Shown here: positions 1-64,000 of the stretch, in pieces | Layout: each line of letters starts with the position of its first letter | Position numbering within the stretch: position 1 is the stretch's first letter | DNA from: Terana coerulea | Lineage: Eukaryota; Basidiomycota; Agaricomycetes; Polyporales; Phanerochaetaceae | Assembly: GCA_024811115.1 (NCBI GenBank) | Contig: JAKOGH010000103.1 | Location: 1 to 64,000, forward strand | DNA length: 64,000 nucleotides | Reading direction: 5' to 3' | Translations under genes and position numbers: made by a program | Notes under the pieces: generated by a model | Told to the model about the DNA's origin: nothing | Seen by the model: only the letters and a program-made list of their open reading frames with translations | Databases searched by the model: none

Positions 1-562
1 CCGTCAGCAACGACTAATGCCCAGATTTCGACTATAACAAGCCTGGACTCACCCTGCTCCGACTGCGCACAGGGAAAGATGCACAATCGCTCTTTCCCGC
101 CGACGCCGACGAGCATCGCGACCTTTGAGCTCATTCACAGTGACTTAAAGAATTCCCATTGATTCATATCAACGGTACAGAGTATATCATCACCTTTGTC
201 GATGATTATATCGTCGCATGCATGGATTATTTGCCTAAGGCTAAAATCCGTCGCCATCCAAGCAACAAAAACTTTCTTGCTATGGTTCAAAACCAGCATA
301 AAGCTAATGTCGAGAGCTGGATGTCGGATGCAGGGGAGAATATAAATCAAACGCATTCATTCAAATGCTAAAGGACGAAGGGATTAAAATCCTAACTAGC
401 GTTCCTCATACTCCACAGCAGAATGGACGCGCTGAGCGGTTCAATCGAACCCTCATGGACAAAGCCGAGGCTATGCGCTCACAGCTTGCATTCCTCCTTC
501 GGTGGGAATTTGCGGTTATGCACGCAACAGTGCTTTACAACCGCACTCCGTTTCGCGATTAA
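1..562 (+). pseudogene. copia integrase region (GAG-pre-integrase and core), broken
   Basis: The first ~100 bases encode a CAQGKMH-type segment, the end of the GAG-pre-integrase zinc domain, followed by an in-frame stop. From 365 the conserved integrase core segment TPQQNGRAERFNRTLMDKAE is readable, containing the QNGxAER motif with the last catalytic Glu. The frame is lost near 560 and resumes at 578 with a VFGCGAWVFIP segment typical of the integrase C-terminal part. Integrase would insert the cDNA copy. This one carries several frameshifts and is dead. Confidence 0.85.
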
Positions 563-1413
563 AATGGGTTACGCCTTATGAGGCACTTATGGGTGAAAAA
601 CCACGGCGTTGATAACATCCGCGTATTTGGCTGCGGTGCATGGGTCTTTATCCCTGCCGATGTTCGAAAGAACAAACTACAGCCTAAGTCCGAAATGATG
701 ACATACATCGGACATGACGAACACGGTTGGACCTTCATGAGAGGACCCAGCAACGTCGTATTTAGCTCAACTCAAGTCGAGTGGTGCGAAACTTATTTCC
801 CAAGTGTCCTGACGGCAAAATGCCTGCGCGACCTGATCCGCCTGCGCAAAACACCATAAATGCGAACGACAGTGAGTCTTCGCAAGGTGCAGGATCAGAC
901 GATAGTGACGATGATGCGCCACCGCCTAAACGGCGAGCTGCACCTCGTCCTAACCCTCCTTCCAGCCAAAAAGAGACCGAGCGGGTTGAACGACGGTTCA
1001 ACCCTAAGCCCCCTGCTGGGCGTAGCCCGAGTCCGCTTCGTCGCTGAGGCGACACCACCCGCAGAAGATCCACAGGTACTGGCACCACCAGTTATTCCTG
1101 CTGGGCCGCGGCGTAGTACTCGCGTCACGAAGGATCCCAGTCAAAATCCAGGCTCCGCAGACGACCAGTCACAAGCACCGTCACGGATTTTAGGTGCTGA
1201 TAGAGGTATCAGTAGTTGGGAAAAGCAGACTGGCCAGACCAAAGGTTAGCTACCAAGGGGCGCGGTCAGTCTAGCAAGCAGCCCGACAGTGTCCGCCACA
1301 CGTCCTGCTAGCCCTTCTACATCCGAACAGCTCGAACCTGTTCCGATATCACTGAGCCCACTGGAGACACTGGAAGCGAAAGCCCAGTGTCGAGATGACG
1401 TACTAGCACGACT

Positions 1414-3028
1414 GTGCCGGGAAGGGGAGTAAATTTCTACAATTATTTGCTTGCCCAAGCAGTCGATCCTGACGCAACAAAGTCTTCAGTCCGAGACTGG
1501 ACTGTACGTGACATAAACCGCCTGCCTGCAAAACAGCAGGTAGAATGGCGTGCTGCATGCAAAGATGAACTCGATGCATTAAGCAAAGAGGTGTGTTCGA
1601 ACTTCGCCCTCGCGGCCGAAAGGCAAACGCGTCATTAAGAACCGATGGGTTTTTGATGAGAAATCAGATGGTCGAAAGAAAGCGCGACTTGTAGCTCGCG
1701 GCTTCTCCCAAATTGAGGGAATCGACTATGACAAAATCTTCTCTCCAGGTCGTACGGTTTGAAGCCGTTAGATTCGTACTTGCCCTTGCGGCACTCGAAG
1801 GCTTCTTCCTTACTGGCCTCGATGTGCGCAATGCATATTCGTACGGACTGTTAGATGAGGAGATCTACATGGAACAACCCGATGGCTTTCCTGCTCAAAG
1901 GAAAAAGCACATGGTGCTTCGTCTCCGTCAGCGCCCCTTTACGGGCTTAAGCAGGCAGGACTGTCCTGGTGGAAAGCCCTTAGCAAGTCTATGGCTGAGC
2001 TCGGCTTCAAAAGACTGAAGTCCGATGCTGGCGATATACGTCAAAGGCGCAGGCAACGACATGGTCATCGCCGTAGTCTATGTTGACGACGCTATATTCG
2101 CCCGGACGCAGCAAGGCAAAAGTACTCCAAAGAAAAGGAGTCCTTCATGCAGCGGTGGGAGTGTCGCGATATGGGCTGACGTAAAGGAGTTTCTGCGCAT
2201 GCGCATAAAACGAGTTGGCGACAAGATCGTGATTGATCAATCGCCTACCTTGACAAGGTACTCGAACGCTGCGGCCAGACCAATGCCAAAATGGCAAAAA
2301 CTCCGCTTCCTGAGGGTTATATCCCTCAACCAAATGAAGGAGAGCTCAACAAAGCTCGCCAGAGCCGTTTCCAAATTGTGATAGGCTCACTCCTTTATAT
2401 CATGCTCGGTACACGACCCAACATTGCGACGCTGTCACAAAGCTCGCACAGTTCAGTGCGAACCCGTCCGAAGACCACCTGAACAGGCGCTGTACATCTG
2501 CCGCTACCTGTCAGGCACTCGTAACTACACACTCGAGTATGACGGCTCTTCCGGGTTAGGCTTGGTAGCGTACACCGATGCAGATTAGGCGGCTGCTTCC
2601 AATCGCCGCTCTCAGACTGGCTTCCTGCTAATGCTTGCAGGAGGAGCTTTTAACTGGAGCTCTTTCGCACAGAAGTCTGTAGCAACGTCGACTAAAGATG
2701 CCGAATACATGGCACTCAGCGACTGCTCCGAGAAGTCATGTGGATTCGAAACATCCTCTTTGAACTCGGTTACAACTTGAAAGTACCCATCTGCAGCGAC
2801 AACCAGGGGGCGCTCTATTCGTCTCGGAAAATCCCGTTCACTGAAAAGCGCACTAAGCACATCGACATTCGCTACCACTACATTCGCGATGTCGTCGAAG
2901 CTGGCCACGTCGAAGTACTCTTCGTACCTGGCGTTGACAATCCCGCAGATATCTTTACCAAGAATCTAGGCAGAGTCAAGATTGAGAAGTTCCGACCAAT
3001 GCTCGGACTTCGCATCGCTGCTAACTAG
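1414..3028 (+). pseudogene. copia reverse transcriptase and RNase H, broken
   Basis: RT motifs appear in order. KARLVARGFSQIEGIDYDKI sits near 1680-1735, a GLDVRNAYSYGLLDEEIYMEQ-like stretch near 1820-1880, and the catalytic YVDD box at 2079-2090. RNase H follows: a SGTRNYTLEYDG segment near 2512, the YTDAD box near 2571 followed by TAG where Trp is usual, STKDAEYMALSD near 2691, and HIDIRYHYIRD near 2858. The C-terminal GVDNPADIFTKNL motif is typical of copia elements. At least four frame changes and the TAG make it a pseudogene. Confidence 0.9.
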
Positions 3029-3076
3029 CGCTGACAAAACCAGCGCAGGCAGTACGCCGTGCTAGGTTAGGAGGAG

Positions 3077-3345
3077 TGTTGAGTCGGATAGACGCCCGTA
3101 AGCGCTCTGCTCACATCTTCTCTATTGTTCTACCAGGTTCCACCATGACGATGCCTATTGTCTATTGTCCTTGGTACCTATTTGTGTCTGTTTGTAGTAC
3201 AGCCACCCAGTATTGTATATAAGGCAGCCCTCTGCGCCATACTCTAATAAGACTCTTACAACTCTCAAACCCACTAACGTGTGTATCAACCAACCTACAG
3301 GTGAGTAACCAACCTAGCTTCCTCTAGGCCTCGGTAGGAGTTAAC
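3077..3345 (+). repeat. 3' LTR of the copia element (right end approximate)
   Basis: The sequence begins TGTTGAGTCGGA directly after a purine-rich tract (3064-3076) that would serve as polypurine tract. It contains a TATA-like GTATATAAGG near 3215. TG...CA ends are possible at 3299 (CCTACA), but similarity of the tail to copia U5 regions could extend it to about 3345. The 5' LTR is outside the window, so identity between LTRs and age cannot be assessed. Confidence 0.65.
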
Positions 3346-3402
3346 GCCGCTGTATGCGCTGCACTTCTACATGCATACCATCTGTTGAGCCACTCTTGAT
3401 AA

Positions 3403-4010
3403 GAGGACCCCCGAGTTTGGGTCTGGATGCTGTGGTCCGAACGGACAAAATTTTGGATTTTGACCCCCTATGCCTGATTTTTGGCGGACAAAATGGCCCA
3501 AATTTGGCCGAAGGCCTGTTGGTTGAACGGACGTCCGGTGAACCAGCGTACGGATGCCTCTTGTAGCACGGACAGCTTGAGCGACTTGGGAGCTACGCTC
3601 AACGAATTGTACATGTTGTGGTGGTGTTGTCACTGTGGTACGGCATCCCATGGGAATAAGTCAAGTGGTCGGATGTTCGACTCTCTTAGGTGGATGTTTC
3701 GGCATTAATTTATGGTCCTCATTTTTTGGCGACTACTCATTCTCGTGACAGACAGAAAATAGGCACATACCAATGTAAATTCTCTCTCATACTCATGCTT
3801 GCAGAACAAACTATGATATATAAAGACGTCGGAGCGAAAAAAAAAATGGTGAAAAACGTCATTTTGGAAGGCCTGTGGGCCCAAAAGGGACAAATTTGAG
3901 AAAATCTGATCCCTGCCGAAACGGACATTTAGAGCACAGTTTGCGTTGACATTTTGGCCTAAATTTGGTCCCCAGCCAATAGGCATCCAGACCCATATTC
4001 AGGGGTCCTC
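3403..4010. mobile_element. 608-bp TIR element (MITE-like)
   Basis: The left end GAGGACCCCCGAGTTTGGGT (from 3403) is the inverted copy of the right end, which read in reverse from 4010 starts GAGGACCCCTGAATATGGGT. Similarity runs about 28 bp with four mismatches; subterminal AAATTTGG-containing blocks are also inverted. The same six bases TGATAA flank it at 3397-3402 and 4011-4016, consistent with a target-site duplication. A 4-bp GATA duplication with one more TIR base is an equally valid reading. It holds no credible transposase, so it is probably non-autonomous. Superfamily not assigned. Confidence 0.8.
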
Positions 4011-4016
4011 TGATAA

Positions 4017-5684
4017 GGCAAAAGCTCGGCCGAATGAGGGAACTCATCAGTCCTTGACACCATGTAGCGCTCATGATACAGCGTTCTCCTGGTACCGGAT
4101 GCTCGGTTGCTGCCACTACCCACCAGAGCACATAGTATTTGAGCGGGATAGCTGGTTTACGATACAGTCGGCACATACACAAGCTTTCCGAGCTTCCGTA
4201 CACACAGTGTGAAGACTGCGCTGGAGATCAAAATTGGAGAAGTTGACAAAACCATCCTTTTGCATCATGCAGAAACCAGCAAGCTTTCTGTTGCTTCTAG
4301 TACACCCACCATGTCCACTGTATAGTGTGAGAGAAATTGTGACGATATTTTGATGATTTTAGGAGCACTAGGAATGCCTCCCGGTAGGGGTGGCTCAACG
4401 GGTGGTGGTGGCTCAACGGGCGGTGGATCACTGTATAATTGCTGCAACTGAGTCGAGTCTGGACATGGCTCGGCTGTGCAGAAAGACTGTGAAATGGTGA
4501 TTCTCCTTTTCTCCCGGAGAATGGGAGAATGCGGCAATGCCCGGGCGTGACCATCACGTCACGGCCGCTGTGTCCCTCTCGATCACCCAAATACGGCTCC
4601 TGGCGGGATGGCGCTATCCCCGTATCATTGCCTTTTTAGGCAGGTCTCCGGAAGCGCCTCACACCTCAGCTTCAAAGCAGGCCCTCCGACGAGAAAGAAG
4701 CATGTATTTGAGGGTTTAAAATGAATCAAATAATCTATTAGTACATATATGCCATTATACAGCGGTCAAACGATACTGGAGGTAGGCATCCAGTCACAGC
4801 GTAAGTTATACGCAGCGCCGACTGTATTCAGACTGCTCGGGTGCTTAACGAGCAAGATATTAGTGCTTGACTTGGCGTGAGGGAGCGTAAAAGTAATTAG
4901 GCATAATATAGCAGTGTAATAGGAACGATTTAATCACTACGAGGTGGTATACGAACCCTGCACCGAAGTCCAACACCGAGCAGCAGTTGAGCGGCAAACA
5001 GTAGTGACTAAACGGGGCAAGGCGGATCAAGCGCAAGTCCCAATTCAGCCGTTTGAACGCGATCGCCGTGACAGAGGCTAACAAGCGCCCCTCCCCAATT
5101 CTCCCAATTCTCCCGATTCTCCCGATTCTCCTGGGAGAATCACCATTTCCCAGACGTCCTCCGGCTGTGACGTTCGGAAGTATCCGGGGTCCTGTTTTGT
5201 CTTTGAAAGGCAGGCGTTTTGGGGTCTGCTCGCTGCTCAATCTTAACCATCACTTACAAGTCTCGCTGAGCCGCAAGACAGCCACACTCCAGCTGCAATC
5301 CCTTTGCAATCCTTTCACGAGTATACATACGAGGTGTGTATCACTAATCCAGTAAAATTCTTCTATTATTGACCCCGACTAAATTATTTTTACCGTTTAG
5401 TGCGCATAGGGCGCGAGGCTAAAGCCTAGAGTAACGAGTTTCCAATTCTCTGGAGAACCACTGACCATTTGTGCACGAACCTTCCCAGGAGCATCTTCGC
5501 TGCGCAAGCGGCAAGCCTCGAGGTTGATCATCGCACTGCGTGGTGAGCGTCAGGAGTCACCTTGAATATACGGCCCGCCAGTCTGATTGACGCGTTGAAG
5601 AGTACATTAACCTCCACTCAACGCCGCAGCACAGCCAAACACCTTGCACTTACACACCCACATACGCACAACACAAGTCGCAGA
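4017..5684. other. Gene-free stretch with an internal inverted repeat
   Basis: No coding region is supported between the TIR element and the Argonaute start. It contains short GGTGGCTCAACGGG tandem copies near 4388-4425, the inverted repeat at 4491-5149 described separately, and the presumed Argonaute promoter from about 5200. CT-rich, intron-like sequence lies just upstream of the start codon. Confidence 0.6.
4491..5149. repeat. Inverted-repeat structure with CTCCCRATT tandem repeats
   Basis: GAAATGGTGATTCTCC at 4491 is repeated in inverse orientation at about 5134-5149. Inside the left arm are GGGAGAAT units; inside the right arm (about 5092-5130) are four or five tandem CTCCCAATT/CTCCCGATT units, so the arms stay roughly complementary for 30-40 bp. 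This could be another small TIR transposon, but no convincing direct flanking duplication is visible. Confidence 0.45.
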
Positions 5685-8600
5685 ATGAGCGGAAACCCCC
5701 AACGAGGACGTGGCCGTGGTGGCCCCCTAGAGGCCGTGGCAGTGGCACATCATCGCCTGCTCCCAGCACGAGCTCTGCAGGCGACAGAGGCGGATTCCAA
5801 GGCGGTGGAGACCGCGGCGGAGGCCGAGGGCGTGGTGGATTTGGTCCCGGTGGAGGACGCGGTGGTCCCGGTGGAGGACGTGGTGGTCCCGGCGGGGGAC
5901 CGGGCGGCCGCGGCGGCTTCGGTGGCAATCCTGCAGAAGTCTTCGCGGCCGGGAGGCCAGCTTCTGTCGACCAACGGCTCGCTACTATCGACTCATTGGT
6001 GAAAAGCTTCGGCAATCTCAAGGTCGGGCCCGAGATGCCCTTGCGACCCGGCTTCGGGACCGTGGGGAAGGCCCAAGTACTAAGGGCCAACTTCTTTACT
6101 CTTCGACTTCCGCCGAAGCTCGCCATTTACGACTACGAAGTCTCTATCTCCCCCAAGGCTGATCTCCGTGGCCCTCGTAAGGCGCGCATCTTCGAGCTAC
6201 TCGAAGGTAGTCCGCAGTGCGCGCCTCACAGGGGCTACATAGCCCACGATCGCAGCAGCCGACTCGTCTCTGCCAAGGAGCTCCCGCAGCCCCTCACTGC
6301 TACCATCCAGTTCTTCGAAGAAGGGCAGCCTGGGCCGAATGATGGATCGCCCGTCTACACCATCGAGATAAATCTTGTTAGGACGCTGAAGGGGAGCGAC
6401 ATTGACCCGTAAGTGCCCACTTGCCTTTTCTACAAATACCTGTTGACCCACAACCGAACCAGACACCTTGAAGGACGCGATCGAGACTTCGATGTTGCGC
6501 CCCTCATATCAGCGCTCAACCTCGTCTTACAAAAGCAGGCATCCGCCAACGGCGTTCGCGTCGGTCAGAACAAGTACTTCTTCCCCGCTGCGGAACGTTT
6601 CCCACTCGCACTTGGCCTCGAAGCCGCTCGCGGATTCTTCATGTCTACTCGACCTCTCTACAAGCAGCTCGCAGTCAACATCAATGCATGCATGACAGCG
6701 TTTTATGTTCCTGGCAATTTGGCGGACGCTACGATGGCTTTCAGACAGCAGACGGGATTCATCCCGACGGAGTTTTTCGACAGGTTGAAGGTCGTTACGA
6801 GACATCTTGGTTATCCCAGGAAGAAGAATATCTATCGGGTCATGGGCGACACAGCCCGCAACACGAAGTTCAAGTGGGACAAGCTCAAGACCAAAGACAA
6901 GATGGTTTCCGTTGAAGACTTCTTCAAGCAAGGTATGTCAAATTGACCAGGCTTGTGGGTACTACCCTCTAATCTCGCCATGTAGAGTATAAGATTACAC
7001 TGAAGCATGCGCATGATCTTCCCGTCGTAAACATTGGCAACAAGGACAGGACAAACTTCATGCCCGCCGAGCTCTGCGAGATCCCGCCTGGCCAGGCATA
7101 CCGCGGCACCCTGCCCGACGCCGCTACTGCAGAGATGATCAAGGTCGCTTGCAATCCGCCGGCGTTCAACGCGAACCTCATCGTCAACCAAGGCTTCGAC
7201 GCGCTCGGACTCAATGCGCAGAACCAGACTCTCGCCAACTTCGGCATCACCGTCAGCAACGAGATGATAACTATACCCAGCCGCCAACTTCTTCCTCCCC
7301 GCGTTACCTACAGGTCCGGCCAGCCGAGCGTTAAGGACGGTGGCTGGAACATTCTCGGTGTCAAGTTTCACTCAGGCGGGAACATGACCAACTGGGCGGT
7401 CCTTCTCGTCACGGAGGGCCGGCGGAACGAGTTCCAGGGACCCAGCGATCCGCAGCTTGTGCAGTTCCTCAAAGACGTTCCAAGCGAAGTGTCAGTCCAG
7501 CGGCATGGGCGTCGGCGCTGGCCCGCCGATCATCATGCAGACTCCGAGGCTCCCTCGCCCGGACCAGGATCAGGGCCGTCGACGGGCAATGGGAATGATT
7601 ACCCAGACGTTCAAGGACAACCTCAACCCACAGCGTAAGCCTAGCTTCATACTCGTCCTCCTCTCCGGCGTCGACAAGTTCATCTACCCCGGGCTCAAGC
7701 GTATGTGCGACATGACCCTTGGCTTGCACACTGTCCACATGCTTCCTCGACAAGGCGCGGCGCGACAAGGGCCAGGATCAGTACTTCTCGAATGTTGCGC
7801 TCAAGGTCAACGTCAAGCTTGGCGGCATGAACCACCTGCTCCATGACGACTCCATGCGCTGGCTGGTCGCGAAGAAGACGATGCTGGTCGGGATCGACGT
7901 CACGCACCCGTCGCCGACGAGCATGAAGGGCACGCCGTCCATCGTCGCGGTCGTCGCGAGCACGAACGACCAGTTCGTGCAGTTCCCAGCTTCGATGCAG
8001 CTCCAGCGGAACCGCAACATCGACAAGGATGCAGAAGAGGTGGGTTGGTTTTTGCGCACGACGGGGGCGGCTCGAGCTGACATGCGATCTACAGATGGTC
8101 CAAGGCCTGACGGAAGCAATGGTAGAACGCCTTCAGCTATACGAGAAGAAATCGAGGGCGCTACCGGAGCGTATCCTTGTCTATCGAGACGGTGTCTCTG
8201 AGGTACGCTACTATGCTACTCTAGCGTCTTTTTCAGTCCGCTGATGTACATTACAGGGACAATATCAACTTGTTTTACAGAAGGAGCTTCCTCAACTTCT
8301 CGAGGCGTTCAAGAAGTTCAACACTGCTGCGCGGAAGGTTCCTTACCGGCCTACCCTGTCCATCATTGTTTGTGGCAAGCGTCACCATGCCAGGCCGCTC
8401 GGTACTGCCCAGGAGCACGTCTCGAGGAACGGCAACACGTTGCCCGGTACAGTGATCGACAAGGGAATTACGGATATTTACAATCACGACTTTTACCTCC
8501 AAGTATGTCCGGCAGACTTTCCGCTTGTTCCATCTGACTGAATGTCATTTATAGGCACATCACGGCTTGCAGGGCACGGTCAGACCCACTCACTACGTCG

Positions 8601-8908
8601 TGGTTTACGATGAGAACAAACTCACCGCCGACACCATCCAGTGCGGCACCAACAACGCGTCGTACATGTACGCGCGCGCTACGAAGGCCGTCAGCCTTGT
8701 CCCTCCGGCGTACTACGCAGACCTGGCGTGCGAGCGGGCGCGGGCCTACTTGAGCACGCTCATGAACACCGATGACGCCCGCTCCACGAGCTCCAGAGGT
8801 AACCCTGAGGCTGAGAGGGCGGCGCGAGAGAAGATCTACGGGGAGGCGGTCAGGCAGTGGGGTCAGGGCATCCACAATGACTTGAAGGAGAGCATGTTCT
8901 ATATCTGA
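5685..8908 (+). CDS. Argonaute (PAZ-PIWI) RNA-silencing effector
   Basis: Argonaute binds small RNAs and silences complementary transcripts. An RGG/GGR-rich N-terminus (about 5700-5930) is followed by the Argonaute N domain, linker 1, PAZ (from about 6986) and PIWI (about 7640-8908). PIWI catalytic positions are visible: Asp in GIDVTHP near 7900, Asp in VYRDGVSE near 8187 and His in RPTHYVVVYDE near 8592, so slicer chemistry is plausible. Introns are read at 6409-6462, 6933-6985, 8040-8094, 8203-8256 and 8503-8554. Reading the family frame through needs three one-base corrections: the C5 run at 5723-5727 (one C short), an extra base near 7482, and an extra base near 7745. With these the product is about 985 aa, normal for fungal Argonautes. 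It is either mis-sequenced or a recent pseudogene. Confidence 0.93.
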
Positions 8909-9207
8909 GTGAAGGAAGGTTCGGATGGATAGGGCTATGGAATGTCTCATTTCCTCATGGAACACACGTCTTTCTCATTACTATGCAATGCAGTTTTTGC
9001 TTCTTTCAGTCCATCGTCGGGTTTGAAACTGTCTGTCGGTGTTGGCTCTAACAGTTCGCAGATACGCGCACACGGATAGCACGGATCTTGTATCATATTA
9101 CTGCATCACATCAATTAATTGTACTATCGCGCCTCAAGGAGGAATAAATAGCAGCCCTCAGCAAGGACCAGTCCCCCGTTGCAAGAGTCGAGTCAACTGT
9201 CCACGGT

Positions 9208-9966
9208 ATGGCTGAGCCAGTCCCGTACGATGTGAATTTTTGCTACCCCGTGCACGAGCTAGAGAACAGCCTTATTAAGCTCACCCCATATATTGTACGT
9301 CCAAACGTCTAATGTTTCCTGGCTTGTATCTGACGCAAGGTTACGCACTACCAGCCATCACTCCACGCAGAAGCGTTCTTCGGGCAATGCGCACTTCATC
9401 CAGAGATATTCAACTACATGCCGTTCCCCGCGTTTCCAAGTATAGCAGCATTCAATGACTGGATCGAGGTTCGAGTGCGCCAAGATCCTGCGCTCATCCT
9501 GTTCGCTATGATAGACAAGTCCGAAACCGGTGGGCAGGAAGATGGAGGAGAGAGCAACCTCGCTGGCATCATCGGTCTGACAACCACCGTGCCCTCCGCC
9601 CGCTCAACGGAGATCGGCCTACTCTTCACGCTCCCGCGGGCACAGCGAACACATGTTACGAAGACCGCCGTCGCGCTGTTGTTGGTCTGGTGCTTCGAGG
9701 AGCTGGGTATGGATAGGATCCAATGGCGCTCGAACGCCAATAATATACCCGGGGTACGAGCGGCAGAAAGGGCGGGGTTCCGGAAAGAGGCGGTGAGGCG
9801 GTGGGATAGGCTTGTCATGCCTGGGACGAACAACGCTGCGATGCCGCGGCCGGGAGATCCAAAACCAGGGCAAGGGAGCTTGCATGTGTTGTATTTGTCG
9901 ATCTGTCGGGATGACTGGGAGGAGGGATGGAGGGAACACACCTTACACCTACTTGAAGGGAAATGA
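9208..9966 (+). CDS. GNAT-family N-acetyltransferase (RimJ/RimL-like)
   Basis: Two exons, 9208-9294 and 9355-9966, with a 60-nt intron in phase 0. The product is about 232 aa. The GNAT fold is indicated by the IGLLFTLPRAQRTHVTKTAV segment (acetyl-CoA-binding beta4-alpha3 region), then CFEELGMDRIQW and NIPGVRAAERAGFRKEAVRR, typical of RimJ/RimL-type enzymes. It transfers acetyl groups from acetyl-CoA to an amine; the substrate is unknown. It faces a related gene at 10112-10834, and the two share intron position and the FCYP/FCFP N-terminal motif, so they arose by inverted local duplication. Confidence 0.85.
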
Positions 9967-10111
9967 AGAAATGAGAATGAATAGTAGGAGTTTAGTTGAG
10001 ACGTTCTTGTACATTCGCTTAGTGCTAGAACAGTTTAGCTGAGGCTGGACTGAAGTTGCTCATTCAGTACAAGTCACAAGTAAACGGGCAGCCAGGTAAA
10101 CGTATCGTCAC

Positions 10112-10834
10112 TTATTTTCTATCCATCCTTTCTTTCACCTTTTGCCTGACCTCGTCCTCCCAATCATCCCAGCACACCGCCAACAACACTGAATGGCGGC
10201 CGCCCCAATCAGGCTTGGGGTCGCCCTCTCGCGGCTTCATCCCTCCCTTTCCGGGCGGCAGCGCCTTCTCCCACCTCTGCACGCCCTCCTTCCTGAACCC
10301 GAACTTCATCGCCGCCTTCCAGCTCTTCTCATTCAGCTCGTTCGCCTGCCACTGCACTCTGCGGAGCTTCAGGTCCTCGAAGCACCACGTCATCAGCAGC
10401 CCGACGGAGTGCGACGTGACGTGGGTGCCTTGGAATGGCGGTAGAGTGAAGACGAAGCCGATCTCGGTCTTCAGCTGCACAGCAGAGGTGTCGAGAAGGC
10501 CTATGAGGCCTGCGACAGCGTCTGGTTTGCCTTCCGTCTTATCGAAGACTATGAATAGTGTAGAACCGAGCTCGCGCCGTACGTAATTCTCGACGACGTG
10601 TAGCAAGTCCTTCAACTCTGGGAAGGGGCCGAAAGAGACCATATCCCATATCTCAGGATAAGGTGCAGACGCTTCGTGAAACACTTCAGCGTGCAGATCT
10701 GGCTGTAAAATACATCAGCATTCATTGCAGCACGTTATAGTCATAGCACTCACCTGGAAGGGGACTAGCTTCAGCCGGTCACTTTCCAAGACTTTGAGCG
10801 GGAAACAAAAGTTGGCGTCGTACGTATCCGTCAT
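10112..10834 (-). CDS. GNAT-family N-acetyltransferase, paralog of the convergent neighbour
   Basis: Exon 1 is 10754-10834 (27 codons), exon 2 is 10112-10702, with a 51-nt phase-0 intron at the same position as in the gene at 9208. The product is about 217 aa. Recognisable blocks include IGFVFTLPPFQGTHVTSHSV, WCFEDLKLRRVQWQANELN and AMKFGFRKEGVQRWEKALPP, aligning with the neighbour throughout. The C-terminal DPKP...WDDWEDEVR parallels DPKP...RDDWEEGWR. It is a GNAT enzyme of unknown substrate. The two genes are tail-to-tail, only about 145 bp apart. Confidence 0.85.
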
Positions 10835-11256
10835 CTGGGAAGAATATCAATGGCCTACTGAACACCCAGTGAAACCACGTAGTATTTATACCCCGAGGCC
10901 AAGATGGCTCACTGCGTAATACTGCGGGACGCTGCGTGTACATGAGTCATTCTCGCTAGAATCAATGCGAAACAGTTGGGCGCAGTCCGCCGGTAGATCG
11001 GCGCAACGTACATACCAAGACGCCAATGCCCACCACTGCTTGATCCCAATACGAACGCATGGTTGACACTGTATGACGCAATGCGATAGTAGATCAGCAC
11101 TAGAAAACCTCCCAAGATGAGTGCGGTGCCTGGAAATACGCCCTACTCGAATGATGTCTGCACAAAGCGCGGCTTTACCGGGTTTTGGGGCGTAGAGATG
11201 TGATGAAATAAATTAAAGTCGGATTGTGTTTTTACGATACACCGTACGTATCGCGC
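10835..11256. other. Intergenic, nothing recognised
   Basis: About 420 bp between the 5' end of the minus-strand GNAT gene and the 3' end of the minus-strand Ste24-type gene. It should carry the GNAT promoter and the protease 3' UTR. No motif stands out. Confidence 0.5.
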
Positions 11257-12934
11257 CTACTCAAGCTTCTTCGCCTCGCTCTTGTAGATCTCCAGCGCTT
11301 TCAAACGCTCCGTCAACGTCGGGTGCGAGTGGTGGTACGCAGAATATCTGTCCACGGATCATTAGTCTTTCGGCCGAAATTGAGACCATGAGACCAAGCT
11401 TACAGCCAGTCTACCCAAACAGTCGACAAGTTCTTCACGTGGAGTTGCACAAGGGCACGTCCGAGACGGTCACCCATGTCCGACATTTCCTTGACGTCGG
11501 TCGGCGAAGGAGCCTTCAACTTCGACGGAAGAACACAGGCGAAGTGGTCCGCTTGGTACTCGAAGCGCCGAGATACGGCGTTCATTGCGATACCGACAAT
11601 AGCTTCCAGGGGTGTTATGATCATCTTCAGTCCCATTCAAACAGTTAGTCTCTACTCCGGAACACCATTGTATCCCAAAGACGTGCCTGGAACAGAAGGA
11701 ACGCGATGATAGTGGGCGGGCGCGCGGCGACGTGTTTCGGGAAGTCGAAAGCGCGGAGCACGGGCGGGGCGTGCATGAAGGCGGGGAAGAGCGCGAGAAT
11801 GGTGAACAAGTGAACCTGCGAGACGAGAAGAAGCTTGGTAGGGTGCATGTAGAACCAATGGCCCAGCTCGTGCGCAAGGACGGCTTCGACCTCGTCAGGT
11901 TTGCTCTCCTTGATGAGGGTGTCGTAGATAACGATGTGCTTGCTCTATCACACTAGCATAAATGGTGGTCCACAGCGCAGGGTGAAGTTGACGTACCCAG
12001 GGTAAACCAAAGAAGTAAGCGTTGCTGTGCGAGCTGCGCTTGGAGCCATCAATCTCATAAAGATGCTTGAGCGGGAACTGCAGCTTGGACGCCAGAGCCT
12101 CGGTACGTGTGCGCAGTTCACCAGCGGACAACGGAGAGAGTTTGTTGAAAAGCGGCTGGATGACCGTGGGGTAGATGATGACCATGACGATTTGGAACGC
12201 CAACAGGAAGCCCATGAGCCATGGGATGAAGCGGTCGCCCGCCCACTTGAACACCCACAGGAATGCCGATAGGAACGGTCCACCGATAGCTATTCCGAGC
12301 AGCTAACCCTTCAGCATGTCTGCAACGAACAGACCGGGTGTAGTCTTGTTGAAGCCATGCTTCTCTTCGAGGACGAACGTGTGGTATATCGAAAGTGGGA
12401 GCGTGGGGATCGCGGAGGTCAGGTAGGTGATGAAGGTGAATGCGAGGGATTGAGTGATCTAGCGTGCAAGCTTCGGTCATGCTATGTCACTTGAGACGAC
12501 ATCGTTCACGTACCTCGTATTCTTCGCCATAGCCAAACTTCGCGATGAGTTGCCCAGCGAGGCCCCATGCCCACGCATACACTCCATATTGAAGCAGCGC
12601 ACTCTCCAGCACTTGCTTGTAGAGGCCAGAAAGTAGAGCAAACTTGGCTTTGTCCTTGCCATAGACTTGCGACTTCTCGAACAATTCGGGCGTGAAGTGC
12701 TCTGCCAACGCTTTTGGGGGTTCCTTCTTGGAGTACAGAGGATACTGACGTATTCTAAACATTTATGAGTATTGATGTCGTAAGATAATTTTATACGACA
12801 TACAGGAGGTATGACTCAAAGAGACAGACACCCCATGAGAATAGCTGGACGTAGAGCTTCCAGTCTATCTGGTCTGTTGTGACGAATGCCAGCTGCTTTT
12901 CCACCAGCGAGACCTGATGGTGTAGAAAGTCCAT
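11257..12934 (-). CDS. STE24: CAAX prenyl protease 1 (Ste24-type zinc metalloprotease), with an in-frame stop
   Basis: Ste24 removes the last residues of prenylated CAAX proteins in the ER or nuclear membrane and also clears clogged translocons. The frame runs from MDFLHHQVSL at 12934 through several hydrophobic segments to a Lys/Glu-rich end at 11257. The zinc site HELGHW lies near 11850-11870 and the third ligand in RRFEYQADHFA near 11550, so catalytic residues are present. Ste24 hallmarks HTFVLEEKHGFNKTT, FKWAGDRFIPWLM and SSHSNAYFFGLP are readable. An in-frame TAG at 12303-12305 interrupts a membrane segment, with the same frame open on both sides. One intron appears to use a GC donor (CAG|GCACGT, about 11684). 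Start is shared with a possible bidirectional promoter toward 13404. Confidence 0.88.
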
Positions 12935-13403
12935 AATATCTACAGCCTTTCTTCAGGTTCTTCAGATGTAGGCCAGGTTTGAGAGTTGTATGCGGAGAAA
13001 AGCAAGATGGGGTTCGAGTACAAGCCAGAATTAGTGCAGGCGCTCAACGATCGCGTTGACGTGTCAGAGACGCCGGAATGGCATTGTGGCGTCGCGCCCC
13101 TTGCCAAAAGGGGTTCTTGTCGGGATAGTTGGTCCGTCTCGCTTTACATCTCTGAGTCCTGACTGACACCTCTTCCAAAGTCAATCCACCGCCTTGAAAG
13201 TAATCTACATGGCGTCCCGCACAGCGTTGTTGACTGTTGACTGGCCATACATGGAGCGCATACTAGTCCGCATGGCATTGAGGAGCGGTGCCGCCCAGAC
13301 TGAGTCACTCAAGTTTAGACGCTGAGACGATTGGTTAAAATCACGAGAAAATAGCGAATGAATATTCGCTAGCTACTAGCCTTTCCCCTTTACCATTGCA
13401 AGA
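12935..13403. promoter_or_regulatory. Putative bidirectional promoter (Ste24 / methyltransferase)
   Basis: The 470-bp interval lies between two divergently transcribed genes, so it must contain both promoters. No TATA box close to either start is convincing. This is positional inference only. Confidence 0.45.
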
Positions 13404-14246
13404 ATGAGTAGCTTGTCCGCACACGACATCGCCTCCCTTACCCTATGTGACCCGAAACATCTTACTGTGCCCGTCGCCCAAACAGAACATCGCCTCGCTC
13501 TCTTCTCCAAGTGGGGACTAGATTTCGAAGGGAAACGCATATTGGAGCTGGGCTGCGGACAAGGAGATTGTACCGCTGCATTGGCTGCCGCAGTTGGCCC
13601 CAATGGCCATGTAACCGCAGTAGATCCAGGCCCTTTGACGTACGGTAAGCGAAGCATTATAGTGGTCCTATAATGCACGACTAACCATATGTCAAAAGGC
13701 TCGCCGTTCACGCTCGGGCAGGCTCAAGCACACCTTTCTGCGGGAGTACTTGGTCCTCGTATCACATGGAAACAGGCAGACTCGCTCGACTTTCTCAAAG
13801 CAGAGCTTGAGAACGCCACCGAACTCTACGACGTCGCCATCCTGTCCCACTGCCTGTGGTACTTCGCTTCTGCAGAACTCATAGAGGAGACAGTTTCTCT
13901 TCTATCTCGTCGCGCCAAGCAGCTCTGCATCGCGGAATGGAGCTTAACGTCGTCGTCTCCGGAGGCACAGACCCACGTGCTGGCGGTACTCGCGCAAGCG
14001 GCGCTCCAGAGCCTGAAGCCCACCTCCGAGGCGAACGTCCGTACGGTCGTCTCGCCGGAGCGCATCAAAGAGCTTGCCAAGAAGGGCGGGTGGGCGTTGG
14101 ATGCGGGGAACGAGGCCTTTATAACACCCGGACCAAAGGTATATGACGGTCGATGGGAGACGGACGTGGTGGTGAACAAAGGATTTCTAAAGGAGATCGA
14201 AGTGAATGCCAAAGAGAGCAAGAGAAAAGCCTCGCTATTGCATTGA
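13404..14246 (+). CDS. Class I SAM-dependent methyltransferase
   Basis: Exon 1 is 13404-13644 and exon 2 is 13699-14246, with a 54-nt intron; the product is about 262 aa. Motif I is the glycine loop RILELGCGQGDCTAALA followed by the acidic AVDPGP end of strand 2. A DSLDF segment and VAILSHCLWYFAS correspond to motifs II and IV/post-I regions. It methylates an unknown small molecule or protein. There is no signal peptide, so it is likely cytosolic. Converges on the isochorismatase-like copy at 14457. Confidence 0.85.
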
Positions 14247-14456
14247 GGGACGCAACAATCGCGAGCCTCGACCGGGCGGGCGGAATCAAGAACGTTCTTC
14301 CTATGGATGTTTGGACTGCTGTATTTACTTCAACTCTCAAGTAGCGAACAGGTTACATAGATATGGAATTTTACCGTTTTGTGGCCGGAAGCTCTTGTCA
14401 AACTTGAAAACTCCCCTCATCACCTACTCAATACAGTGGGGGCGCAACCAAGACCA

Positions 14457-15408
14457 CTACGCGGAAAAACGGACGTCGAGTGCCATGGTCAGCCCTGACA
14501 ATGTGCCCTTTGTCACGGCGGCACCGTGAGCGCGGGCTAAAAAGCCATACTGGGGAAGGTAGCTAGTCGGAAACGCAAGTATCAGCGACTATCGACACGA
14601 GGGCAAAATGGCTCTTACCGATCGAAGAACGGTAGCATCTCCGATGACCCGGGAGTATCTCTCCAGAGTCCCTCATCAGCTCCAACGCAATCGCGAACAT
14701 CGACAGCACGTTCACCCCAGCGGCACGAAGTCGGTCCTTGGCGTCCGAAGTAGTCTTCTCATCAAACGCACCGGACGCGTCGCTATGGACGAAGACACTG
14801 TAATTGCCTGCCTTCATTGCGAGCGCGGCGTCAGTGACGCAGACCTGTGTAGACCAAGAGTAAGCATCAACGAAGAAATCAAAGCTGCAACAGACCAACA
14901 TCAGTGACTATGCCTGCTATAATGGCTTGCTTTTTCCCAGTAGCATCTACCGCATCTTTGTACTCGGGATGGTTCCAAGGACTGATTTCACCGGGGCGCT
15001 CAGTGATGGTGGCGCTAGGGAGAAGCTGAAGCATTTCTGGGACCAATGGTCCGTTGGGGCCTGGAGCATTTTGTCAATGAAGGGACGTGGTGTTGTTGTG
15101 CTATCACTTACCGGTCGTGCCGACACTTGCTATCACCGCTGACAAGTTGAAAATCTGGCCCAAAGAGGCGTGCGCGAGGAAGGTGGACCTGAACGTTAGA
15201 GGAGAGTGGTCGCGGACCATCAAGAAGAGCGCTTCCTCGATATCGCAGATCAAGAGGACGGAGTTGGTCTTGTCAAGTCGATCATACGTGAAGGAGGTCG
15301 CTACATGCAACTGTGAGCCAAAAAGCGCAAAAAGATCATGACGAGCGTACCTGTTGTTAGCAGGAAGGAGACGGCAAATACAACAGGGAATACGTTGCGG
15401 CGGAGCAT
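14457..15408 (-). pseudogene. Isochorismatase-like (YcaC-type) hydrolase copy, probably decaying
   Basis: Reading from 15408, a hydrophobic signal-like N-terminus (MLRRNVFPVVFAVSFLLTTA) is followed by SFTYDRLDK, an Asp in the active-site strand, the spliced ITERPGE...WNHPEY segment, and the nucleophile region VCVTDAALAMKAG. It is a diverged paralog of the intact gene at 29282, with introns at matching places. One intron uses a weak GTTGGT donor. Relative to the paralog it carries two extra bases (GACTCTGG instead of GACTGG) near 14665-14669, which throws the last ~45 codons out of frame; the correct end YLPQYGFLARAHG is still present downstream. Function, if any, as for the paralog. Confidence 0.75.
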
Positions 15409-16457
15409 GCGTGGAAAGCTGGGGGTAAACCTAGTGAAGTTTTGACGAAAATCCCGGTGTCATTGGACGAGTATTTAGCAACGTTGGCCTCCATGGCATT
15501 CCCGACGATCTAAAAGCGCTAGGGATACCTGTTGTGCTTGGCACTGGTGGTCGTTCTCTCGTTCGCCGCGAAAGACCTGACCTACGGCTTAAATGAGCGG
15601 CTAGTTCCTCCGACCGCGACCTACAGCCTGCGCGTGTGGTAGGACGCAAGCGTGATGGAATCAGCGCAAACCTACATAACCTGTTGCAGATGTACCTTTG
15701 TTGGGTCAATTCGACGATAGCGGTAATGAGACGCAGGGCGCACGCCAGTGATCTGCCATCTTCAGGGTCCATGACCAGTTCACCCGCCTTGTCTTAAAAT
15801 GCCGTTTGAGTCTGAGAAACCATTTGAACTTGGGGGCATAGTATGAGTACTAACTCGTAGAAAGGCATTAGATACACATACCTGATTGCACAGTATTTCG
15901 TGCAAGTATTCACGATGTAATCGTTCTGGCTGTACACAATTCGCAAGCGAAGGCAGCACCATGGAAGAATTTGCAACTTATGCTGCTGCTTCCGTCTCGA
16001 ACGCAACGTAGATAGGAAGGGGTGAGTGTTCTGTCTGTGTAGTCGACATCGTGGTTAGTGATAAGTCTGACATGTGCGCTTGTTGACCATGGCAGAGTAA
16101 GACCCCGGATGTTACTTATTTTCAAAGTACTTTCAAGTCGAGGGCCAGAAACCAGATACTATAAGAAGTAAATAGCCTTAAAGTTTGCCAGATAGTTACA
16201 GTACTCCTTTTGCTCCAGCCTTCACGAGATCGTGAATACGCGCTGCTCTCGTACTTACTGGTACTCAGGTCTTCGAGGTCCTGCCGCCTCAAGGCCTAAA
16301 GCGGCATTGTGCGGGATTACGTCAGCTTTCCTCGGAAAGGAGCCGCCACCGTGTCTCACGCGAGCCTCTGCTCATCGTGTGCGCCATTTCAGAGAGGACG
16401 AAGAGGGTGTTTGTACGTCTGTACCGCGTAGCGAGATAAACACGTAGACGCGTTGCG
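15409..16457. other. Intergenic, nothing supported
   Basis: About 1.05 kb between a divergent pair (isochorismatase copy and TFIIS). All reading frames are short and show no family features. The last ~250 bp should hold the TFIIS promoter. Confidence 0.5.
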
Positions 16458-17900
16458 ATGGCCCAGGCGTCCGAATTGAAGTCTCTCGTGAAACAACTGC
16501 AGAATTCGCCGACGGAGCAGGTGCGCACATCCTATCCCTATTACCTCCATGTCTTGCACGGCTTCCCAGATTCTAACGCTTTGCACGTGTCCAGGACATT
16601 CTTGGCATCCTTCAGACATTGAAGGATCAAGCAAGCGTATCCGAGGCTGTTCTACGTGTACGTGGCTCAAGTTCGCCACCGCTTATCGACGCGACTACTC
16701 ACCGTCTGTGTAGGAAAGCAAAGCCGGTCTTGCTGTCGGAAAGCTGCGCACACATGCCTCGCGCACTGTATCGGACCTCGCGAAGGAGATCGTGAAGAAG
16801 TGGAAGCAGGCTGTAGAGCAGGAGAAGCAGCATAGTGGTGGGAAGTCGCCGTCGACGAATGCTGCGAGCAGGCAACCCCGTGAGTCCGTCTACCTGCGCG
16901 CCGTTACCTTCTCCTCAATAGGAATACGCAGTGAGAAAACAGTCGACGGCTTCGGCAGCACCTCCTACCCCTACCACTCCATCAAGTACCGGCACACCCG
17001 CCATGTCTGCGAGCAATTCCAAGAGCGAGGTGCGCACAGCGAAGAGTGACGGCCTGGTCATTACCAAAACGATCGGAGATACGACACGGGACAAGTGTTT
17101 GGAGTTGATATATGACGCACTGGCTTTCGATTCGGGTGCACGTACGTGGTGCCATGCTTTGTATCGTCATTGAAGCCTAACTCCCTGCACAGCGTCGGAC
17201 CAGATTCTCGGAAAAGCCAAAGCGATTGAGTCCAAAGTGCTGGATATCAATGACGGCGTAAACGCACAATACAAGGCGAAGATCCGCACGTTGTTCGTAA
17301 ACCTGAAAGACAAGAATAACCCTGGCCTCCGAGAGAGTGTCGTTGCGGGAGACCTACCTGTGGCTCGGTTCTGTACTATGTCAAGTCAGGTGAGATGCTT
17401 TTCGCGTTGAGTGGAGAACCATGCTTGAGTCTTCGCAGGAAATGGCTTCGGAAGAGCGAAAAGCGGCAGACAGCAAGATCCGCGAAGCGAACCTATTCAA
17501 AACGCTTGGTGCAGAGGAGGTCCAGGCAGAGACAGACGCTTTCCAATGTGGTCGTTGCAAGCAGGTGCGTGTCCATCCATGTATGTCTCCATAACACAAG
17601 ACTTACTGAGACCTGTAGCGCAAGTGCCGGTACCGTCAAGCCCAAACTCGCAGCGCCGATGAACCCATGACGGTACGTACTATGCGTTGAAGGTGAAGTA
17701 TCAATCGACTCATTTGCCGATGCTTGATGTAGACGTTCGTCACGTACGTATTCTCATTTACACTCCGTTCTGTCATTTGCTGACTGTATGCTACCTCCAA
17801 CAGTTGTACAGTGTGTAACAACAGGTTCGTCGAGTTTCATGCTGTGATGTCTGTATGACAAAGCTAAAAGTGATCCTCATACAGATGGAAATTTTCTTGA
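16458..17900 (+). CDS. Transcription elongation factor TFIIS
   Basis: TFIIS rescues arrested RNA polymerase II by stimulating transcript cleavage. Nine exons can be joined without frame errors: 16458-16520, 16595-16657, 16714-16879, 16932-17141, 17193-17389, 17439-17564, 17619-17672, 17733-17743 and 17804-17824, then 17885-17900. The N-terminal LW-type helical domain covers exons 1-3; the central polymerase-binding domain contains KTIGDTTRDKCLELIYDAL. The C-terminal zinc ribbon reads CGRCKQRKC...QTRSADEPMTTFVTC and ends CTVCNNRWKFS, with the four zinc cysteines and the acidic DE hairpin that acts in the polymerase active site. The exon coding TFVT is only 11 nt. About 300 aa, usual for the family. 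Complete. Confidence 0.94.
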
Positions 17901-19762
17901 GCTCGTCCGCTATCATATCACTACGGTACACTCCGTTAATATTGTCTTTGTACCTAACTCTGCGCCTTTTCTGCATTCAGCCTATGGAAGGTTTTCCTCT
18001 GCGAATCTTTGCTTCAGGTCGGCTTGTCCCACACCTAGTGTTGCTCAATGCGTGCATGACAGCATCCTCCTACACGCACGAGCGGTTTCATACTAGACTT
18101 ACCATGAATTCTCAAATAGGACGACACAAAGCGAAGCGACAACTCTGCTATGGGTTGCGCAGGCACGCATTCTGGGAAACTCCCGTCACACCTTCTCACG
18201 CTGCACATTTTTGCAGATGATGTTCAGGCGGATTGCCTTACACGCCACATACTGTACCCGCGTCCCGTATCAAGGACCCTGTAATCAGTTTCCCAACAGC
18301 GCCCTACAGGCGCTCCGTCACCACCGCCATGCACCTACATCGTGCCGCCGTTATTGTCGGAGAGTGCGGGGAAGACGGTTATTGGCTCGGAAGGGCCGTA
18401 GCTTGCCGTCTTACAATGCACTGTTCGTGGATGCTGACTGACCAATAGACTGGTTTGCCAATTTGAGCGACGATTGGACTCTGCCTCGGTGAGTTTGTCG
18501 ATACTACTATGACCCGCACGATGTCTGCTCGTTCCTAACATCGCATTAGTTCCCGCTGGCAAGCGTGAGACCGTCCAGTAACACATACTGTTACTCTCTC
18601 GCGACTGCATCGGCACGAGGGTTGCGCCTTGCAGCAAGGCTTCATCCGTATGAACAACACCGTCAGCAACCCTACAGCGGTGATTGCAAGCGGACGCTTA
18701 TAAGGTTGGTCGGTCAAGGGAAAGTGTCAACGGTATAAAGCTTACATGGGACGTAGGTTTAGGTAAGCCGACGCGGTTCTATCTACGAAGCAGATAGTGA
18801 TGGCTTCGTGCATAGGATCTTGTCGGTGATTTGGTCGAGAAGATTGCTCCAGATGCTAGGGAGGTGCTGCGTAGAAGTTGAAGGCTACCCGAACGAGGTC
18901 GCCTTGTTGAGCCAGTAAATTCCTAGTGGCCCAGTGGTACACGTTGTTGGTCTTGCACGAGCGTTCTGAGGTAACAGCTTACCGTAGCTCCATTAACATG
19001 GTTTGCGCCGATGCAATCCTGGCAGATGGAATTGTCTCGGGCCTTAAACTTCATCATAACCGCGCTGTTCCTAGTCTAATTTAGCGCATTGCTCACTGCA
19101 GGATCGCTCGTGGCCGCTTGAATTTGGAAGGTGCAATGCTGCTGCAGTTACTCTGTCCGCTATGCTCAACGTTCTATGGGGTTGTACGGTGCCAAAGTAG
19201 TGGAAGAGTAGTAAACCACGAGGATACCGGGCAATTTGCATTCGAAGAGCATTTTTGTGAGCGGTATCATCTTCTTCAAGGCCTTCTTGCTGACACGGCT
19301 GTCAATGCAGTGCGCCTCGCTTGGTCTTGCACGTCAGTGTGAGAGGAAGGCAGTGTGAACAGATCCCTGTACACACGCTCTGCAATTTCTCTGTGGTTTG
19401 GGTACAATGGTCTGTCCGTATTTCGCTCGTATACTCTCCCTATTGACTCCAAGGTGCCTATGGTCAGCCTACTCTATGAACCTTGTATCTCTGCGAGTCA
19501 CATCTGCTTGCCCGTAGCTGTCCTTGTACATTCACGATTGAACGTCGACGAAGGAACAGGGGATGAGCGCTGAGGATCCATTACAAGGTATTTGGAGCAG
19601 AGTAGCCGGTAAGTTCTCGTGTCATCTCATCGTGAACCCTTGGTTGATACACATGCCTAGCAGGCGTGTGTTGACGCCAGAACTTAAACACTTTGTAGTA
19701 TATGGCACCTTGGCCTCTTTCCAGTATACATAAACCTCTCAACGCATGGGGATCTCTCAGCC
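17901..19762. other. 1.9-kb gene-free stretch
   Basis: No reading frame with family features on either strand. The sequence is of ordinary composition without obvious tandem or inverted repeats. The last few hundred bases are the presumed promoter of the ankyrin gene. Confidence 0.5.
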
Positions 19763-21848
19763 ATGGATCCTGCCTCAATTGTCGGCTTCGTAACCCTCGG
19801 CTTAGGCGTTGTGAACCGACTCCGACGGTTATGCGAAGCTTTCAAGGACGCCCCGAAGGAGCTTGAAGCCCTTCGCTACAGCAGCGATGACCTCATTTTT
19901 GTTCTCTCAGAGATTCAACATGCACATACATCCGGTCACTTCGCCACCCTCCGCGACAGTGCTAGTGTGCAGGCTTCACGGCTGCAAGAACGGGCCCAAG
20001 GTCAGCTGCTTGCCGCTCAAGCGTTCATCGACAGCGTCACACTGCCATCGAGCGGCGCTGGGATCCGTTTGAACAAGGCCAAGTGGCTTTGGAGAAGGGA
20101 AAAGCTCGGTCGGTTGCAAGAACGGCTTACGGATCTCAAGATCACCGTGATCGCGCTTCTCGCCGCCGTCAATCAGTGAGTATAGATAATTCCACGGCTG
20201 TTATCAACCTGTCGCTCACCTACGTTGCCCATAGCCATTCTGCTACTTCCGACACAGCGACACTGCTGTCTATCGAGCGATCGCAGGCATCGCTAGAACG
20301 TATGTTAGGCGAGTGGCATTCAGGCATGCCGCCCACACTACCTGCGGGCCGTGCTCCCCCGGAAACCCAATCCATGGGTACAGCTTTACCGCAGTGTGCT
20401 AGTGATGACACGCTGGCCGACGAGCAGTTACCAGCCAGCACTGAGCTGCAGCTGTTCGCCCCTCCATCCCCCCCTCCCACTCCACCAGCTTTGACCGGAC
20501 GTGTCCCGTCCTGTGACACAGCCTGCCCTTGCCGCTGCCATGTCAGCAGAAACTCTATCGCGCGCTTCCCACCACCATCGTACCGCACGCTCACGGGTTG
20601 CTGGGCAATTCCCGTCCAGCTTCTTGCACCTCGCGCACCCCAGTCAAGATGCGACTATCCGCTCTGCGCTCAAGATCGGCCGGGCTATGCGCAAGTCAAG
20701 TATTATCTGCCCTGGTGGGCGAGATTCCTGGAAATGAATGTGAAGATTCGCCTCGCATTCACATCTCTGGAAGTGTGCCTCATTTCCCCCAACGTCATAC
20801 GCGTGGAGGATCCCGTATTCCAGGCAGTTTCGGCGGGAGACCTGGACACCGTGAGGTCGTTGTTCTTGCGCGGCGAGGCGCACGTCCATGACGTGACGAG
20901 CACCGGCTGGGGCCTTCTTCACGTGAGTGTCCGTTGCCTATGAACCTCACTCCGCGTGACCTGATTTTATTTTTAGGAGGCCGCGGTGCTTTGGTTTTTG
21001 AAGGACCAGCAAAAGGCGTGGATATGCTAGCACTCCTCGTCGCTTGCGGCGGTGACCCAAACTATGTATTCGGGACGGAACAGTGAGTGACGGTGGCATC
21101 ATTGAACGGCATGGGGCACTGATGTATCGCTATCCCTAGTCGTACAGTCATCCAGATGATGGTACACTTCGAGTGCTGGAGGGTTTGGGACGTCCCAGGA
21201 AGAATGTTTTCCTCCTGGTTACGAGGAAGTAGCCTGACCAACGAAATCTTCCGGCCTCTCTTCATGCAAGATGCACTCGATGCCCTTGAAGAATACTGTG
21301 ACTCGGACGCCGACTCAGGGACAAGCCCTGAGTCCCGCTTGATCGACAAGATGGTCTTTGGCCTAGAAGAACAACAAGGAAACATAGACATCGGGACTAT
21401 GATGCGTGGCATCGACTGGGGTCCCCAACCACTGGAGATCGCCGCTATGTTTGCGCCAGACATGCTGCCGGCGATGCTGGCAACAGACAGGTACAAGGTC
21501 GATCGCGGCTATCCCCTTGTCTGCGCAGTCCTGTATCGCAACCGCTCTGCGATAGGCCCGCTCGTCGCTGCCGGAGCGGATGTCAACCTCCGATGTCCTA
21601 TGGAGGATGGATGTGCCCCGTTGCACCTGATAGCTGCAGCATGCAGCTTGGACATGCTCCGGGATCTAGCGTCGGCTGCTGGCGATCAGCTGGACTGGGC
21701 TTTGCCCACTCTGGATGGACGATCAGCGTTTCAAATTGCGCAAGAAAACATAGGTAGCATCAAGACCCTTCAGCACAGTGAGGCCAATGAGCTCATGACC
21801 GCACTCGAGTACGGCATATTGTCACTGACTACACGGCTAAGTTCATAG
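19763..21848 (+). CDS. Ankyrin-repeat protein with fungal STAND-type N-terminal domain
   Basis: The N-terminus (DPASIVGFVTLGLGVVNRLR and following helices) resembles the 'fungal N-terminal domain of STAND proteins' found on NACHT/ankyrin proteins linked to heterokaryon incompatibility. Exon 1 ends at 20175 and exon 2 starts at 20235. A Pro/Ser-rich middle is followed by ankyrin-like units: GDLDTVRSLFLRGEAHVHD, GVDMLALLVACGGDPN, and ADVNLRCPMEDGCAPLHLIA near 21575-21640. There is no NACHT/P-loop between the domains. After the intron ending near 20977 the frame holds only if the T5 run at 20995-20999 had one more T; otherwise translation stops after about 17 codons. Role unknown. Confidence 0.7.
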
Positions 21849-24800
21849 GGACGCTGGCATAGTATAAATATTCATGATGCACTTATTGTACAGCTCATCT
21901 CAATGATATTGCGAATCCCCTCGAGACCTCGGTCACTCCTTATTTTCGGCGGCAGTGGTCCCTTCTACACTGCATACTCCTGCACGGCCCGGGAGTGGAT
22001 TTTCTTGTATCTTAAATTTATTTATCGTTGATCATATAGCTGTCCCGCGCCTTAAGAGCCGCACAAACGAATACAAGATAGTCCTAACATCAGTAGGACC
22101 ACATTTAATATGTATACCGCGAGTGTTGAGGCTATACAGCCACAGCTCGAGGAATACCGAGACAATTTCTGAATCTTATCATGCTCGGACTCGCAGGTCC
22201 AGTCCGGCAGTGACTTGAAGCACCTGGCATTGCGACAGATACATCTCATTGGAAAGGTTGAGTTTTGCATTGATAGCAACATAAGGATGCATAAGCAGTC
22301 TGGGTACTGCACTTTATATCGAGTTACTGTAAAGTACTGGTACTTGTTCCTGTTGCGAGGACTCCGCCGAGGAGGATAACAAGGTGATGGCGTGCGATCA
22401 AACTTAGTACCAAATCGGGAGATTTCGTGATAGTATGAGCTTCAACGAATTCCCTTCACTTCATTTCACTCTCTATATACACAGCAAGAGCATTTATTGT
22501 AGCTAAAAGATATCTTTATCTACCCTTGTACTTTTTATGGCGAGATGTGCAGTCCATGATATAAGGTTCGCCCTTGTCTGAGGTCTTAGTGTGTCCGAGC
22601 TCGTGACGGGTCACTGTATATGGCATATCCTGGGACCTGCAGCTGGCATATCTGTTTAGATCCGATCATAAAATTGGGCATCCTTGCCTGCATCGGTGAT
22701 CGGAGCCAAGCTGTGGGTGCAGCGGGCAAAGCGGCGGGCGGTTGAAGATGCTGGACCCTGTTTAGGAACCATGTTCTTGCAGCCAAAATCACCTGTGGTT
22801 CCGCAAGCACCAAGTACTCTAAAGTATTCTGGCAGTTTTATTCTTTATCAATAAAATCTAATGGCAACGTCACAACTGTGCACGACAGCTGTGACCTGTG
22901 ACCTGTTGTAACAGGCTATTACGGGAGGTCCGTGACTGTGACATCTAGAAGGGTCTCCAAGTGCACGAGTTGCTGCACTATAGACGCTTATGTGATGATA
23001 ATGCCCACCTGTCTAACTTGCAGAATTATTCATTATACCAAGTGTATACCATACTACTACTAAAAGGAAATCACGCAGACGTACATACCACTGACCAGCC
23101 ACAGCGCGAGTCTGGAGATAGTCGTAACGGGGTTGGTGGTCGCACCATCTCGTTTGAGCGCGTTAGCACATGCCAGGGCGGATAACGCAGGTCCATGGGA
23201 ATCCAGACGCGGCTTTCTCCCATACGACACACTGAGCAGACATCGGCGGAAAAGACGACCGCGGTACCAGCGCATGCTTCGAAGCAAAGACGAATGAGGC
23301 CGAAATGAACACGGAGAGCCAAGCAGTGACGGTGATGGTACAGAAGAGATGGGTTATAATGAGCGCCTGCATCTTGCACCGTCCGGGAGGTGTAGAGTAA
23401 CGAGGGGTGACGAGAGGGGCCTGCAGTATGGACACTCACGAGGCTTGCGCATTGTAGATGCACGGCAGGATGGAGCCGATGATGCATGAGGCGCATGTGA
23501 GTAGCGAGGCCGAGACGGATTTGCGCGGAGAAATCGATCCTTCCGCTCCGTACGTGTTGTAGGACAGCGACGAGCGGCCATTTCGGCCAGCAGCTCGTCT
23601 GGTCACTAACAGCAATCCGGAGAGAGCTTCACAAGGCTTTTCAGTACTTTAACTCGTGTAATCAGGAACCACGCCGCTCACCAGTAACCACAGGTCGTCT
23701 GGCTCCTCTACCACCACACATACGTCGGTATATGCCATCATCACAGCAACTATGAGGGCTGACGGTACGTGGTTGGATGCTTTCCCTTGCCGCCTCCTGA
23801 CTAAGTCAAGCCTCTCAGGGATCTTGGCAGCCGCGAGGATGGCGATGTGGGGTGGGCGGCTGTCTTCTTTGAGCTGGAGGCCTGTACATCAATAGCGTTT
23901 TGCGGCTGGAGGTTTGTATATGGATACCGGAAGTTGTGTTGGTGTGTTCAGAGGAAAGCTGAAGGGACGGTGTGGTAGATGGGAGTGGGCGCCATCAGGA
24001 ACCCGGCTAATTGCCGTCGCCAGAGTGGCAGTGCGATTTGATGCCTGCAACAGCCATCTACTTATAAGCGATAGCCAAAGGGCGAACGGGTTACTGCACT
24101 ATTTTCCGGACTGGAGGAGGTATAGAGATTGGGAAAGGAGGTACGTATCGAGGTTAGGCCAAGTATACGCCGGCAACTCCTTATAAAGGACTTTCGCCAA
24201 AATTTGCGGTTCGGCGCACATGGTTTTTTGACTCCTGCGGCGCAATCCGGCTAACCACCATATGGGCTCTACTTAAGTACTGACGATTTGTTGCCGAGTT
24301 TGCTTACCATCAAATTAACCTGCCGTTACGCTTCGAAGTTCCCTGCACATCTAGGCTGCATTTGGCAGGTCAGCCGATGCCAGCGGTCTTGAGGCTGCCG
24401 CGTCTGGAACTCACTTTGTATTTCTTCTGCTTAGCACGACTCCTGCGCCGCTAGGGTCTCTCAGGGCGCAACGGGCTTCATATTACCGACATCGGTGCAG
24501 TTTCGACTGGCGGTTGTCGAACGGCGGGTGTTTCGGTACCCATTCGTGGCGCCTTGCGCTGAGATCCATTGGGGCAGGGTCCTGGCGACGGACGCGGACC
24601 CGGTGCTGACAGAATGAACGTTTCAGGCCAGATTTTAACGCAGATAGGGGCTTTCACACAAGTTTGGGCAAAGCAAAGCGTGGTGTGAGTGTTCTAGACG
24701 TTGAATCTTGGCGAGTATTTAGGCCTGATCCGGAACATTCACAGGTGCCAGGCAAGGTTTGCATGCTGATTTCGGAAGAAGTGAAGCCATCCCCTGGTCG

Positions 24801-26178
24801 CCTCTTTGGTGGCACGCGGAGCTGCCCAGGAAAGCGCGGGATCAAGACGTCCGGGCGGTTTGGTTCTCCAACAGGATGCCCTAAGACTCTCACGGTTAGG
24901 ATGGAGCACTCGTCCGGGCGAGGCTGTGCAGAGGCATACCTTGCTTACGGACATGCTCGTACTCTTGCCGTCCGATATTGCTCGCTCGCCTACGTGTCTT
25001 CGCATTCTATGGGATTTGGGGCTATTGGGATAACCCTTGAAGAAAGCCCCAAGATGTCCCAAGCACGTCCCAATCTCGGCTCGTTACTGCGAAGGCTTGG
25101 TGCGTACTGAGAAAATCCTTGGATAACTTTTAGTGGGCTCGCCGATGGAACTTATCAGACCATCCTTGACTAATGATAGCCTAGGCGTGAAAGGAGACTC
25201 TGAGATGAGAGTGAAGCACGTTACGTCGCTCGTTGACGACGCTGGTACCTACCTCATAGATTCTTCGACGGTTGAATGAGGTTTGTCGTGCGCTGTTTTT
25301 CTTGCTTTCCCCCGCTGACGTCTAGTTGCAGGGCACCTTAAAGCAGCATTATGGGTATAGCTTCGCTACCGCTACGCTGGGTGCTGAGTAGACGTAGCAG
25401 TCCCTGGATATTCTGCAGCGCTCCATTTCAGTTTACGTTGTCCAACGCAAGCCAGACTTATCACCCTGTCATCGCCCTCGGTTGCGGAGAAAATGGGCGT
25501 GAGCTGCATGGCATGAATAGATATTCTGGCATGCAGGCAAGCCGCTAAAGTAAGTGGGCAATATGTATGATCTCTTTAATCAAGCACTCACCGAGTGTCT
25601 TTCTCTCTTTGAAGGAGTTTCGAGGGTGGAGTATAAGATTTTGCCCAGAAATACACTCCCCTCCATACGGCACGCTAGTAAGGTGCTGCAGTCGTCATAC
25701 TCGGATACGTTCTCCGAAGACACGGCCTTCAAGATCTTGTTACTCTTGGTGTGTTCTCCCCATCACACTTCTAGGGGAGCTTCTGCCCTGAACATGAGGT
25801 GAGTATGTACGAACTTAGTGTGAGTCTTGGCTTACCGCCTACCGTGACAAAATGAAAGAGTCCATAACCGACCACTGTCCAGACGGTTACTGCTGCGTAC
25901 GAACGTTGGCTACGGCGGCCTCAGCTACCTCCGGCCTCAGCTACGTCTGGCCTGAATGTGCCTATGTCCTGCGCGTGTTACTGGACCGCTGGGTGCCGAC
26001 CTGCTTAGGTCAGGGTGAAGCGCCAGTTAAAAACGACGATCGCGCATGCGTGAACCTGCGCAGAACCACATACCTTCCTTCCCCGTACAAGAAGTTCATA
26101 AAGTATGTTCTTCTTATGTGTCACGCTAGTTTTACCCATCCTGACAGCTTTCTCTCATTCTATCCACCGCTCAATAAG
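21849..26178. other. 4.3-kb stretch without a supported gene
   Basis: Only short frames without recognisable motifs occur. Frames at 24664-25110 (+) and 25554-25802 (+) were looked at and not accepted. No TIRs, LTRs or tandem arrays were noticed. It may be old degraded transposon sequence or long promoters. Confidence 0.45.
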
Positions 26179-26480
26179 ATGTCTGACAAGGTTGCCACCG
26201 CCAGTGCCAAGTCTGGCACGCCCACCACCGCCGCCGCTACCACCACCCCCGTCAATACCACCCCCATCAATACCACCCCCGTCACTACCACCCCCGTCAC
26301 ACCTCCAGCCGGCAGCACCGCTACCGCAGCCCTCTCCACCAACGCCCACCTCGTCATCAGCGCAACCTTTGCTCAGGGAGCAGCCGTACGTTGTGACACT
26401 GGCACTGTTGCACATGAGCAAGCATTGTTTTGACGCGTCTTCATATACAGTGCCAAAAGAAACGCGAACCTCGCAAGTAG
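26179..26480 (+). CDS. Small Thr/Ala/Pro-rich protein, unknown function
   Basis: Two exons, 26179-26385 and 26451-26480, phase 0, 78 aa. The sequence starts MSDKVATASAKSG, then has four TTPV(N/T)/TTPIN repeats encoded by an 18-bp tandem repeat (about 26245-26308). After a short hydrophobic LVISATFAQGAA stretch it ends in the basic tail CQKKREPRK. The intron has GTACGT and a TACAG acceptor. There is no N-terminal signal peptide. Not recognised; accepted because the splice gives a clean basic ending and the repeats keep frame. Confidence 0.5.
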
Positions 26481-26948
26481 CGGAGATGGGCTGAGGTAGA
26501 GGGCATGTTGGGCGAGCCTTGGACGAAGGCAGAATGCCGGAGGACTTGACGGCTGGCGACGCTCGCATCCCTCTGATTAAAATGATCAAGCTCCATATAA
26601 ATAGACATGCATAATGTAAGAAGTAACACAATCAGGGATACGCGTAAGAACGGGCAAAACGAGGGCGCATGGACGACAGGGGGTGGTGCAGAGAAACACG
26701 AGAAAATACCAGAAAATTGTGCGAGCGTTACAATGGGACAGTCAAAAAGGCAATCGAACTGTTGGCGACGGCGACGCCTCATTTGGGCGCCTATCATCTC
26801 CCGCCCGGCGGTCAGAACTTGATCGCTCCTCGTCCACACCTCCACTCGCACTGCTCATACGAGCACAGCAGCACCTGTAAAGTGTTGACTCAGACGACAA
26901 CACAACGTTCTTATTGGCTTTTGAAACCACTACCTCGCCGGACACACG
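26481..26948. other. Intergenic, likely Prp46 promoter
   Basis: 470 bp between the small Thr/Pro gene and Prp46. Nothing beyond position is recognised. Confidence 0.4.
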
Positions 26949-28576
26949 ATGGAGACGGCAACATTACCGCCATTAAACCCTCTGCTGAAAGCTTCGGGCA
27001 AGCGGACGTGGGACGTGTTTGCAGCATATCCGGATGACAGTCTGAGAGATGACGAAAAGAGGTGCGGCACGCTACATGAAGGAGCTGGATAGAGACTTAC
27101 ACTGTCTACCAGTGCACGCATCCGTCTGGCGGTCAAAATCAACGACGAATACAAGGACGCGAAGGAACTACCAGGTCCTCTACTCGCGCAGCAAGGCCAG
27201 GTCGGGCCCGCGCGGCCAAAGGAGCAGCGAAAGATGATAACAGCTGGAGGTACGCGCATGAGTCTTGTCGCGTTGGCGTAGACTCACCCAACACCCTGAC
27301 CGTCATAGCTGAGTCGGACACCGGCCGTATGATTGCCCAAATAGACCAGACACCCACCTACACCCCATCCACCTTTCTCATCAAATAACAACCTGACGAA
27401 AGCCCTGCAGCTGCACAAGACAACCCGAACGGTCAAGCCGACGTACCACCCGTCATGGAAGCTTTCGCGGGTGATATCAGGGCACTTGGGCTGGGTACGG
27501 AGTGTCGCGGTGGAGCCTGGAAACAAGTGGTTCGCAACAGGGGCGGGAGACCGAGTTATCAAGATCTGGGACTTGGCGTCGGGAGAGCTGAAGTTGTCGT
27601 TGACTGGGCACATATCGACTGTGCGGGGGCTGGCCGTGTCATCAAGACACCCGTACCTCTTCTCATGTGGTGAAGACAAGGTGTGCAGCGCACTCTTTTG
27701 TCTTAAATGCAGGCTGAAGTCTCCTATGCTCCGATAGATGGTGAAATGTTGGGATCTGGAAGCCAACAAGGTCATTCGGCACTACCATGGGCATTTGTCT
27801 GGGAGTATATGCGCTAAGCTTACACCCAACCCTTGACGTCCTCGTCACATCCGGCCGTGATGCATCTGCCCGTGTTTGGGATATGAGAACGAAGGCGCAG
27901 ATACACGTTTTGTCCGGCCACACTGCTACCGTCGCGGACGTCAAATGCCAAGAGTCAGACCCACAAGTCATCACAGGAAGCATGGACTCAACAGTGCGGT
28001 GCGTTCGTCTGACTATGCCACTTATAATTATTCGACTTATTTGTCGGCCAGACTATGGGACTTGGCAGCTGGCAAGACCATGGTTACACTGACGCACCAC
28101 AAGAAGTCCGTCCGTGCCCTTGCAATACATCCAACGGAGTACTCGTTTGCCTCGGCGTCGGCCGGCGGAAACAACATCAAGAAGTGGAAGTGCCCTGAAG
28201 GCGCGTTCGTCTTCAACTTCAGCGGGCACAACGCCATCATCAACACGCTTTCCGTCAACTCGGAAGGAGTGTTCTTCTCCGGAGGTCCGTATCACGTCAG
28301 GAGTTTTACATCATGGCGCTGACGCAAATCTAGGGGATAATGGATCGTTGACGCTCTGGGATTACGACACTGGGACGGCTTTCCAGAACATGGATGACAT
28401 ACCGCAACCGGGCTCGTTAGAAGCGGAAGCGGGCGTCTTCTGCTCAACATTCGATATGACTGGAACGAGGCTGATCACCGGTGGCGCTGACAAGACGATC
28501 AAGGTATGCGTTTTCATTGGATTGCGGCGACATGTACTCACGAAATGGGTAGATCTACGCAGAGCAGTCACGATAG
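26949..28576 (+). CDS. PRP46: Pre-mRNA-splicing factor Prp46 (PLRG1/PRL1), WD40 protein of the Prp19 complex
   Basis: Prp46 is a core subunit of the Prp19-associated (NTC) spliceosome complex. After an N-terminal helical region the conserved [20 protein letters not shown] leads into seven WD repeats. These include [70 protein letters not shown] and [15 protein letters not shown], ending GADKTIKIYAEQSR at 28576. Introns of 48-60 nt separate exons; acceptors and frames agree at every junction. Two one-base excesses break the frame: near 27374-27379 (TTTCTC) and near 27800-27804 (GGGA before GTATATG). Since this gene is essential in fungi, the lesions look like consensus errors. Confidence 0.93.
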
Positions 28577-29281
28577 TCGCACAGCTGTATTCTTACCCTA
28601 TTCTTATGCTATCGTGCTTTGTCGTCGCTACCCTCAACTACATCGGCTCGTTGACTTCCAGCGAAGCATGGGATGCTATATTGGTAAGAAGCTGACATAC
28701 AGCTGAGGGCAGATATGTTACCTCGAGCCGCATTAAAATCTCTAGGAACACGAACCATCTTTGGTTATATGAGCAAATTCAGATGAAACAATCAGATTCG
28801 AGGATTTTTTCCTGCTGGCTGGACATGAAAGCTCGGGCACGGCGACCTACCGTCAAGATTTCGGCGTCAAGTGCACCGGAGGAAACGAGCAGGGCGCCGG
28901 AGGGAACGAGCAGGGGTGGTGGCGCGTGGCTTGGTACGGTGAACGACCGGCCAGCGTGCGCTCGTGCGCTAAGCTGAGCGTGCTCACTTACCTTTTAGAC
29001 TCCCGGCTGCCATGGGACAACAGTAAGTCAATCACTATGCCTGTCAGCGCACTGCAGAAGCACATCGGAAGCTTACCGGTGATGGTCATTGGGTGTGCAG
29101 GGTGCATGCTTCTAGCTCTCCGCGTCGCCCGTCCTGACCGCTTTGCGCCGCAGCCGTGCTTTCGCCTCGGCGTCTGGCGTCCCCGCCATGGCTATAAAAG
29201 CGTATGTCGGTAATGGTCAATCCTCACTGCTCTACCAGTGTTCAGTGCTCAACTCGGCTCTCTTTCTCACCTCACCTCAAT
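28577..29281. promoter_or_regulatory. Promoter region of the secreted isochorismatase, TATA box at 29192
   Basis: GCTATAAAAG at 29191-29200 lies about 90 bp upstream of the start codon, a usual TATA position in basidiomycetes. Further upstream a 21-bp direct repeat (CCGGAGG-AACGAGCAGGG) occurs twice at about 28874-28916. Confidence 0.6.
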
Positions 29282-30233
29282 ATGCAGTTCCGCAGCTCCT
29301 TCGTTAGCCACGTCGTCTTGTTCTGCAGTCTCTTCTTGACTGGTACGTTCTCCTGCTGTCATTCTGCTTCATCTTGCTGACCAGCGAGGTAGCCTCCGCG
29401 TTCACCTACGAAAGGTTGGACAAGAACGACGCGGTCCTTCTTGTGGTCGACCACCAGGAGGGCCTGTATCAGCTAGCCCGTGACTATACCCCCGTGGATA
29501 TGAAGGCAAACATCCTCGCGCACGCTGCGCTTGGCAAGATCTTCAACCTGCCCACCATCCTCACCACGAGCGCAGACCAAGGCACGTACTCCTTGCACGT
29601 TGCTTTCAGCGCGCGGAAAACTGACGGCGAGTGTAGGCCAGAACGGACCGCTAACGGAGGAGATCGTCACGATGCACCCGAATGCACCCTTCATCCATCG
29701 CCAAGGCGAGGTGGACGCGTGGGACAACCCTGACTTCCAGGCTGCCGTGAAGGCGACGGGCAAGAAGCAAGTGATCCTCGCTGGGTTAACGACCGACGTA
29801 AGCGGTATTTCCATTTCGATGCCCCCCATACTCATCTGTCCACTCCAGGTGTGCACGGCATTCTTGGCGCTGTCCCTGAAAGATGCGGGGTACAGCGTCT
29901 TCGCCAACAGCGACGCCTCCGGCACATTCGACGTTAAGACCGCACAGGATGCCAACGACCGCATGCGCGCGGCCGGCATCAACGTCCTCTCGATGTTCGC
30001 CGTCTCCCTGGAGCTTATGCGCGACTGGAGGAACACTCCTGGCACGCCAGAGATGCTGCCCTTCTTTGACCAGTGCGTGATCTGGTTCTTAATGTGCAGC
30101 ATGTTGGCTGAGGTTGGTCATTTTTAGGTACCTTCCGCAGTACGGTTTCCTTGCGAGGAGCCACGATCAGGCCGTTTTGAACGGTACCCTCTCTGGACTC
30201 AACACTACGCTTAGCATGCAGTACCCTGTCTGA
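29282..30233 (+). CDS. Secreted isochorismatase-like hydrolase (YcaC type)
   Basis: A 20-residue hydrophobic N-terminus ending LFLTASA suggests secretion. The active-site strand is AVLLVVDHQEGL (Asp), the nucleophile is Cys in TTDVCTAFLALSLKDAGY near 29850. The blocks HRQGEVDAWDNPDF, KATGKKQVILAGL and SDASGTF match the YcaC branch of the isochorismatase superfamily, where the physiological substrate is generally unknown. Exon 2 begins at 29393 and ends at 29581 using a GC donor (CAAG|GCACGT), exon 3 begins at 29637. Another intron separates D and V before the nucleophile Cys, and a last one precedes YLPQYGFLARSHDQ. About 240 aa. The paralog at 14457-15408 shares intron positions. Confidence 0.85.
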
Positions 30234-31024
30234 GCCGTTAAGCAGGGATGAGTGTTGAGCAGCTCGTTAATAACTTTGACATCCGTTATCTCGTCTGTTT
30301 TACATGATTGTAACCTCGTGTACCATCTAGGAATACTAGCTATCTAATGAGAGTGCATGATGCTTAGATACAATGATTACGGACCTTTTGGAAGCGTCGT
30401 ATTCCACCAGACGTAAACATACAAGCCCGAAGAACTGCGAAGGACACCCAGGGCAAGGCCACCGATGGGTCTCTACAGCCTTCTCCTTCCGCACGTCCTT
30501 ATTGACCGTCACATACTCCGACGTGACGAGACTTGCACACGCCGCCGTGAAATTTCCGTGCTGCATCATATTTTTACTCTCAAGACTTCTTGTTATTTCT
30601 GCATCTACAATGATATCTCTGGACTCTCGGCAAATGCGGCGTGAGTGCCAGCGGCATATTACAGAAGCCCTAAACGGTGTTTTGCGCGCTACTACATCAA
30701 CATTTGGCAACTCGAGTTACTAGTACCGCATAGCACACAGAGGCGCACTTAACCACGCACTTAACAACCGATAGCAGCCCTGACGGTACCCTCTTAACCT
30801 CTGCAGCTGCAGCTGGTAGGTCATGATCAGTAGACGCCCTATACCAACACTATCATCGTTCCTGTATTCTCGAAGTGCACCAATTATTTGCACAAAAAAC
30901 CCCCCTCAGTGTCGCCCTAGCAGCGCCCTAACAGCACCTCTGTTTTGCAATTCGGAAAACCATACAACGGGTCAAGCTGAGGGTTTACAACCAGTTTGCG
31001 ACGTCGGACCACCGGGCCACCGAC
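30234..31024. other. Intergenic, nothing supported
   Basis: About 0.8 kb between the isochorismatase stop and the FunK1 fragment. Short frames only. Confidence 0.45.
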
Positions 31025-31149
31025 TTGCCATCAGCGGAGGTTGAAACGTTGAAGCTCGCATCTTCCCCCAAATATGGTAATCCTGTAGTTCAACTCTTAC
31101 TCTCACTCGCTGCCTGGCCTGTGGCCACTCTCACTTTGATCCCATTCTT

Positions 31150-32150
31150 TGTCTCGTTATCGACTTTGATAATTCTCTCCCGCGGAGCCCGTGAAGAACA
31201 CTACAGCCTCCATGACGGTCGATGGCCCTTGAAGGTGGACGAAGCCATCGTTAGCCAAGAGCTTAGGGAACGCACGGTGAGTACCTCTCAATCATACCTC
31301 CCGTGTTCAAAATACTCATTCGTATCGACAGGGTACTGCCCGATATATCGCCCGTGCAGTGGCTCAAGGCTGAATACTGAGACCTCGCCCACCACAACTC
31401 CGGTTTGTTCCCATGCCATCCCTTGCTGGTAAAGCTCTGGAAGTGTACGTCGCTGCATACACCCAAACGGCGTATGACGAGATGTGCGACAGTGGGGGCA
31501 AGTGTCATGGCGGGAAATGTGCAATCAAGCCAGGGACGCAACCCGATTCGACATTGGCATTTAGTCATAGGCCGTCGCACGACGTCGAGTCCATCTTCTG
31601 GACGTTCTTGACGAACCTAGTCCTTGTGCGACCGCTGGGTTCCCCACTCGAGAAAACTTTTAGCAGACCGGCCAGCAACCTGCGGAAGCTTCTCTTCAAG
31701 CACGCCATTGATAATGGGCCACACGCCGACGACGACCGCGATCCTCTACTACGATGGAAAACTTCGATTTTGAGGAGGCGCTGCATCCACAGCTGCAAAA
31801 CATCGGTCTCGGCGAGATGCTGGTAAAGCTTGCCCGAAACATTTTGCCCGAGTATTCATATCTGGAGCCGAAACCGCAGATGGATCATCTGCATTCGGAG
31901 GCGTTCAGGCGGATGTTGCTCGACTTCCTGGTCAATTACAACGATCAAGAAGACATTCAACTCGATCCGGGTTTGCACAGGGACATCATCGCTGAGGAAG
32001 CCCAGCCGAAGGGTCGGAAGCGTCGCGGAGAAAACCTGGAGTCTGATACATCCAAGCGACCCAAGACCAACGATGCCGACGGGGCTCGGTACTACTCCGC
32101 ATCCAGATTGTCTGACCGGCAAACACACCCAGACGCTGCGAGAGTCTCCG
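31150..32150 (+). pseudogene. FunK1-type protein kinase, C-terminal half only, broken
   Basis: FunK1 kinases are a large lineage-specific family in mushrooms. An IDFDNS segment near 31158 corresponds to the DFG position, followed by RERTGTARYIARAVAQG (activation segment, spliced over 31276-31331). The family signature SHDVESIFWTF lies near 31575, then a helical C-lobe ending LPEYSYLEPKPQMDHLH near 31850-31895. No N-lobe or HRD loop is present upstream. An in-frame TGA sits at 31371-31373, a frame change lies in the A4 run at 31758-31761, and another near 31185. It is a truncated relic; the basic KGRKRRGE stretch near 32010 may be read-through. Confidence 0.7.
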
Positions 32151-32539
32151 GTTCGGCCGCTTCCTCCTTGAACTACTTACCCGTCCCTTACGCATTTTCT
32201 TCACCTTCTCGTGTATTCCATACCATTACATCCTACTTTCTGGCACTTGGACTTGTGACATACTCATTTCACATCTCGCGTTGTCGTCTATCTCAATTGT
32301 AAGTAGTAGTGCTCCATCATAACTCATCTGAACCAACTCCTGCTGCATTATTGTGTTGTCGCGTGAGCGTCACTAAGCAAGTTGTTGAGCTAAACTTGTA
32401 CAGTCAATTCAAGTCAATTCAGCCATGCATAGGTACACCACAACACTATGATCCACTGGCACATGAGTCCTCTGCCCACTCTTCGTCATGACCCACTTCC
32501 ACCTGTCGTCTACTCGTCCTATTTTGTCCACAATACAAC

Positions 32540-33766
32540 TTAGAGGGTGACGGGAACACAGCCGATACCGATACCGTGCTACAGAATCCGACGTTAGCAT
32601 CCGCGAGACAGCCACAAATATGACATGAAGACATACGACGACGCCATTGGTGCACGAGACGGTGGAGTCGCTGCATTCCGAGCCGGAGCCTACGCCGATG
32701 ACGCTGATGGGCGAGCAAGTGAGACCGAGCAGGACGTTAAGGTCGCTGAGGTTGATGCCGAGAAGACCAAGGAGGGCAGAGCCGGCCTTGGAGCTAGCCT
32801 ACATCCCGCGTCGTCAGTTCATCTACTAATATCGGCATGGTTTCTAGAAAATACGTACGGGCTCAGTGCTGGTGCAGCATGCCGTGGTAGGAGCGCTAGG
32901 GGCGGGAGTGGCCGCAGGAGCAGGGGCATCATTGCGCTTGGACGAGAGGGAGATAGGCACACAGCCAATACCAATACCGTGCTGTCGGTAGGACGTGCGT
33001 CAACAGCGTGAAAAAGGAGGATAACACGGCGTGAGACGTACGACGACGCCGTTAGTGCACGAGACGGTAGAGCCGCTGCACTCGGACCCGGGTCCGACGC
33101 CGACGACGCTGATGGGCGAGCAGGTCAGGCCGAGCAGGACGTTCAGGTCGCTGATGTCGATGCCGAGGAGACCGAGGAGGGCGGAGCCGGCCTTGGAGCT
33201 CGCTTACGTCCAATACGTTGTCAGGTCTCTCTCAAGTTGATCCAAAATGGTACCCACGGGCTCAGTGCTAGCGCAGCAGGCGGTCATAGGAGCACTGGGG
33301 GCAGGAGCGGGAGCGGGGGCCTCGTTGCGCTTGGTGGTCGAAATAGGGATGCATCCAATGCCGATACCGTGCTATGATGACGGTAATGTCAGCGAGCTCA
33401 GAATAAGGTGGCGTGAAGAATATGGGACGTACGACGACGCCGTTGGTGCAAGAGACGGTTGAGCCGCTGCACTCAGACCCAGAGCCGACGCCCACCACGC
33501 TGATGGGAGAGCAGGTCAGGCCGATGCTCGCGGTGACATCCTGGACGACGACGCCAAGAAGCCCGTGAATGGCGCTTCCTGTAGCGGAGTTCGCCTGAGG
33601 CAGATATCCGGTGAGCAAAGATGACTAACCATGCTAGAAGAGGAAGACGTACGGGGACGGTGCTGGCGCAGCACGCCGTAGTAGGCGCATCGTTGCGAGC
33701 AACGGGTGTGGCGACCGCAAGAAGGGGCAGGGCAAGGATGGAAGCTGAGAGGAGGCGAGAGAACAT
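32540..33766 (-). CDS. Tandem three-unit hydrophobin (polyhydrophobin precursor)
   Basis: Seven exons join cleanly: 33653-33766, 33433-33594, 33254-33371, 33042-33202, 32859-32981, 32637-32798, 32540-32578 (292 aa, no frame errors). The signal peptide is [19 protein letters not shown]. Three class I-like hydrophobin units follow, each with a CC pair (ACCAST or ACCTST), [10 protein letters not shown](S), VSCTN and IGC. Usual hydrophobins have eight cysteines; each unit here has six, lacking the first and sixth. The linkers are [18 protein letters not shown] and [19 protein letters not shown], whose KR pair suits Kex2 cleavage. Hydrophobins coat hyphae and fruit bodies by self-assembly at interfaces. 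A CATATAAAAG-like TATA lies about 85 bp upstream of the start. Related genes are at 46064 and 59496. Confidence 0.9.
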
Positions 33767-34045
33767 CTTGCCAAGTTGCTTGAGAAGCTTGCAGGAACAT
33801 TGAGAGTGACTGCTGTTTGCTGGGGATGGACCATGGGTGAGGGTCTCTTTTATGCGTCCAGAAACGAATGCCGTACCAAACTTAGTTCGCAGGTCTACCA
33901 GACAACGGTTTGTCCCGAGCCAAACGCGAGGTAGGACCATGTTGTACTACTCCACTACGGGACGATGCAAGATGTTCATATTCGATGTCGTGCCTGACAG
34001 CGAATACGGAGGGGTGCAGTATCTGCTCAATGCTGCTACATCGAA
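33767..34045 (-). promoter_or_regulatory. Conserved hydrophobin upstream region, copy U1
   Basis: The segment is similar to the regions upstream of the hydrophobin genes starting at 46560 and 60313. Shared blocks are the TATA-like CATAAAAGAG near 33852, GCCGTACCA near 33870, and a block on the plus strand reading GATGCAAGATGTTCATATTC at about 33963 with ATCTGCTCAATGCTGCT near 34021. Similarity stops near 34040, so this copy is shorter than the others. Confidence 0.7.
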
Positions 34046-34550
34046 AGGAATCCCGGCGGCTCCTACCAAATTCACAAATTCCCACATTTGACGCCTGCTT
34101 TCCCTTTTGGGAGTAAGTCACGAGCGGGTTGAGAGCGGGTTCCAAAGCGCCAAAATCCTTGTATCAATTGCAAGTGTCTTGTATCAATTCCACCACTCAC
34201 ATTCGGTAGAGCTGTTCTTGTGCCCACACAAGACGGTTCTAAGCTCCATAGAAGGGACATGCAAACTATGCAGCTGTTACCGAGAACCCATGCACTCCGA
34301 AACACCTGGGACGGCCACGGCATCAGCTGCAGATCCAAACGCCGCGAGCAACGGCCATGGACAGGCTGGTCATACGAATCTGTACGATACGAAAATCTAC
34401 TGTTGCGGCAGACTTGCTAACATCGTATCCAAAGCCCCTTGATATTTTATGTTAAACAAGACCGTACTGAATATACATTGTTCAGTCCAATTCAAAAACC
34501 GGCCCTGCGCAGAATAAGCTTCGCACAAAACTGGTACACCGACTCTCGAG
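34046..34550. other. Intergenic, nothing supported
   Basis: Only short frames; no motif recognised between the hydrophobin upstream region and the 18-bp minisatellite. Confidence 0.4.
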
Positions 34551-34640
34551 GCCATACTATTCACGGCTGCCATACTATTCACGGCTGCCATACTATTCAC
34601 GGCTGCCATACTATTCACGGCTGCCATACTATTCACAGCT
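34551..34640. repeat. 18-bp minisatellite, five copies
   Basis: The unit GCCATACTATTCACGGCT is repeated five times head to tail; the last copy has one change (CACAGCT). Copy number makes it a likely strain-variable locus. It is open in one frame on each strand because 18 is a multiple of three, but no gene is supported. Confidence 0.95.
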
Positions 34641-34740
34641 GTCATATTGTGCAGCGACAATGTATGTCTTATCTGGTATGTCAATTTTGTGATAGCTGTA
34701 CTATATTTTGAATGGCGAATACTCACAGATGCGAAGGTAG

Positions 34741-35403
34741 TTACATGAGACCAGGAGAACGAACATGCCCGTCTGGTGGTATGTCGTCGTCATCTGCTTC
34801 TTCCTTAACCTCCGCCAATGACGCGGGACTACCCAGCTCCGCAACCTGCGAGATTGTATCAAGCTTGCTTGAAGCGCCGTCGTCAGCGAAGTCTTCTATG
34901 TCACTAAGTTGTCGCTCAGGTACCGGGCTTTCCGCCACCTCTCTCCTCATCAACGCCTCCTGGTTTCCTGGTGGCGTCTCTCCATCGCTCACCGGCTCTG
35001 TGCCTTCCTGACTGTCCGGCACCTCTTCACTCTCATCTCTATTCCCTCGTAAATGGACTGGACGGCTCTGTCGCGCGCGTTCAATTGCAAGCTGTTCGAG
35101 CCTGAGTTCTTCTCGTCGCACCACCTTCCATTGGCTTTCTGTAACATCCTCTTCGTCAGAAGACTGCGCGACTCTTCCTACGCTCTCCTCCCTTCTATGC
35201 ATCACCTGCACTCCGGGGATGTTGTCTTGCGAAGTTTCGACAGCCGCGATACGCGAGCGCTTGGGGGCGTGTGCGGCCGTCTCTGACTCGGATACAGCTT
35301 CAGGGCTCGCCGCTCGCTTCAAGGGACCGTTACGCGCGTCCTTATTGGCGCTATCTGCAGTGGAAGTTGCAGAACCTTCGTCTGGGTCTTCCAGTCCCTC
35401 CAT
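34741..35403 (-). CDS. Acidic hypothetical protein with nuclear-localisation-like motif
   Basis: A single 220-codon frame starts in a good Kozak context (ACCATGG). It is rich in Glu, Asp and Ser, with basic clusters PLKRAAS and APKRSRIAA near residues 28 and 48 that resemble a bipartite nuclear signal. A helical, charged KVVRREELRLEQLAIERARQ segment could form a coiled coil. No domain is recognised. It lies directly beside the Plavaka transposon on the opposite strand and may be a host gene or an element-associated gene; it could also be the end of a longer spliced gene. Confidence 0.5.
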   Translation of the reverse strand: MEGLEDPDEGSATSTADSANKDARNGPLKRAASPEAVSESETAAHAPKRSRIAAVETSQDNIPGVQVMHRREESVGRVAQSSDEEDVTESQWKVVRREELRLEQLAIERARQSRPVHLRGNRDESEEVPDSQEGTEPVSDGETPPGNQEALMRREVAESPVPERQLSDIEDFADDGASSKLDTISQVAELGSPASLAEVKEEADDDDIPPDGHVRSPGLM

Positions 35404-35803
35404 GGTCTCGCTAGTTCGGAATGTGAGTGTATAGACCTATCATACATGTGGGCTTCTTGGTTAATGCTGACAAGTGATAGGCCGCTCACTTACTGCCCCT
35501 GGCTGTCCTCGTGGAATAGATAGCGTGATCAGAACCCGGTCGCCAGGTTCAATGCTGTGGGCTGGCAGGACTCGCGTCGCGATGTCAGGGAAGCAATGGA
35601 GCGGGCATGATGGACGTGAACGACAAGCTCGCGAACGGGTGTTCTAACACAAGTCCCCACGATGGCGCTATATTAGTAAGAGCGGACAAGTGAAACAATT
35701 GCCGTAAGGTGCGCCTCTTTTACTGTTTCACTTACTGAACGCTCGTGCACTAAGCTAATCGTGCTGGAATTGTTGACAGGTTGCTCGCTACCACTTGCAC
35801 ACC
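35404..35803. other. Divergent intergenic region
   Basis: Separates the minus-strand acidic protein from the Plavaka transposase start. The left terminus of the Plavaka element should be here, but no TIR could be matched by eye to the right side. Confidence 0.4.
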
Positions 35804-38800
35804 ATGCCCCGATGCTTGTGCGGCAAGAATTACCCATCTCTGCCACATTATACCCTCCACAAGCGATCCTGTGCCGTTGTCAATGCTCAAAATCGGGACT
35901 CATTCAAGCATGCAAGAGCGCAGTTGGCAGAGAGCGAGGGTCATAAATCCAAGAGGCCCAGAGTGAGCGAAGTACGTGCATTGTGCCAGTGTAAAATGCT
36001 CTACTCAGCCACTGTCCTTCTGAAGTCATCCGAGTGTTCCCCTGTGCCGCCAGCTTTGGTGAATGAGCCTGAGGATCTCCGTTTTCATACTTCTCTGCTT
36101 GAGGTACGTGGTATCTGTTGTGTAATGGCACTTCATGTCTCTTACCCGGTCTCCGCAGGTTGATGATCCTCCTCTGGCCCTCAATGACAAAGATGAGTCA
36201 GCGCCGACCACTCGCTCAGGACGGCTCGTGCGTCCGACATGGAAAGTCCGTGACGCGCTTCCCGAAGCTCCTGGCCTTGCTGAAGAAACACCTACGGATG
36301 CGCCTGTACTTCCTACTGGAGAGGCACGCGTTCTGCCACGCGTCCGGCTACTCGTTACCGAGCTTGTGCGCACAGCTGCTAACCACTTCGGCTTGAGCCG
36401 ACTGTTCAAACGACCTCCGTTGATGCAACCGGCGCAACCGAATGTTGATTTGGAGACGGTCTATGGGCCCACTGCGAAGAGGAAGACTGCAGGCGCCTCA
36501 ACACGCACGATTCTTGACATCATCGCACCCTTTCCGAACCTTAGTTCATGGTTGTTTGGTCGTCACTTTTGGCTACGATCGCATAAGAAGTCCCAAGCCG
36601 ATCTCAAGGACTTGCAGTCCACGCTTACCTGGAAGGGCTTCCGAAACGCTGATCTCGCCAGCGTCGATCTTCAGAAAATACACTTGCAGCTAGCGAGTTC
36701 TGAACCGCTTGCATCTTGGGTACGGGAGGGTGAGGGCTGGGTGGAAGGATCAGTTACTATCGGAATACCTTCAGGGCAGAAGTCAACCAAGGCCTCCCGA
36801 CAGGCGGACGCTACAACGCAGCGGCGGGTGGATCGACACGAGACGCTTCCAGACTCGCCGCCGAAAGATCCTGTCGATGGCGACCCTTTCGTGGTTCCGG
36901 GCCTCTGGCGAAAGGATCTAGTCTCCGAGATCAAAAATGCGCTAGAGACAGATCCCGGTGCGCCTCGTTTTGTATACGATCCACACCTTCTCGTTCACGA
37001 AGTGGGGGCAAAACGCAAATGGTCCAAGGAGAGCTGTATAACTCCCCGGCGTTTGTGATGGAAGATCTACGATTGCAGAACTCGCCACCGGAACCCGGAT
37101 GCAACTTACCAAGGGCTGTTGCCGGACTCATGTTTTGGTCAGATGCAACTCGCGTCACGCAATTCGGCAACAACAAAATGTGGCCGGTATATATGTATTT
37201 CGGAAACCAGTCCAAGTACGAGCGTGCGCGACCCACCTGCAATGCCGCTCACCACGTTGCCTTCCTCCCCACTGTATGTGTCTATCTATCTTGTTGCGCT
37301 TCATACTAAGATTGATCTGTCTTTAGCTACCTGACTATGTCCAAGACCACATGAAGACACGTTTAGGTAAACCCGCCAGTAGCCAGCTTCTGACTCACCT
37401 GCGTCGTGAGCTTTTCCACGGGTCTTGGAGTGCTATGCTGGATGACAAGTTCATGGAGGCATACCATCATGGCATGGTAGTGGATTGTGCAGACGGCGTC
37501 AGGCGGCGCGATTTATCCACGCATCTTCACATATTCTGCTGATTATCCAGAAAAGTATGTCCCGCATACGTATCCAAATTTGCTCTACTAATGAGGACTG
37601 TTATACAGGGTCCTCATAGCCACCATTCGGGACAAGGGAAAGCGGCCATGTCCTCATTGCCTGGCCACCTTCGATGACATACCTCTGTTTGGTACTGAGG
37701 AGGATCAGCATCTACGCACCGAAACGGCACGGGTGGATAGTCATGAGCGCCAATAACTTATCCACGACGCTCGTGATTTCATCTACAGCTCGGGATACGT
37801 TGTCAACAGCGACCGGGTAGAAGATCTTCTGAAGGAGAATTCGTGGACTCCTACACTGGTAAGCATGAGCAATGATATGTGGTGGCGTCAGACAGCTTAT
37901 TCTAGTTATCAGAATGCATTCTCGACTCTTCGTTCGGATTCAACTTTCAATCTCTTCAACCTGCTCGTCCCCGACATTCTCCACGAGTTTGAGCTTGGTG
38001 TCTGGAAGGCCGTACTCGCACATTTGATCCGAATCATGTTTGCAGCAAAGGCGGATGTCGTGGAGCTCAACAGACGGTGAGTTTTTGCTTATTCATTTCA
38101 TGCTGACAACAAAGCTGAGTTCCTTTCAAGGTTTCGTGCTGTGCCGATATTCGGCGAAAATACCATCCGCCGTTTCCGCAGTAATATAACTGACATGGCA
38201 TTTACCACTGCGCGCGACTATGAAGACATTTTGCAGGTAAGCTATTGCAACGTGTCAACATATTTATAGGAGATACAGTGCTCATATTTTGTGCTGTAAT
38301 AGTGCTCCATACCGTGCTTCGAGGGCTTGCTCCCTGAGCCCCACAATACTGCTGTCCTTTCACTTCTGTATTCCCTCGCTGTATTGGCATAGCCTCGCCA
38401 AGATGCGCCTTCATACTGACACCTCCCTCGAGCTACTCGACAAAGCCCATTCTTCAATGGCGGTGCACTTGCGGTATTTTGCCTATGTGACCTGCAAGGC
38501 TTTCGACACCTACGAGACGGACAAGGAATTACAGAAGCGCCTTCGCACACAAACACAACAGCAGTCTGGTCTTACAGCACCTCCTCCAACCACGCTCATG
38601 CGCAAGCACCGGGCATTTAATCTGCGAACCATCAAGACACACTTCCTTGGATATTATCCGAAGTACATTCAACTCTTCGGGACAAGTGACTCATATTCAA
38701 CAAAAATCGTACGCCCATATAATCTTTGTATGTTCTACCCTCCTATCTCATACTGCATTTGCTGCCAGGGGGAACACGAACATGTGCGATTGAAGGGACG

Positions 38801-39981
38801 GCGTGAACGTGCAAGTGGCCGTAACGCAGACAAGCAGGTCGCAAATATCGATATCATCGAAGTACGACTACGTAGAATGGAACATGAGCTGCGTGAGTGC
38901 GGCGTTGATCTACCTGAACTCATTGAGCCGCAGGCCGTCAATGAGCTACGGCCAGACGAGCATCACCACATCAGCGGTCGAGTCCCATTCTCGCACTGCG
39001 ATATTCTTGCGTGATTGGCAACATGAACATGTCGATGATCCGGCAATACGGGTGAGCAATCACCATAGACGTGGCTGTTTCAATCGCTGAAAGCTTGCGG
39101 TACCGCTGTTTTCAGGGATTTTCATATCAGCTGAAGGAATACTTGCGAGCTCACCTGCGGGAAAGTGCCGATGAAGCAACAAGACAGACTCTTCGGCATG
39201 AAAACTCAGTACTGATCAAGAACGATCGTATCTATCAACATGCCACTGCGCGGTTCAACTACACCACCTACGACCTACAGCGAGAACGAGACGTGGTTCA
39301 CGCGCCGGGCGAAAAGTCCGGTATCATGGTTTACAGCCCACAATCAGGTCGAGTCGCTCCGTGGTGCTACGCCACTGTGCTACGGGTTTTTCACGCAGAC
39401 GTCCTCTTGCCAAGTTCGGCAGAACCGATGCGGGTGGAATTTCTCTGGGTACGGTGGATGGACCTTGATACAACAAGCTCCTTTGGACCCAAGGCTGGAC
39501 GGCTTGAGCGGCTGCATTTCGCCTCTGGAGGAACTGAGGCCGGCGTTGGTGACCGGTTCGGTTTTGTTGACCCCGCGCATGTCGTTCGAGGATGTCACCT
39601 CGTTCCTGCCTTTCACTATGGGCGAACGTTCGAGTACTTACCGCCATCAATTGTTCAAGATGACGAAGGTGATTGGAAATACTACTACGTCAATCGGTGC
39701 GTGATTCATGGTGAGCGGCTCTCGGTCAGGGCTAACAATGTAACACCACCAGATTTGTTGATAGAGACACCTTTGCCCGTCAGGCCGGCATTGGTATTGG
39801 CAATCGGGATCTCATGGCCTTCCAAAGCGAGGTTCCTGAGGACCTGGAGCGTGTTATCAAAGCGTTTCAGGTCAATGGCATGACGGAGACAGAGCCGGAG
39901 GATGATGCTGAGGATGACGAGCTTGGACCTGGACCAGGTATCACATCTGACACAGACGACGAGGATGACCTCCATCTGTGA
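35804..39981 (+). pseudogene. Plavaka-type DNA transposase, broken
   Basis: Plavaka elements are cut-and-paste transposons common in mushrooms. The start MPRCLCGKNYPSLPHYTLHK is the family's N-terminal zinc-finger region in degraded form. Strong family blocks follow: NSPAFVMEDLRLQNSPPEPG, a PRAVAGLMFWSDAT segment, FGNQSKYERARPTCNAAHH, LTHLRRELFHGSWSAMLDD, VLIATIRDKGKRPCPHC, LLVPDILHEFELGVWKAVL, and a C-terminal acidic tail ending DDEDDLHL. Introns of about 50 nt are evident. Lesions: an extra base near 37520 before the TYSADYPEK motif, TAA near 37754, and an extra base near 38385 before the YWHSLAKMRLHT block. It is inactive unless these are consensus errors. Confidence 0.85.
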
Positions 39982-40259
39982 TGTCTTCTCAGTATTTCCT
40001 GTGGGTGAATATATGAATGACTTCCAAAGATTTACATGGAGAGGTGTCATGACCACAGTGCTCGTCTTGGCATGTGAGTACTAAGCAGTGACCTCTAACT
40101 CTGGTTTTACCATGACCCATTTCATTATGACAAACCAAGTGTCCCTTGACTGCGGCCCAGTGTTTCAGGTAAGCACCCTCGGGGGCGACTGGCTTAGCGT
40201 AATATCCGAGTTCTAATGAAACACGGTAGATTAATCACACGCTAATCTACATCCGCGTC

Positions 40260-40499
40260 GTGACATATAAGCCAAGCTGCTGGTCGCCGAAGGGCGATAA
40301 CGACTTCCTGAAGTCTTTCCATGTCAGACATTACCCTGTCCACGCCTGCGGCAGATTCTCAATCGTCCTCACGACGCTGAGGGAAGTCACTTTGAGTGCG
40401 ACATCACCGCCTCCTTTCATTCGCCACATTGGAACACGCTCTCGTTCTGAAGCTGGATTAGATTTTGACGACGAGCCGTTACGAAAGCGACCTAGGTAA
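40260..40499 (+). pseudogene. Possible 5' exon of the split DUF6698-like gene
   Basis: An 80-codon frame ends in DFDDEPLRKRPR directly before a GTAAGT donor. Basic, Arg-rich N-termini precede the conserved domain in proteins of the type found at 42330-43648, so this may be the 5' part of that gene, now separated by a possible insertion. This link is an inference from position and composition. Confidence 0.3.
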
Positions 40500-40559
40500 G
40501 TGCACAATACTCCCATATTCTGCCGTGGGTGCTCCGCTTCGGCAGGTCTATCACATCAG

Positions 40560-42150
40560 GAAAACTTTACTTAGCTACGAAGGTCTACGACATGTGTGTA
40601 GAGATGGTAGTGCAGTAGCTAGGTCCCTGGTTTGTAGAGCGCCGTAGTACTGGCTGGGAGCGCCGTAGATCTGTGTAGTGATGGTGGCGCCTGTGTAGTA
40701 GTCTGTAGTTCAGCTGTAGTGACCGCAATTCAGCACACACTTGCACTCAGGACAGTCAAATAATATAGTATGTTCAAACAGATATATTCCCAGTACATAA
40801 GGTCCTACTTGTACACATCTGTCTACATAGGGTACATCTATGCCTCTAGCCAACATGCGACTTTATCACCACCACCCAAGCTCTACCTAACCAGTTCTCC
40901 AATACACGAAGGGTTGACTTGTCAGTGTCACTAAGTTCCCTGCTTGCGCCCATGGTATTGGAACCATCACTACACAATAAACTCATAAGCGGAGGACCAT
41001 GCCATTTGACAAAACATGCTCACCTCATATGGACGGTACCACAAGGCAAAACCATCAGCGTGCACAGAGATCCTACTGGTGACATAGGTTAGATGCTTGG
41101 CACATACAAGAGCTGTAGACATACAAGCACTTTGACTGCATTGCACAAGCGCACCTGCTTCGTCAATAGCGTGGCTGTCGCACTCCGGCGCCCTCCCTGC
41201 CTGCGCGCTCCCTCTTGACTCATCCTGACCACTGCCACCCTTCGCGTAGTGGAAGATATGTCATAACCCGGGTTGGTGTTGCTCCTTCTCCGCCTCCCGC
41301 TCGCGCGCATCCACTGAGTCGAACATTGTGATCGTCTTCGCCTCTACACACGACTCCGAGTGGCTCCGCCAGCGTGCGCCCGGGCAGTACGGCGGGCTCT
41401 GGCTCGCGACCTTCGTCACCCAAGGGCACGGCCGTCGCTGCTGCGTATGCACCATAAGTAACACGTCGTCACAGCAACAAACCTGCAGGGGTCAACGGGA
41501 TGCTCCTGAGCTAGTGGTATGTCAAACTTACATTAAACGACAAAGGGGTAGCACCTATGTAATGTCGCTAGTGAGAGTAGCAGGGTGAGCGACGCCGGGC
41601 ATAGGTGGTAGATGGCAGGAAGCGAGGGAGAGATGATGGCGCTTGTAGCTTAGACCATATTTAGGGCAGGCATCAAAGTACTCATTCTACGCAAACATCC
41701 CGCTCAAGCGCCGGGCTCTGGTCAGCTCGACAAAGCTCAGCATACGGCGTCGACTTCCTGCATGTAGATATATTGCAATCCTTCCTCTCATCCGCTCACT
41801 ATTTCGCCTGCCGTTTTGCCCGCTTCTTGATAACACCACAGTTAATGCAGTCAGTTCACAACATAGTGCCCATGAGGGCCATGATGCTTGCAAACTGCAG
41901 GCACATTTCTCGAGGTCAAGGTGTGTCCAGCTATAACACCAGGCACTACTTATAAGACCTGACTCATTCAGCTTCAGAAGACATCATAGTATAGCAACAT
42001 ACACTACAGCCGTTACAGGTTGCTACACACATCAGTAATGCAGGTACGCCGCACTACGGGGATCTACGGCGCCATCTGCCATCACTACACGCACTACAAA
42101 CGCCGGTGTAGAACGCCCGGAACTACACACGTTTTGGTGTTTCCTGATGC
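40560..42150. mobile_element. Possible non-autonomous DNA transposon with motif-rich inverted ends
   Basis: The left side (40600-40720) contains GCGCCGTAGATC, GTGTAGTGATGG and many GTAG motifs. The right side (42010-42130) contains the same motifs in inverse orientation: GATCTACGGCGCC and CCATCACTACAC. Motif order is not fully mirrored, so these are subterminal repeats rather than clean TIRs. No transposase lies between. Exact termini and duplication were not found. Confidence 0.4.
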
Positions 42151-42334
42151 ATCTTTCCGCTTACATCGAGATTTATCCAATAGACAGGCTCCTAACCCAC
42201 TGCATGCGTTAGGAGCGCAATTTGGTATTATGACTGAGATGTTTGAGATGTCGAAAGCATAATTAATATTGGCCTTGGTTACAATGCCTTGGTTCCAGAG
42301 GAGCATCATAGCGCAAAGTATGTGCACAGTGTAG

Positions 42335-43648
42335 TTGATCCATGTCTACATCATGCTCAATCATCGCTCGCCCAGGGAGATTCGGTATCATCGATTGTAC
42401 AAGAATCTGGTCAAGCTATTACCAGACTTGGTATCCCGAATATCCACCAATGAGACCGACATCTGGAAAATTGCCAGGGAGGTAAGCCCACACTCTGTCT
42501 TCCTGCAATCTGCTGCTTAGACATGCACTCTGTGGCTGCAGATCGAGGAAGGCCGAGCAAAGATCAGGAGTGGCGCACTATTCAGCGTCAAGACCGACAT
42601 TCCTTTCTGGCCGGAAGAATAGCGATATAGATCCCGTTGAGAAGTGTCGCCGTGGATTCAACAGTGAAGCATGCGGTGCGCTGCTCTGTCCTATGGACCT
42701 CAAGCCACGATGGAGTGATCCACTGTGAGTAACCGTTGTCTGACCTGTCGGGTGTAAGTACACAGGATACTGACTCCTTTCGTGATTGCGGTACAGAGTA
42801 AAGCGAGGTCTGCAGAACTCGGACCCCGACTACCCTGCTGGCGCTGAAGACTTCCCTTGCTTTCTCTGGGAGAATGAGACGGAGGACCCCGACGATGCAT
42901 TGCGCGGGTTCTGCCGCAATACACTTCATCACGGTGCGCCGCTGCGCACGTTCTATACACCCAATGATCGTGCATTTCACTCACAACATATGCAGGCTGC
43001 TGTACTGCTGCTGTATGGACCGAAGGCTGCGCAGTACGTCAGTATTGCGAGCACTGACGAGAACGCCTTGGGCGGTGGAGGCCGCCGTGGTGGGAACACG
43101 AAGCCTAGGGCTTGCAGCTGGGGCATCCGTAGAACAACGGTATCCCTCATTGGTGTATCTGCCATGCTCGTAAGCCACTCTCACTTCTGCGGAGAGCTTC
43201 CTAGGAAATGACTCGATGCATACTAATTACTCGTGTTATAGGTCCACTTCGGGCTCAGCTCCCAGGAAACGTGGAACATTGGTGGTACCGGAGGCAAGTG
43301 GCCTTACCAGGCATTTTACCAATATTTGGTGGAGTTTATTGAGGAGAGCATGCCTGTCGATGCACGCGAGGAGCTTCTGCTCTGGTGGGATCAGTGAGTT
43401 TTCTCGTCTGCTACCTCATCCTTGACTCATAACTCTATAGGCGACTGTTTGGGGCGCTTGGAAGTGACGACAGCGATGCAGGCGGGGACGCTTCGGACAC
43501 AGAGACCAGGCGTTCAAAGCCGTCGATGATGGCCAAGATGATTGCTCAGATTGAGAGAAGAGCTCGGAACTCCCAAATCACCAGTGAGGGCTCTACCGCG
43601 CCCGGGCCGGCTTTAACCGACACGCACCCGAGTGGAGTCCCCGAGTAA
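42335..43648 (+). pseudogene. DUF6698-like protein gene, interrupted
   Basis: A HRLYKNLVKLLPDLVSRI segment starts a domain that continues through IEEGRAKIRSGALFSVKTDI, VKRGLQNSDPDYPAGAEDFP, HSQHMQAAVLLLYGPKAAQY, VHFGLSSQETWNIGGTGGKW and VEFIEESMPVDAREELLLWW to a Ser/Asp-rich tail at 43648. The pattern (GP at the middle, final W-W-D motif) resembles the DUF6698 family abundant in mushroom genomes; function unknown. Introns lie near 42481, 42721, 43171 and 43396. A frame change near 42618 (GAAGAATAG) and a missing N-terminus suggest decay, perhaps after insertion of the element at 40560-42150. Confidence 0.5.
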
Positions 43649-44263
43649 TAGTACACACTGTCATGTATCAGTACGCGGCCACATAATGTATTCATTGTCT
43701 GCAGCCTCGTACCTCGTACCTTGCATTGTCAAACGGTGTGCGCGCTGACGTTGAATTTAATTGAGTAGCAGCTTAGCGCTGCCAGTAGTACGCCACATGC
43801 TTTGTACCTTGGAGCGTGTTTCCACGACTTCCAACCGCTGATGACCTCCCACCAACTTGTAAGGCGTAAATGTATTATTTCAGTTATAATTATTAGAAGG
43901 CTTTCTTTCCTTCCTACGAGCAAGAAAAACAGACATCTTATGAGTGCTGCATGGCATACAGAACTAGTAATGTGTAGAAGCATTACAACTCTCACAGTAG
44001 ACAGAATGTTTTCACCCCTTATAGCACCCAGAACACTGTATGTGTGGTGACCTACTGGGAAGCCAGTCACAAGCAGATTGTACAGTCAGCACAAGAGACT
44101 CGCATGCACCTTACAAACCATCCCGGGCGACTACGAAGATTGGACGCCTTCTGCCAATTTCACCGATTATAAGACGATTCTACCACTCACGAGACGCTTG
44201 CGTGTATTCTAGACGCTATACAAGGTTATGGGAAATTTTGGGGTTTTTCTCGATGTAGGACAC
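43649..44263. other. Intergenic, nothing supported
   Basis: About 0.6 kb, AT-richer than its surroundings. No coding or repeat signal noticed before the U4 copy begins. Confidence 0.4.
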
Positions 44264-44527
44264 GATGGTTCGCTGAGTTGCTCACCGTGAGAGCATCGCA
44301 AGGCGTACCTGGGTAATTTACTCAAGACAGAAAGCATCGCCACCAGACCACACGTCATCATCTGACAAACAGCCAGTGACAGGTCAACATGGCAATCCTG
44401 CATTGCGTCATCGCGGAAGTAGAGGGCTATGATGCCAGCCGTCGATATGTGAATAGCGCAGCATGAAGAGCGGCAAAGCGCCTCGTTTCAACCCTGTCAA
44501 GTGTGCCGCTAAGAACGGTGTCATATC
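44264..44527 (-). repeat. Hydrophobin upstream region, orphan copy U4
   Basis: GAGAGCATCGCAAGGCGTAC near 44290 and the following ~240 bp align closely with the upstream region of the hydrophobin gene at 46064 and with the inverse copy at 63690-64000. Shared marks include CACGTCATCATCTGAC, TGCATTGCGTCATCGCGGAA, GAATAGCGCAGCATGA and a final CCGCTAAGAACGGT. No hydrophobin exon is present to its left, so the gene once attached has been lost or the segment moved alone. Confidence 0.75.
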
Positions 44528-45165
44528 ATGGCGGCTCCGCAAACCCGCGCAGGAACATCTTATTTAACAACGAACTCACCTCGTGACAGCGGCCCTTCAC
44601 GAGTCACACGCTGCGACAGACGGCGTGGACACTGATGGCAGTGTTTTGGCAGGGTCGGAAGGAAAGGAGCAAGCGCAGAAGCGCCACGCCTCGCTCGGCG
44701 ACTGCCGCCGCCACAAAGCCGCCGCTCGCAAAGGAAGGCATTTACCACGTTTCGAACATCCTAACTTCCACCTCGAGTCTCTCGAGCTCATCCTTCCACA
44801 CCTCTGGATTCCGTAATCACGCCGCGGCGCAACTCAAAGCGAAACTAAACATCTTCAATCGCATTCATTGGTGTTGTGCGCCGAAGCCAGCCCCTCCGCA
44901 GCCCCAGGCCGCCGCCGCTCGTCCCAACACACGAGGTGGACACAACTTGCGCTGGACTCCTCGAGCCGGGACGTCAGATGGAACGGTCATCATAGCCGAG
45001 GCTCTGGTGTGGTTGGGTACTAGAAGAAAGGCGCGTTGGTGTGTGCTGGACGAAGATATAGACAGGGGGATGCGGCGGTGGAAGAAACGGGTACGCTTTG
45101 CGCCTTCTGCAACTACCTTACCACCCAATGCTATCACTTTTCTACCCCTATTGCCGCGATAACTG
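44528..45165 (+). pseudogene. Degenerate copy of the gene at 61705 with its 5' flank
   Basis: The flank (44530-44660) matches 61270-61420: GGCTCCGCAA, then GTCACACGCTGCGACAG. Then GACTGCCGCCGCCACAAAGC near 44699 aligns with GACTGCCGGCGCCACGAAGC near 61573. Further on, CACACGAGGTGGACACAACT near 44928 aligns with CACACGAGGCGGACGTCGTC near 61809. The start region and reading frame of the intact gene are lost. A 175-codon frame at 44635-45162 overlaps it but shows no family features and probably is an accident of GC-rich sequence. Confidence 0.5.
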
Positions 45166-46063
45166 CGTGCCCCTAAGGTTCGACACCCGATAATACCCAG
45201 AATTGTCTTCGTTTGCTTTTCGCGCGGCTATGGCTATGAGGCACAAATCCTGGCTCCACGCTGCCCATCCTACCCATATGCACATAGCTATACAGGCTAC
45301 CTCCTAGGATAGTACGACCCTTCCTTTGACGGAGAGAACACCCCTGTCTTGTTCAGGACGAAGCAGAAGACGGCCACCGCGCCCATTCGATCTTTTCACG
45401 TGTAGAGCGCTGTGCATGAAGCCTTCCGAACTACACTTGTGCACTCTACCCAGAACTGACTCCGCCGAGAAGATGCACGGTAGCACGCACTGTTTTCGTT
45501 ATCAAACAGGTATGTACGTTTGCAAACATGTGCTGCATCACCGCTGGGACAGTATCGCACATCGTCAAGTTTCTTTGCCAGGCTGCACTGTGGTGTGCAC
45601 AACTCCCGACGCGCCAGGCAGTACTCCCCACACCTTCCCCCACACGGTACCTCACCGCATGTCCTGCTGCCGAGCCCACTGTTCCGCGGTACCACAGCCG
45701 TAACAGTCTGGCCGATCCGCGGATGCCGCCGCTATGTTGTGGGCCCTCCGCCGCAGTGCGACGGACACGCCCGTTCGCAGCCTCTGCATGTACGGCGGCG
45801 TCGCGGGGAGTGGACACCTACGGGGCGGACACGGCGACGAGCGAGCGAACGACGGCGTGCCAGGAACGGGCGGCGCTCGGCGTCACGCGCACACCCACAT
45901 TCACTTCCTTGACTTATGCACTTGTGGAGGACAGAGCGCGGATGGAGATACTTACTCTGTATTCAGCTGCCGGCTTCACCACGAGAACCCGACCCAGAAC
46001 GGCATACGTTGCTTGCTTGCTTATTGTCTCATAAATTACATTCATTGGACGCTCATCGCTCAT
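45166..46063. other. Intergenic, nothing supported
   Basis: About 0.9 kb; several overlapping frames on both strands but none with features. The right part holds the 3' UTR of the minus-strand hydrophobin. Confidence 0.4.
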
Positions 46064-46560
46064 CTAGTGCGGAGTGCCAGGGACGTGGGGACCCGGAGCA
46101 TTAGGAGGATCAGTGCGCTTGGAAGAGCGGGAGACGGGCACACAGCCCATACCGATGCCGTGCTGTGGGCCGGGTTGGTGTCAGCCACTGGCATGAAGAA
46201 CAGCGCGCGAAAGGAAGGAGACGTACGACGACGCTGTTGGTGCACGAGACGGTCGAGCCGCGGCACTCCGCGCTGGAGCCGACGCCGACGACACCGATGG
46301 GTGTGCATGTCAGGCCGACGCGCGCGGCCCCGTCCTGGACGACGACACCCACTGGCAGGACGGCGGCCCCCGCAGCAGCATCCGCCTGCAACAGCGCTCC
46401 CGTGAGCACAGACGGCCGGCCGTGTCGTCAGGGAAAGACGCACGGGGAGGGTGCTGGCGCAGCACACCATGGCAGTGGGCGCATCGTGGCGCGCCACGGG
46501 TGCGGCGACTGCAAGAAGCGGCAGGGCGAGGACGGAGGCTGAGAGCAGGCGAGAGAACAT
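46064..46560 (-). CDS. Single-unit hydrophobin with a vestigial linker tail
   Basis: Three exons: 46444-46560, 46227-46385, 46064-46162; 124 aa without frame errors. Signal peptide [20 protein letters not shown]; then one six-cysteine hydrophobin unit: CC in [33 protein letters not shown]. As in its relatives, the first and sixth canonical cysteines are absent. The C-terminal tail SSKRTDPPNAPGPHVPGTPH clearly corresponds to the inter-unit linker [19 protein letters not shown] of the three-unit gene, then stops. The gene thus appears to derive from a multi-unit ancestor by loss of the downstream unit. The segment AVLPVGVVVQDGAARVG is more diverged than in the others (LLGLLG lost). Confidence 0.88.
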
Positions 46561-47067
46561 CGCGTTGAGGCGCTGGGCGCGGGGTAGCGTGCAGGAACAC
46601 TGCGCGTGCGTGCTGTTTTGCTGAGGATGGACTGTGGATGAGAGCCTCTTTTATATGTCCGGAAATAAATGGCGTACCACTGAGCATGGTGTATAGGTCT
46701 GCACTGTGACACTCCACTGCGGGACAATGCAAGATGTTCGTCTTCGATGTTGTACCTGGCAGCGACTACGGAGGGTGGAGTATCTGCCCAGTGCTGCTGG
46801 GGCATGATGGTTCCTGTCACTGAATCGCCAGCTGTAAGGACATCGCCGCAAGGCGTACCTCGATAATGTACTCAAGACAGAACGCATCGCCGCCACCAGG
46901 TCACACGTCATCGTCTGACGAACGGCTAGTGCTAGTTTGAGAGGCATATCGACTGGCCCATCCATACACTGCGTCATCGCGCAAGCAAATGTTGAATAGC
47001 GCAGCATGATGAACCACAAAGCGCAGCGTTTCAACCCCGTTGAGCGTGCCGCCCTAACAAGGACGCG
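46561..47067 (-). promoter_or_regulatory. Conserved hydrophobin upstream region, copy U2
   Basis: Contains the TATA-like ACATATAAAAGAGG (minus strand) near 46640-46655, about 85 bp from the start codon. The GATGCAAGATG-like block near 46726, the AAGGCGTACC block near 46850, the CACGTCATCGTCTGACGAAC block near 46903 and the AATAGCGCAGCATGATGA block near 46995 are shared with the other copies. This is the longest complete copy attached to a gene. Confidence 0.75.
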
Positions 47068-47383
47068 CACACACGCATTCCCTTCTATCCCATCACACCC
47101 GTTCTATACACCTCCACTCCACTACCCTACATTACATGATACAATATACACTCCATCATACTTCCTCCGTCCTGCCCATACCTGAGCCCTAACAAACCAA
47201 AAACCATACAACATACAGTACACATCCATACAAAGAAGAAAGAAAAATCATGCAGTCGTAAACACACCCATACCCAGCCATGAAATCCATCGTCGAAAAT
47301 GCATATTGTCACTTCCCCGCGCACCGCCTACGCCACCTGCGCCTCGGGCAACGTGCGCCGTATCCGCCCCACGACGCGCCGCC
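47068..47383. other. Low-complexity intergenic sequence and tandem duplication
   Basis: CA- and CT-rich sequence without a gene to about 47290. It then runs into the 3' end of the TLC-domain gene. Confidence 0.4.
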
Positions 47384-47421
47384 TTAAGCTGCGCCACCGC
47401 GCCGCCTTAAGCTGCGCCACC
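47376..47421. repeat. 23-bp tandem duplication
   Basis: GCGCCGCCTTAAGCTGCGCCACC occurs twice head to tail (47376-47398 and 47399-47421) and partly a third time. The unit length is not a multiple of three, so it shifts the frame at the C-terminus of the overlapping TLC-domain gene. Confidence 0.9.
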
Positions 47422-48620
47422 GCGCCGCCTCGGCCTCCGCGTGCGCCGTGTCTGTGTGCGCGGGCGCGCCGGCGTCGGGGGCGTCGGGGAGGGACGCGAG
47501 GACCCAGCGCAGGACGCGCTGGCGCGAGCGCCGGAGGAGCGCGGCGGACGCGGTGCGGCGCGTGTGCACGGCGCCGAGCGCGCGCGCGAGCAACGGGCGG
47601 TCCCAGCCCAGGCCTACCCACGACGGGGAGATGCAGTTGGTGCGGCGGCGGCAGCGCGCCGTGCCTTACGCCGGCGCAGCATACCCACAACGCACGCATG
47701 CATCCACACGACATGCATCGGCAGCGCACCCGCCAACACCACGCCCGGCGCCCATCCTCTCGCCCCGCCCCGCCCTCAGCACATACACCATTAACAAATA
47801 CACATGCAGCACGACGCGCGTCGCGAAGAACGTGAGCGCGAAGGCGGCGTCGGAGCGCAGGCGCGGGTGCAGCGTGCCGAGCGCGAGGAGGAGGGTGGGT
47901 AGCTCGAGGAGCGCGCAGAGCGCGAAGAGCGGGGCGTGGCCGTGAGGGAGGACGAGGAGGGTGAGGAGGAGGAGGTATGCGGTGTGGTGGCTGGCCGACG
48001 CCGACCCCGATTAGTGCTGGCGCATTTGATTAGAGAAGGGGACGGGGACGTACATCCAGCCGGATAAGAGCGAGATGGCGGCGCGGTAGTGGATGCTGCC
48101 GAGGACGAGGTCGCTGGGCCGCGATGGTACTGAGTGTGCGGGTGTGTGACGGTATGTGGAGGGGCGGGACTCACGTCGCGAGGTAGGCGGCGAAGAAGCA
48201 GCACACGCGGTCCGCCGCGGCGGGGTGCACCGCGACGGCGCCCGTGCGCACCCAGTGCACGGCGTACGGCACGCTCGCCGCCGTCATCACCGCACTACCC
48301 AACACCCATTCCAAAACCCCTCGTCAGCTCTCTCATCCCTCTGGTAACGCATGCAAGCGGGGAAGGGGGCGCACCTGGAGAGCGCGGTGAGCACCCAGCT
48401 GCGCTGCCGTTCCGTCTGGCGCACGCCGCGCGCGCGCAGCGTGTGCTGCACGGCGCAGTAGAAGGCGGCGAGGGCGAGGGCGCAGGCGGCGGTGAACGCG
48501 AGCAGCGCGGGGTTCGGCGCGGGCACGACGGCTCTGGCCTGCCGAACCGGTACCGCCAACAGCAGCGGGGACGCATCTCGTCGGCGAGGTCAACGGCAGA
48601 GGAGGATGGACGAGGGGGAG
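47384..48620 (-). CDS. TLC-domain multi-pass membrane protein (TMEM56-like), ends uncertain
   Basis: TLC-domain proteins (TRAM/LAG1/CLN8) are ER or Golgi membrane proteins involved in lipid metabolism or sensing. Reading on the minus strand, a first hydrophobic helix (ALLAFTAACALALAAFYCAV, about 48500) is followed by exons VMTAASVPYAVHW...CCFFAAYLAT, DLVLGSIHYRAAISLLSGWM, and HHTAYLLLLTLLVLPHGHAP...LELPTLLLALGTLHP, joined by GT-AG introns. The SIHYR...SGWMHH signature is the TLC hallmark. The last exon, LARALGAVHTRRTAS to a stop at 47384, is tentative. No ATG is in frame before the first helix, so the 5' exon is missing or obscured. Confidence 0.65.
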
Positions 48621-51391
48621 GAGGGGAAGGGCACCACAACTGTGCTCACGCCCGTAGCCGTTAAAGCTGGAGAGGCTGGCAGAGCCAAGGGCCGGTCGGC
48701 TCTGTTCTGCTCGCTTGTACTAGGGTATTAGAGTGCACCCAGGTGCGCGGACACCCAAGGAACCCCGTTATCTACCAGGGCTGCAGCCAGCCCCGGGCGA
48801 GATAGCACATCCTCAGTGCATATCGCACGCCGCCAACGCAAGCGCAACCCATGTTCGTCGCCTCGCACCCGAAGCAGCCTCCCTGGTGCTTCCTGCGCGG
48901 CGCCGAAGCCCTCTTCGTGCAAACCGTGCAATGGTCATCGCCCGGCAATCGACCGCAACGCCGGGTGGAGGTGGATGAGGCCTTGAGGCGGCGGACGAGG
49001 AGGGGTGGGTGGAGTGGGTTAGCCGGTGGCGCGGACACGGTTGGCCAGACGAGGACGAGGGAAGACGGGCAAGAGAGGAAAGGGGAGGGGGAGGGAGGGG
49101 GGCCAATGGTCGGTCGGGCGTGCACCCTGGACGGACGTGCGCGCACGCACGTTCTCGCGCGGGCGGTTCGCGCGGGCGGGACGGACGCAGGCGGCAGAGG
49201 GGCGGCGGGGCGCGTCGTGGCGCGCGGGGACCTGTGGCGGACGGCGCGCGTGGCGAGGGTGTACGGCGGCGCGCCGTCGGACGGGGCCCTCTGATCACCG
49301 CAGGAGGCGAGCATGGCCACGCATTGGCAGCGTCTGCGCCCTGCGTCGGCCGCACACGGTACATTCAGCACGTCCACGCGCCTGCGTCCTTCGCTTCACG
49401 TCGACACCATCGCGGACGTGGTACATACGTCTCATCCCTACGCGCGGACGTCACAGTCCCTGCGCATCCGCCGTCGGTACGTGTCCAACACGTCGTCGCG
49501 CAGACGTGCGTGACGTGCGCCGTCCTGTGCACTCGGGGCGTCGGGACTCGGACGCGTCTGATTCGTCGCTGCACTGTGACGCGGAGCAGAACCGAGAATG
49601 CGAAGCGAGGAGCGACGCGAAGCACGTGCGTATCCCGCGCGTCTGGCTTGGCGCAGGGTCACGGGGCACGTGGCGCGACGCGAAGAGGCGCGCGAGGGCT
49701 GGCGTTGTCCCTTGGCACCCTCTTTCCCTCTCTCTCTTACTGCGTTTCTCTCAGAAATCTCTTTGGGCTCGCATATATGCTGGAGGCCCGGCGCTGCGAC
49801 GCGCCGCGGAGGCTTTCCTGTCGCGCTATCGTGGGACCGCCGGGCGAGCTTGTTACAACACGCGTGTTCGAACGTGCATGCCGGGGCGTCCACGGCCATA
49901 GGCCCCTGGAGAGACCGACCGGCGCCGATACGTCTTGTGTGTATGTACTAAGTATGCTTGCATGGCGCACTTGTAGGCCTGTTGGATACCGCTGGGCTCG
50001 CGTGAGGTGCGTCGCTTGCCCGATGCGCGCCGTCTGCACCTGCATCTGCAAAACTTTACGCGTCCTGCGCTGACGGTCTACCGCTCTGGTAGTACGGTCT
50101 GCGGATGCAGCTAAGCGGCGCAGGGCACGGCGAGCCCCTTGATCTCCTTTCTTTCTTTCGCAACTGCATAAAGTGGACTGGCGATCAGTGCCAAAGTCGC
50201 GGAACCGAGCAACGTTGGTGCAGGACCGTGCTGAGCGCCGGTCGGTGGAGGGCACCGGTCGAGGCACGTTGGCCGCCTCGCCTCTCCTCTCCCCTTTCTC
50301 TCTTTCTCTATTTCGGAGTACTCCTCTTCTCGAGCCCTTATCGTCCTCTGCCATTTGCCCGTCGCGTGCGTGAGCGCCGACTCCGTGCCTACATTCCAGC
50401 ACTCTGCGCTCCATTGCGGCGGCTTTCGCAGAGGGTATGTGTAATGTCGCCGCGGCTGGGGGACCAGCCACGTGCCGCGCGCGTCGCCTGCACCGCGGCC
50501 TGTCTTGGGAAGAAATGCACGAGATGGACTGGCGGGGCGCGAGCCAATGGCGGAGGGGCGTGCGCCGCCGTTGGTTTGCCCAGGCTTGTACCACGGTGTA
50601 TGCACACACCGGCCGTCCAGAGAGGTGCGTAACCCAGTATTGTAACTCTGCTACCATGCACTTCTGTGCTAAGAGTCAACTCTACCGCATCGAAAGCTAA
50701 TCCCGTCCTCCCTAGCACCCAAACCCTCGCCTATACCTAGCTAACGTGAAGCCAACCCGAAACCGGCGTTCTGCCTCCCACATTGACATTGGATGCATGG
50801 ACGAAGGGCGATGACGCGCGCGCGAGCGGGGCGACGCCGAGCCACGTTGGACGGGCGACACAGCGCAAATTGAATGCCGGTCCTCGCGAGGCCTCGAGAG
50901 CCCAGCCACGTTCTGCACCTGGCTACTTCGACGCGCAACACGTTCCGCCCCTCCGCCTCCTACGCGTCGCCAGCGCCGCGCCGCAGTGTCCCCGCGCGGC
51001 GACGCGTGCGTCGCGTATGCGCGACACTCACCAGCCATTCACCCTATCGATGTCCACTGGGTTTCCTCGCGCGCTGGTCTGCTGGGCGGTTTTCTGCGAA
51101 CGAGGGCTGGGGGCGCGGGCGAGGCGACTGATGGAAGGTCTTGCTGTTCATGTATGCGCTGAGTGTGGTACTCCGCGCGCGTGAGGAAAGGAAAAGCGAG
51201 GGAGGCAAGAGGGGAGAGCACATAAACCAAGCCCTACCCTCCTGGTGACACGACACCTCTTGTCTGCCCTCAGCTCACCACGTACCGCGTTCCGGCGCGT
51301 CTCCTCCCGTGTCTCCGTTCAAAGACTCGCTACACCCAAGATTCAAGCAGTCGTGTACGTCGACGCGCGACGCGACACATCCACGATACCG
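48621..51391. other. GC-rich stretch without a recognised gene
   Basis: 2.8 kb of GC-rich sequence contains long open frames on both strands simultaneously, e.g. 49009-50073 (+) and 49737-50657 (-). These are expected by chance at this composition. None shows domains, and their residue make-up (Arg/Ala/Pro) is that of antisense GC-rich shadows. Either an unusual gene is hidden here, or it is a long intergenic region with the Bta1 promoter near its end. Confidence 0.5.
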
Positions 51392-54300
51392 ATGACGCGC
51401 GCGACCCCGCTCCGCGCGCTCGCGCTCGGCTGCCTCGGCGCCGGCGTGTACAAGTCCTATCCGTACGCCCTCCCTCCCTCCCTCCCCTCCTCCTCTACTT
51501 CTCCACTCGCTCACGTTCCTTCTCCCCTCCTCCCCTCCTCCCATTTTTCTGCCGCCCCGCCCCGCCCCGCCCGCCCGGACCTACATCCGCGTCTACGCAC
51601 GTAGAGTGTCAAGCCCGTCCACAACGACGCTGCTCGCGTCGCTCGCCGCCGCGCTCGGCCTCGCGCTCGCAGCGTCGCACCGCAAACTACGACCCTTCCT
51701 CGTCTTCGCCTGGGCGTGCTTCGTGCGCCCGCTCGGCGGAGCCGGCGCACGCGCCGCAGCGTGCGCGGCTCGACTCTGTGCGTGTTCATTCCGTCTTCGT
51801 ACTGCCGTGATGCTGACGATTGGGGTGTTGACGTGACGCGACATTGAAATTGGATGTGATGGAACGGGATGGGATGGGATGGGATGGAATCGGATGGCGA
51901 ATTGGTGGTGGATGGGACGGTGACGGGATATGATGACTGACGGGGCGGCGGGCAGTTTTATGCGGGCCAGGCGGACGGTGAGTGTTAGCATAGTAGAGAT
52001 AGGTGAGGAGGACTGATTGAAGGACAGTGTATGATGTGACCCGAGGCCGGCTGCTGCACGGGCGGGAGACGCTGCTGCGCCTGTGTGCCGCGCACCTGTG
52101 GCGCATGAAGAAGGAATATCCGGAGCGGCCGTTGGTGTGGGTGGATATCGGCGGCGGGACCGGTGCGTCTTTCGCCTCTCATCCATTTCTGTCTCTTTTT
52201 CGCAGTGTTTTCTCCAGTTGTATCCGTTCTTGTTTTCTTCTCTCGGCTGCCTCTTTACTGGCCTTTTGTTGTCACTCTGTGCTCTTGTTTCGGTGCGGTG
52301 TTGTGCGTGTGTGCGAGGGCTGACGAGTGATACCTGTCGCCAGGCTTCAACATCGAGGCGATGGACGCGTACTTCCCTGTGCGCGAGTTCGCCGCCGTCT
52401 ACCTCGTCGACCTCTGCGAGCCGTGCGTGCCCCTCCCCTTCCCCCCCTCCTGTCGTACTGATCTTCCCCTCCTCCCACCGGGCTTGGTTATTGTTCCTGT
52501 TCCGCTCGAATGCGACACGGCGCGCGTGTGCAGGCTGCTCGCGGTCGCGCGCCGCCGGTTCGCCGCGCGCGGCTGGGCGCACGTGCACGTGCTGCACCAG
52601 GACGCGGCCGCGTTCGCGCTGCCCGGCTGGGACTCAGACCCCGCCGCGCCGCTCGCGGACGCGCGGGGCAGCGTCAGGTGAGTCCTGCCCGTGCCCTCCC
52701 TCCCTCTCCCGCTCACGCGCGTGGCGTGTCGCCGGGGCCCGCGGACACCAGCCTGTTCACGCTGAGCTACGCGCTCTCGATGATCCCGGCCTACTTCGCC
52801 GTGCTCGACCGCATCGCCGCGCTGTACGTCCCCCTCCCGCCCTCGTTCCCCGTGCGCCGGACCTTCTTGTGGCACGCTGACGGAATGTGTGGTATAATTG
52901 CGTAGGATGGACGCGACGAGCGTGCTCGGCGTCGCGGACTTCTACACCGCCGGCCGCACCCGCACGCCGCTCGAGCGCGCGCTCGGCGGCGCCGCGCCCT
53001 GCGCCACTGGCGCGCTCGCGCGCTGGTTCTGGCAGATCTGGTGCGTGCTCGCTGCTGCCCGCGCTGCGCTGCGCCGCCGCCGCTGATCAGGATGTGTTGT
53101 TGGTCGGCTGGGTGCAGGTTCGACCTCGACCACGTGTCGCTTGCGCCTGCGCGCCGGGAGTACCTGGAGTATCGGTTTGGGACGTGCGTCTTTCCCTTTT
53201 CTTTGTTCCTCTCCTTGCTGGTTCGTGGAATGTGAGACTGATGTGTGCTGTGCAGGATCAAGTGCGTGTGTATGTGCGTCTGCGCGGTGGGTGCAGCGGG
53301 GCTGACGGTGCGGGCGATGTGTGTCCCATTAGGTCGTACAGCGGGCGGAACCACGTCGTGCCGTGGCTCGTGCAGATGTACGTCCATTTAATTGATCATG
53401 TCCTGGCTGCCGCCCGCGCTCAGACGCGACCAACGCGACGTTCCTGCTCGCTTGTGCGCGCGGGGTTGCTGATATTTTTCTCTTTTTTTGTGATGAATAA
53501 ATGAAAAACAGACCGTACTACGTGTTCCTCGGCTGCTCGCGCACGCGCTCCACCGCGCAGGCCGTCGCCGCGTTCGAGGGCGAGGCGGGCAACACCGCCG
53601 GCTCCGCGCACACGTCCCTCCCCTTTCCGCCCGCCCTGCCCGTTCTGCCGGCCTCGCCCGCGTCCGTCGCCTCGTCCGCGTCGTCCGCGACGGCCGTCGA
53701 CGTGCCCGCGCTCGCGCTCGACGCGTCCGGCGGCGCCGGCGGCGAGGACGGCAACGGCAAAGACGGGGTGCCGGTGCTGAAGGGGCGGGAGGGGTGCGGG
53801 GAACTGGGGGCTGCCGCTCTCGAGCTTCCACTACCAGGCGCGGCCGTGGCGCGTGCCGTACCTCGAGCACGCCGCGCACGCGCAGTTCCGCAGCTGGATC
53901 TACGGTTTCACCGTGCGCCCCTTCCCTCCCTTTCTCCCTGCCCTTGCGCTGACCGATGCTTGCTTACTGGTGGATGCAGTGGGAGGACCCGGAGGAGGAT
54001 TTGCGGTGGATGGATGTGGGGGCGGAGGATGTGCTGTTCGTGGTGACGTCTGCGGGCGACAGTGCGTTTTTCTCTCCGTTTTGGTCTTGTTTTTGGGTTG
54101 GAGGTGAGAGGGGCTGATGGAGGGTGCCGGGGACAGATGCGCTGCATTATGCGATCGCGGCGCAGCCGCGGCGGATACACTGCGTGGACATGAACCCGTG
54201 CCAGGTGCGTGCTTCGCTACCGTGACGCGGCGTGTGCCGGCGGGACGAACGCTCACGGCGCGGTGGATCGGCAGGGGCACCTCCTCGAGCTGAAGCTCGC

Positions 54301-55865
54301 CGCGGCCGCCGCGCTGCGCTACGACGAGTTCTGGGGTGCGCTCCCGCTCCCTTCTTCCTCTCCTTTCTCTGTGCGCTAAGCACAGACGGCGCCCAGTGAT
54401 GTTCGGCGCCGGCCTCGTCCCCGACTTTGAGGAACTGCTCGACAGCCGGCTCTCGCCCTTCCTCTCCTCCGCGTACGTGCCCCCCTTCCGCTCCTCGCCT
54501 GTATTCTCCCGCCCACTGACGCACTTTTGTTTGTTTGTTTGGGGCGCGCAGAGCGTACCAGTTCTGGCGCGCGAACGCGGCCGCGTTCCGGCCCACGCGC
54601 TGCCACGCGTCCTTCCACACGCGCGGCTACAGCGGACACGCGCTGCGCGCCGCCGCGCTCGCGTTCCGCGTCGCCGGCGTCAGCGCGTGGGTCGCGCGCA
54701 TGGCGGAGGCGGGCACGCTCACGGCGCAGGCGCGCATCTGGGAGGAGCGCGTGCGGCCGGCGCTGCTGCGGCGCTGGGTCGGGTGGGCGGTGCTGGGCAA
54801 CCCGTGCGTGTCGCGTCCGTTTTGGCTGCTGCGATGCGAGACGCGAGAGATGGCTGACGTTGAATCTTTATTTCTTGTTTTGATGGTGATGTAGGGTGTT
54901 TTTGTGGAACGCGCTCGGCGTACCCGTGCGTCGCCTCGCGCTGTTGCGTTCTGGCTGTGCTTTGCTGACGACGGGGTCTCGGGGGACGTGGCGCGGGTAG
55001 ATCAACCAGATGAAGTGCTTCCTGAACGAGGGCGTCTCCGCGCTGCAGTACGCCGCGCAGACCCTCGACCCCGTCGCCCGGTGCGTCCTCCTCCTCTGGG
55101 CCGCGACCATGGACTGTGCTGACGCGGAGACGGGCGCGCGCGCAGGCACACGCACCTCGCTGGCGGCGCGTACCACTACCTGCTCTGCCTCCTCGGGCAC
55201 TACACGCCCGCGTCCTGCCCGCTCTTCCTCACGCCGCGCGGGCTCGCGGTGCTGCAGGCCGACGGCGGCGCGGCGCTCGACGCGTTCCGGCTGCACACCG
55301 ACTCGATCGCTGGGTGCGTCCGGCGGCATGCCGCCGCGTTCGCTTTTAGGGGGCGGATGAATGCTGACGAGGGGGCGGGGACGTGTAGCGCGCTGCAGGG
55401 CCTCGGCGACGCGAGCGTGACGAAGATGGTGCTCATGGACCACATGGACTGGTTCGACCCGCGCCCGCCCGCCGTACGTCCCCCCCGCCTCTTCCCTGTA
55501 TTTAACCGCTCCTGATGCTGGAACACGATGCACAGGACGGGACGGAGCACCCGCTCGACGCCGAGCTCGTGCAGATGCGGCGCGTGCTCGCGGCGTGTGG
55601 CGCCGTGTACTGGCGCAGCGCCGCCAAACGGCCCTGGTGCGTCCCTCATCTCTCTTCCTCCTCTCGCTTCCTCTCTTCTCCTCCCGGCATCTGGTCGCTT
55701 CTTTCCAAACCTCTTTCTCTCGTCACTCACGTGCGGCGCAGGTACGTCGCGCACTTCGAGCGGCACGGCTTCGCGGTCGAGGCGCTCGCGATCCGCCAGG
55801 ACGGCGGCGCGCCGATCGACCGCGTGAACATGTACGCGAGCTTTTACCGCGCGGTCAAGGTGTGA
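51392..55865 (+). CDS. BTA1: Betaine lipid synthase Bta1 (DGTS synthase)
   Basis: Bta1 makes the phosphorus-free membrane lipid diacylglyceryl-trimethylhomoserine. The N-terminal half is the SAM N-methyltransferase (BtaB-like): VDIGGGTGFNIEAMDAYFP and YLVDLCEPLLAVARRRF near 52135-52560, then LFTLSYALSMIPAYF. The C-terminal half is the aminocarboxypropyltransferase (BtaA/DUF3419): VLFVVTSAGDNALHYA near 54030, HCVDMNPCQ near 54180, then INQMKCFLNEGVSALQYAAQ near 55000, SVTKMVLMDHMDWFDP near 55417, ending NMYASFYRAVKV. About 20 short introns, mostly with GTGCGT donors. One exon is only 6 nt (GATCAA, about 53257). Two frame problems lie in homopolymers: the T4 run at 51956 and the G runs at 53781-53795. 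An N-terminal hydrophobic segment (SLAAALGLALAAS) suggests ER attachment. Confidence 0.92.
51861..51895. repeat. GGGAT microsatellite in a Bta1 intron
   Basis: About four perfect GGGAT units followed by imperfect GGAAT/CGGAT units lie in the second intron of the betaine lipid synthase gene. Confidence 0.85.
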
Positions 55866-56312
55866 GCAGACAAGGTGTAGAAATGTGTAGAAATGGAAGA
55901 CGTGGAGACGCCGGGCTGCGTGTGTGATAGATACCCTTTGGCCTGGATTTTGATTTTGTGTTGTTTGGTTCATAGACCTCTCGACTTTCCGAATTAGACA
56001 CTGTCGTTCAGAGTATTGGATAGATATGGCGCGGTGCGCGTCAGGGGTGCGAACGCTCAGCACAACGCCTAGTCTCCGTTGCCGACAATATACGAGCAAA
56101 GGTTGGATGACAGTCGATCCGAACCTTGTATATACACAATGCCACAACGCTGCCGCCAGGTATCACGCAATTCATACTGCCTAGTCTGAAGTCACGGATG
56201 CACAGCATATATGGCATGCGCTGAACACAGTAGATTCTTAGCAAAGCGTGAACCCAATACAACGACTCCCCAAAGACCCGTTCAAAAGGATAGTCTACAG
56301 GCCTAGCTGGTG
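55866..56312. other. Convergent intergenic region
   Basis: 450 bp between the Bta1 stop and the stop of the minus-strand membrane protein; 3' UTRs of both. No element recognised. Confidence 0.5.
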
Positions 56313-58268
56313 TCAACGACCGACTGTGTCGTCCGCCCGCCATCGGGCAGTGTGCCGATCAGCGTCGGGCTGCACATGCCGTGCAGCTCGCGCGCTGTAG
56401 CTTTGTGCGAGGATCGCGCCGACCTTCTCCATCGCATCCGCCTCGTTCGCTCGCCTGCGGCCCTTCGATGGGCTCCCGGACAAGCCAATGCCGACGCCCC
56501 GCGGGCTCGAGCCCGAGGGGCGCGTCGTCGGCTTCGTGAGGTGCTTCGGCGCACGCTTGTACTGCGCCGAGGAGGGGAAGGGCAGGTGCGGCGGCGCACG
56601 ACGCGTGTGCAGCTTCATATGCTTCGGGGTCGGTGTCCCCGGCGCGTTGTTGTCGTCCTCTGTGGCCGTCGTGTACCGCGAGCTTGCCGTCGTGCACGGC
56701 GAGGTCAGCGCGAGATCGAAGCCCGGCGACGCGTGGAGCCCGTCGTCGAGCGCGCTGAAGAACAGCTGCGCCTCGAGCGGCGGCGACATCACCTGCGGCG
56801 GGCTGGACGGCAGGACGGCGGGGCCGCGCCGGAGCGGCGCGTCTGCGTTTGCGATCCCGCCCCTTCTGTGTGCTTTGGCAGGAGACGGGCCAGGGCTCGG
56901 GGCCGGACTGGGGCCGCGCGACGCCGCACTGCGCTTGTCGGCCCCGCTGCGCCGCGCGGGCAGGCTCGTGAGTGTATCCGGCGCAGACGCCTTGCTGCCG
57001 CTGCGCGACCACGGGAACGTCCAGTCGCCGTTCAGCAGCGTGCTCAGCGTGTCCGAACGCGCGTCCTCATCCTCCTGCACGATCCTAAACCCTGGCCCGC
57101 TCGAGCCGCGCGGCGTCACGAGCGCGCTGCCACTCCCTGTCGCGCTTTCCGATCCTGAGGTCCCGCGGGACGGTGAGCCCGCCCGGCTGCGGGGCGGAGT
57201 GCCGAACGGCGGAACGGCGAGGTACTTGTGCGCGGCGTCGAGCGTGACGTCCGAGTCGGCCTTGCGGTGCCCGCGGCGGGGCTGCGCGCCGTCCTGCGCG
57301 AGGCGCGCGAGGATGCCGCGGCGGATGGACTTGTGCCGGAGCGTGTCCCACGGTGCGCGGTCGAGCTCCTCGTCTTCGCTCAGGGCCTCCGGCGAGCGTA
57401 TCTGGTACGCAGCGCGCCCGGAGGGCGGCGGCGCGAGAAAGACGTCGTCTTCCTGTGCGGAAACGGCCTCGTTCGCGCGTCCTGGCTCTATGTCTGCCGC
57501 AGGCTCCCGTCGGTGCGACGACAGTGCGCGTGCGAGCCAGCTAGACCGCGTGCTGTTCCCTCGGGAGCGGGGAGCGTCCTGCGTCGGGCGACGCTCCGCA
57601 TCCCGCCCGCCTAAAAAAGGCACCGCAGAGGCGACAGACCGCTCAGAGTTGCTCGCGGTGTCTTCGGTGGCATCCGCTGGTAAGTACCGTGGGCCCGCTT
57701 CCAGTCTCTGCTCGCGGTCTCGTCTCCGCCGTATCAAGCGCATGAGGAGCCAGGCAAGCAGTGCACCGACGAGGGCGCCAAGCAAAGCAAAGAGTGGTGA
57801 TAGGTAGACAATGTTGAAGTACGACACACTGGGGCGTTTGTACCGGCTGCCGGGAGAGGCAGGTGGCAGTGCGGTAATTGTGGTGATGGCAGCGGTGGAG
57901 GAAGCACTGGCAGCAGCGATGACAGCGAGCGAGGTCAGTGATAGTTGAGTTATCGCAGAGGAGACAGCCGAGGGGAGGATAGAGGAGGCCGCATCTGTGG
58001 TGATGCCGGCAACAGCACTGGTCGTGGGCACTATGATGGGCAGCGTTGCGTCGTTAACAGATATAGTCGTCGTTGGTTCTCCCCACTGGCTGTAGGAGGG
58101 ATATGGCCACCAGTTCATGGTTGATGTTGGCGGAAGGGCAGGTGTCTGTCCTGCAATGGTTGCGGGTATAGTTTCAGGAGTGGTCACCGGAGGTTGAGCA
58201 TGAGCAACCCTTGTCAATCCGAGGAGGAATGACGCATACAACCACATCCGAAGCTTCCTGGTCCTCAT
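56313..58268 (-). CDS. Single-pass membrane protein with Ser/Thr-rich ectodomain, 651 aa
   Basis: Intronless. An N-terminal signal peptide (hydrophobic to AHA|QPP near residue 25) is followed by a Ser/Thr/Pro-rich extracellular part of about 125 residues with no cysteine, likely O-glycosylated. A transmembrane helix (IVYLSPLFALLGALVGALLA, about residues 153-175) is followed by an RRRRDREQR stop-transfer. The long cytoplasmic tail is rich in Ser, Arg and Pro, with SPGPSP-type phosphorylation-prone motifs. This layout fits fungal mucin-like surface sensors, but no named family is recognised. Its ATG lies only three bases after the stop of the upstream minus-strand gene, in the same frame. Confidence 0.8.
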   Translation of the reverse strand: MRTRKLRMWLYASFLLGLTRVAHAQPPVTTPETIPATIAGQTPALPPTSTMNWWPYPSYSQWGEPTTTISVNDATLPIIVPTTSAVAGITTDAASSILPSAVSSAITQLSLTSLAVIAAASASSTAAITTITALPPASPGSRYKRPSVSYFNIVYLSPLFALLGALVGALLAWLLMRLIRRRRDREQRLEAGPRYLPADATEDTASNSERSVASAVPFLGGRDAERRPTQDAPRSRGNSTRSSWLARALSSHRREPAADIEPGRANEAVSAQEDDVFLAPPPSGRAAYQIRSPEALSEDEELDRAPWDTLRHKSIRRGILARLAQDGAQPRRGHRKADSDVTLDAAHKYLAVPPFGTPPRSRAGSPSRGTSGSESATGSGSALVTPRGSSGPGFRIVQEDEDARSDTLSTLLNGDWTFPWSRSGSKASAPDTLTSLPARRSGADKRSAASRGPSPAPSPGPSPAKAHRRGGIANADAPLRRGPAVLPSSPPQVMSPPLEAQLFFSALDDGLHASPGFDLALTSPCTTASSRYTTATEDDNNAPGTPTPKHMKLHTRRAPPHLPFPSSAQYKRAPKHLTKPTTRPSGSSPRGVGIGLSGSPSKGRRRANEADAMEKVGAILAQSYSARAARHVQPDADRHTARWRADDTVGR

Positions 58269-58271
58269 TTT

Positions 58272-59075
58272 CTAGACGGCCGTGTCCGGAGGCAGGTAAA
58301 TGACGCCGACACGAGACTCTACGCCGAAAGCAGACAAGTCGGAGATCGGATCCTCGAGCTTAAGCCCTGCAGCGATGAATGTCGACCTGCGGATGAGGTA
58401 CGAGCCAGGAGAGTAGGACGACCCGGTGACACCGGAACGCTTCGTGTTCTTCCAGAAAGTCGTCGGCCGGACTGCAGCACGTCCTGTTCAACAGCCAGCC
58501 AAGCAGAAGCCAAGTAGGCGACTCACACAACGGTGGTGGAGGTAAAGAAACGTCTCCCTCTGTCTTGAGCCCACTCTCGCCAGACGTGACTATATGCGCA
58601 GCTCTCGAAGACGTCGCAGCGTCGTCGTCAAAAGTCGGTCTTGGCGGGGGTGCAGCAAAAGTACGAGCAGCTCGCGTAGGCCTCTGCCAGCTTTTCGGGG
58701 GACACAAAAGCGACGTGTCCATCGTGCGAGAGGGTGACGGCGGGGCTGACTGAGGGGCTGGCAAAGCCGTTTCAATGTCGACCGTCGCGGGCGTGTAGTC
58801 TTCCTGGAATTCGATCATAATGGGAGAATTTATGAGGTAAATATCGGGGTCCACGTCCTGTACTTGTTCGTCCATGTTGTCGAGATATTGCCCGACCAGA
58901 GGAGACAAGTTCGAGGCAAGTTCAAAGTGACCGTAATGCGAAGAGCTGGTTGCTCAGAAGTAAGCGCCGTAAATGATCGTGCTCAATTGGGCGCTTGCCG
59001 TTGCGGAGATTAAACCTGGTGCTTACATCCCAGTTTGGTCGGCAAGTAGTTCGGCTGGATGACCGAAGACGTTCT
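58272..59075 (-). CDS. Hypothetical protein, multi-exon, 5' end uncertain
   Basis: A coding run begins with NVFGHPAELLADQTG (about 59075-59030), splices to SSHYGHFELASNLSPLVGQY near 58950 and continues through MDEQVQDVDPDIYLINSPIM to GDVSLPPPPL near 58530. A last intron ending at CTGCAG (58477 or nearby) leads to RPTTFWKNTKRSGVTGSSYS...GVIYLPPDTAV and a TAG at 58272-58274. The acidic and Pro-rich sequence matches no family I know. The start exon was not found; an ATG at 58875 is an alternative start. The stop codon, AAA and the ATG of the next gene are consecutive codons. Confidence 0.5.
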
Positions 59076-59495
59076 GGTCAACCGCGGGTTAGAAAATACA
59101 GCCAGGAGTACACATTACGGTCAAATGATTCCATTCATATATTTTCTTAGCATGTCTCACTGGCAGGGAATGTCATATGCTGTTGCTAGCTTGAGAACGA
59201 CTAGTGGGGCAATGTCAGAATGAATTTGCTTTCCGAATGCAATATCTGAGTCGCCGACAATTGTAGTAAATTCTTTCATTGCAGCATCTTTCATCATATA
59301 TTGCGCTACTTTGTACACTCTTTTTGTACACATTTGCCTGGATCTCACGCAATATATTTCATCCAACGTCGTTCAATCAGTCATGCATAATTTGGCGCAT
59401 GTCACACCACAGCCCATACATGTTCTCCGTATACTATTCGTCAAAATATCCGTCCGCACCACCGCCGCCTCAACTATTCTCATTTCCACCATGGC
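59076..59495. other. Intergenic, nothing supported
   Basis: AT-rich stretch of about 0.4 kb between the hypothetical gene and the 3' end of the two-unit hydrophobin. No motif recognised. Confidence 0.4.
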
Positions 59496-60313
59496 TTAGA
59501 GCGTGACGGGGACACAGCCAATACCAATACCGTGCTACAAGAAGCAAACGTCAGCAACCACGAACCGACCACAGATGCAGCGTGAGAACGTACGACGACG
59601 CCGTTAGTGCACGAGACCGTCGAGCCGCTGCATGCGGACCCGGAGCCGACGCCGATGACGCTGATGGGCGAGCAGGTCAAGCCGAGCAGAACGTCCAGGT
59701 TGCTGAGGTCGACGCCGAGCAAACCAAGAAGAAGGGAGCCGGCTTTGGAGCTCGCCTAGGTTTCACATTGTCAAGCAAGGCCTTCAAATGTCGGCGCGGA
59801 AATGCTTACGGGGATGGTGCTGTCGCAGCAAGCCGTGGTCGGCGCGCTGGGGGCTGGGGCAGGCGCGTCGTTGCGCTTAGAGAGAGTCACAGGCACACAG
59901 CCGATGCCGATGCCGTGCTGTGATTGGAGGCGATGTCAGCGAATTCAGTAGATTGCAGTGCGGAAAAGTAAGAACGTACGACGACACCGTTGGTGCAAGA
60001 GACAGTCGAGCCGCTGCATTCCGAGCCGGAACCAACACCTACGACGCTGATGGGCGAGCACGTCAAGCCGATGCCGGCGGTCACGTCCTGAAGGACAACG
60101 CCCAAAAGGCCGAGAATGGCGGTTCCCGCAACAGAGTTAGCCTAGAACAGATTTCCCGTGAGCAAAGATGACCAGCAATTGTACGAGAGAAAGACGTACA
60201 GGGATGGTGCTAGCGCAGCACGCCGTGGTAGGCGCATCGTTGCGAGCAACGGGTGTGGCGACCGCAAGAAGAGGGAGGGCAAGGATGGAAGCTGAGAGGA
60301 GACGGGAGAACAT
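59496..60313 (-). CDS. Tandem two-unit hydrophobin (dihydrophobin precursor)
   Basis: Five exons with perfect phase-0 junctions: 60200-60313, 59980-60141, 59810-59917, 59594-59755 and 59496-59534; 194 aa. The signal peptide is nearly identical to that of the three-unit gene. Each unit has six cysteines ([26 protein letters not shown]), again without canonical cysteines one and six. The linker is [20 protein letters not shown] with a KR pair before NDAP; the same NDAP follows PVAR at the mature N-terminus of unit 1. A TATA-like ACATATAAAAGTG lies about 85 bp upstream of the start. It should be secreted to cell wall or surfaces. Confidence 0.9.
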
Positions 60314-60800
60314 CTTGTTGAGTTGCTTGGGTAGCTTGCAGGAACACTGAGAGTGAGTGCTGTTTGCTGAGGACGGACCTCCGAACGACGTACACTTTTA
60401 TATGTTTGGGATTGAATGCCGTACCGCAAAAGTGGTCTTTACCTATCAGACAACATATTGCTTCCGAGGCAAACGCGAGGCATCCGTGTCGCAGAGCTCC
60501 ACCGCGGAACGACCCGAGGTGTTCATTGTCGATGTTGTACCTGACGGTGCATGCAGTAGAGTGGAGCATCTGCACGATGTTGTCAGAACGTGACGGCTCG
60601 GTCAGTTGCAGCTGTGAGAGCATCGTTAGGCGTACCTGGCAAAGTTACTCAGAATAGAAAGTATTCGCCGCCATGTTGCACGTCATTGTACCACATGCGT
60701 CAAGACAGGCAGTCAGGAACTTAAATGTCAAATGAGCCGGTTAATATCTGCACTGCGTCAGCCTTGATGCAAACTGTCGAACCTCGAATGGGAAGCATCA
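60314..60800 (-). promoter_or_regulatory. Conserved hydrophobin upstream region, copy U3
   Basis: Shares with U1 and U2 the TATA block, the GATGTTGTACCTG block near 60530, the GAGAGCATCGTTAGGCGTAC block near 60616 and the ACTGCGTCA block near 60753. It is more diverged distally than U2, U4 and U5. Confidence 0.7.
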
Positions 60801-61704
60801 TAATATCTACGAAATTTGGGGGAGCTTGGTGTGAGCTATCGCTAAGGCCGGGCATCCTATAGAGAAAGGCTGATTCTGTTTAGCTTTAACTTTCGAACCA
60901 TTATCTTTGTGGCACTCACTCCGTTGCAGGTCTCACTGATGCTGTGAAACATCATTGATAGCAGAAGCTCGCTACTGAGTTGGCCCGCTTGACTATTCAA
61001 TGCGTGCCTAGAATACCGTCACTGATCAGTGTCATGCTGTCAATGAATGGATATAAAGGCGAGAAAGTTCTCATGCTCACGGCTTATTGTATCCCCTCTA
61101 GCGAGAGGTGTTCCAGTCACGTTATGGTACCAATATGTCCACTAAGCATTTTCCCAGACATGTTTGTCTGGAAGGTGATGAACACGGATGCAGTGGCAAG
61201 ATATTGTGTCGCTGAATGGCTGGACGAATTGGACACCTGGTCAGATATTTTCCCGAGATATGAGCGTAATTTCATACCTCAGCGGCTCCGCAAGCGGGCA
61301 CAGGAAGACTCAGACCATGCACTCGCCTCATAGCATCCGTTCGAAGTCGCACGCTGTGACAGCTCAGGCTGTCGACAGCTGCTTGCACCTTCTTGGATGA
61401 AGTCTCGTACGGCAGGTAATTTAGAGAGCAGGGAGAAGACACAATGCCGCGAGACAACCTCTAAAATTCTCAACGGTGTGCTGGTATCGGAACCTGACGA
61501 AACAAGCAAGCTGAGGCAAGATGAAGGAGAGAAGGAAGCAAGGAAAGAACAAGCGCCGCGGCCTTGAGACGGTGACTGCCGGCGCCACGAAGCCGTTGTT
61601 AGCGGAGGAACAACTTACGCGCGCTTTCTTCCCAACTTCCACCTCTGGCCAACAACCTCTTACCGTTCTCATCCTTCCACAAGCCCCTTTCCCGCCTGAC
61701 AGTT
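60801..61704. repeat. Duplicated intergenic block (R2) upstream of the gene at 61705
   Basis: From about 61030 (GTCAATGAATGGATATAAAG) to 61640 the sequence is related to the inverse complement of 62990-63545, and from 61270 also to 44530-44760. GTCGCACGCTGTGACAGCT near 61348 is the best-conserved stretch. It contains a GGATATAAAG TATA-like site near 61045. A likely promoter of the gene at 61705 lies in its right part. Confidence 0.65.
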
Positions 61705-62863
61705 ATGTCGAAACGCAAGGCAAAGCAAAGCCACAGGTCACGACAGGAGCGAGCGGCGGTGCGCACCGAGGACGGTCCCTCCGCGCCGAACCTCGCGCTG
61801 TTCATCCAAGCACACGAGGCGGACGTCGTCCGGGGGCCCCGCGCGCATGCTGCTGCGCTCGCGCTCGAAGTCAGGACTGTGGATAACAGGGTTGTACCCG
61901 GCGAGGGTTTGGTGCGGTGGAACGCTGGAGGAGATGGTCCGCGGGGTGCGTTGGGCGAGGAGGCGGGCGGGGAGGACGCAGCCCAGACGGCAGAGAATGG
62001 TGTCTGGGTAGACAGGTACGCTACATCCTCAGTTGTACTTACCTTACGAGCAAATGGTATCTTGATTTGCGTTGACTGGGGCGAGACGACTGCGTGAATG
62101 GGTGTCAGCGAAGATGGGGTTGTGGTCTCTTGTCGGAGTGGACGCAGCAGGTCAACCCACGCTTCTAAGCTGCAGAAAATTCATACTCGAAGAGCATCCA
62201 AGATTCCCTTGTCTCTTTTTAATGGCATATATCTCTTACTCGCATACGCACAGATACGATGCTCGCCTCTTGCTCGACGCCCTACCCATACCACCCTCAA
62301 GCTCTTCGTCAGACAGGCTGTCTCCCACAGGCTGGTCCGACCTGCCCTCCGACACGGAGGACATGTTTTTCTTCTCCCCAAGTGAAGCAGAAGAGTTTCA
62401 CCGCGCCAAGCGACGGCGCATGGTCGATGAGGGCAGAGAGGCTCGCCTGCGCGCTCGTCAGGCCGAAGATGCCGCGTCCTCTACCACCGCAAACGATGAA
62501 GAAGAGTGGGGCGGCAGTGACGAAGAGGTTTGTCTTGCCATTGCGTCTCATGCTCTGAACGTGTACTGAAACGCGCGTTTGAAGCCGGATGGTGCGCAGA
62601 AAGAGCTCATGCAGCGCACGGCGGCCCACCTCCTGTCCTCGCCCAACCCCGCACAGCTCGAGATGCGCATCCTGGCGAACCACGGCGCAGACAAGCGGTT
62701 TGCGTTTCTGCGCGGGCGGTGGGCGCGGGCGTGGAGGACTGCGAAGGCGCGAGAGCGACTTCAGCAGGCGCATCATGCTAGCGCTCGGGAGGAGGGAGAG
62801 AAGAGGGAGGAGACAAAGGCCTTGGGTGGGCTTGCAGGGTATGGGGACAGTGACAGCGAGTGA
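61705..62863 (+). CDS. Conserved hypothetical protein (basic N-terminus, helical C-terminus)
   Basis: Begins MSKRKAKQSHRSRQERAAVR, a basic nuclear-signal-like N-terminus. Exon 1 ends VWVDR near 62016. An exon reading RLREWVSAKMGLWSLVGVDA near 62080-62145 follows, then RYDARLLLDALPIPPSSSSS from 62254. The last exon starts after an intron at 62528 and reads KELMQRTAAHLLSSPNPAQL...ILANHGADKRFAFLRGRWAR, ending GYGDSDSE at 62863. The junction between the second and third exons does not fit by simple GT-AG splicing, so a small error or another splice is likely. No function is known to me. A degenerate relative is at 44528-45165, showing duplication together with the hydrophobin upstream region. Confidence 0.7.
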
Positions 62864-63689
62864 AGTGCTTTATTTATGTCGTACGTCGCCGCACGCTGTT
62901 ACATAACCTACACTGAGCTCAGTTTATCTTACAGGTTTGCTCGCGGTTTCCGTTCATGGTTTGCGAACGAGGTGCGCATCGTGACTTGACTGAACAATCG
63001 GTGAGGCAGCATGGTGGGTAAATGCAGTGCCTTCGTGGCGCCGGCACTCACCGTTCAAGGCGCTTCTGCGTCGCTCCTGCCTTCCTTCGACGTTTGCCTC
63101 ACCTTGCCCGTCGCGGCGTGCTCTAGTAACAAAGCATAGTAATGCTCTCTCAGATATTTCTTTCATACGTCGATGTTCACCGCACACCGCCCTGTGAAAC
63201 TACTGCCATAAACGTCCACGCTGTCGCCGACAGCTGTCACAGCGTGCGACTCGAGACGGATGCCATGAGGTGAGTGCGTTGTTAGGATGGTCCTGCGCGC
63301 TCTTGCGGAGCCGTGGTATATTGCAATGGCGTATGTTTCTCGGTGAAACTGCTCCAAACATTTAGTCCTACCGGTGAAGATTTCCATACTATTCTGACAG
63401 CGTATATAAATCCTGACGTCGGCTCGCCTGGATATACTCTTTGTCCGATCTATTGTATAACGGCGCGTCTTTTTCTTGAAGTAGCGCGTGCAGATCATAC
63501 TCATGTGAACTTTTTCACGTTTATATCCGTTCATTAACAGCATGAGGCTGATACATCGATGATGACAGGAACAGTTGAATGACCAAACAACCCACTCACC
63601 GATGAATATACGGTTACGAAAATGCTTGCTACTGCTCTAGACACATAGAATGGCGAGTGGGTTGAAACCCAGCTGTGGTTTCGAACCTA
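62864..63689. repeat. Inverse duplicated block (R3)
   Basis: Read on the minus strand, 63545 down to about 62990 resembles 61030-61620. Shared features are an AATGAACGGATATAAACGTG TATA-like block, GTCGCACGCTGTGACAGCT near 63230-63250 and GAGTGCCGGCGCCACGAAG near 63030-63050. The gene that should follow on the minus strand is cut off near 62950. No coding region is supported here. Confidence 0.6.
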
Positions 63690-64000
63690 AAATGACGGCA
63701 AACCGTTCTTAGGGCAGCAGGCTGGGTGGGCGTTCGAACAAGACGCTTTACGGGTCATCATGCTGCGTTATTTAAATATCGACGGTTGGCATCATGGCTT
63801 TCTGCTTCCGTGATGACGCAGTGCAGGGCTTGCAAAGCTGACATGACTCTCGAACTGTCGGCTGTTCGTCAGGTGATGACGTGGAACCTGGTGGCGATGC
63901 TTTCTGGCTTGAGTAATTTACCCAGGTACGCCTTGCGATGTTCTCACCATTAGCAACTCAGCGAACCACCGTTTTATGGCAGCATTGGGCAGATACTCCA
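63690..64000 (+). promoter_or_regulatory. Inverse copy U5 of the hydrophobin upstream region, running off the window
   Basis: Reverse-complemented, this matches U4 and U2 closely: CCTAAGAACGGT at 63707, the GCAGCATGATGACCCG block near 63755, TGCACTGCGTCATCACGGAA near 63810-63825, the AAGGCGTACCTGGGTAAATT block near 63915-63935, and TGGAGTATCTGCCCA at the very edge. In U2 that last block lies about 216 bp from the start codon, so a plus-strand hydrophobin gene should begin about 0.2 kb beyond the window. Confidence 0.75.

Follow-up and report, generated by a model that had tools for sequence, protein, structure and literature searches.

The usual description of a hydrophobin is a small protein of one domain with eight cysteines. 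Multi-unit class II hydrophobins occur in Claviceps and Cordyceps, and the available text of a 2021 survey places them in Cordycipitaceae and Clavicipitaceae only (PMC7827705). CFTH1 and CPPH1 of Claviceps and CmQHYD of Cordyceps militaris have several units per secreted chain with low-complexity linkers between them; according to the available parts of the sources, they are ascomycete class II proteins with eight cysteines and Gly/Asn-rich linkers (PMC7827705, PMC2253510, PMC12375992). Class I multidomain hydrophobins are counted in UniProt as 12 (11 tri- and one pentadomain), with a bias to Fusarium, an ascomycete, in the available part of PMC12375992. The first-pass annotation of the present locus had named multi-unit hydrophobins mainly as Claviceps class II proteins; these exist, but the class II proteins of Cordyceps and the Fusarium-biased class I proteins have to be added to them. 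Kex2-cut repeat proteins (KEPs) are widespread in fungi. In Ustilago maydis, cleavage of Rep1 at Kex2 sites yields surface-active peptides, and a hydrophobin domain follows the Kex2-parted repeats of Hum3, as given in the accessible text of PMC4617103. Among the domains that a KEP survey gives for one ascomycete group is Hydrophobin_2 (class II) (PMC7329392, available part). The multi-unit cases found in the literature consulted are all from ascomycetes, and searches of an open-access library, from which most subscription papers are absent, gave no report of a multi-unit basidiomycete hydrophobin.

Three-unit hydrophobin gene: The gene lies at 32540..33766 on the minus strand of a 64,000-base window, which is the whole stretch of DNA analysed and corresponds to bases 1-64000 of contig C88. 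Rebuilt from the DNA, it runs from the start codon at 33766 to the stop codon at 32542-32540 in seven exons and 292 codons with zero in-frame stops, and a purpose-written spliced dynamic-programming aligner returned the same exon set, stricter settings included. The seven exons were already said in the first-pass annotation to join without frame error into 292 residues, and the rebuild and the aligner agree with it. Exon 1 (33653..33766) encodes a signal-like N-terminus, which is hydrophobic by eye, the residues VAR, and the C2C3 doublet of unit 1. Exon 2 (33433..33594) holds the core of unit 1 with C4, C5, and C7, and exon 3 (33254..33371) joins the C8 of unit 1 to linker 1 and the C2C3 of unit 2. 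The core of unit 2 is encoded by exon 4 (33042..33202), the C8 of unit 2, linker 2, and the C2C3 of unit 3 by exon 5 (32859..32981), the core of unit 3 by exon 6 (32637..32798), and the C8 of unit 3 and the C-terminus by exon 7 (32540..32578). The six introns are all of the GT...AG type and have 51-61 nt each. Intron 3 (33253-33203, 51 nt) is the sole phase-1 intron, and its exact boundaries may move by a few residues; the edges of the equivalent intron in a paralogue are likewise unusual. A TATA-like CATAAAAG was located by eye at 33847..33854 on the minus strand, ~80 bases upstream of the start codon. An 18-base tandem repeat with 5.3 copies is present at window 34551-34646, ~0.8 kb upstream of the same codon.

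The assignment of hydrophobin to the units by a domain search, whose failure had been named beforehand as a possible refutation, was obtained for all three. PF01185 (Pfam Hydrophobin) matches three stretches of the 292-aa protein (E 3.9e-50, 168.8 bits against a cut-off of 23), and no class II hydrophobin model matched it in the Pfam search at E up to 1. Units 1 and 2 are 72% identical, units 1 and 3 72%, and units 2 and 3 89%. The gene model holds at least two hydrophobin domains in one chain, as in other multi-unit hydrophobins, and neither class II units nor Gly/Asn-rich linkers of the Claviceps type are present. Unlike CFTH1, CPPH1, and CmQHYD, the gene has class I-like six-cysteine units, linkers with Ala/Pro and Lys-Arg, and introns within the units. 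Similar to the Fusarium-biased proteins, it has several class I units per chain, a comparison made without linkers or cysteine counts (PMC12375992, available part).

A single chain with three class I-like units in tandem is thus supported as a gene model. Purifying selection is seen in the dN/dS, which is 0.103 when the gene is compared with the three-unit paralogue at C88:64250-65461 (287 codons; 64 synonymous and 21 nonsynonymous differences) and 0.107 against the copy on contig C90, an apparent allele (196 codons); across eleven gene pairs it ranges from 0.03 to 0.40, with higher values in more distant pairs. A pseudogene is rejected for this gene because the frame is intact and dN/dS is ~0.10, but is retained as a reading for some of its relatives. 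The model could also represent three separate genes, or an artefact of assembly or gene modelling. The odd intron 3 speaks for such an origin, as does the tendency of predictors to fuse adjacent hydrophobin genes, for example P0162 of Gymnopilus dilepis. The fused P0162 differs, however, in that another signal-like stretch separates its two domains, while no second signal sequence was found before units 2 or 3. Moreover, exon 3 and exon 5 both run, as one open exon, from the last part of a unit into the first part of the following unit, a layout that is found again in eight more models with six cysteines in every unit. Since each linker lies within one exon, units 2 and 3 are without a signal sequence, and dN/dS is ~0.10, the gene is unlikely to be a fusion artefact. 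The layout of exons 3 and 5 leaves no room for three separate genes, which are rejected on this ground together with a fused model, and the chance left to an artefact of any kind is very small.

Six-cysteine units: The units follow the pattern CC-X32/33-C-X13-C-X6-C-X11-C, with six cysteines apiece and with C1 and C6 absent in all three, and two eight-cysteine genes of the same genome follow C-X6-CC-X32-C-X13-C-X5-CC-X12-C. When a unit is aligned to the solved hydrophobin 2nbh (E 3.8e-17), C2, C3, C4, C5, C7, and C8 match and C6 is replaced by Ser; the C1 position precedes the aligned stretch, and the unit is without a cysteine there. Hydrophobins have a C1-C6 disulfide in the available part of PMC7827705, and as C1 pairs with C6 and both are gone, exactly one disulfide is missing per unit. 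The distances C3-C4 (32-33 residues) and C4-C5 (13 residues) agree with the class I spacing of basidiomycetes, which is 26-33 and 12-13, respectively (PMC3879219 Table 1). The C7-C8 distance is 11, against 13 in the same table and 12 in the two eight-cysteine genes. No unit has the eight cysteines and the C2C3 and C6C7 doublets of a canonical class I hydrophobin. The protein is therefore filed as a six-cysteine hydrophobin homologue, and the three class I-like units of the first-pass annotation hold for the PF01185 domain but are not ordinary class I units. Over the gene models of this genome, 65 six-cysteine and 12 eight-cysteine units were counted and no mixed ones, the eight-cysteine count being low because the aligner was built on six-cysteine units. 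Deviation from eight cysteines has been noted before (PMC10820438, available part), and in CmHYD2 one cysteine of each doublet is missing, according to the available text of PMC7827705. AlphaFold gave a pLDDT of 47.7 for the six-cysteine relative P0040 (70 aligned rows), and the eight-cysteine control P0065 (HGFII) was also poor (53.4), so the result weighs neither way.

Database relatives: Three database searches, two of which scored only ~8,000 candidates sharing most words, retrieved 225 proteins, the matches considered being the best 120 of 183 and the best 120 of 847. By a pattern check, none of these 225 has two complete hydrophobin domains; a true two-unit match would be expected to rank near the top of the matches. 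The first-pass annotation had said that a class I-like version in a basidiomycete appears unusual, and the gene is judged here to be real and unusual. In the open-access library and the 225 proteins, no other class I-like, six-cysteine, Lys-Arg-linked multi-unit hydrophobin was found. The ten best matches among the best 120 of 847 are single-unit proteins with 63-78% identity over 26-35% of the length of the 292-aa protein. The closest protein matches listed point to Polyporales and support the basidiomycete setting, and their genera presumably belong mostly to the phlebioid group.

A readable domain is present in 194 of the 225 proteins, and among these both C1 and C6 are retained in 167, neither in 24, and one only in 3 (P0017, P0220, P0223). 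A weakly resolved tree of 149 rows and 73 columns was built after the C1 tail had been cut off and C6 hidden by masking. It places 76 of 77 six-cysteine rows in one clade (SH-aLRT 99), along with P0223, and the six-cysteine P0122 of Cerioporus squamosus outside it. Single-unit six-cysteine members among the best 120 of 183 are labelled Phanerochaete, Phlebiopsis, Irpex, Hermanssonia, Cytidiella, Trametopsis, Obba, Gelatoporia, and others. As single-unit relatives in several genera share the clade, the missing C1 and C6 are more than a defect of the three-unit gene alone. For repeated joint loss of C1 and C6, the masked tree offers 3-4 independent pairs only (sign test, median p 1), which weigh neither for nor against such loss. 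The proteins P0040 and P0047 of Phlebiopsis gigantea are named 'hydrophobin, mutated', and their six-cysteine pattern is common to the clade across genera; the name is probably misleading. These two and the six-cysteine single-unit hydrophobins of Phanerochaete, Irpex, and Hermanssonia share the cysteine pattern and the clade of the three-unit gene. They differ from it in having one unit and, before the mature N-terminus, usually a lone Arg and not Lys-Arg.

Linkers: Both linkers are Ala/Pro-rich, as the first-pass annotation had described them, but each also contains one Lys-Arg that it had overlooked. The Lys-Arg codons of linker 1 (residues 106-107) lie at 33327..33332 and those of linker 2 (residues 200-201) at 32934..32939, both on the minus strand, and both are predicted Kex2 sites. 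Basic residues are scarce in the protein, with 7 Lys or Arg beyond residue 20. Three of these are Arg, each of which abuts the start of a unit (VAR|N, TKR|N, and SKR|N). In the multi-unit models of this genome, Lys-Arg is present in 23 of 24 clean linkers and the remaining one has KC, 7 junctions of >60 residues that span a broken unit or another gene having been excluded before the count. In the nine models with six cysteines in every unit it is present in 16/16 linkers, and outside the linkers these models have it only in the N-terminal EEKR of three. When residues were shuffled, each of the seven three-unit proteins had Lys-Arg in all its linkers at most once in 20,000 trials, and the two two-unit proteins had it in their linker in 67 and 69 of 20,000. 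The Lys-Arg-bearing forms vary and include TTKRN, SSKRN, LRKRN or LRKRW, and TTKKRN. The independent cases are fewer than the counts, as C637, C470, and C893 carry near copies (dS 0.11 and 0.19 to C637) and C804 and C88:64250 are apparent alleles.

Arg is present in the tail before the CC doublet in 20 of 24 single-unit six-cysteine database proteins, and a 21st, P0059, has VARN by eye. P0061, P0105, and P0109 have no Arg in this tail, and Lys-Arg is found only in P0058. With Arg before CC in most of these proteins, the multi-unit linkers copy the natural mature N-terminus. A proprotein-convertase P-domain has 3 matches in the genome (E 6.3e-16) with equal scores, which may be copies of one locus. 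An in-silico screen for Kex2-processed repeat proteins, in the available part of PMC9769878, takes proteins of <=800 aa with at least 2 dibasic sites and a repeat >=70% identical, with a length difference <30, to at least 2 others. The 292-aa protein passes it with Lys-Arg at 106 and 200 and units 72, 72, and 89% identical, the screen being applied to the units themselves and not to raw cut pieces, and the signal sequence being judged by eye.

Given Lys-Arg in the linkers, Arg only at the unit starts, and a convertase P-domain in the genome, a Kex2-cut precursor is the simplest reading, and the gene probably, with appreciable room for doubt, encodes a secreted hydrophobin polyprotein. The chain, which has a single signal-like N-terminus ahead of three six-cysteine class I-like units, would be directed to secretion, and a Kex2-type protease in the secretory pathway would most likely cleave past the Lys-Arg of each linker, a cleavage predicted from the dibasic motif. 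The single Arg ahead of unit 1 would be cleaved by a related activity, and the Lys-Arg would be trimmed off by a carboxypeptidase. The three products would be hydrophobins with ~81, 92, and 91 residues that all begin N-[D/E]-A-P and carry three disulfides apiece, expected as C2-C5, C3-C4, and C7-C8. Their calculated reduced masses are ~7.59, 8.66, and 8.61 kDa (~6 Da lower with three disulfides), with predicted N-termini NDAPTT, NEAPAP, and NDAPAP, against ~25 kDa for an uncut chain. The released hydrophobins would assemble at hyphal surfaces, a single transcript would thereby supply three surfactants, and genes would come to differ in unit number as whole units are gained or lost. For the three-unit protein, the steps from secretion and cleavage to the pairing of disulfides, and likewise assembly and function, are inferred here. 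Like KEPs and Rep1 and Hum3 of Ustilago maydis, the gene would encode a secreted precursor with similar repeats split by Lys-Arg-type sites. In contrast to the amphipathic repeats of 31-55 residues in Rep1 and Hum3, it would release whole hydrophobins (PMC4617103, accessible text).

On the other hand, the chain may stay uncut as a tethered three-headed hydrophobin, in which Ala/Pro spacers help to bind or cover surfaces and Lys-Arg is exposed and not cleaved. The Ala/Pro-rich linkers would suit such a protein, and multidomain hydrophobins are expected to self-assemble, with protease cleavage posed as a question, in the available part of PMC12375992. The regular placement of Lys-Arg in 23 of the 24 clean linkers argues against it, as do the otherwise scarce basic residues and the position of every Lys-Arg directly before the counterpart of the natural mature N-terminus. 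The uncut chain is accordingly considered rather unlikely.

Hydrophobin family in the genome: The genome searched has 48.4 Mb in 896 contigs and contains 107 hydrophobin matches. The aligner was run on the window and 39 loci, with at least 3 of the 107 matches outside them (on C765, on C228, and C390:11313), and it gave 64 gene models. Two or more recognisable six-cysteine units are present in 19 of the models, 13 of which have a start and a stop. One of the 19, C654:15940-24635, is a chain of neighbouring genes left from looser settings, which chained adjacent genes. Nine of the 13 complete models have six cysteines in every unit, and these are C88 33766, 60313, and 64250, and those on C804, C334, C425, C637, C470, and C893. 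Within the window, the second such gene (59496..60313, minus strand) encodes 194 aa with two six-cysteine units and one Lys-Arg linker, as found by the spliced aligner and Pfam. A one-unit six-cysteine model from the aligner at 46064..46560 (minus strand) ends shortly past Lys-Arg and has a counterpart at C90:8528-9036; it looks like a truncated multi-unit gene on both C88 and C90. Several multi-unit models are broken, including those on C803, C636, and C744, and part of the family is therefore decaying. In the three-unit genes C637:4622-6076, C470:5624-4181, and C893:4643-6079, a (PTGIL)n region is present between EEKR and unit 1, and a short run resembling it is seen in the Armillaria hydrophobin P0035.

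Contig C90 aligns to C88 55096-45778 at 89-90% and to C88 33945-30751 at 87-90%. Its counterpart of the three-unit gene has two units and 405 bases fewer, and unit 2 lacks one cysteine. Contig C804 aligns to C88 61171-67592 at ~90.5%, offset by 391 bases, and carries two units against three; this difference rests on BLAST offsets and a two-unit model, and when the C804 gene was aligned globally to C88, 463 bases were put at the end and not inside the gene. By their sequence, C90 and C804 look like the other haplotype of one dikaryon relative to C88. They may instead be segmental copies, a possibility favoured by C803, which is 98.6% identical to C804 and carries a broken copy. Of the window at ~33945-44256 (~10 kb), only ~290 bases have a counterpart in C90 (11912-12202), which marks a large insertion or deletion beside the three-unit gene. 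The ORFs 36126-37058 and 39056-39883 of this segment had no Pfam match at E 0.01.

The differing unit numbers of C88 and the contigs resembling its other haplotype also fit a by-product of tandem duplication, in which units come and go by unequal crossing-over, the multi-unit form is functionless, and any cutting is incidental. It also speaks for this origin that 10 of the 19 multi-unit models are broken or incomplete or string neighbouring genes together, and Claviceps multi-unit genes have been suggested to be trapped at the gene-duplication stage (PMC2253510, available part). However, a dN/dS of ~0.10 over all three units and the retention of the linker Lys-Arg in different subfamilies do not suit a functionless form, and this origin is held to be improbable.

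Other features of the window: GC is 0.66-0.67 at 48001-56000, above the rest of the window, and the AT skew of -0.295 at 52001-56000 is unlike the rest. At 5591-6412 (plus strand), an open frame encodes a Gly/Arg-rich stretch followed by an Argonaute N-terminal domain (PF16486, E 4.7e-14).

Read jointly, the comparisons suggest, with about an even chance of being right, that this basidiomycete makes part of its hydrophobin coat from Kex2-cut polyproteins that would give, per transcript, two or three complete three-disulfide hydrophobins without the C1-C6 bond. Single-unit genes would have been the first to lose this bond between the N-terminal tail and the barrel, the tail may thereby have become available as a cleavable linker, and the number of units would still differ between the nuclei of one individual. 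The six-cysteine multi-unit family breaks the one-domain and the eight-cysteine descriptions of hydrophobins together. It provides a natural setting in which to ask if folding and assembly require the C1-C6 disulfide, a ready-made design for obtaining several hydrophobins out of one gene, and a case of repeat number seemingly different between haplotypes. It also cautions that a database label such as 'hydrophobin, mutated' can mask a shared, conserved variant. Finally, it suggests that a structural coat protein may be made as a polyprotein and then cut, as in some viruses and peptide-hormone genes.
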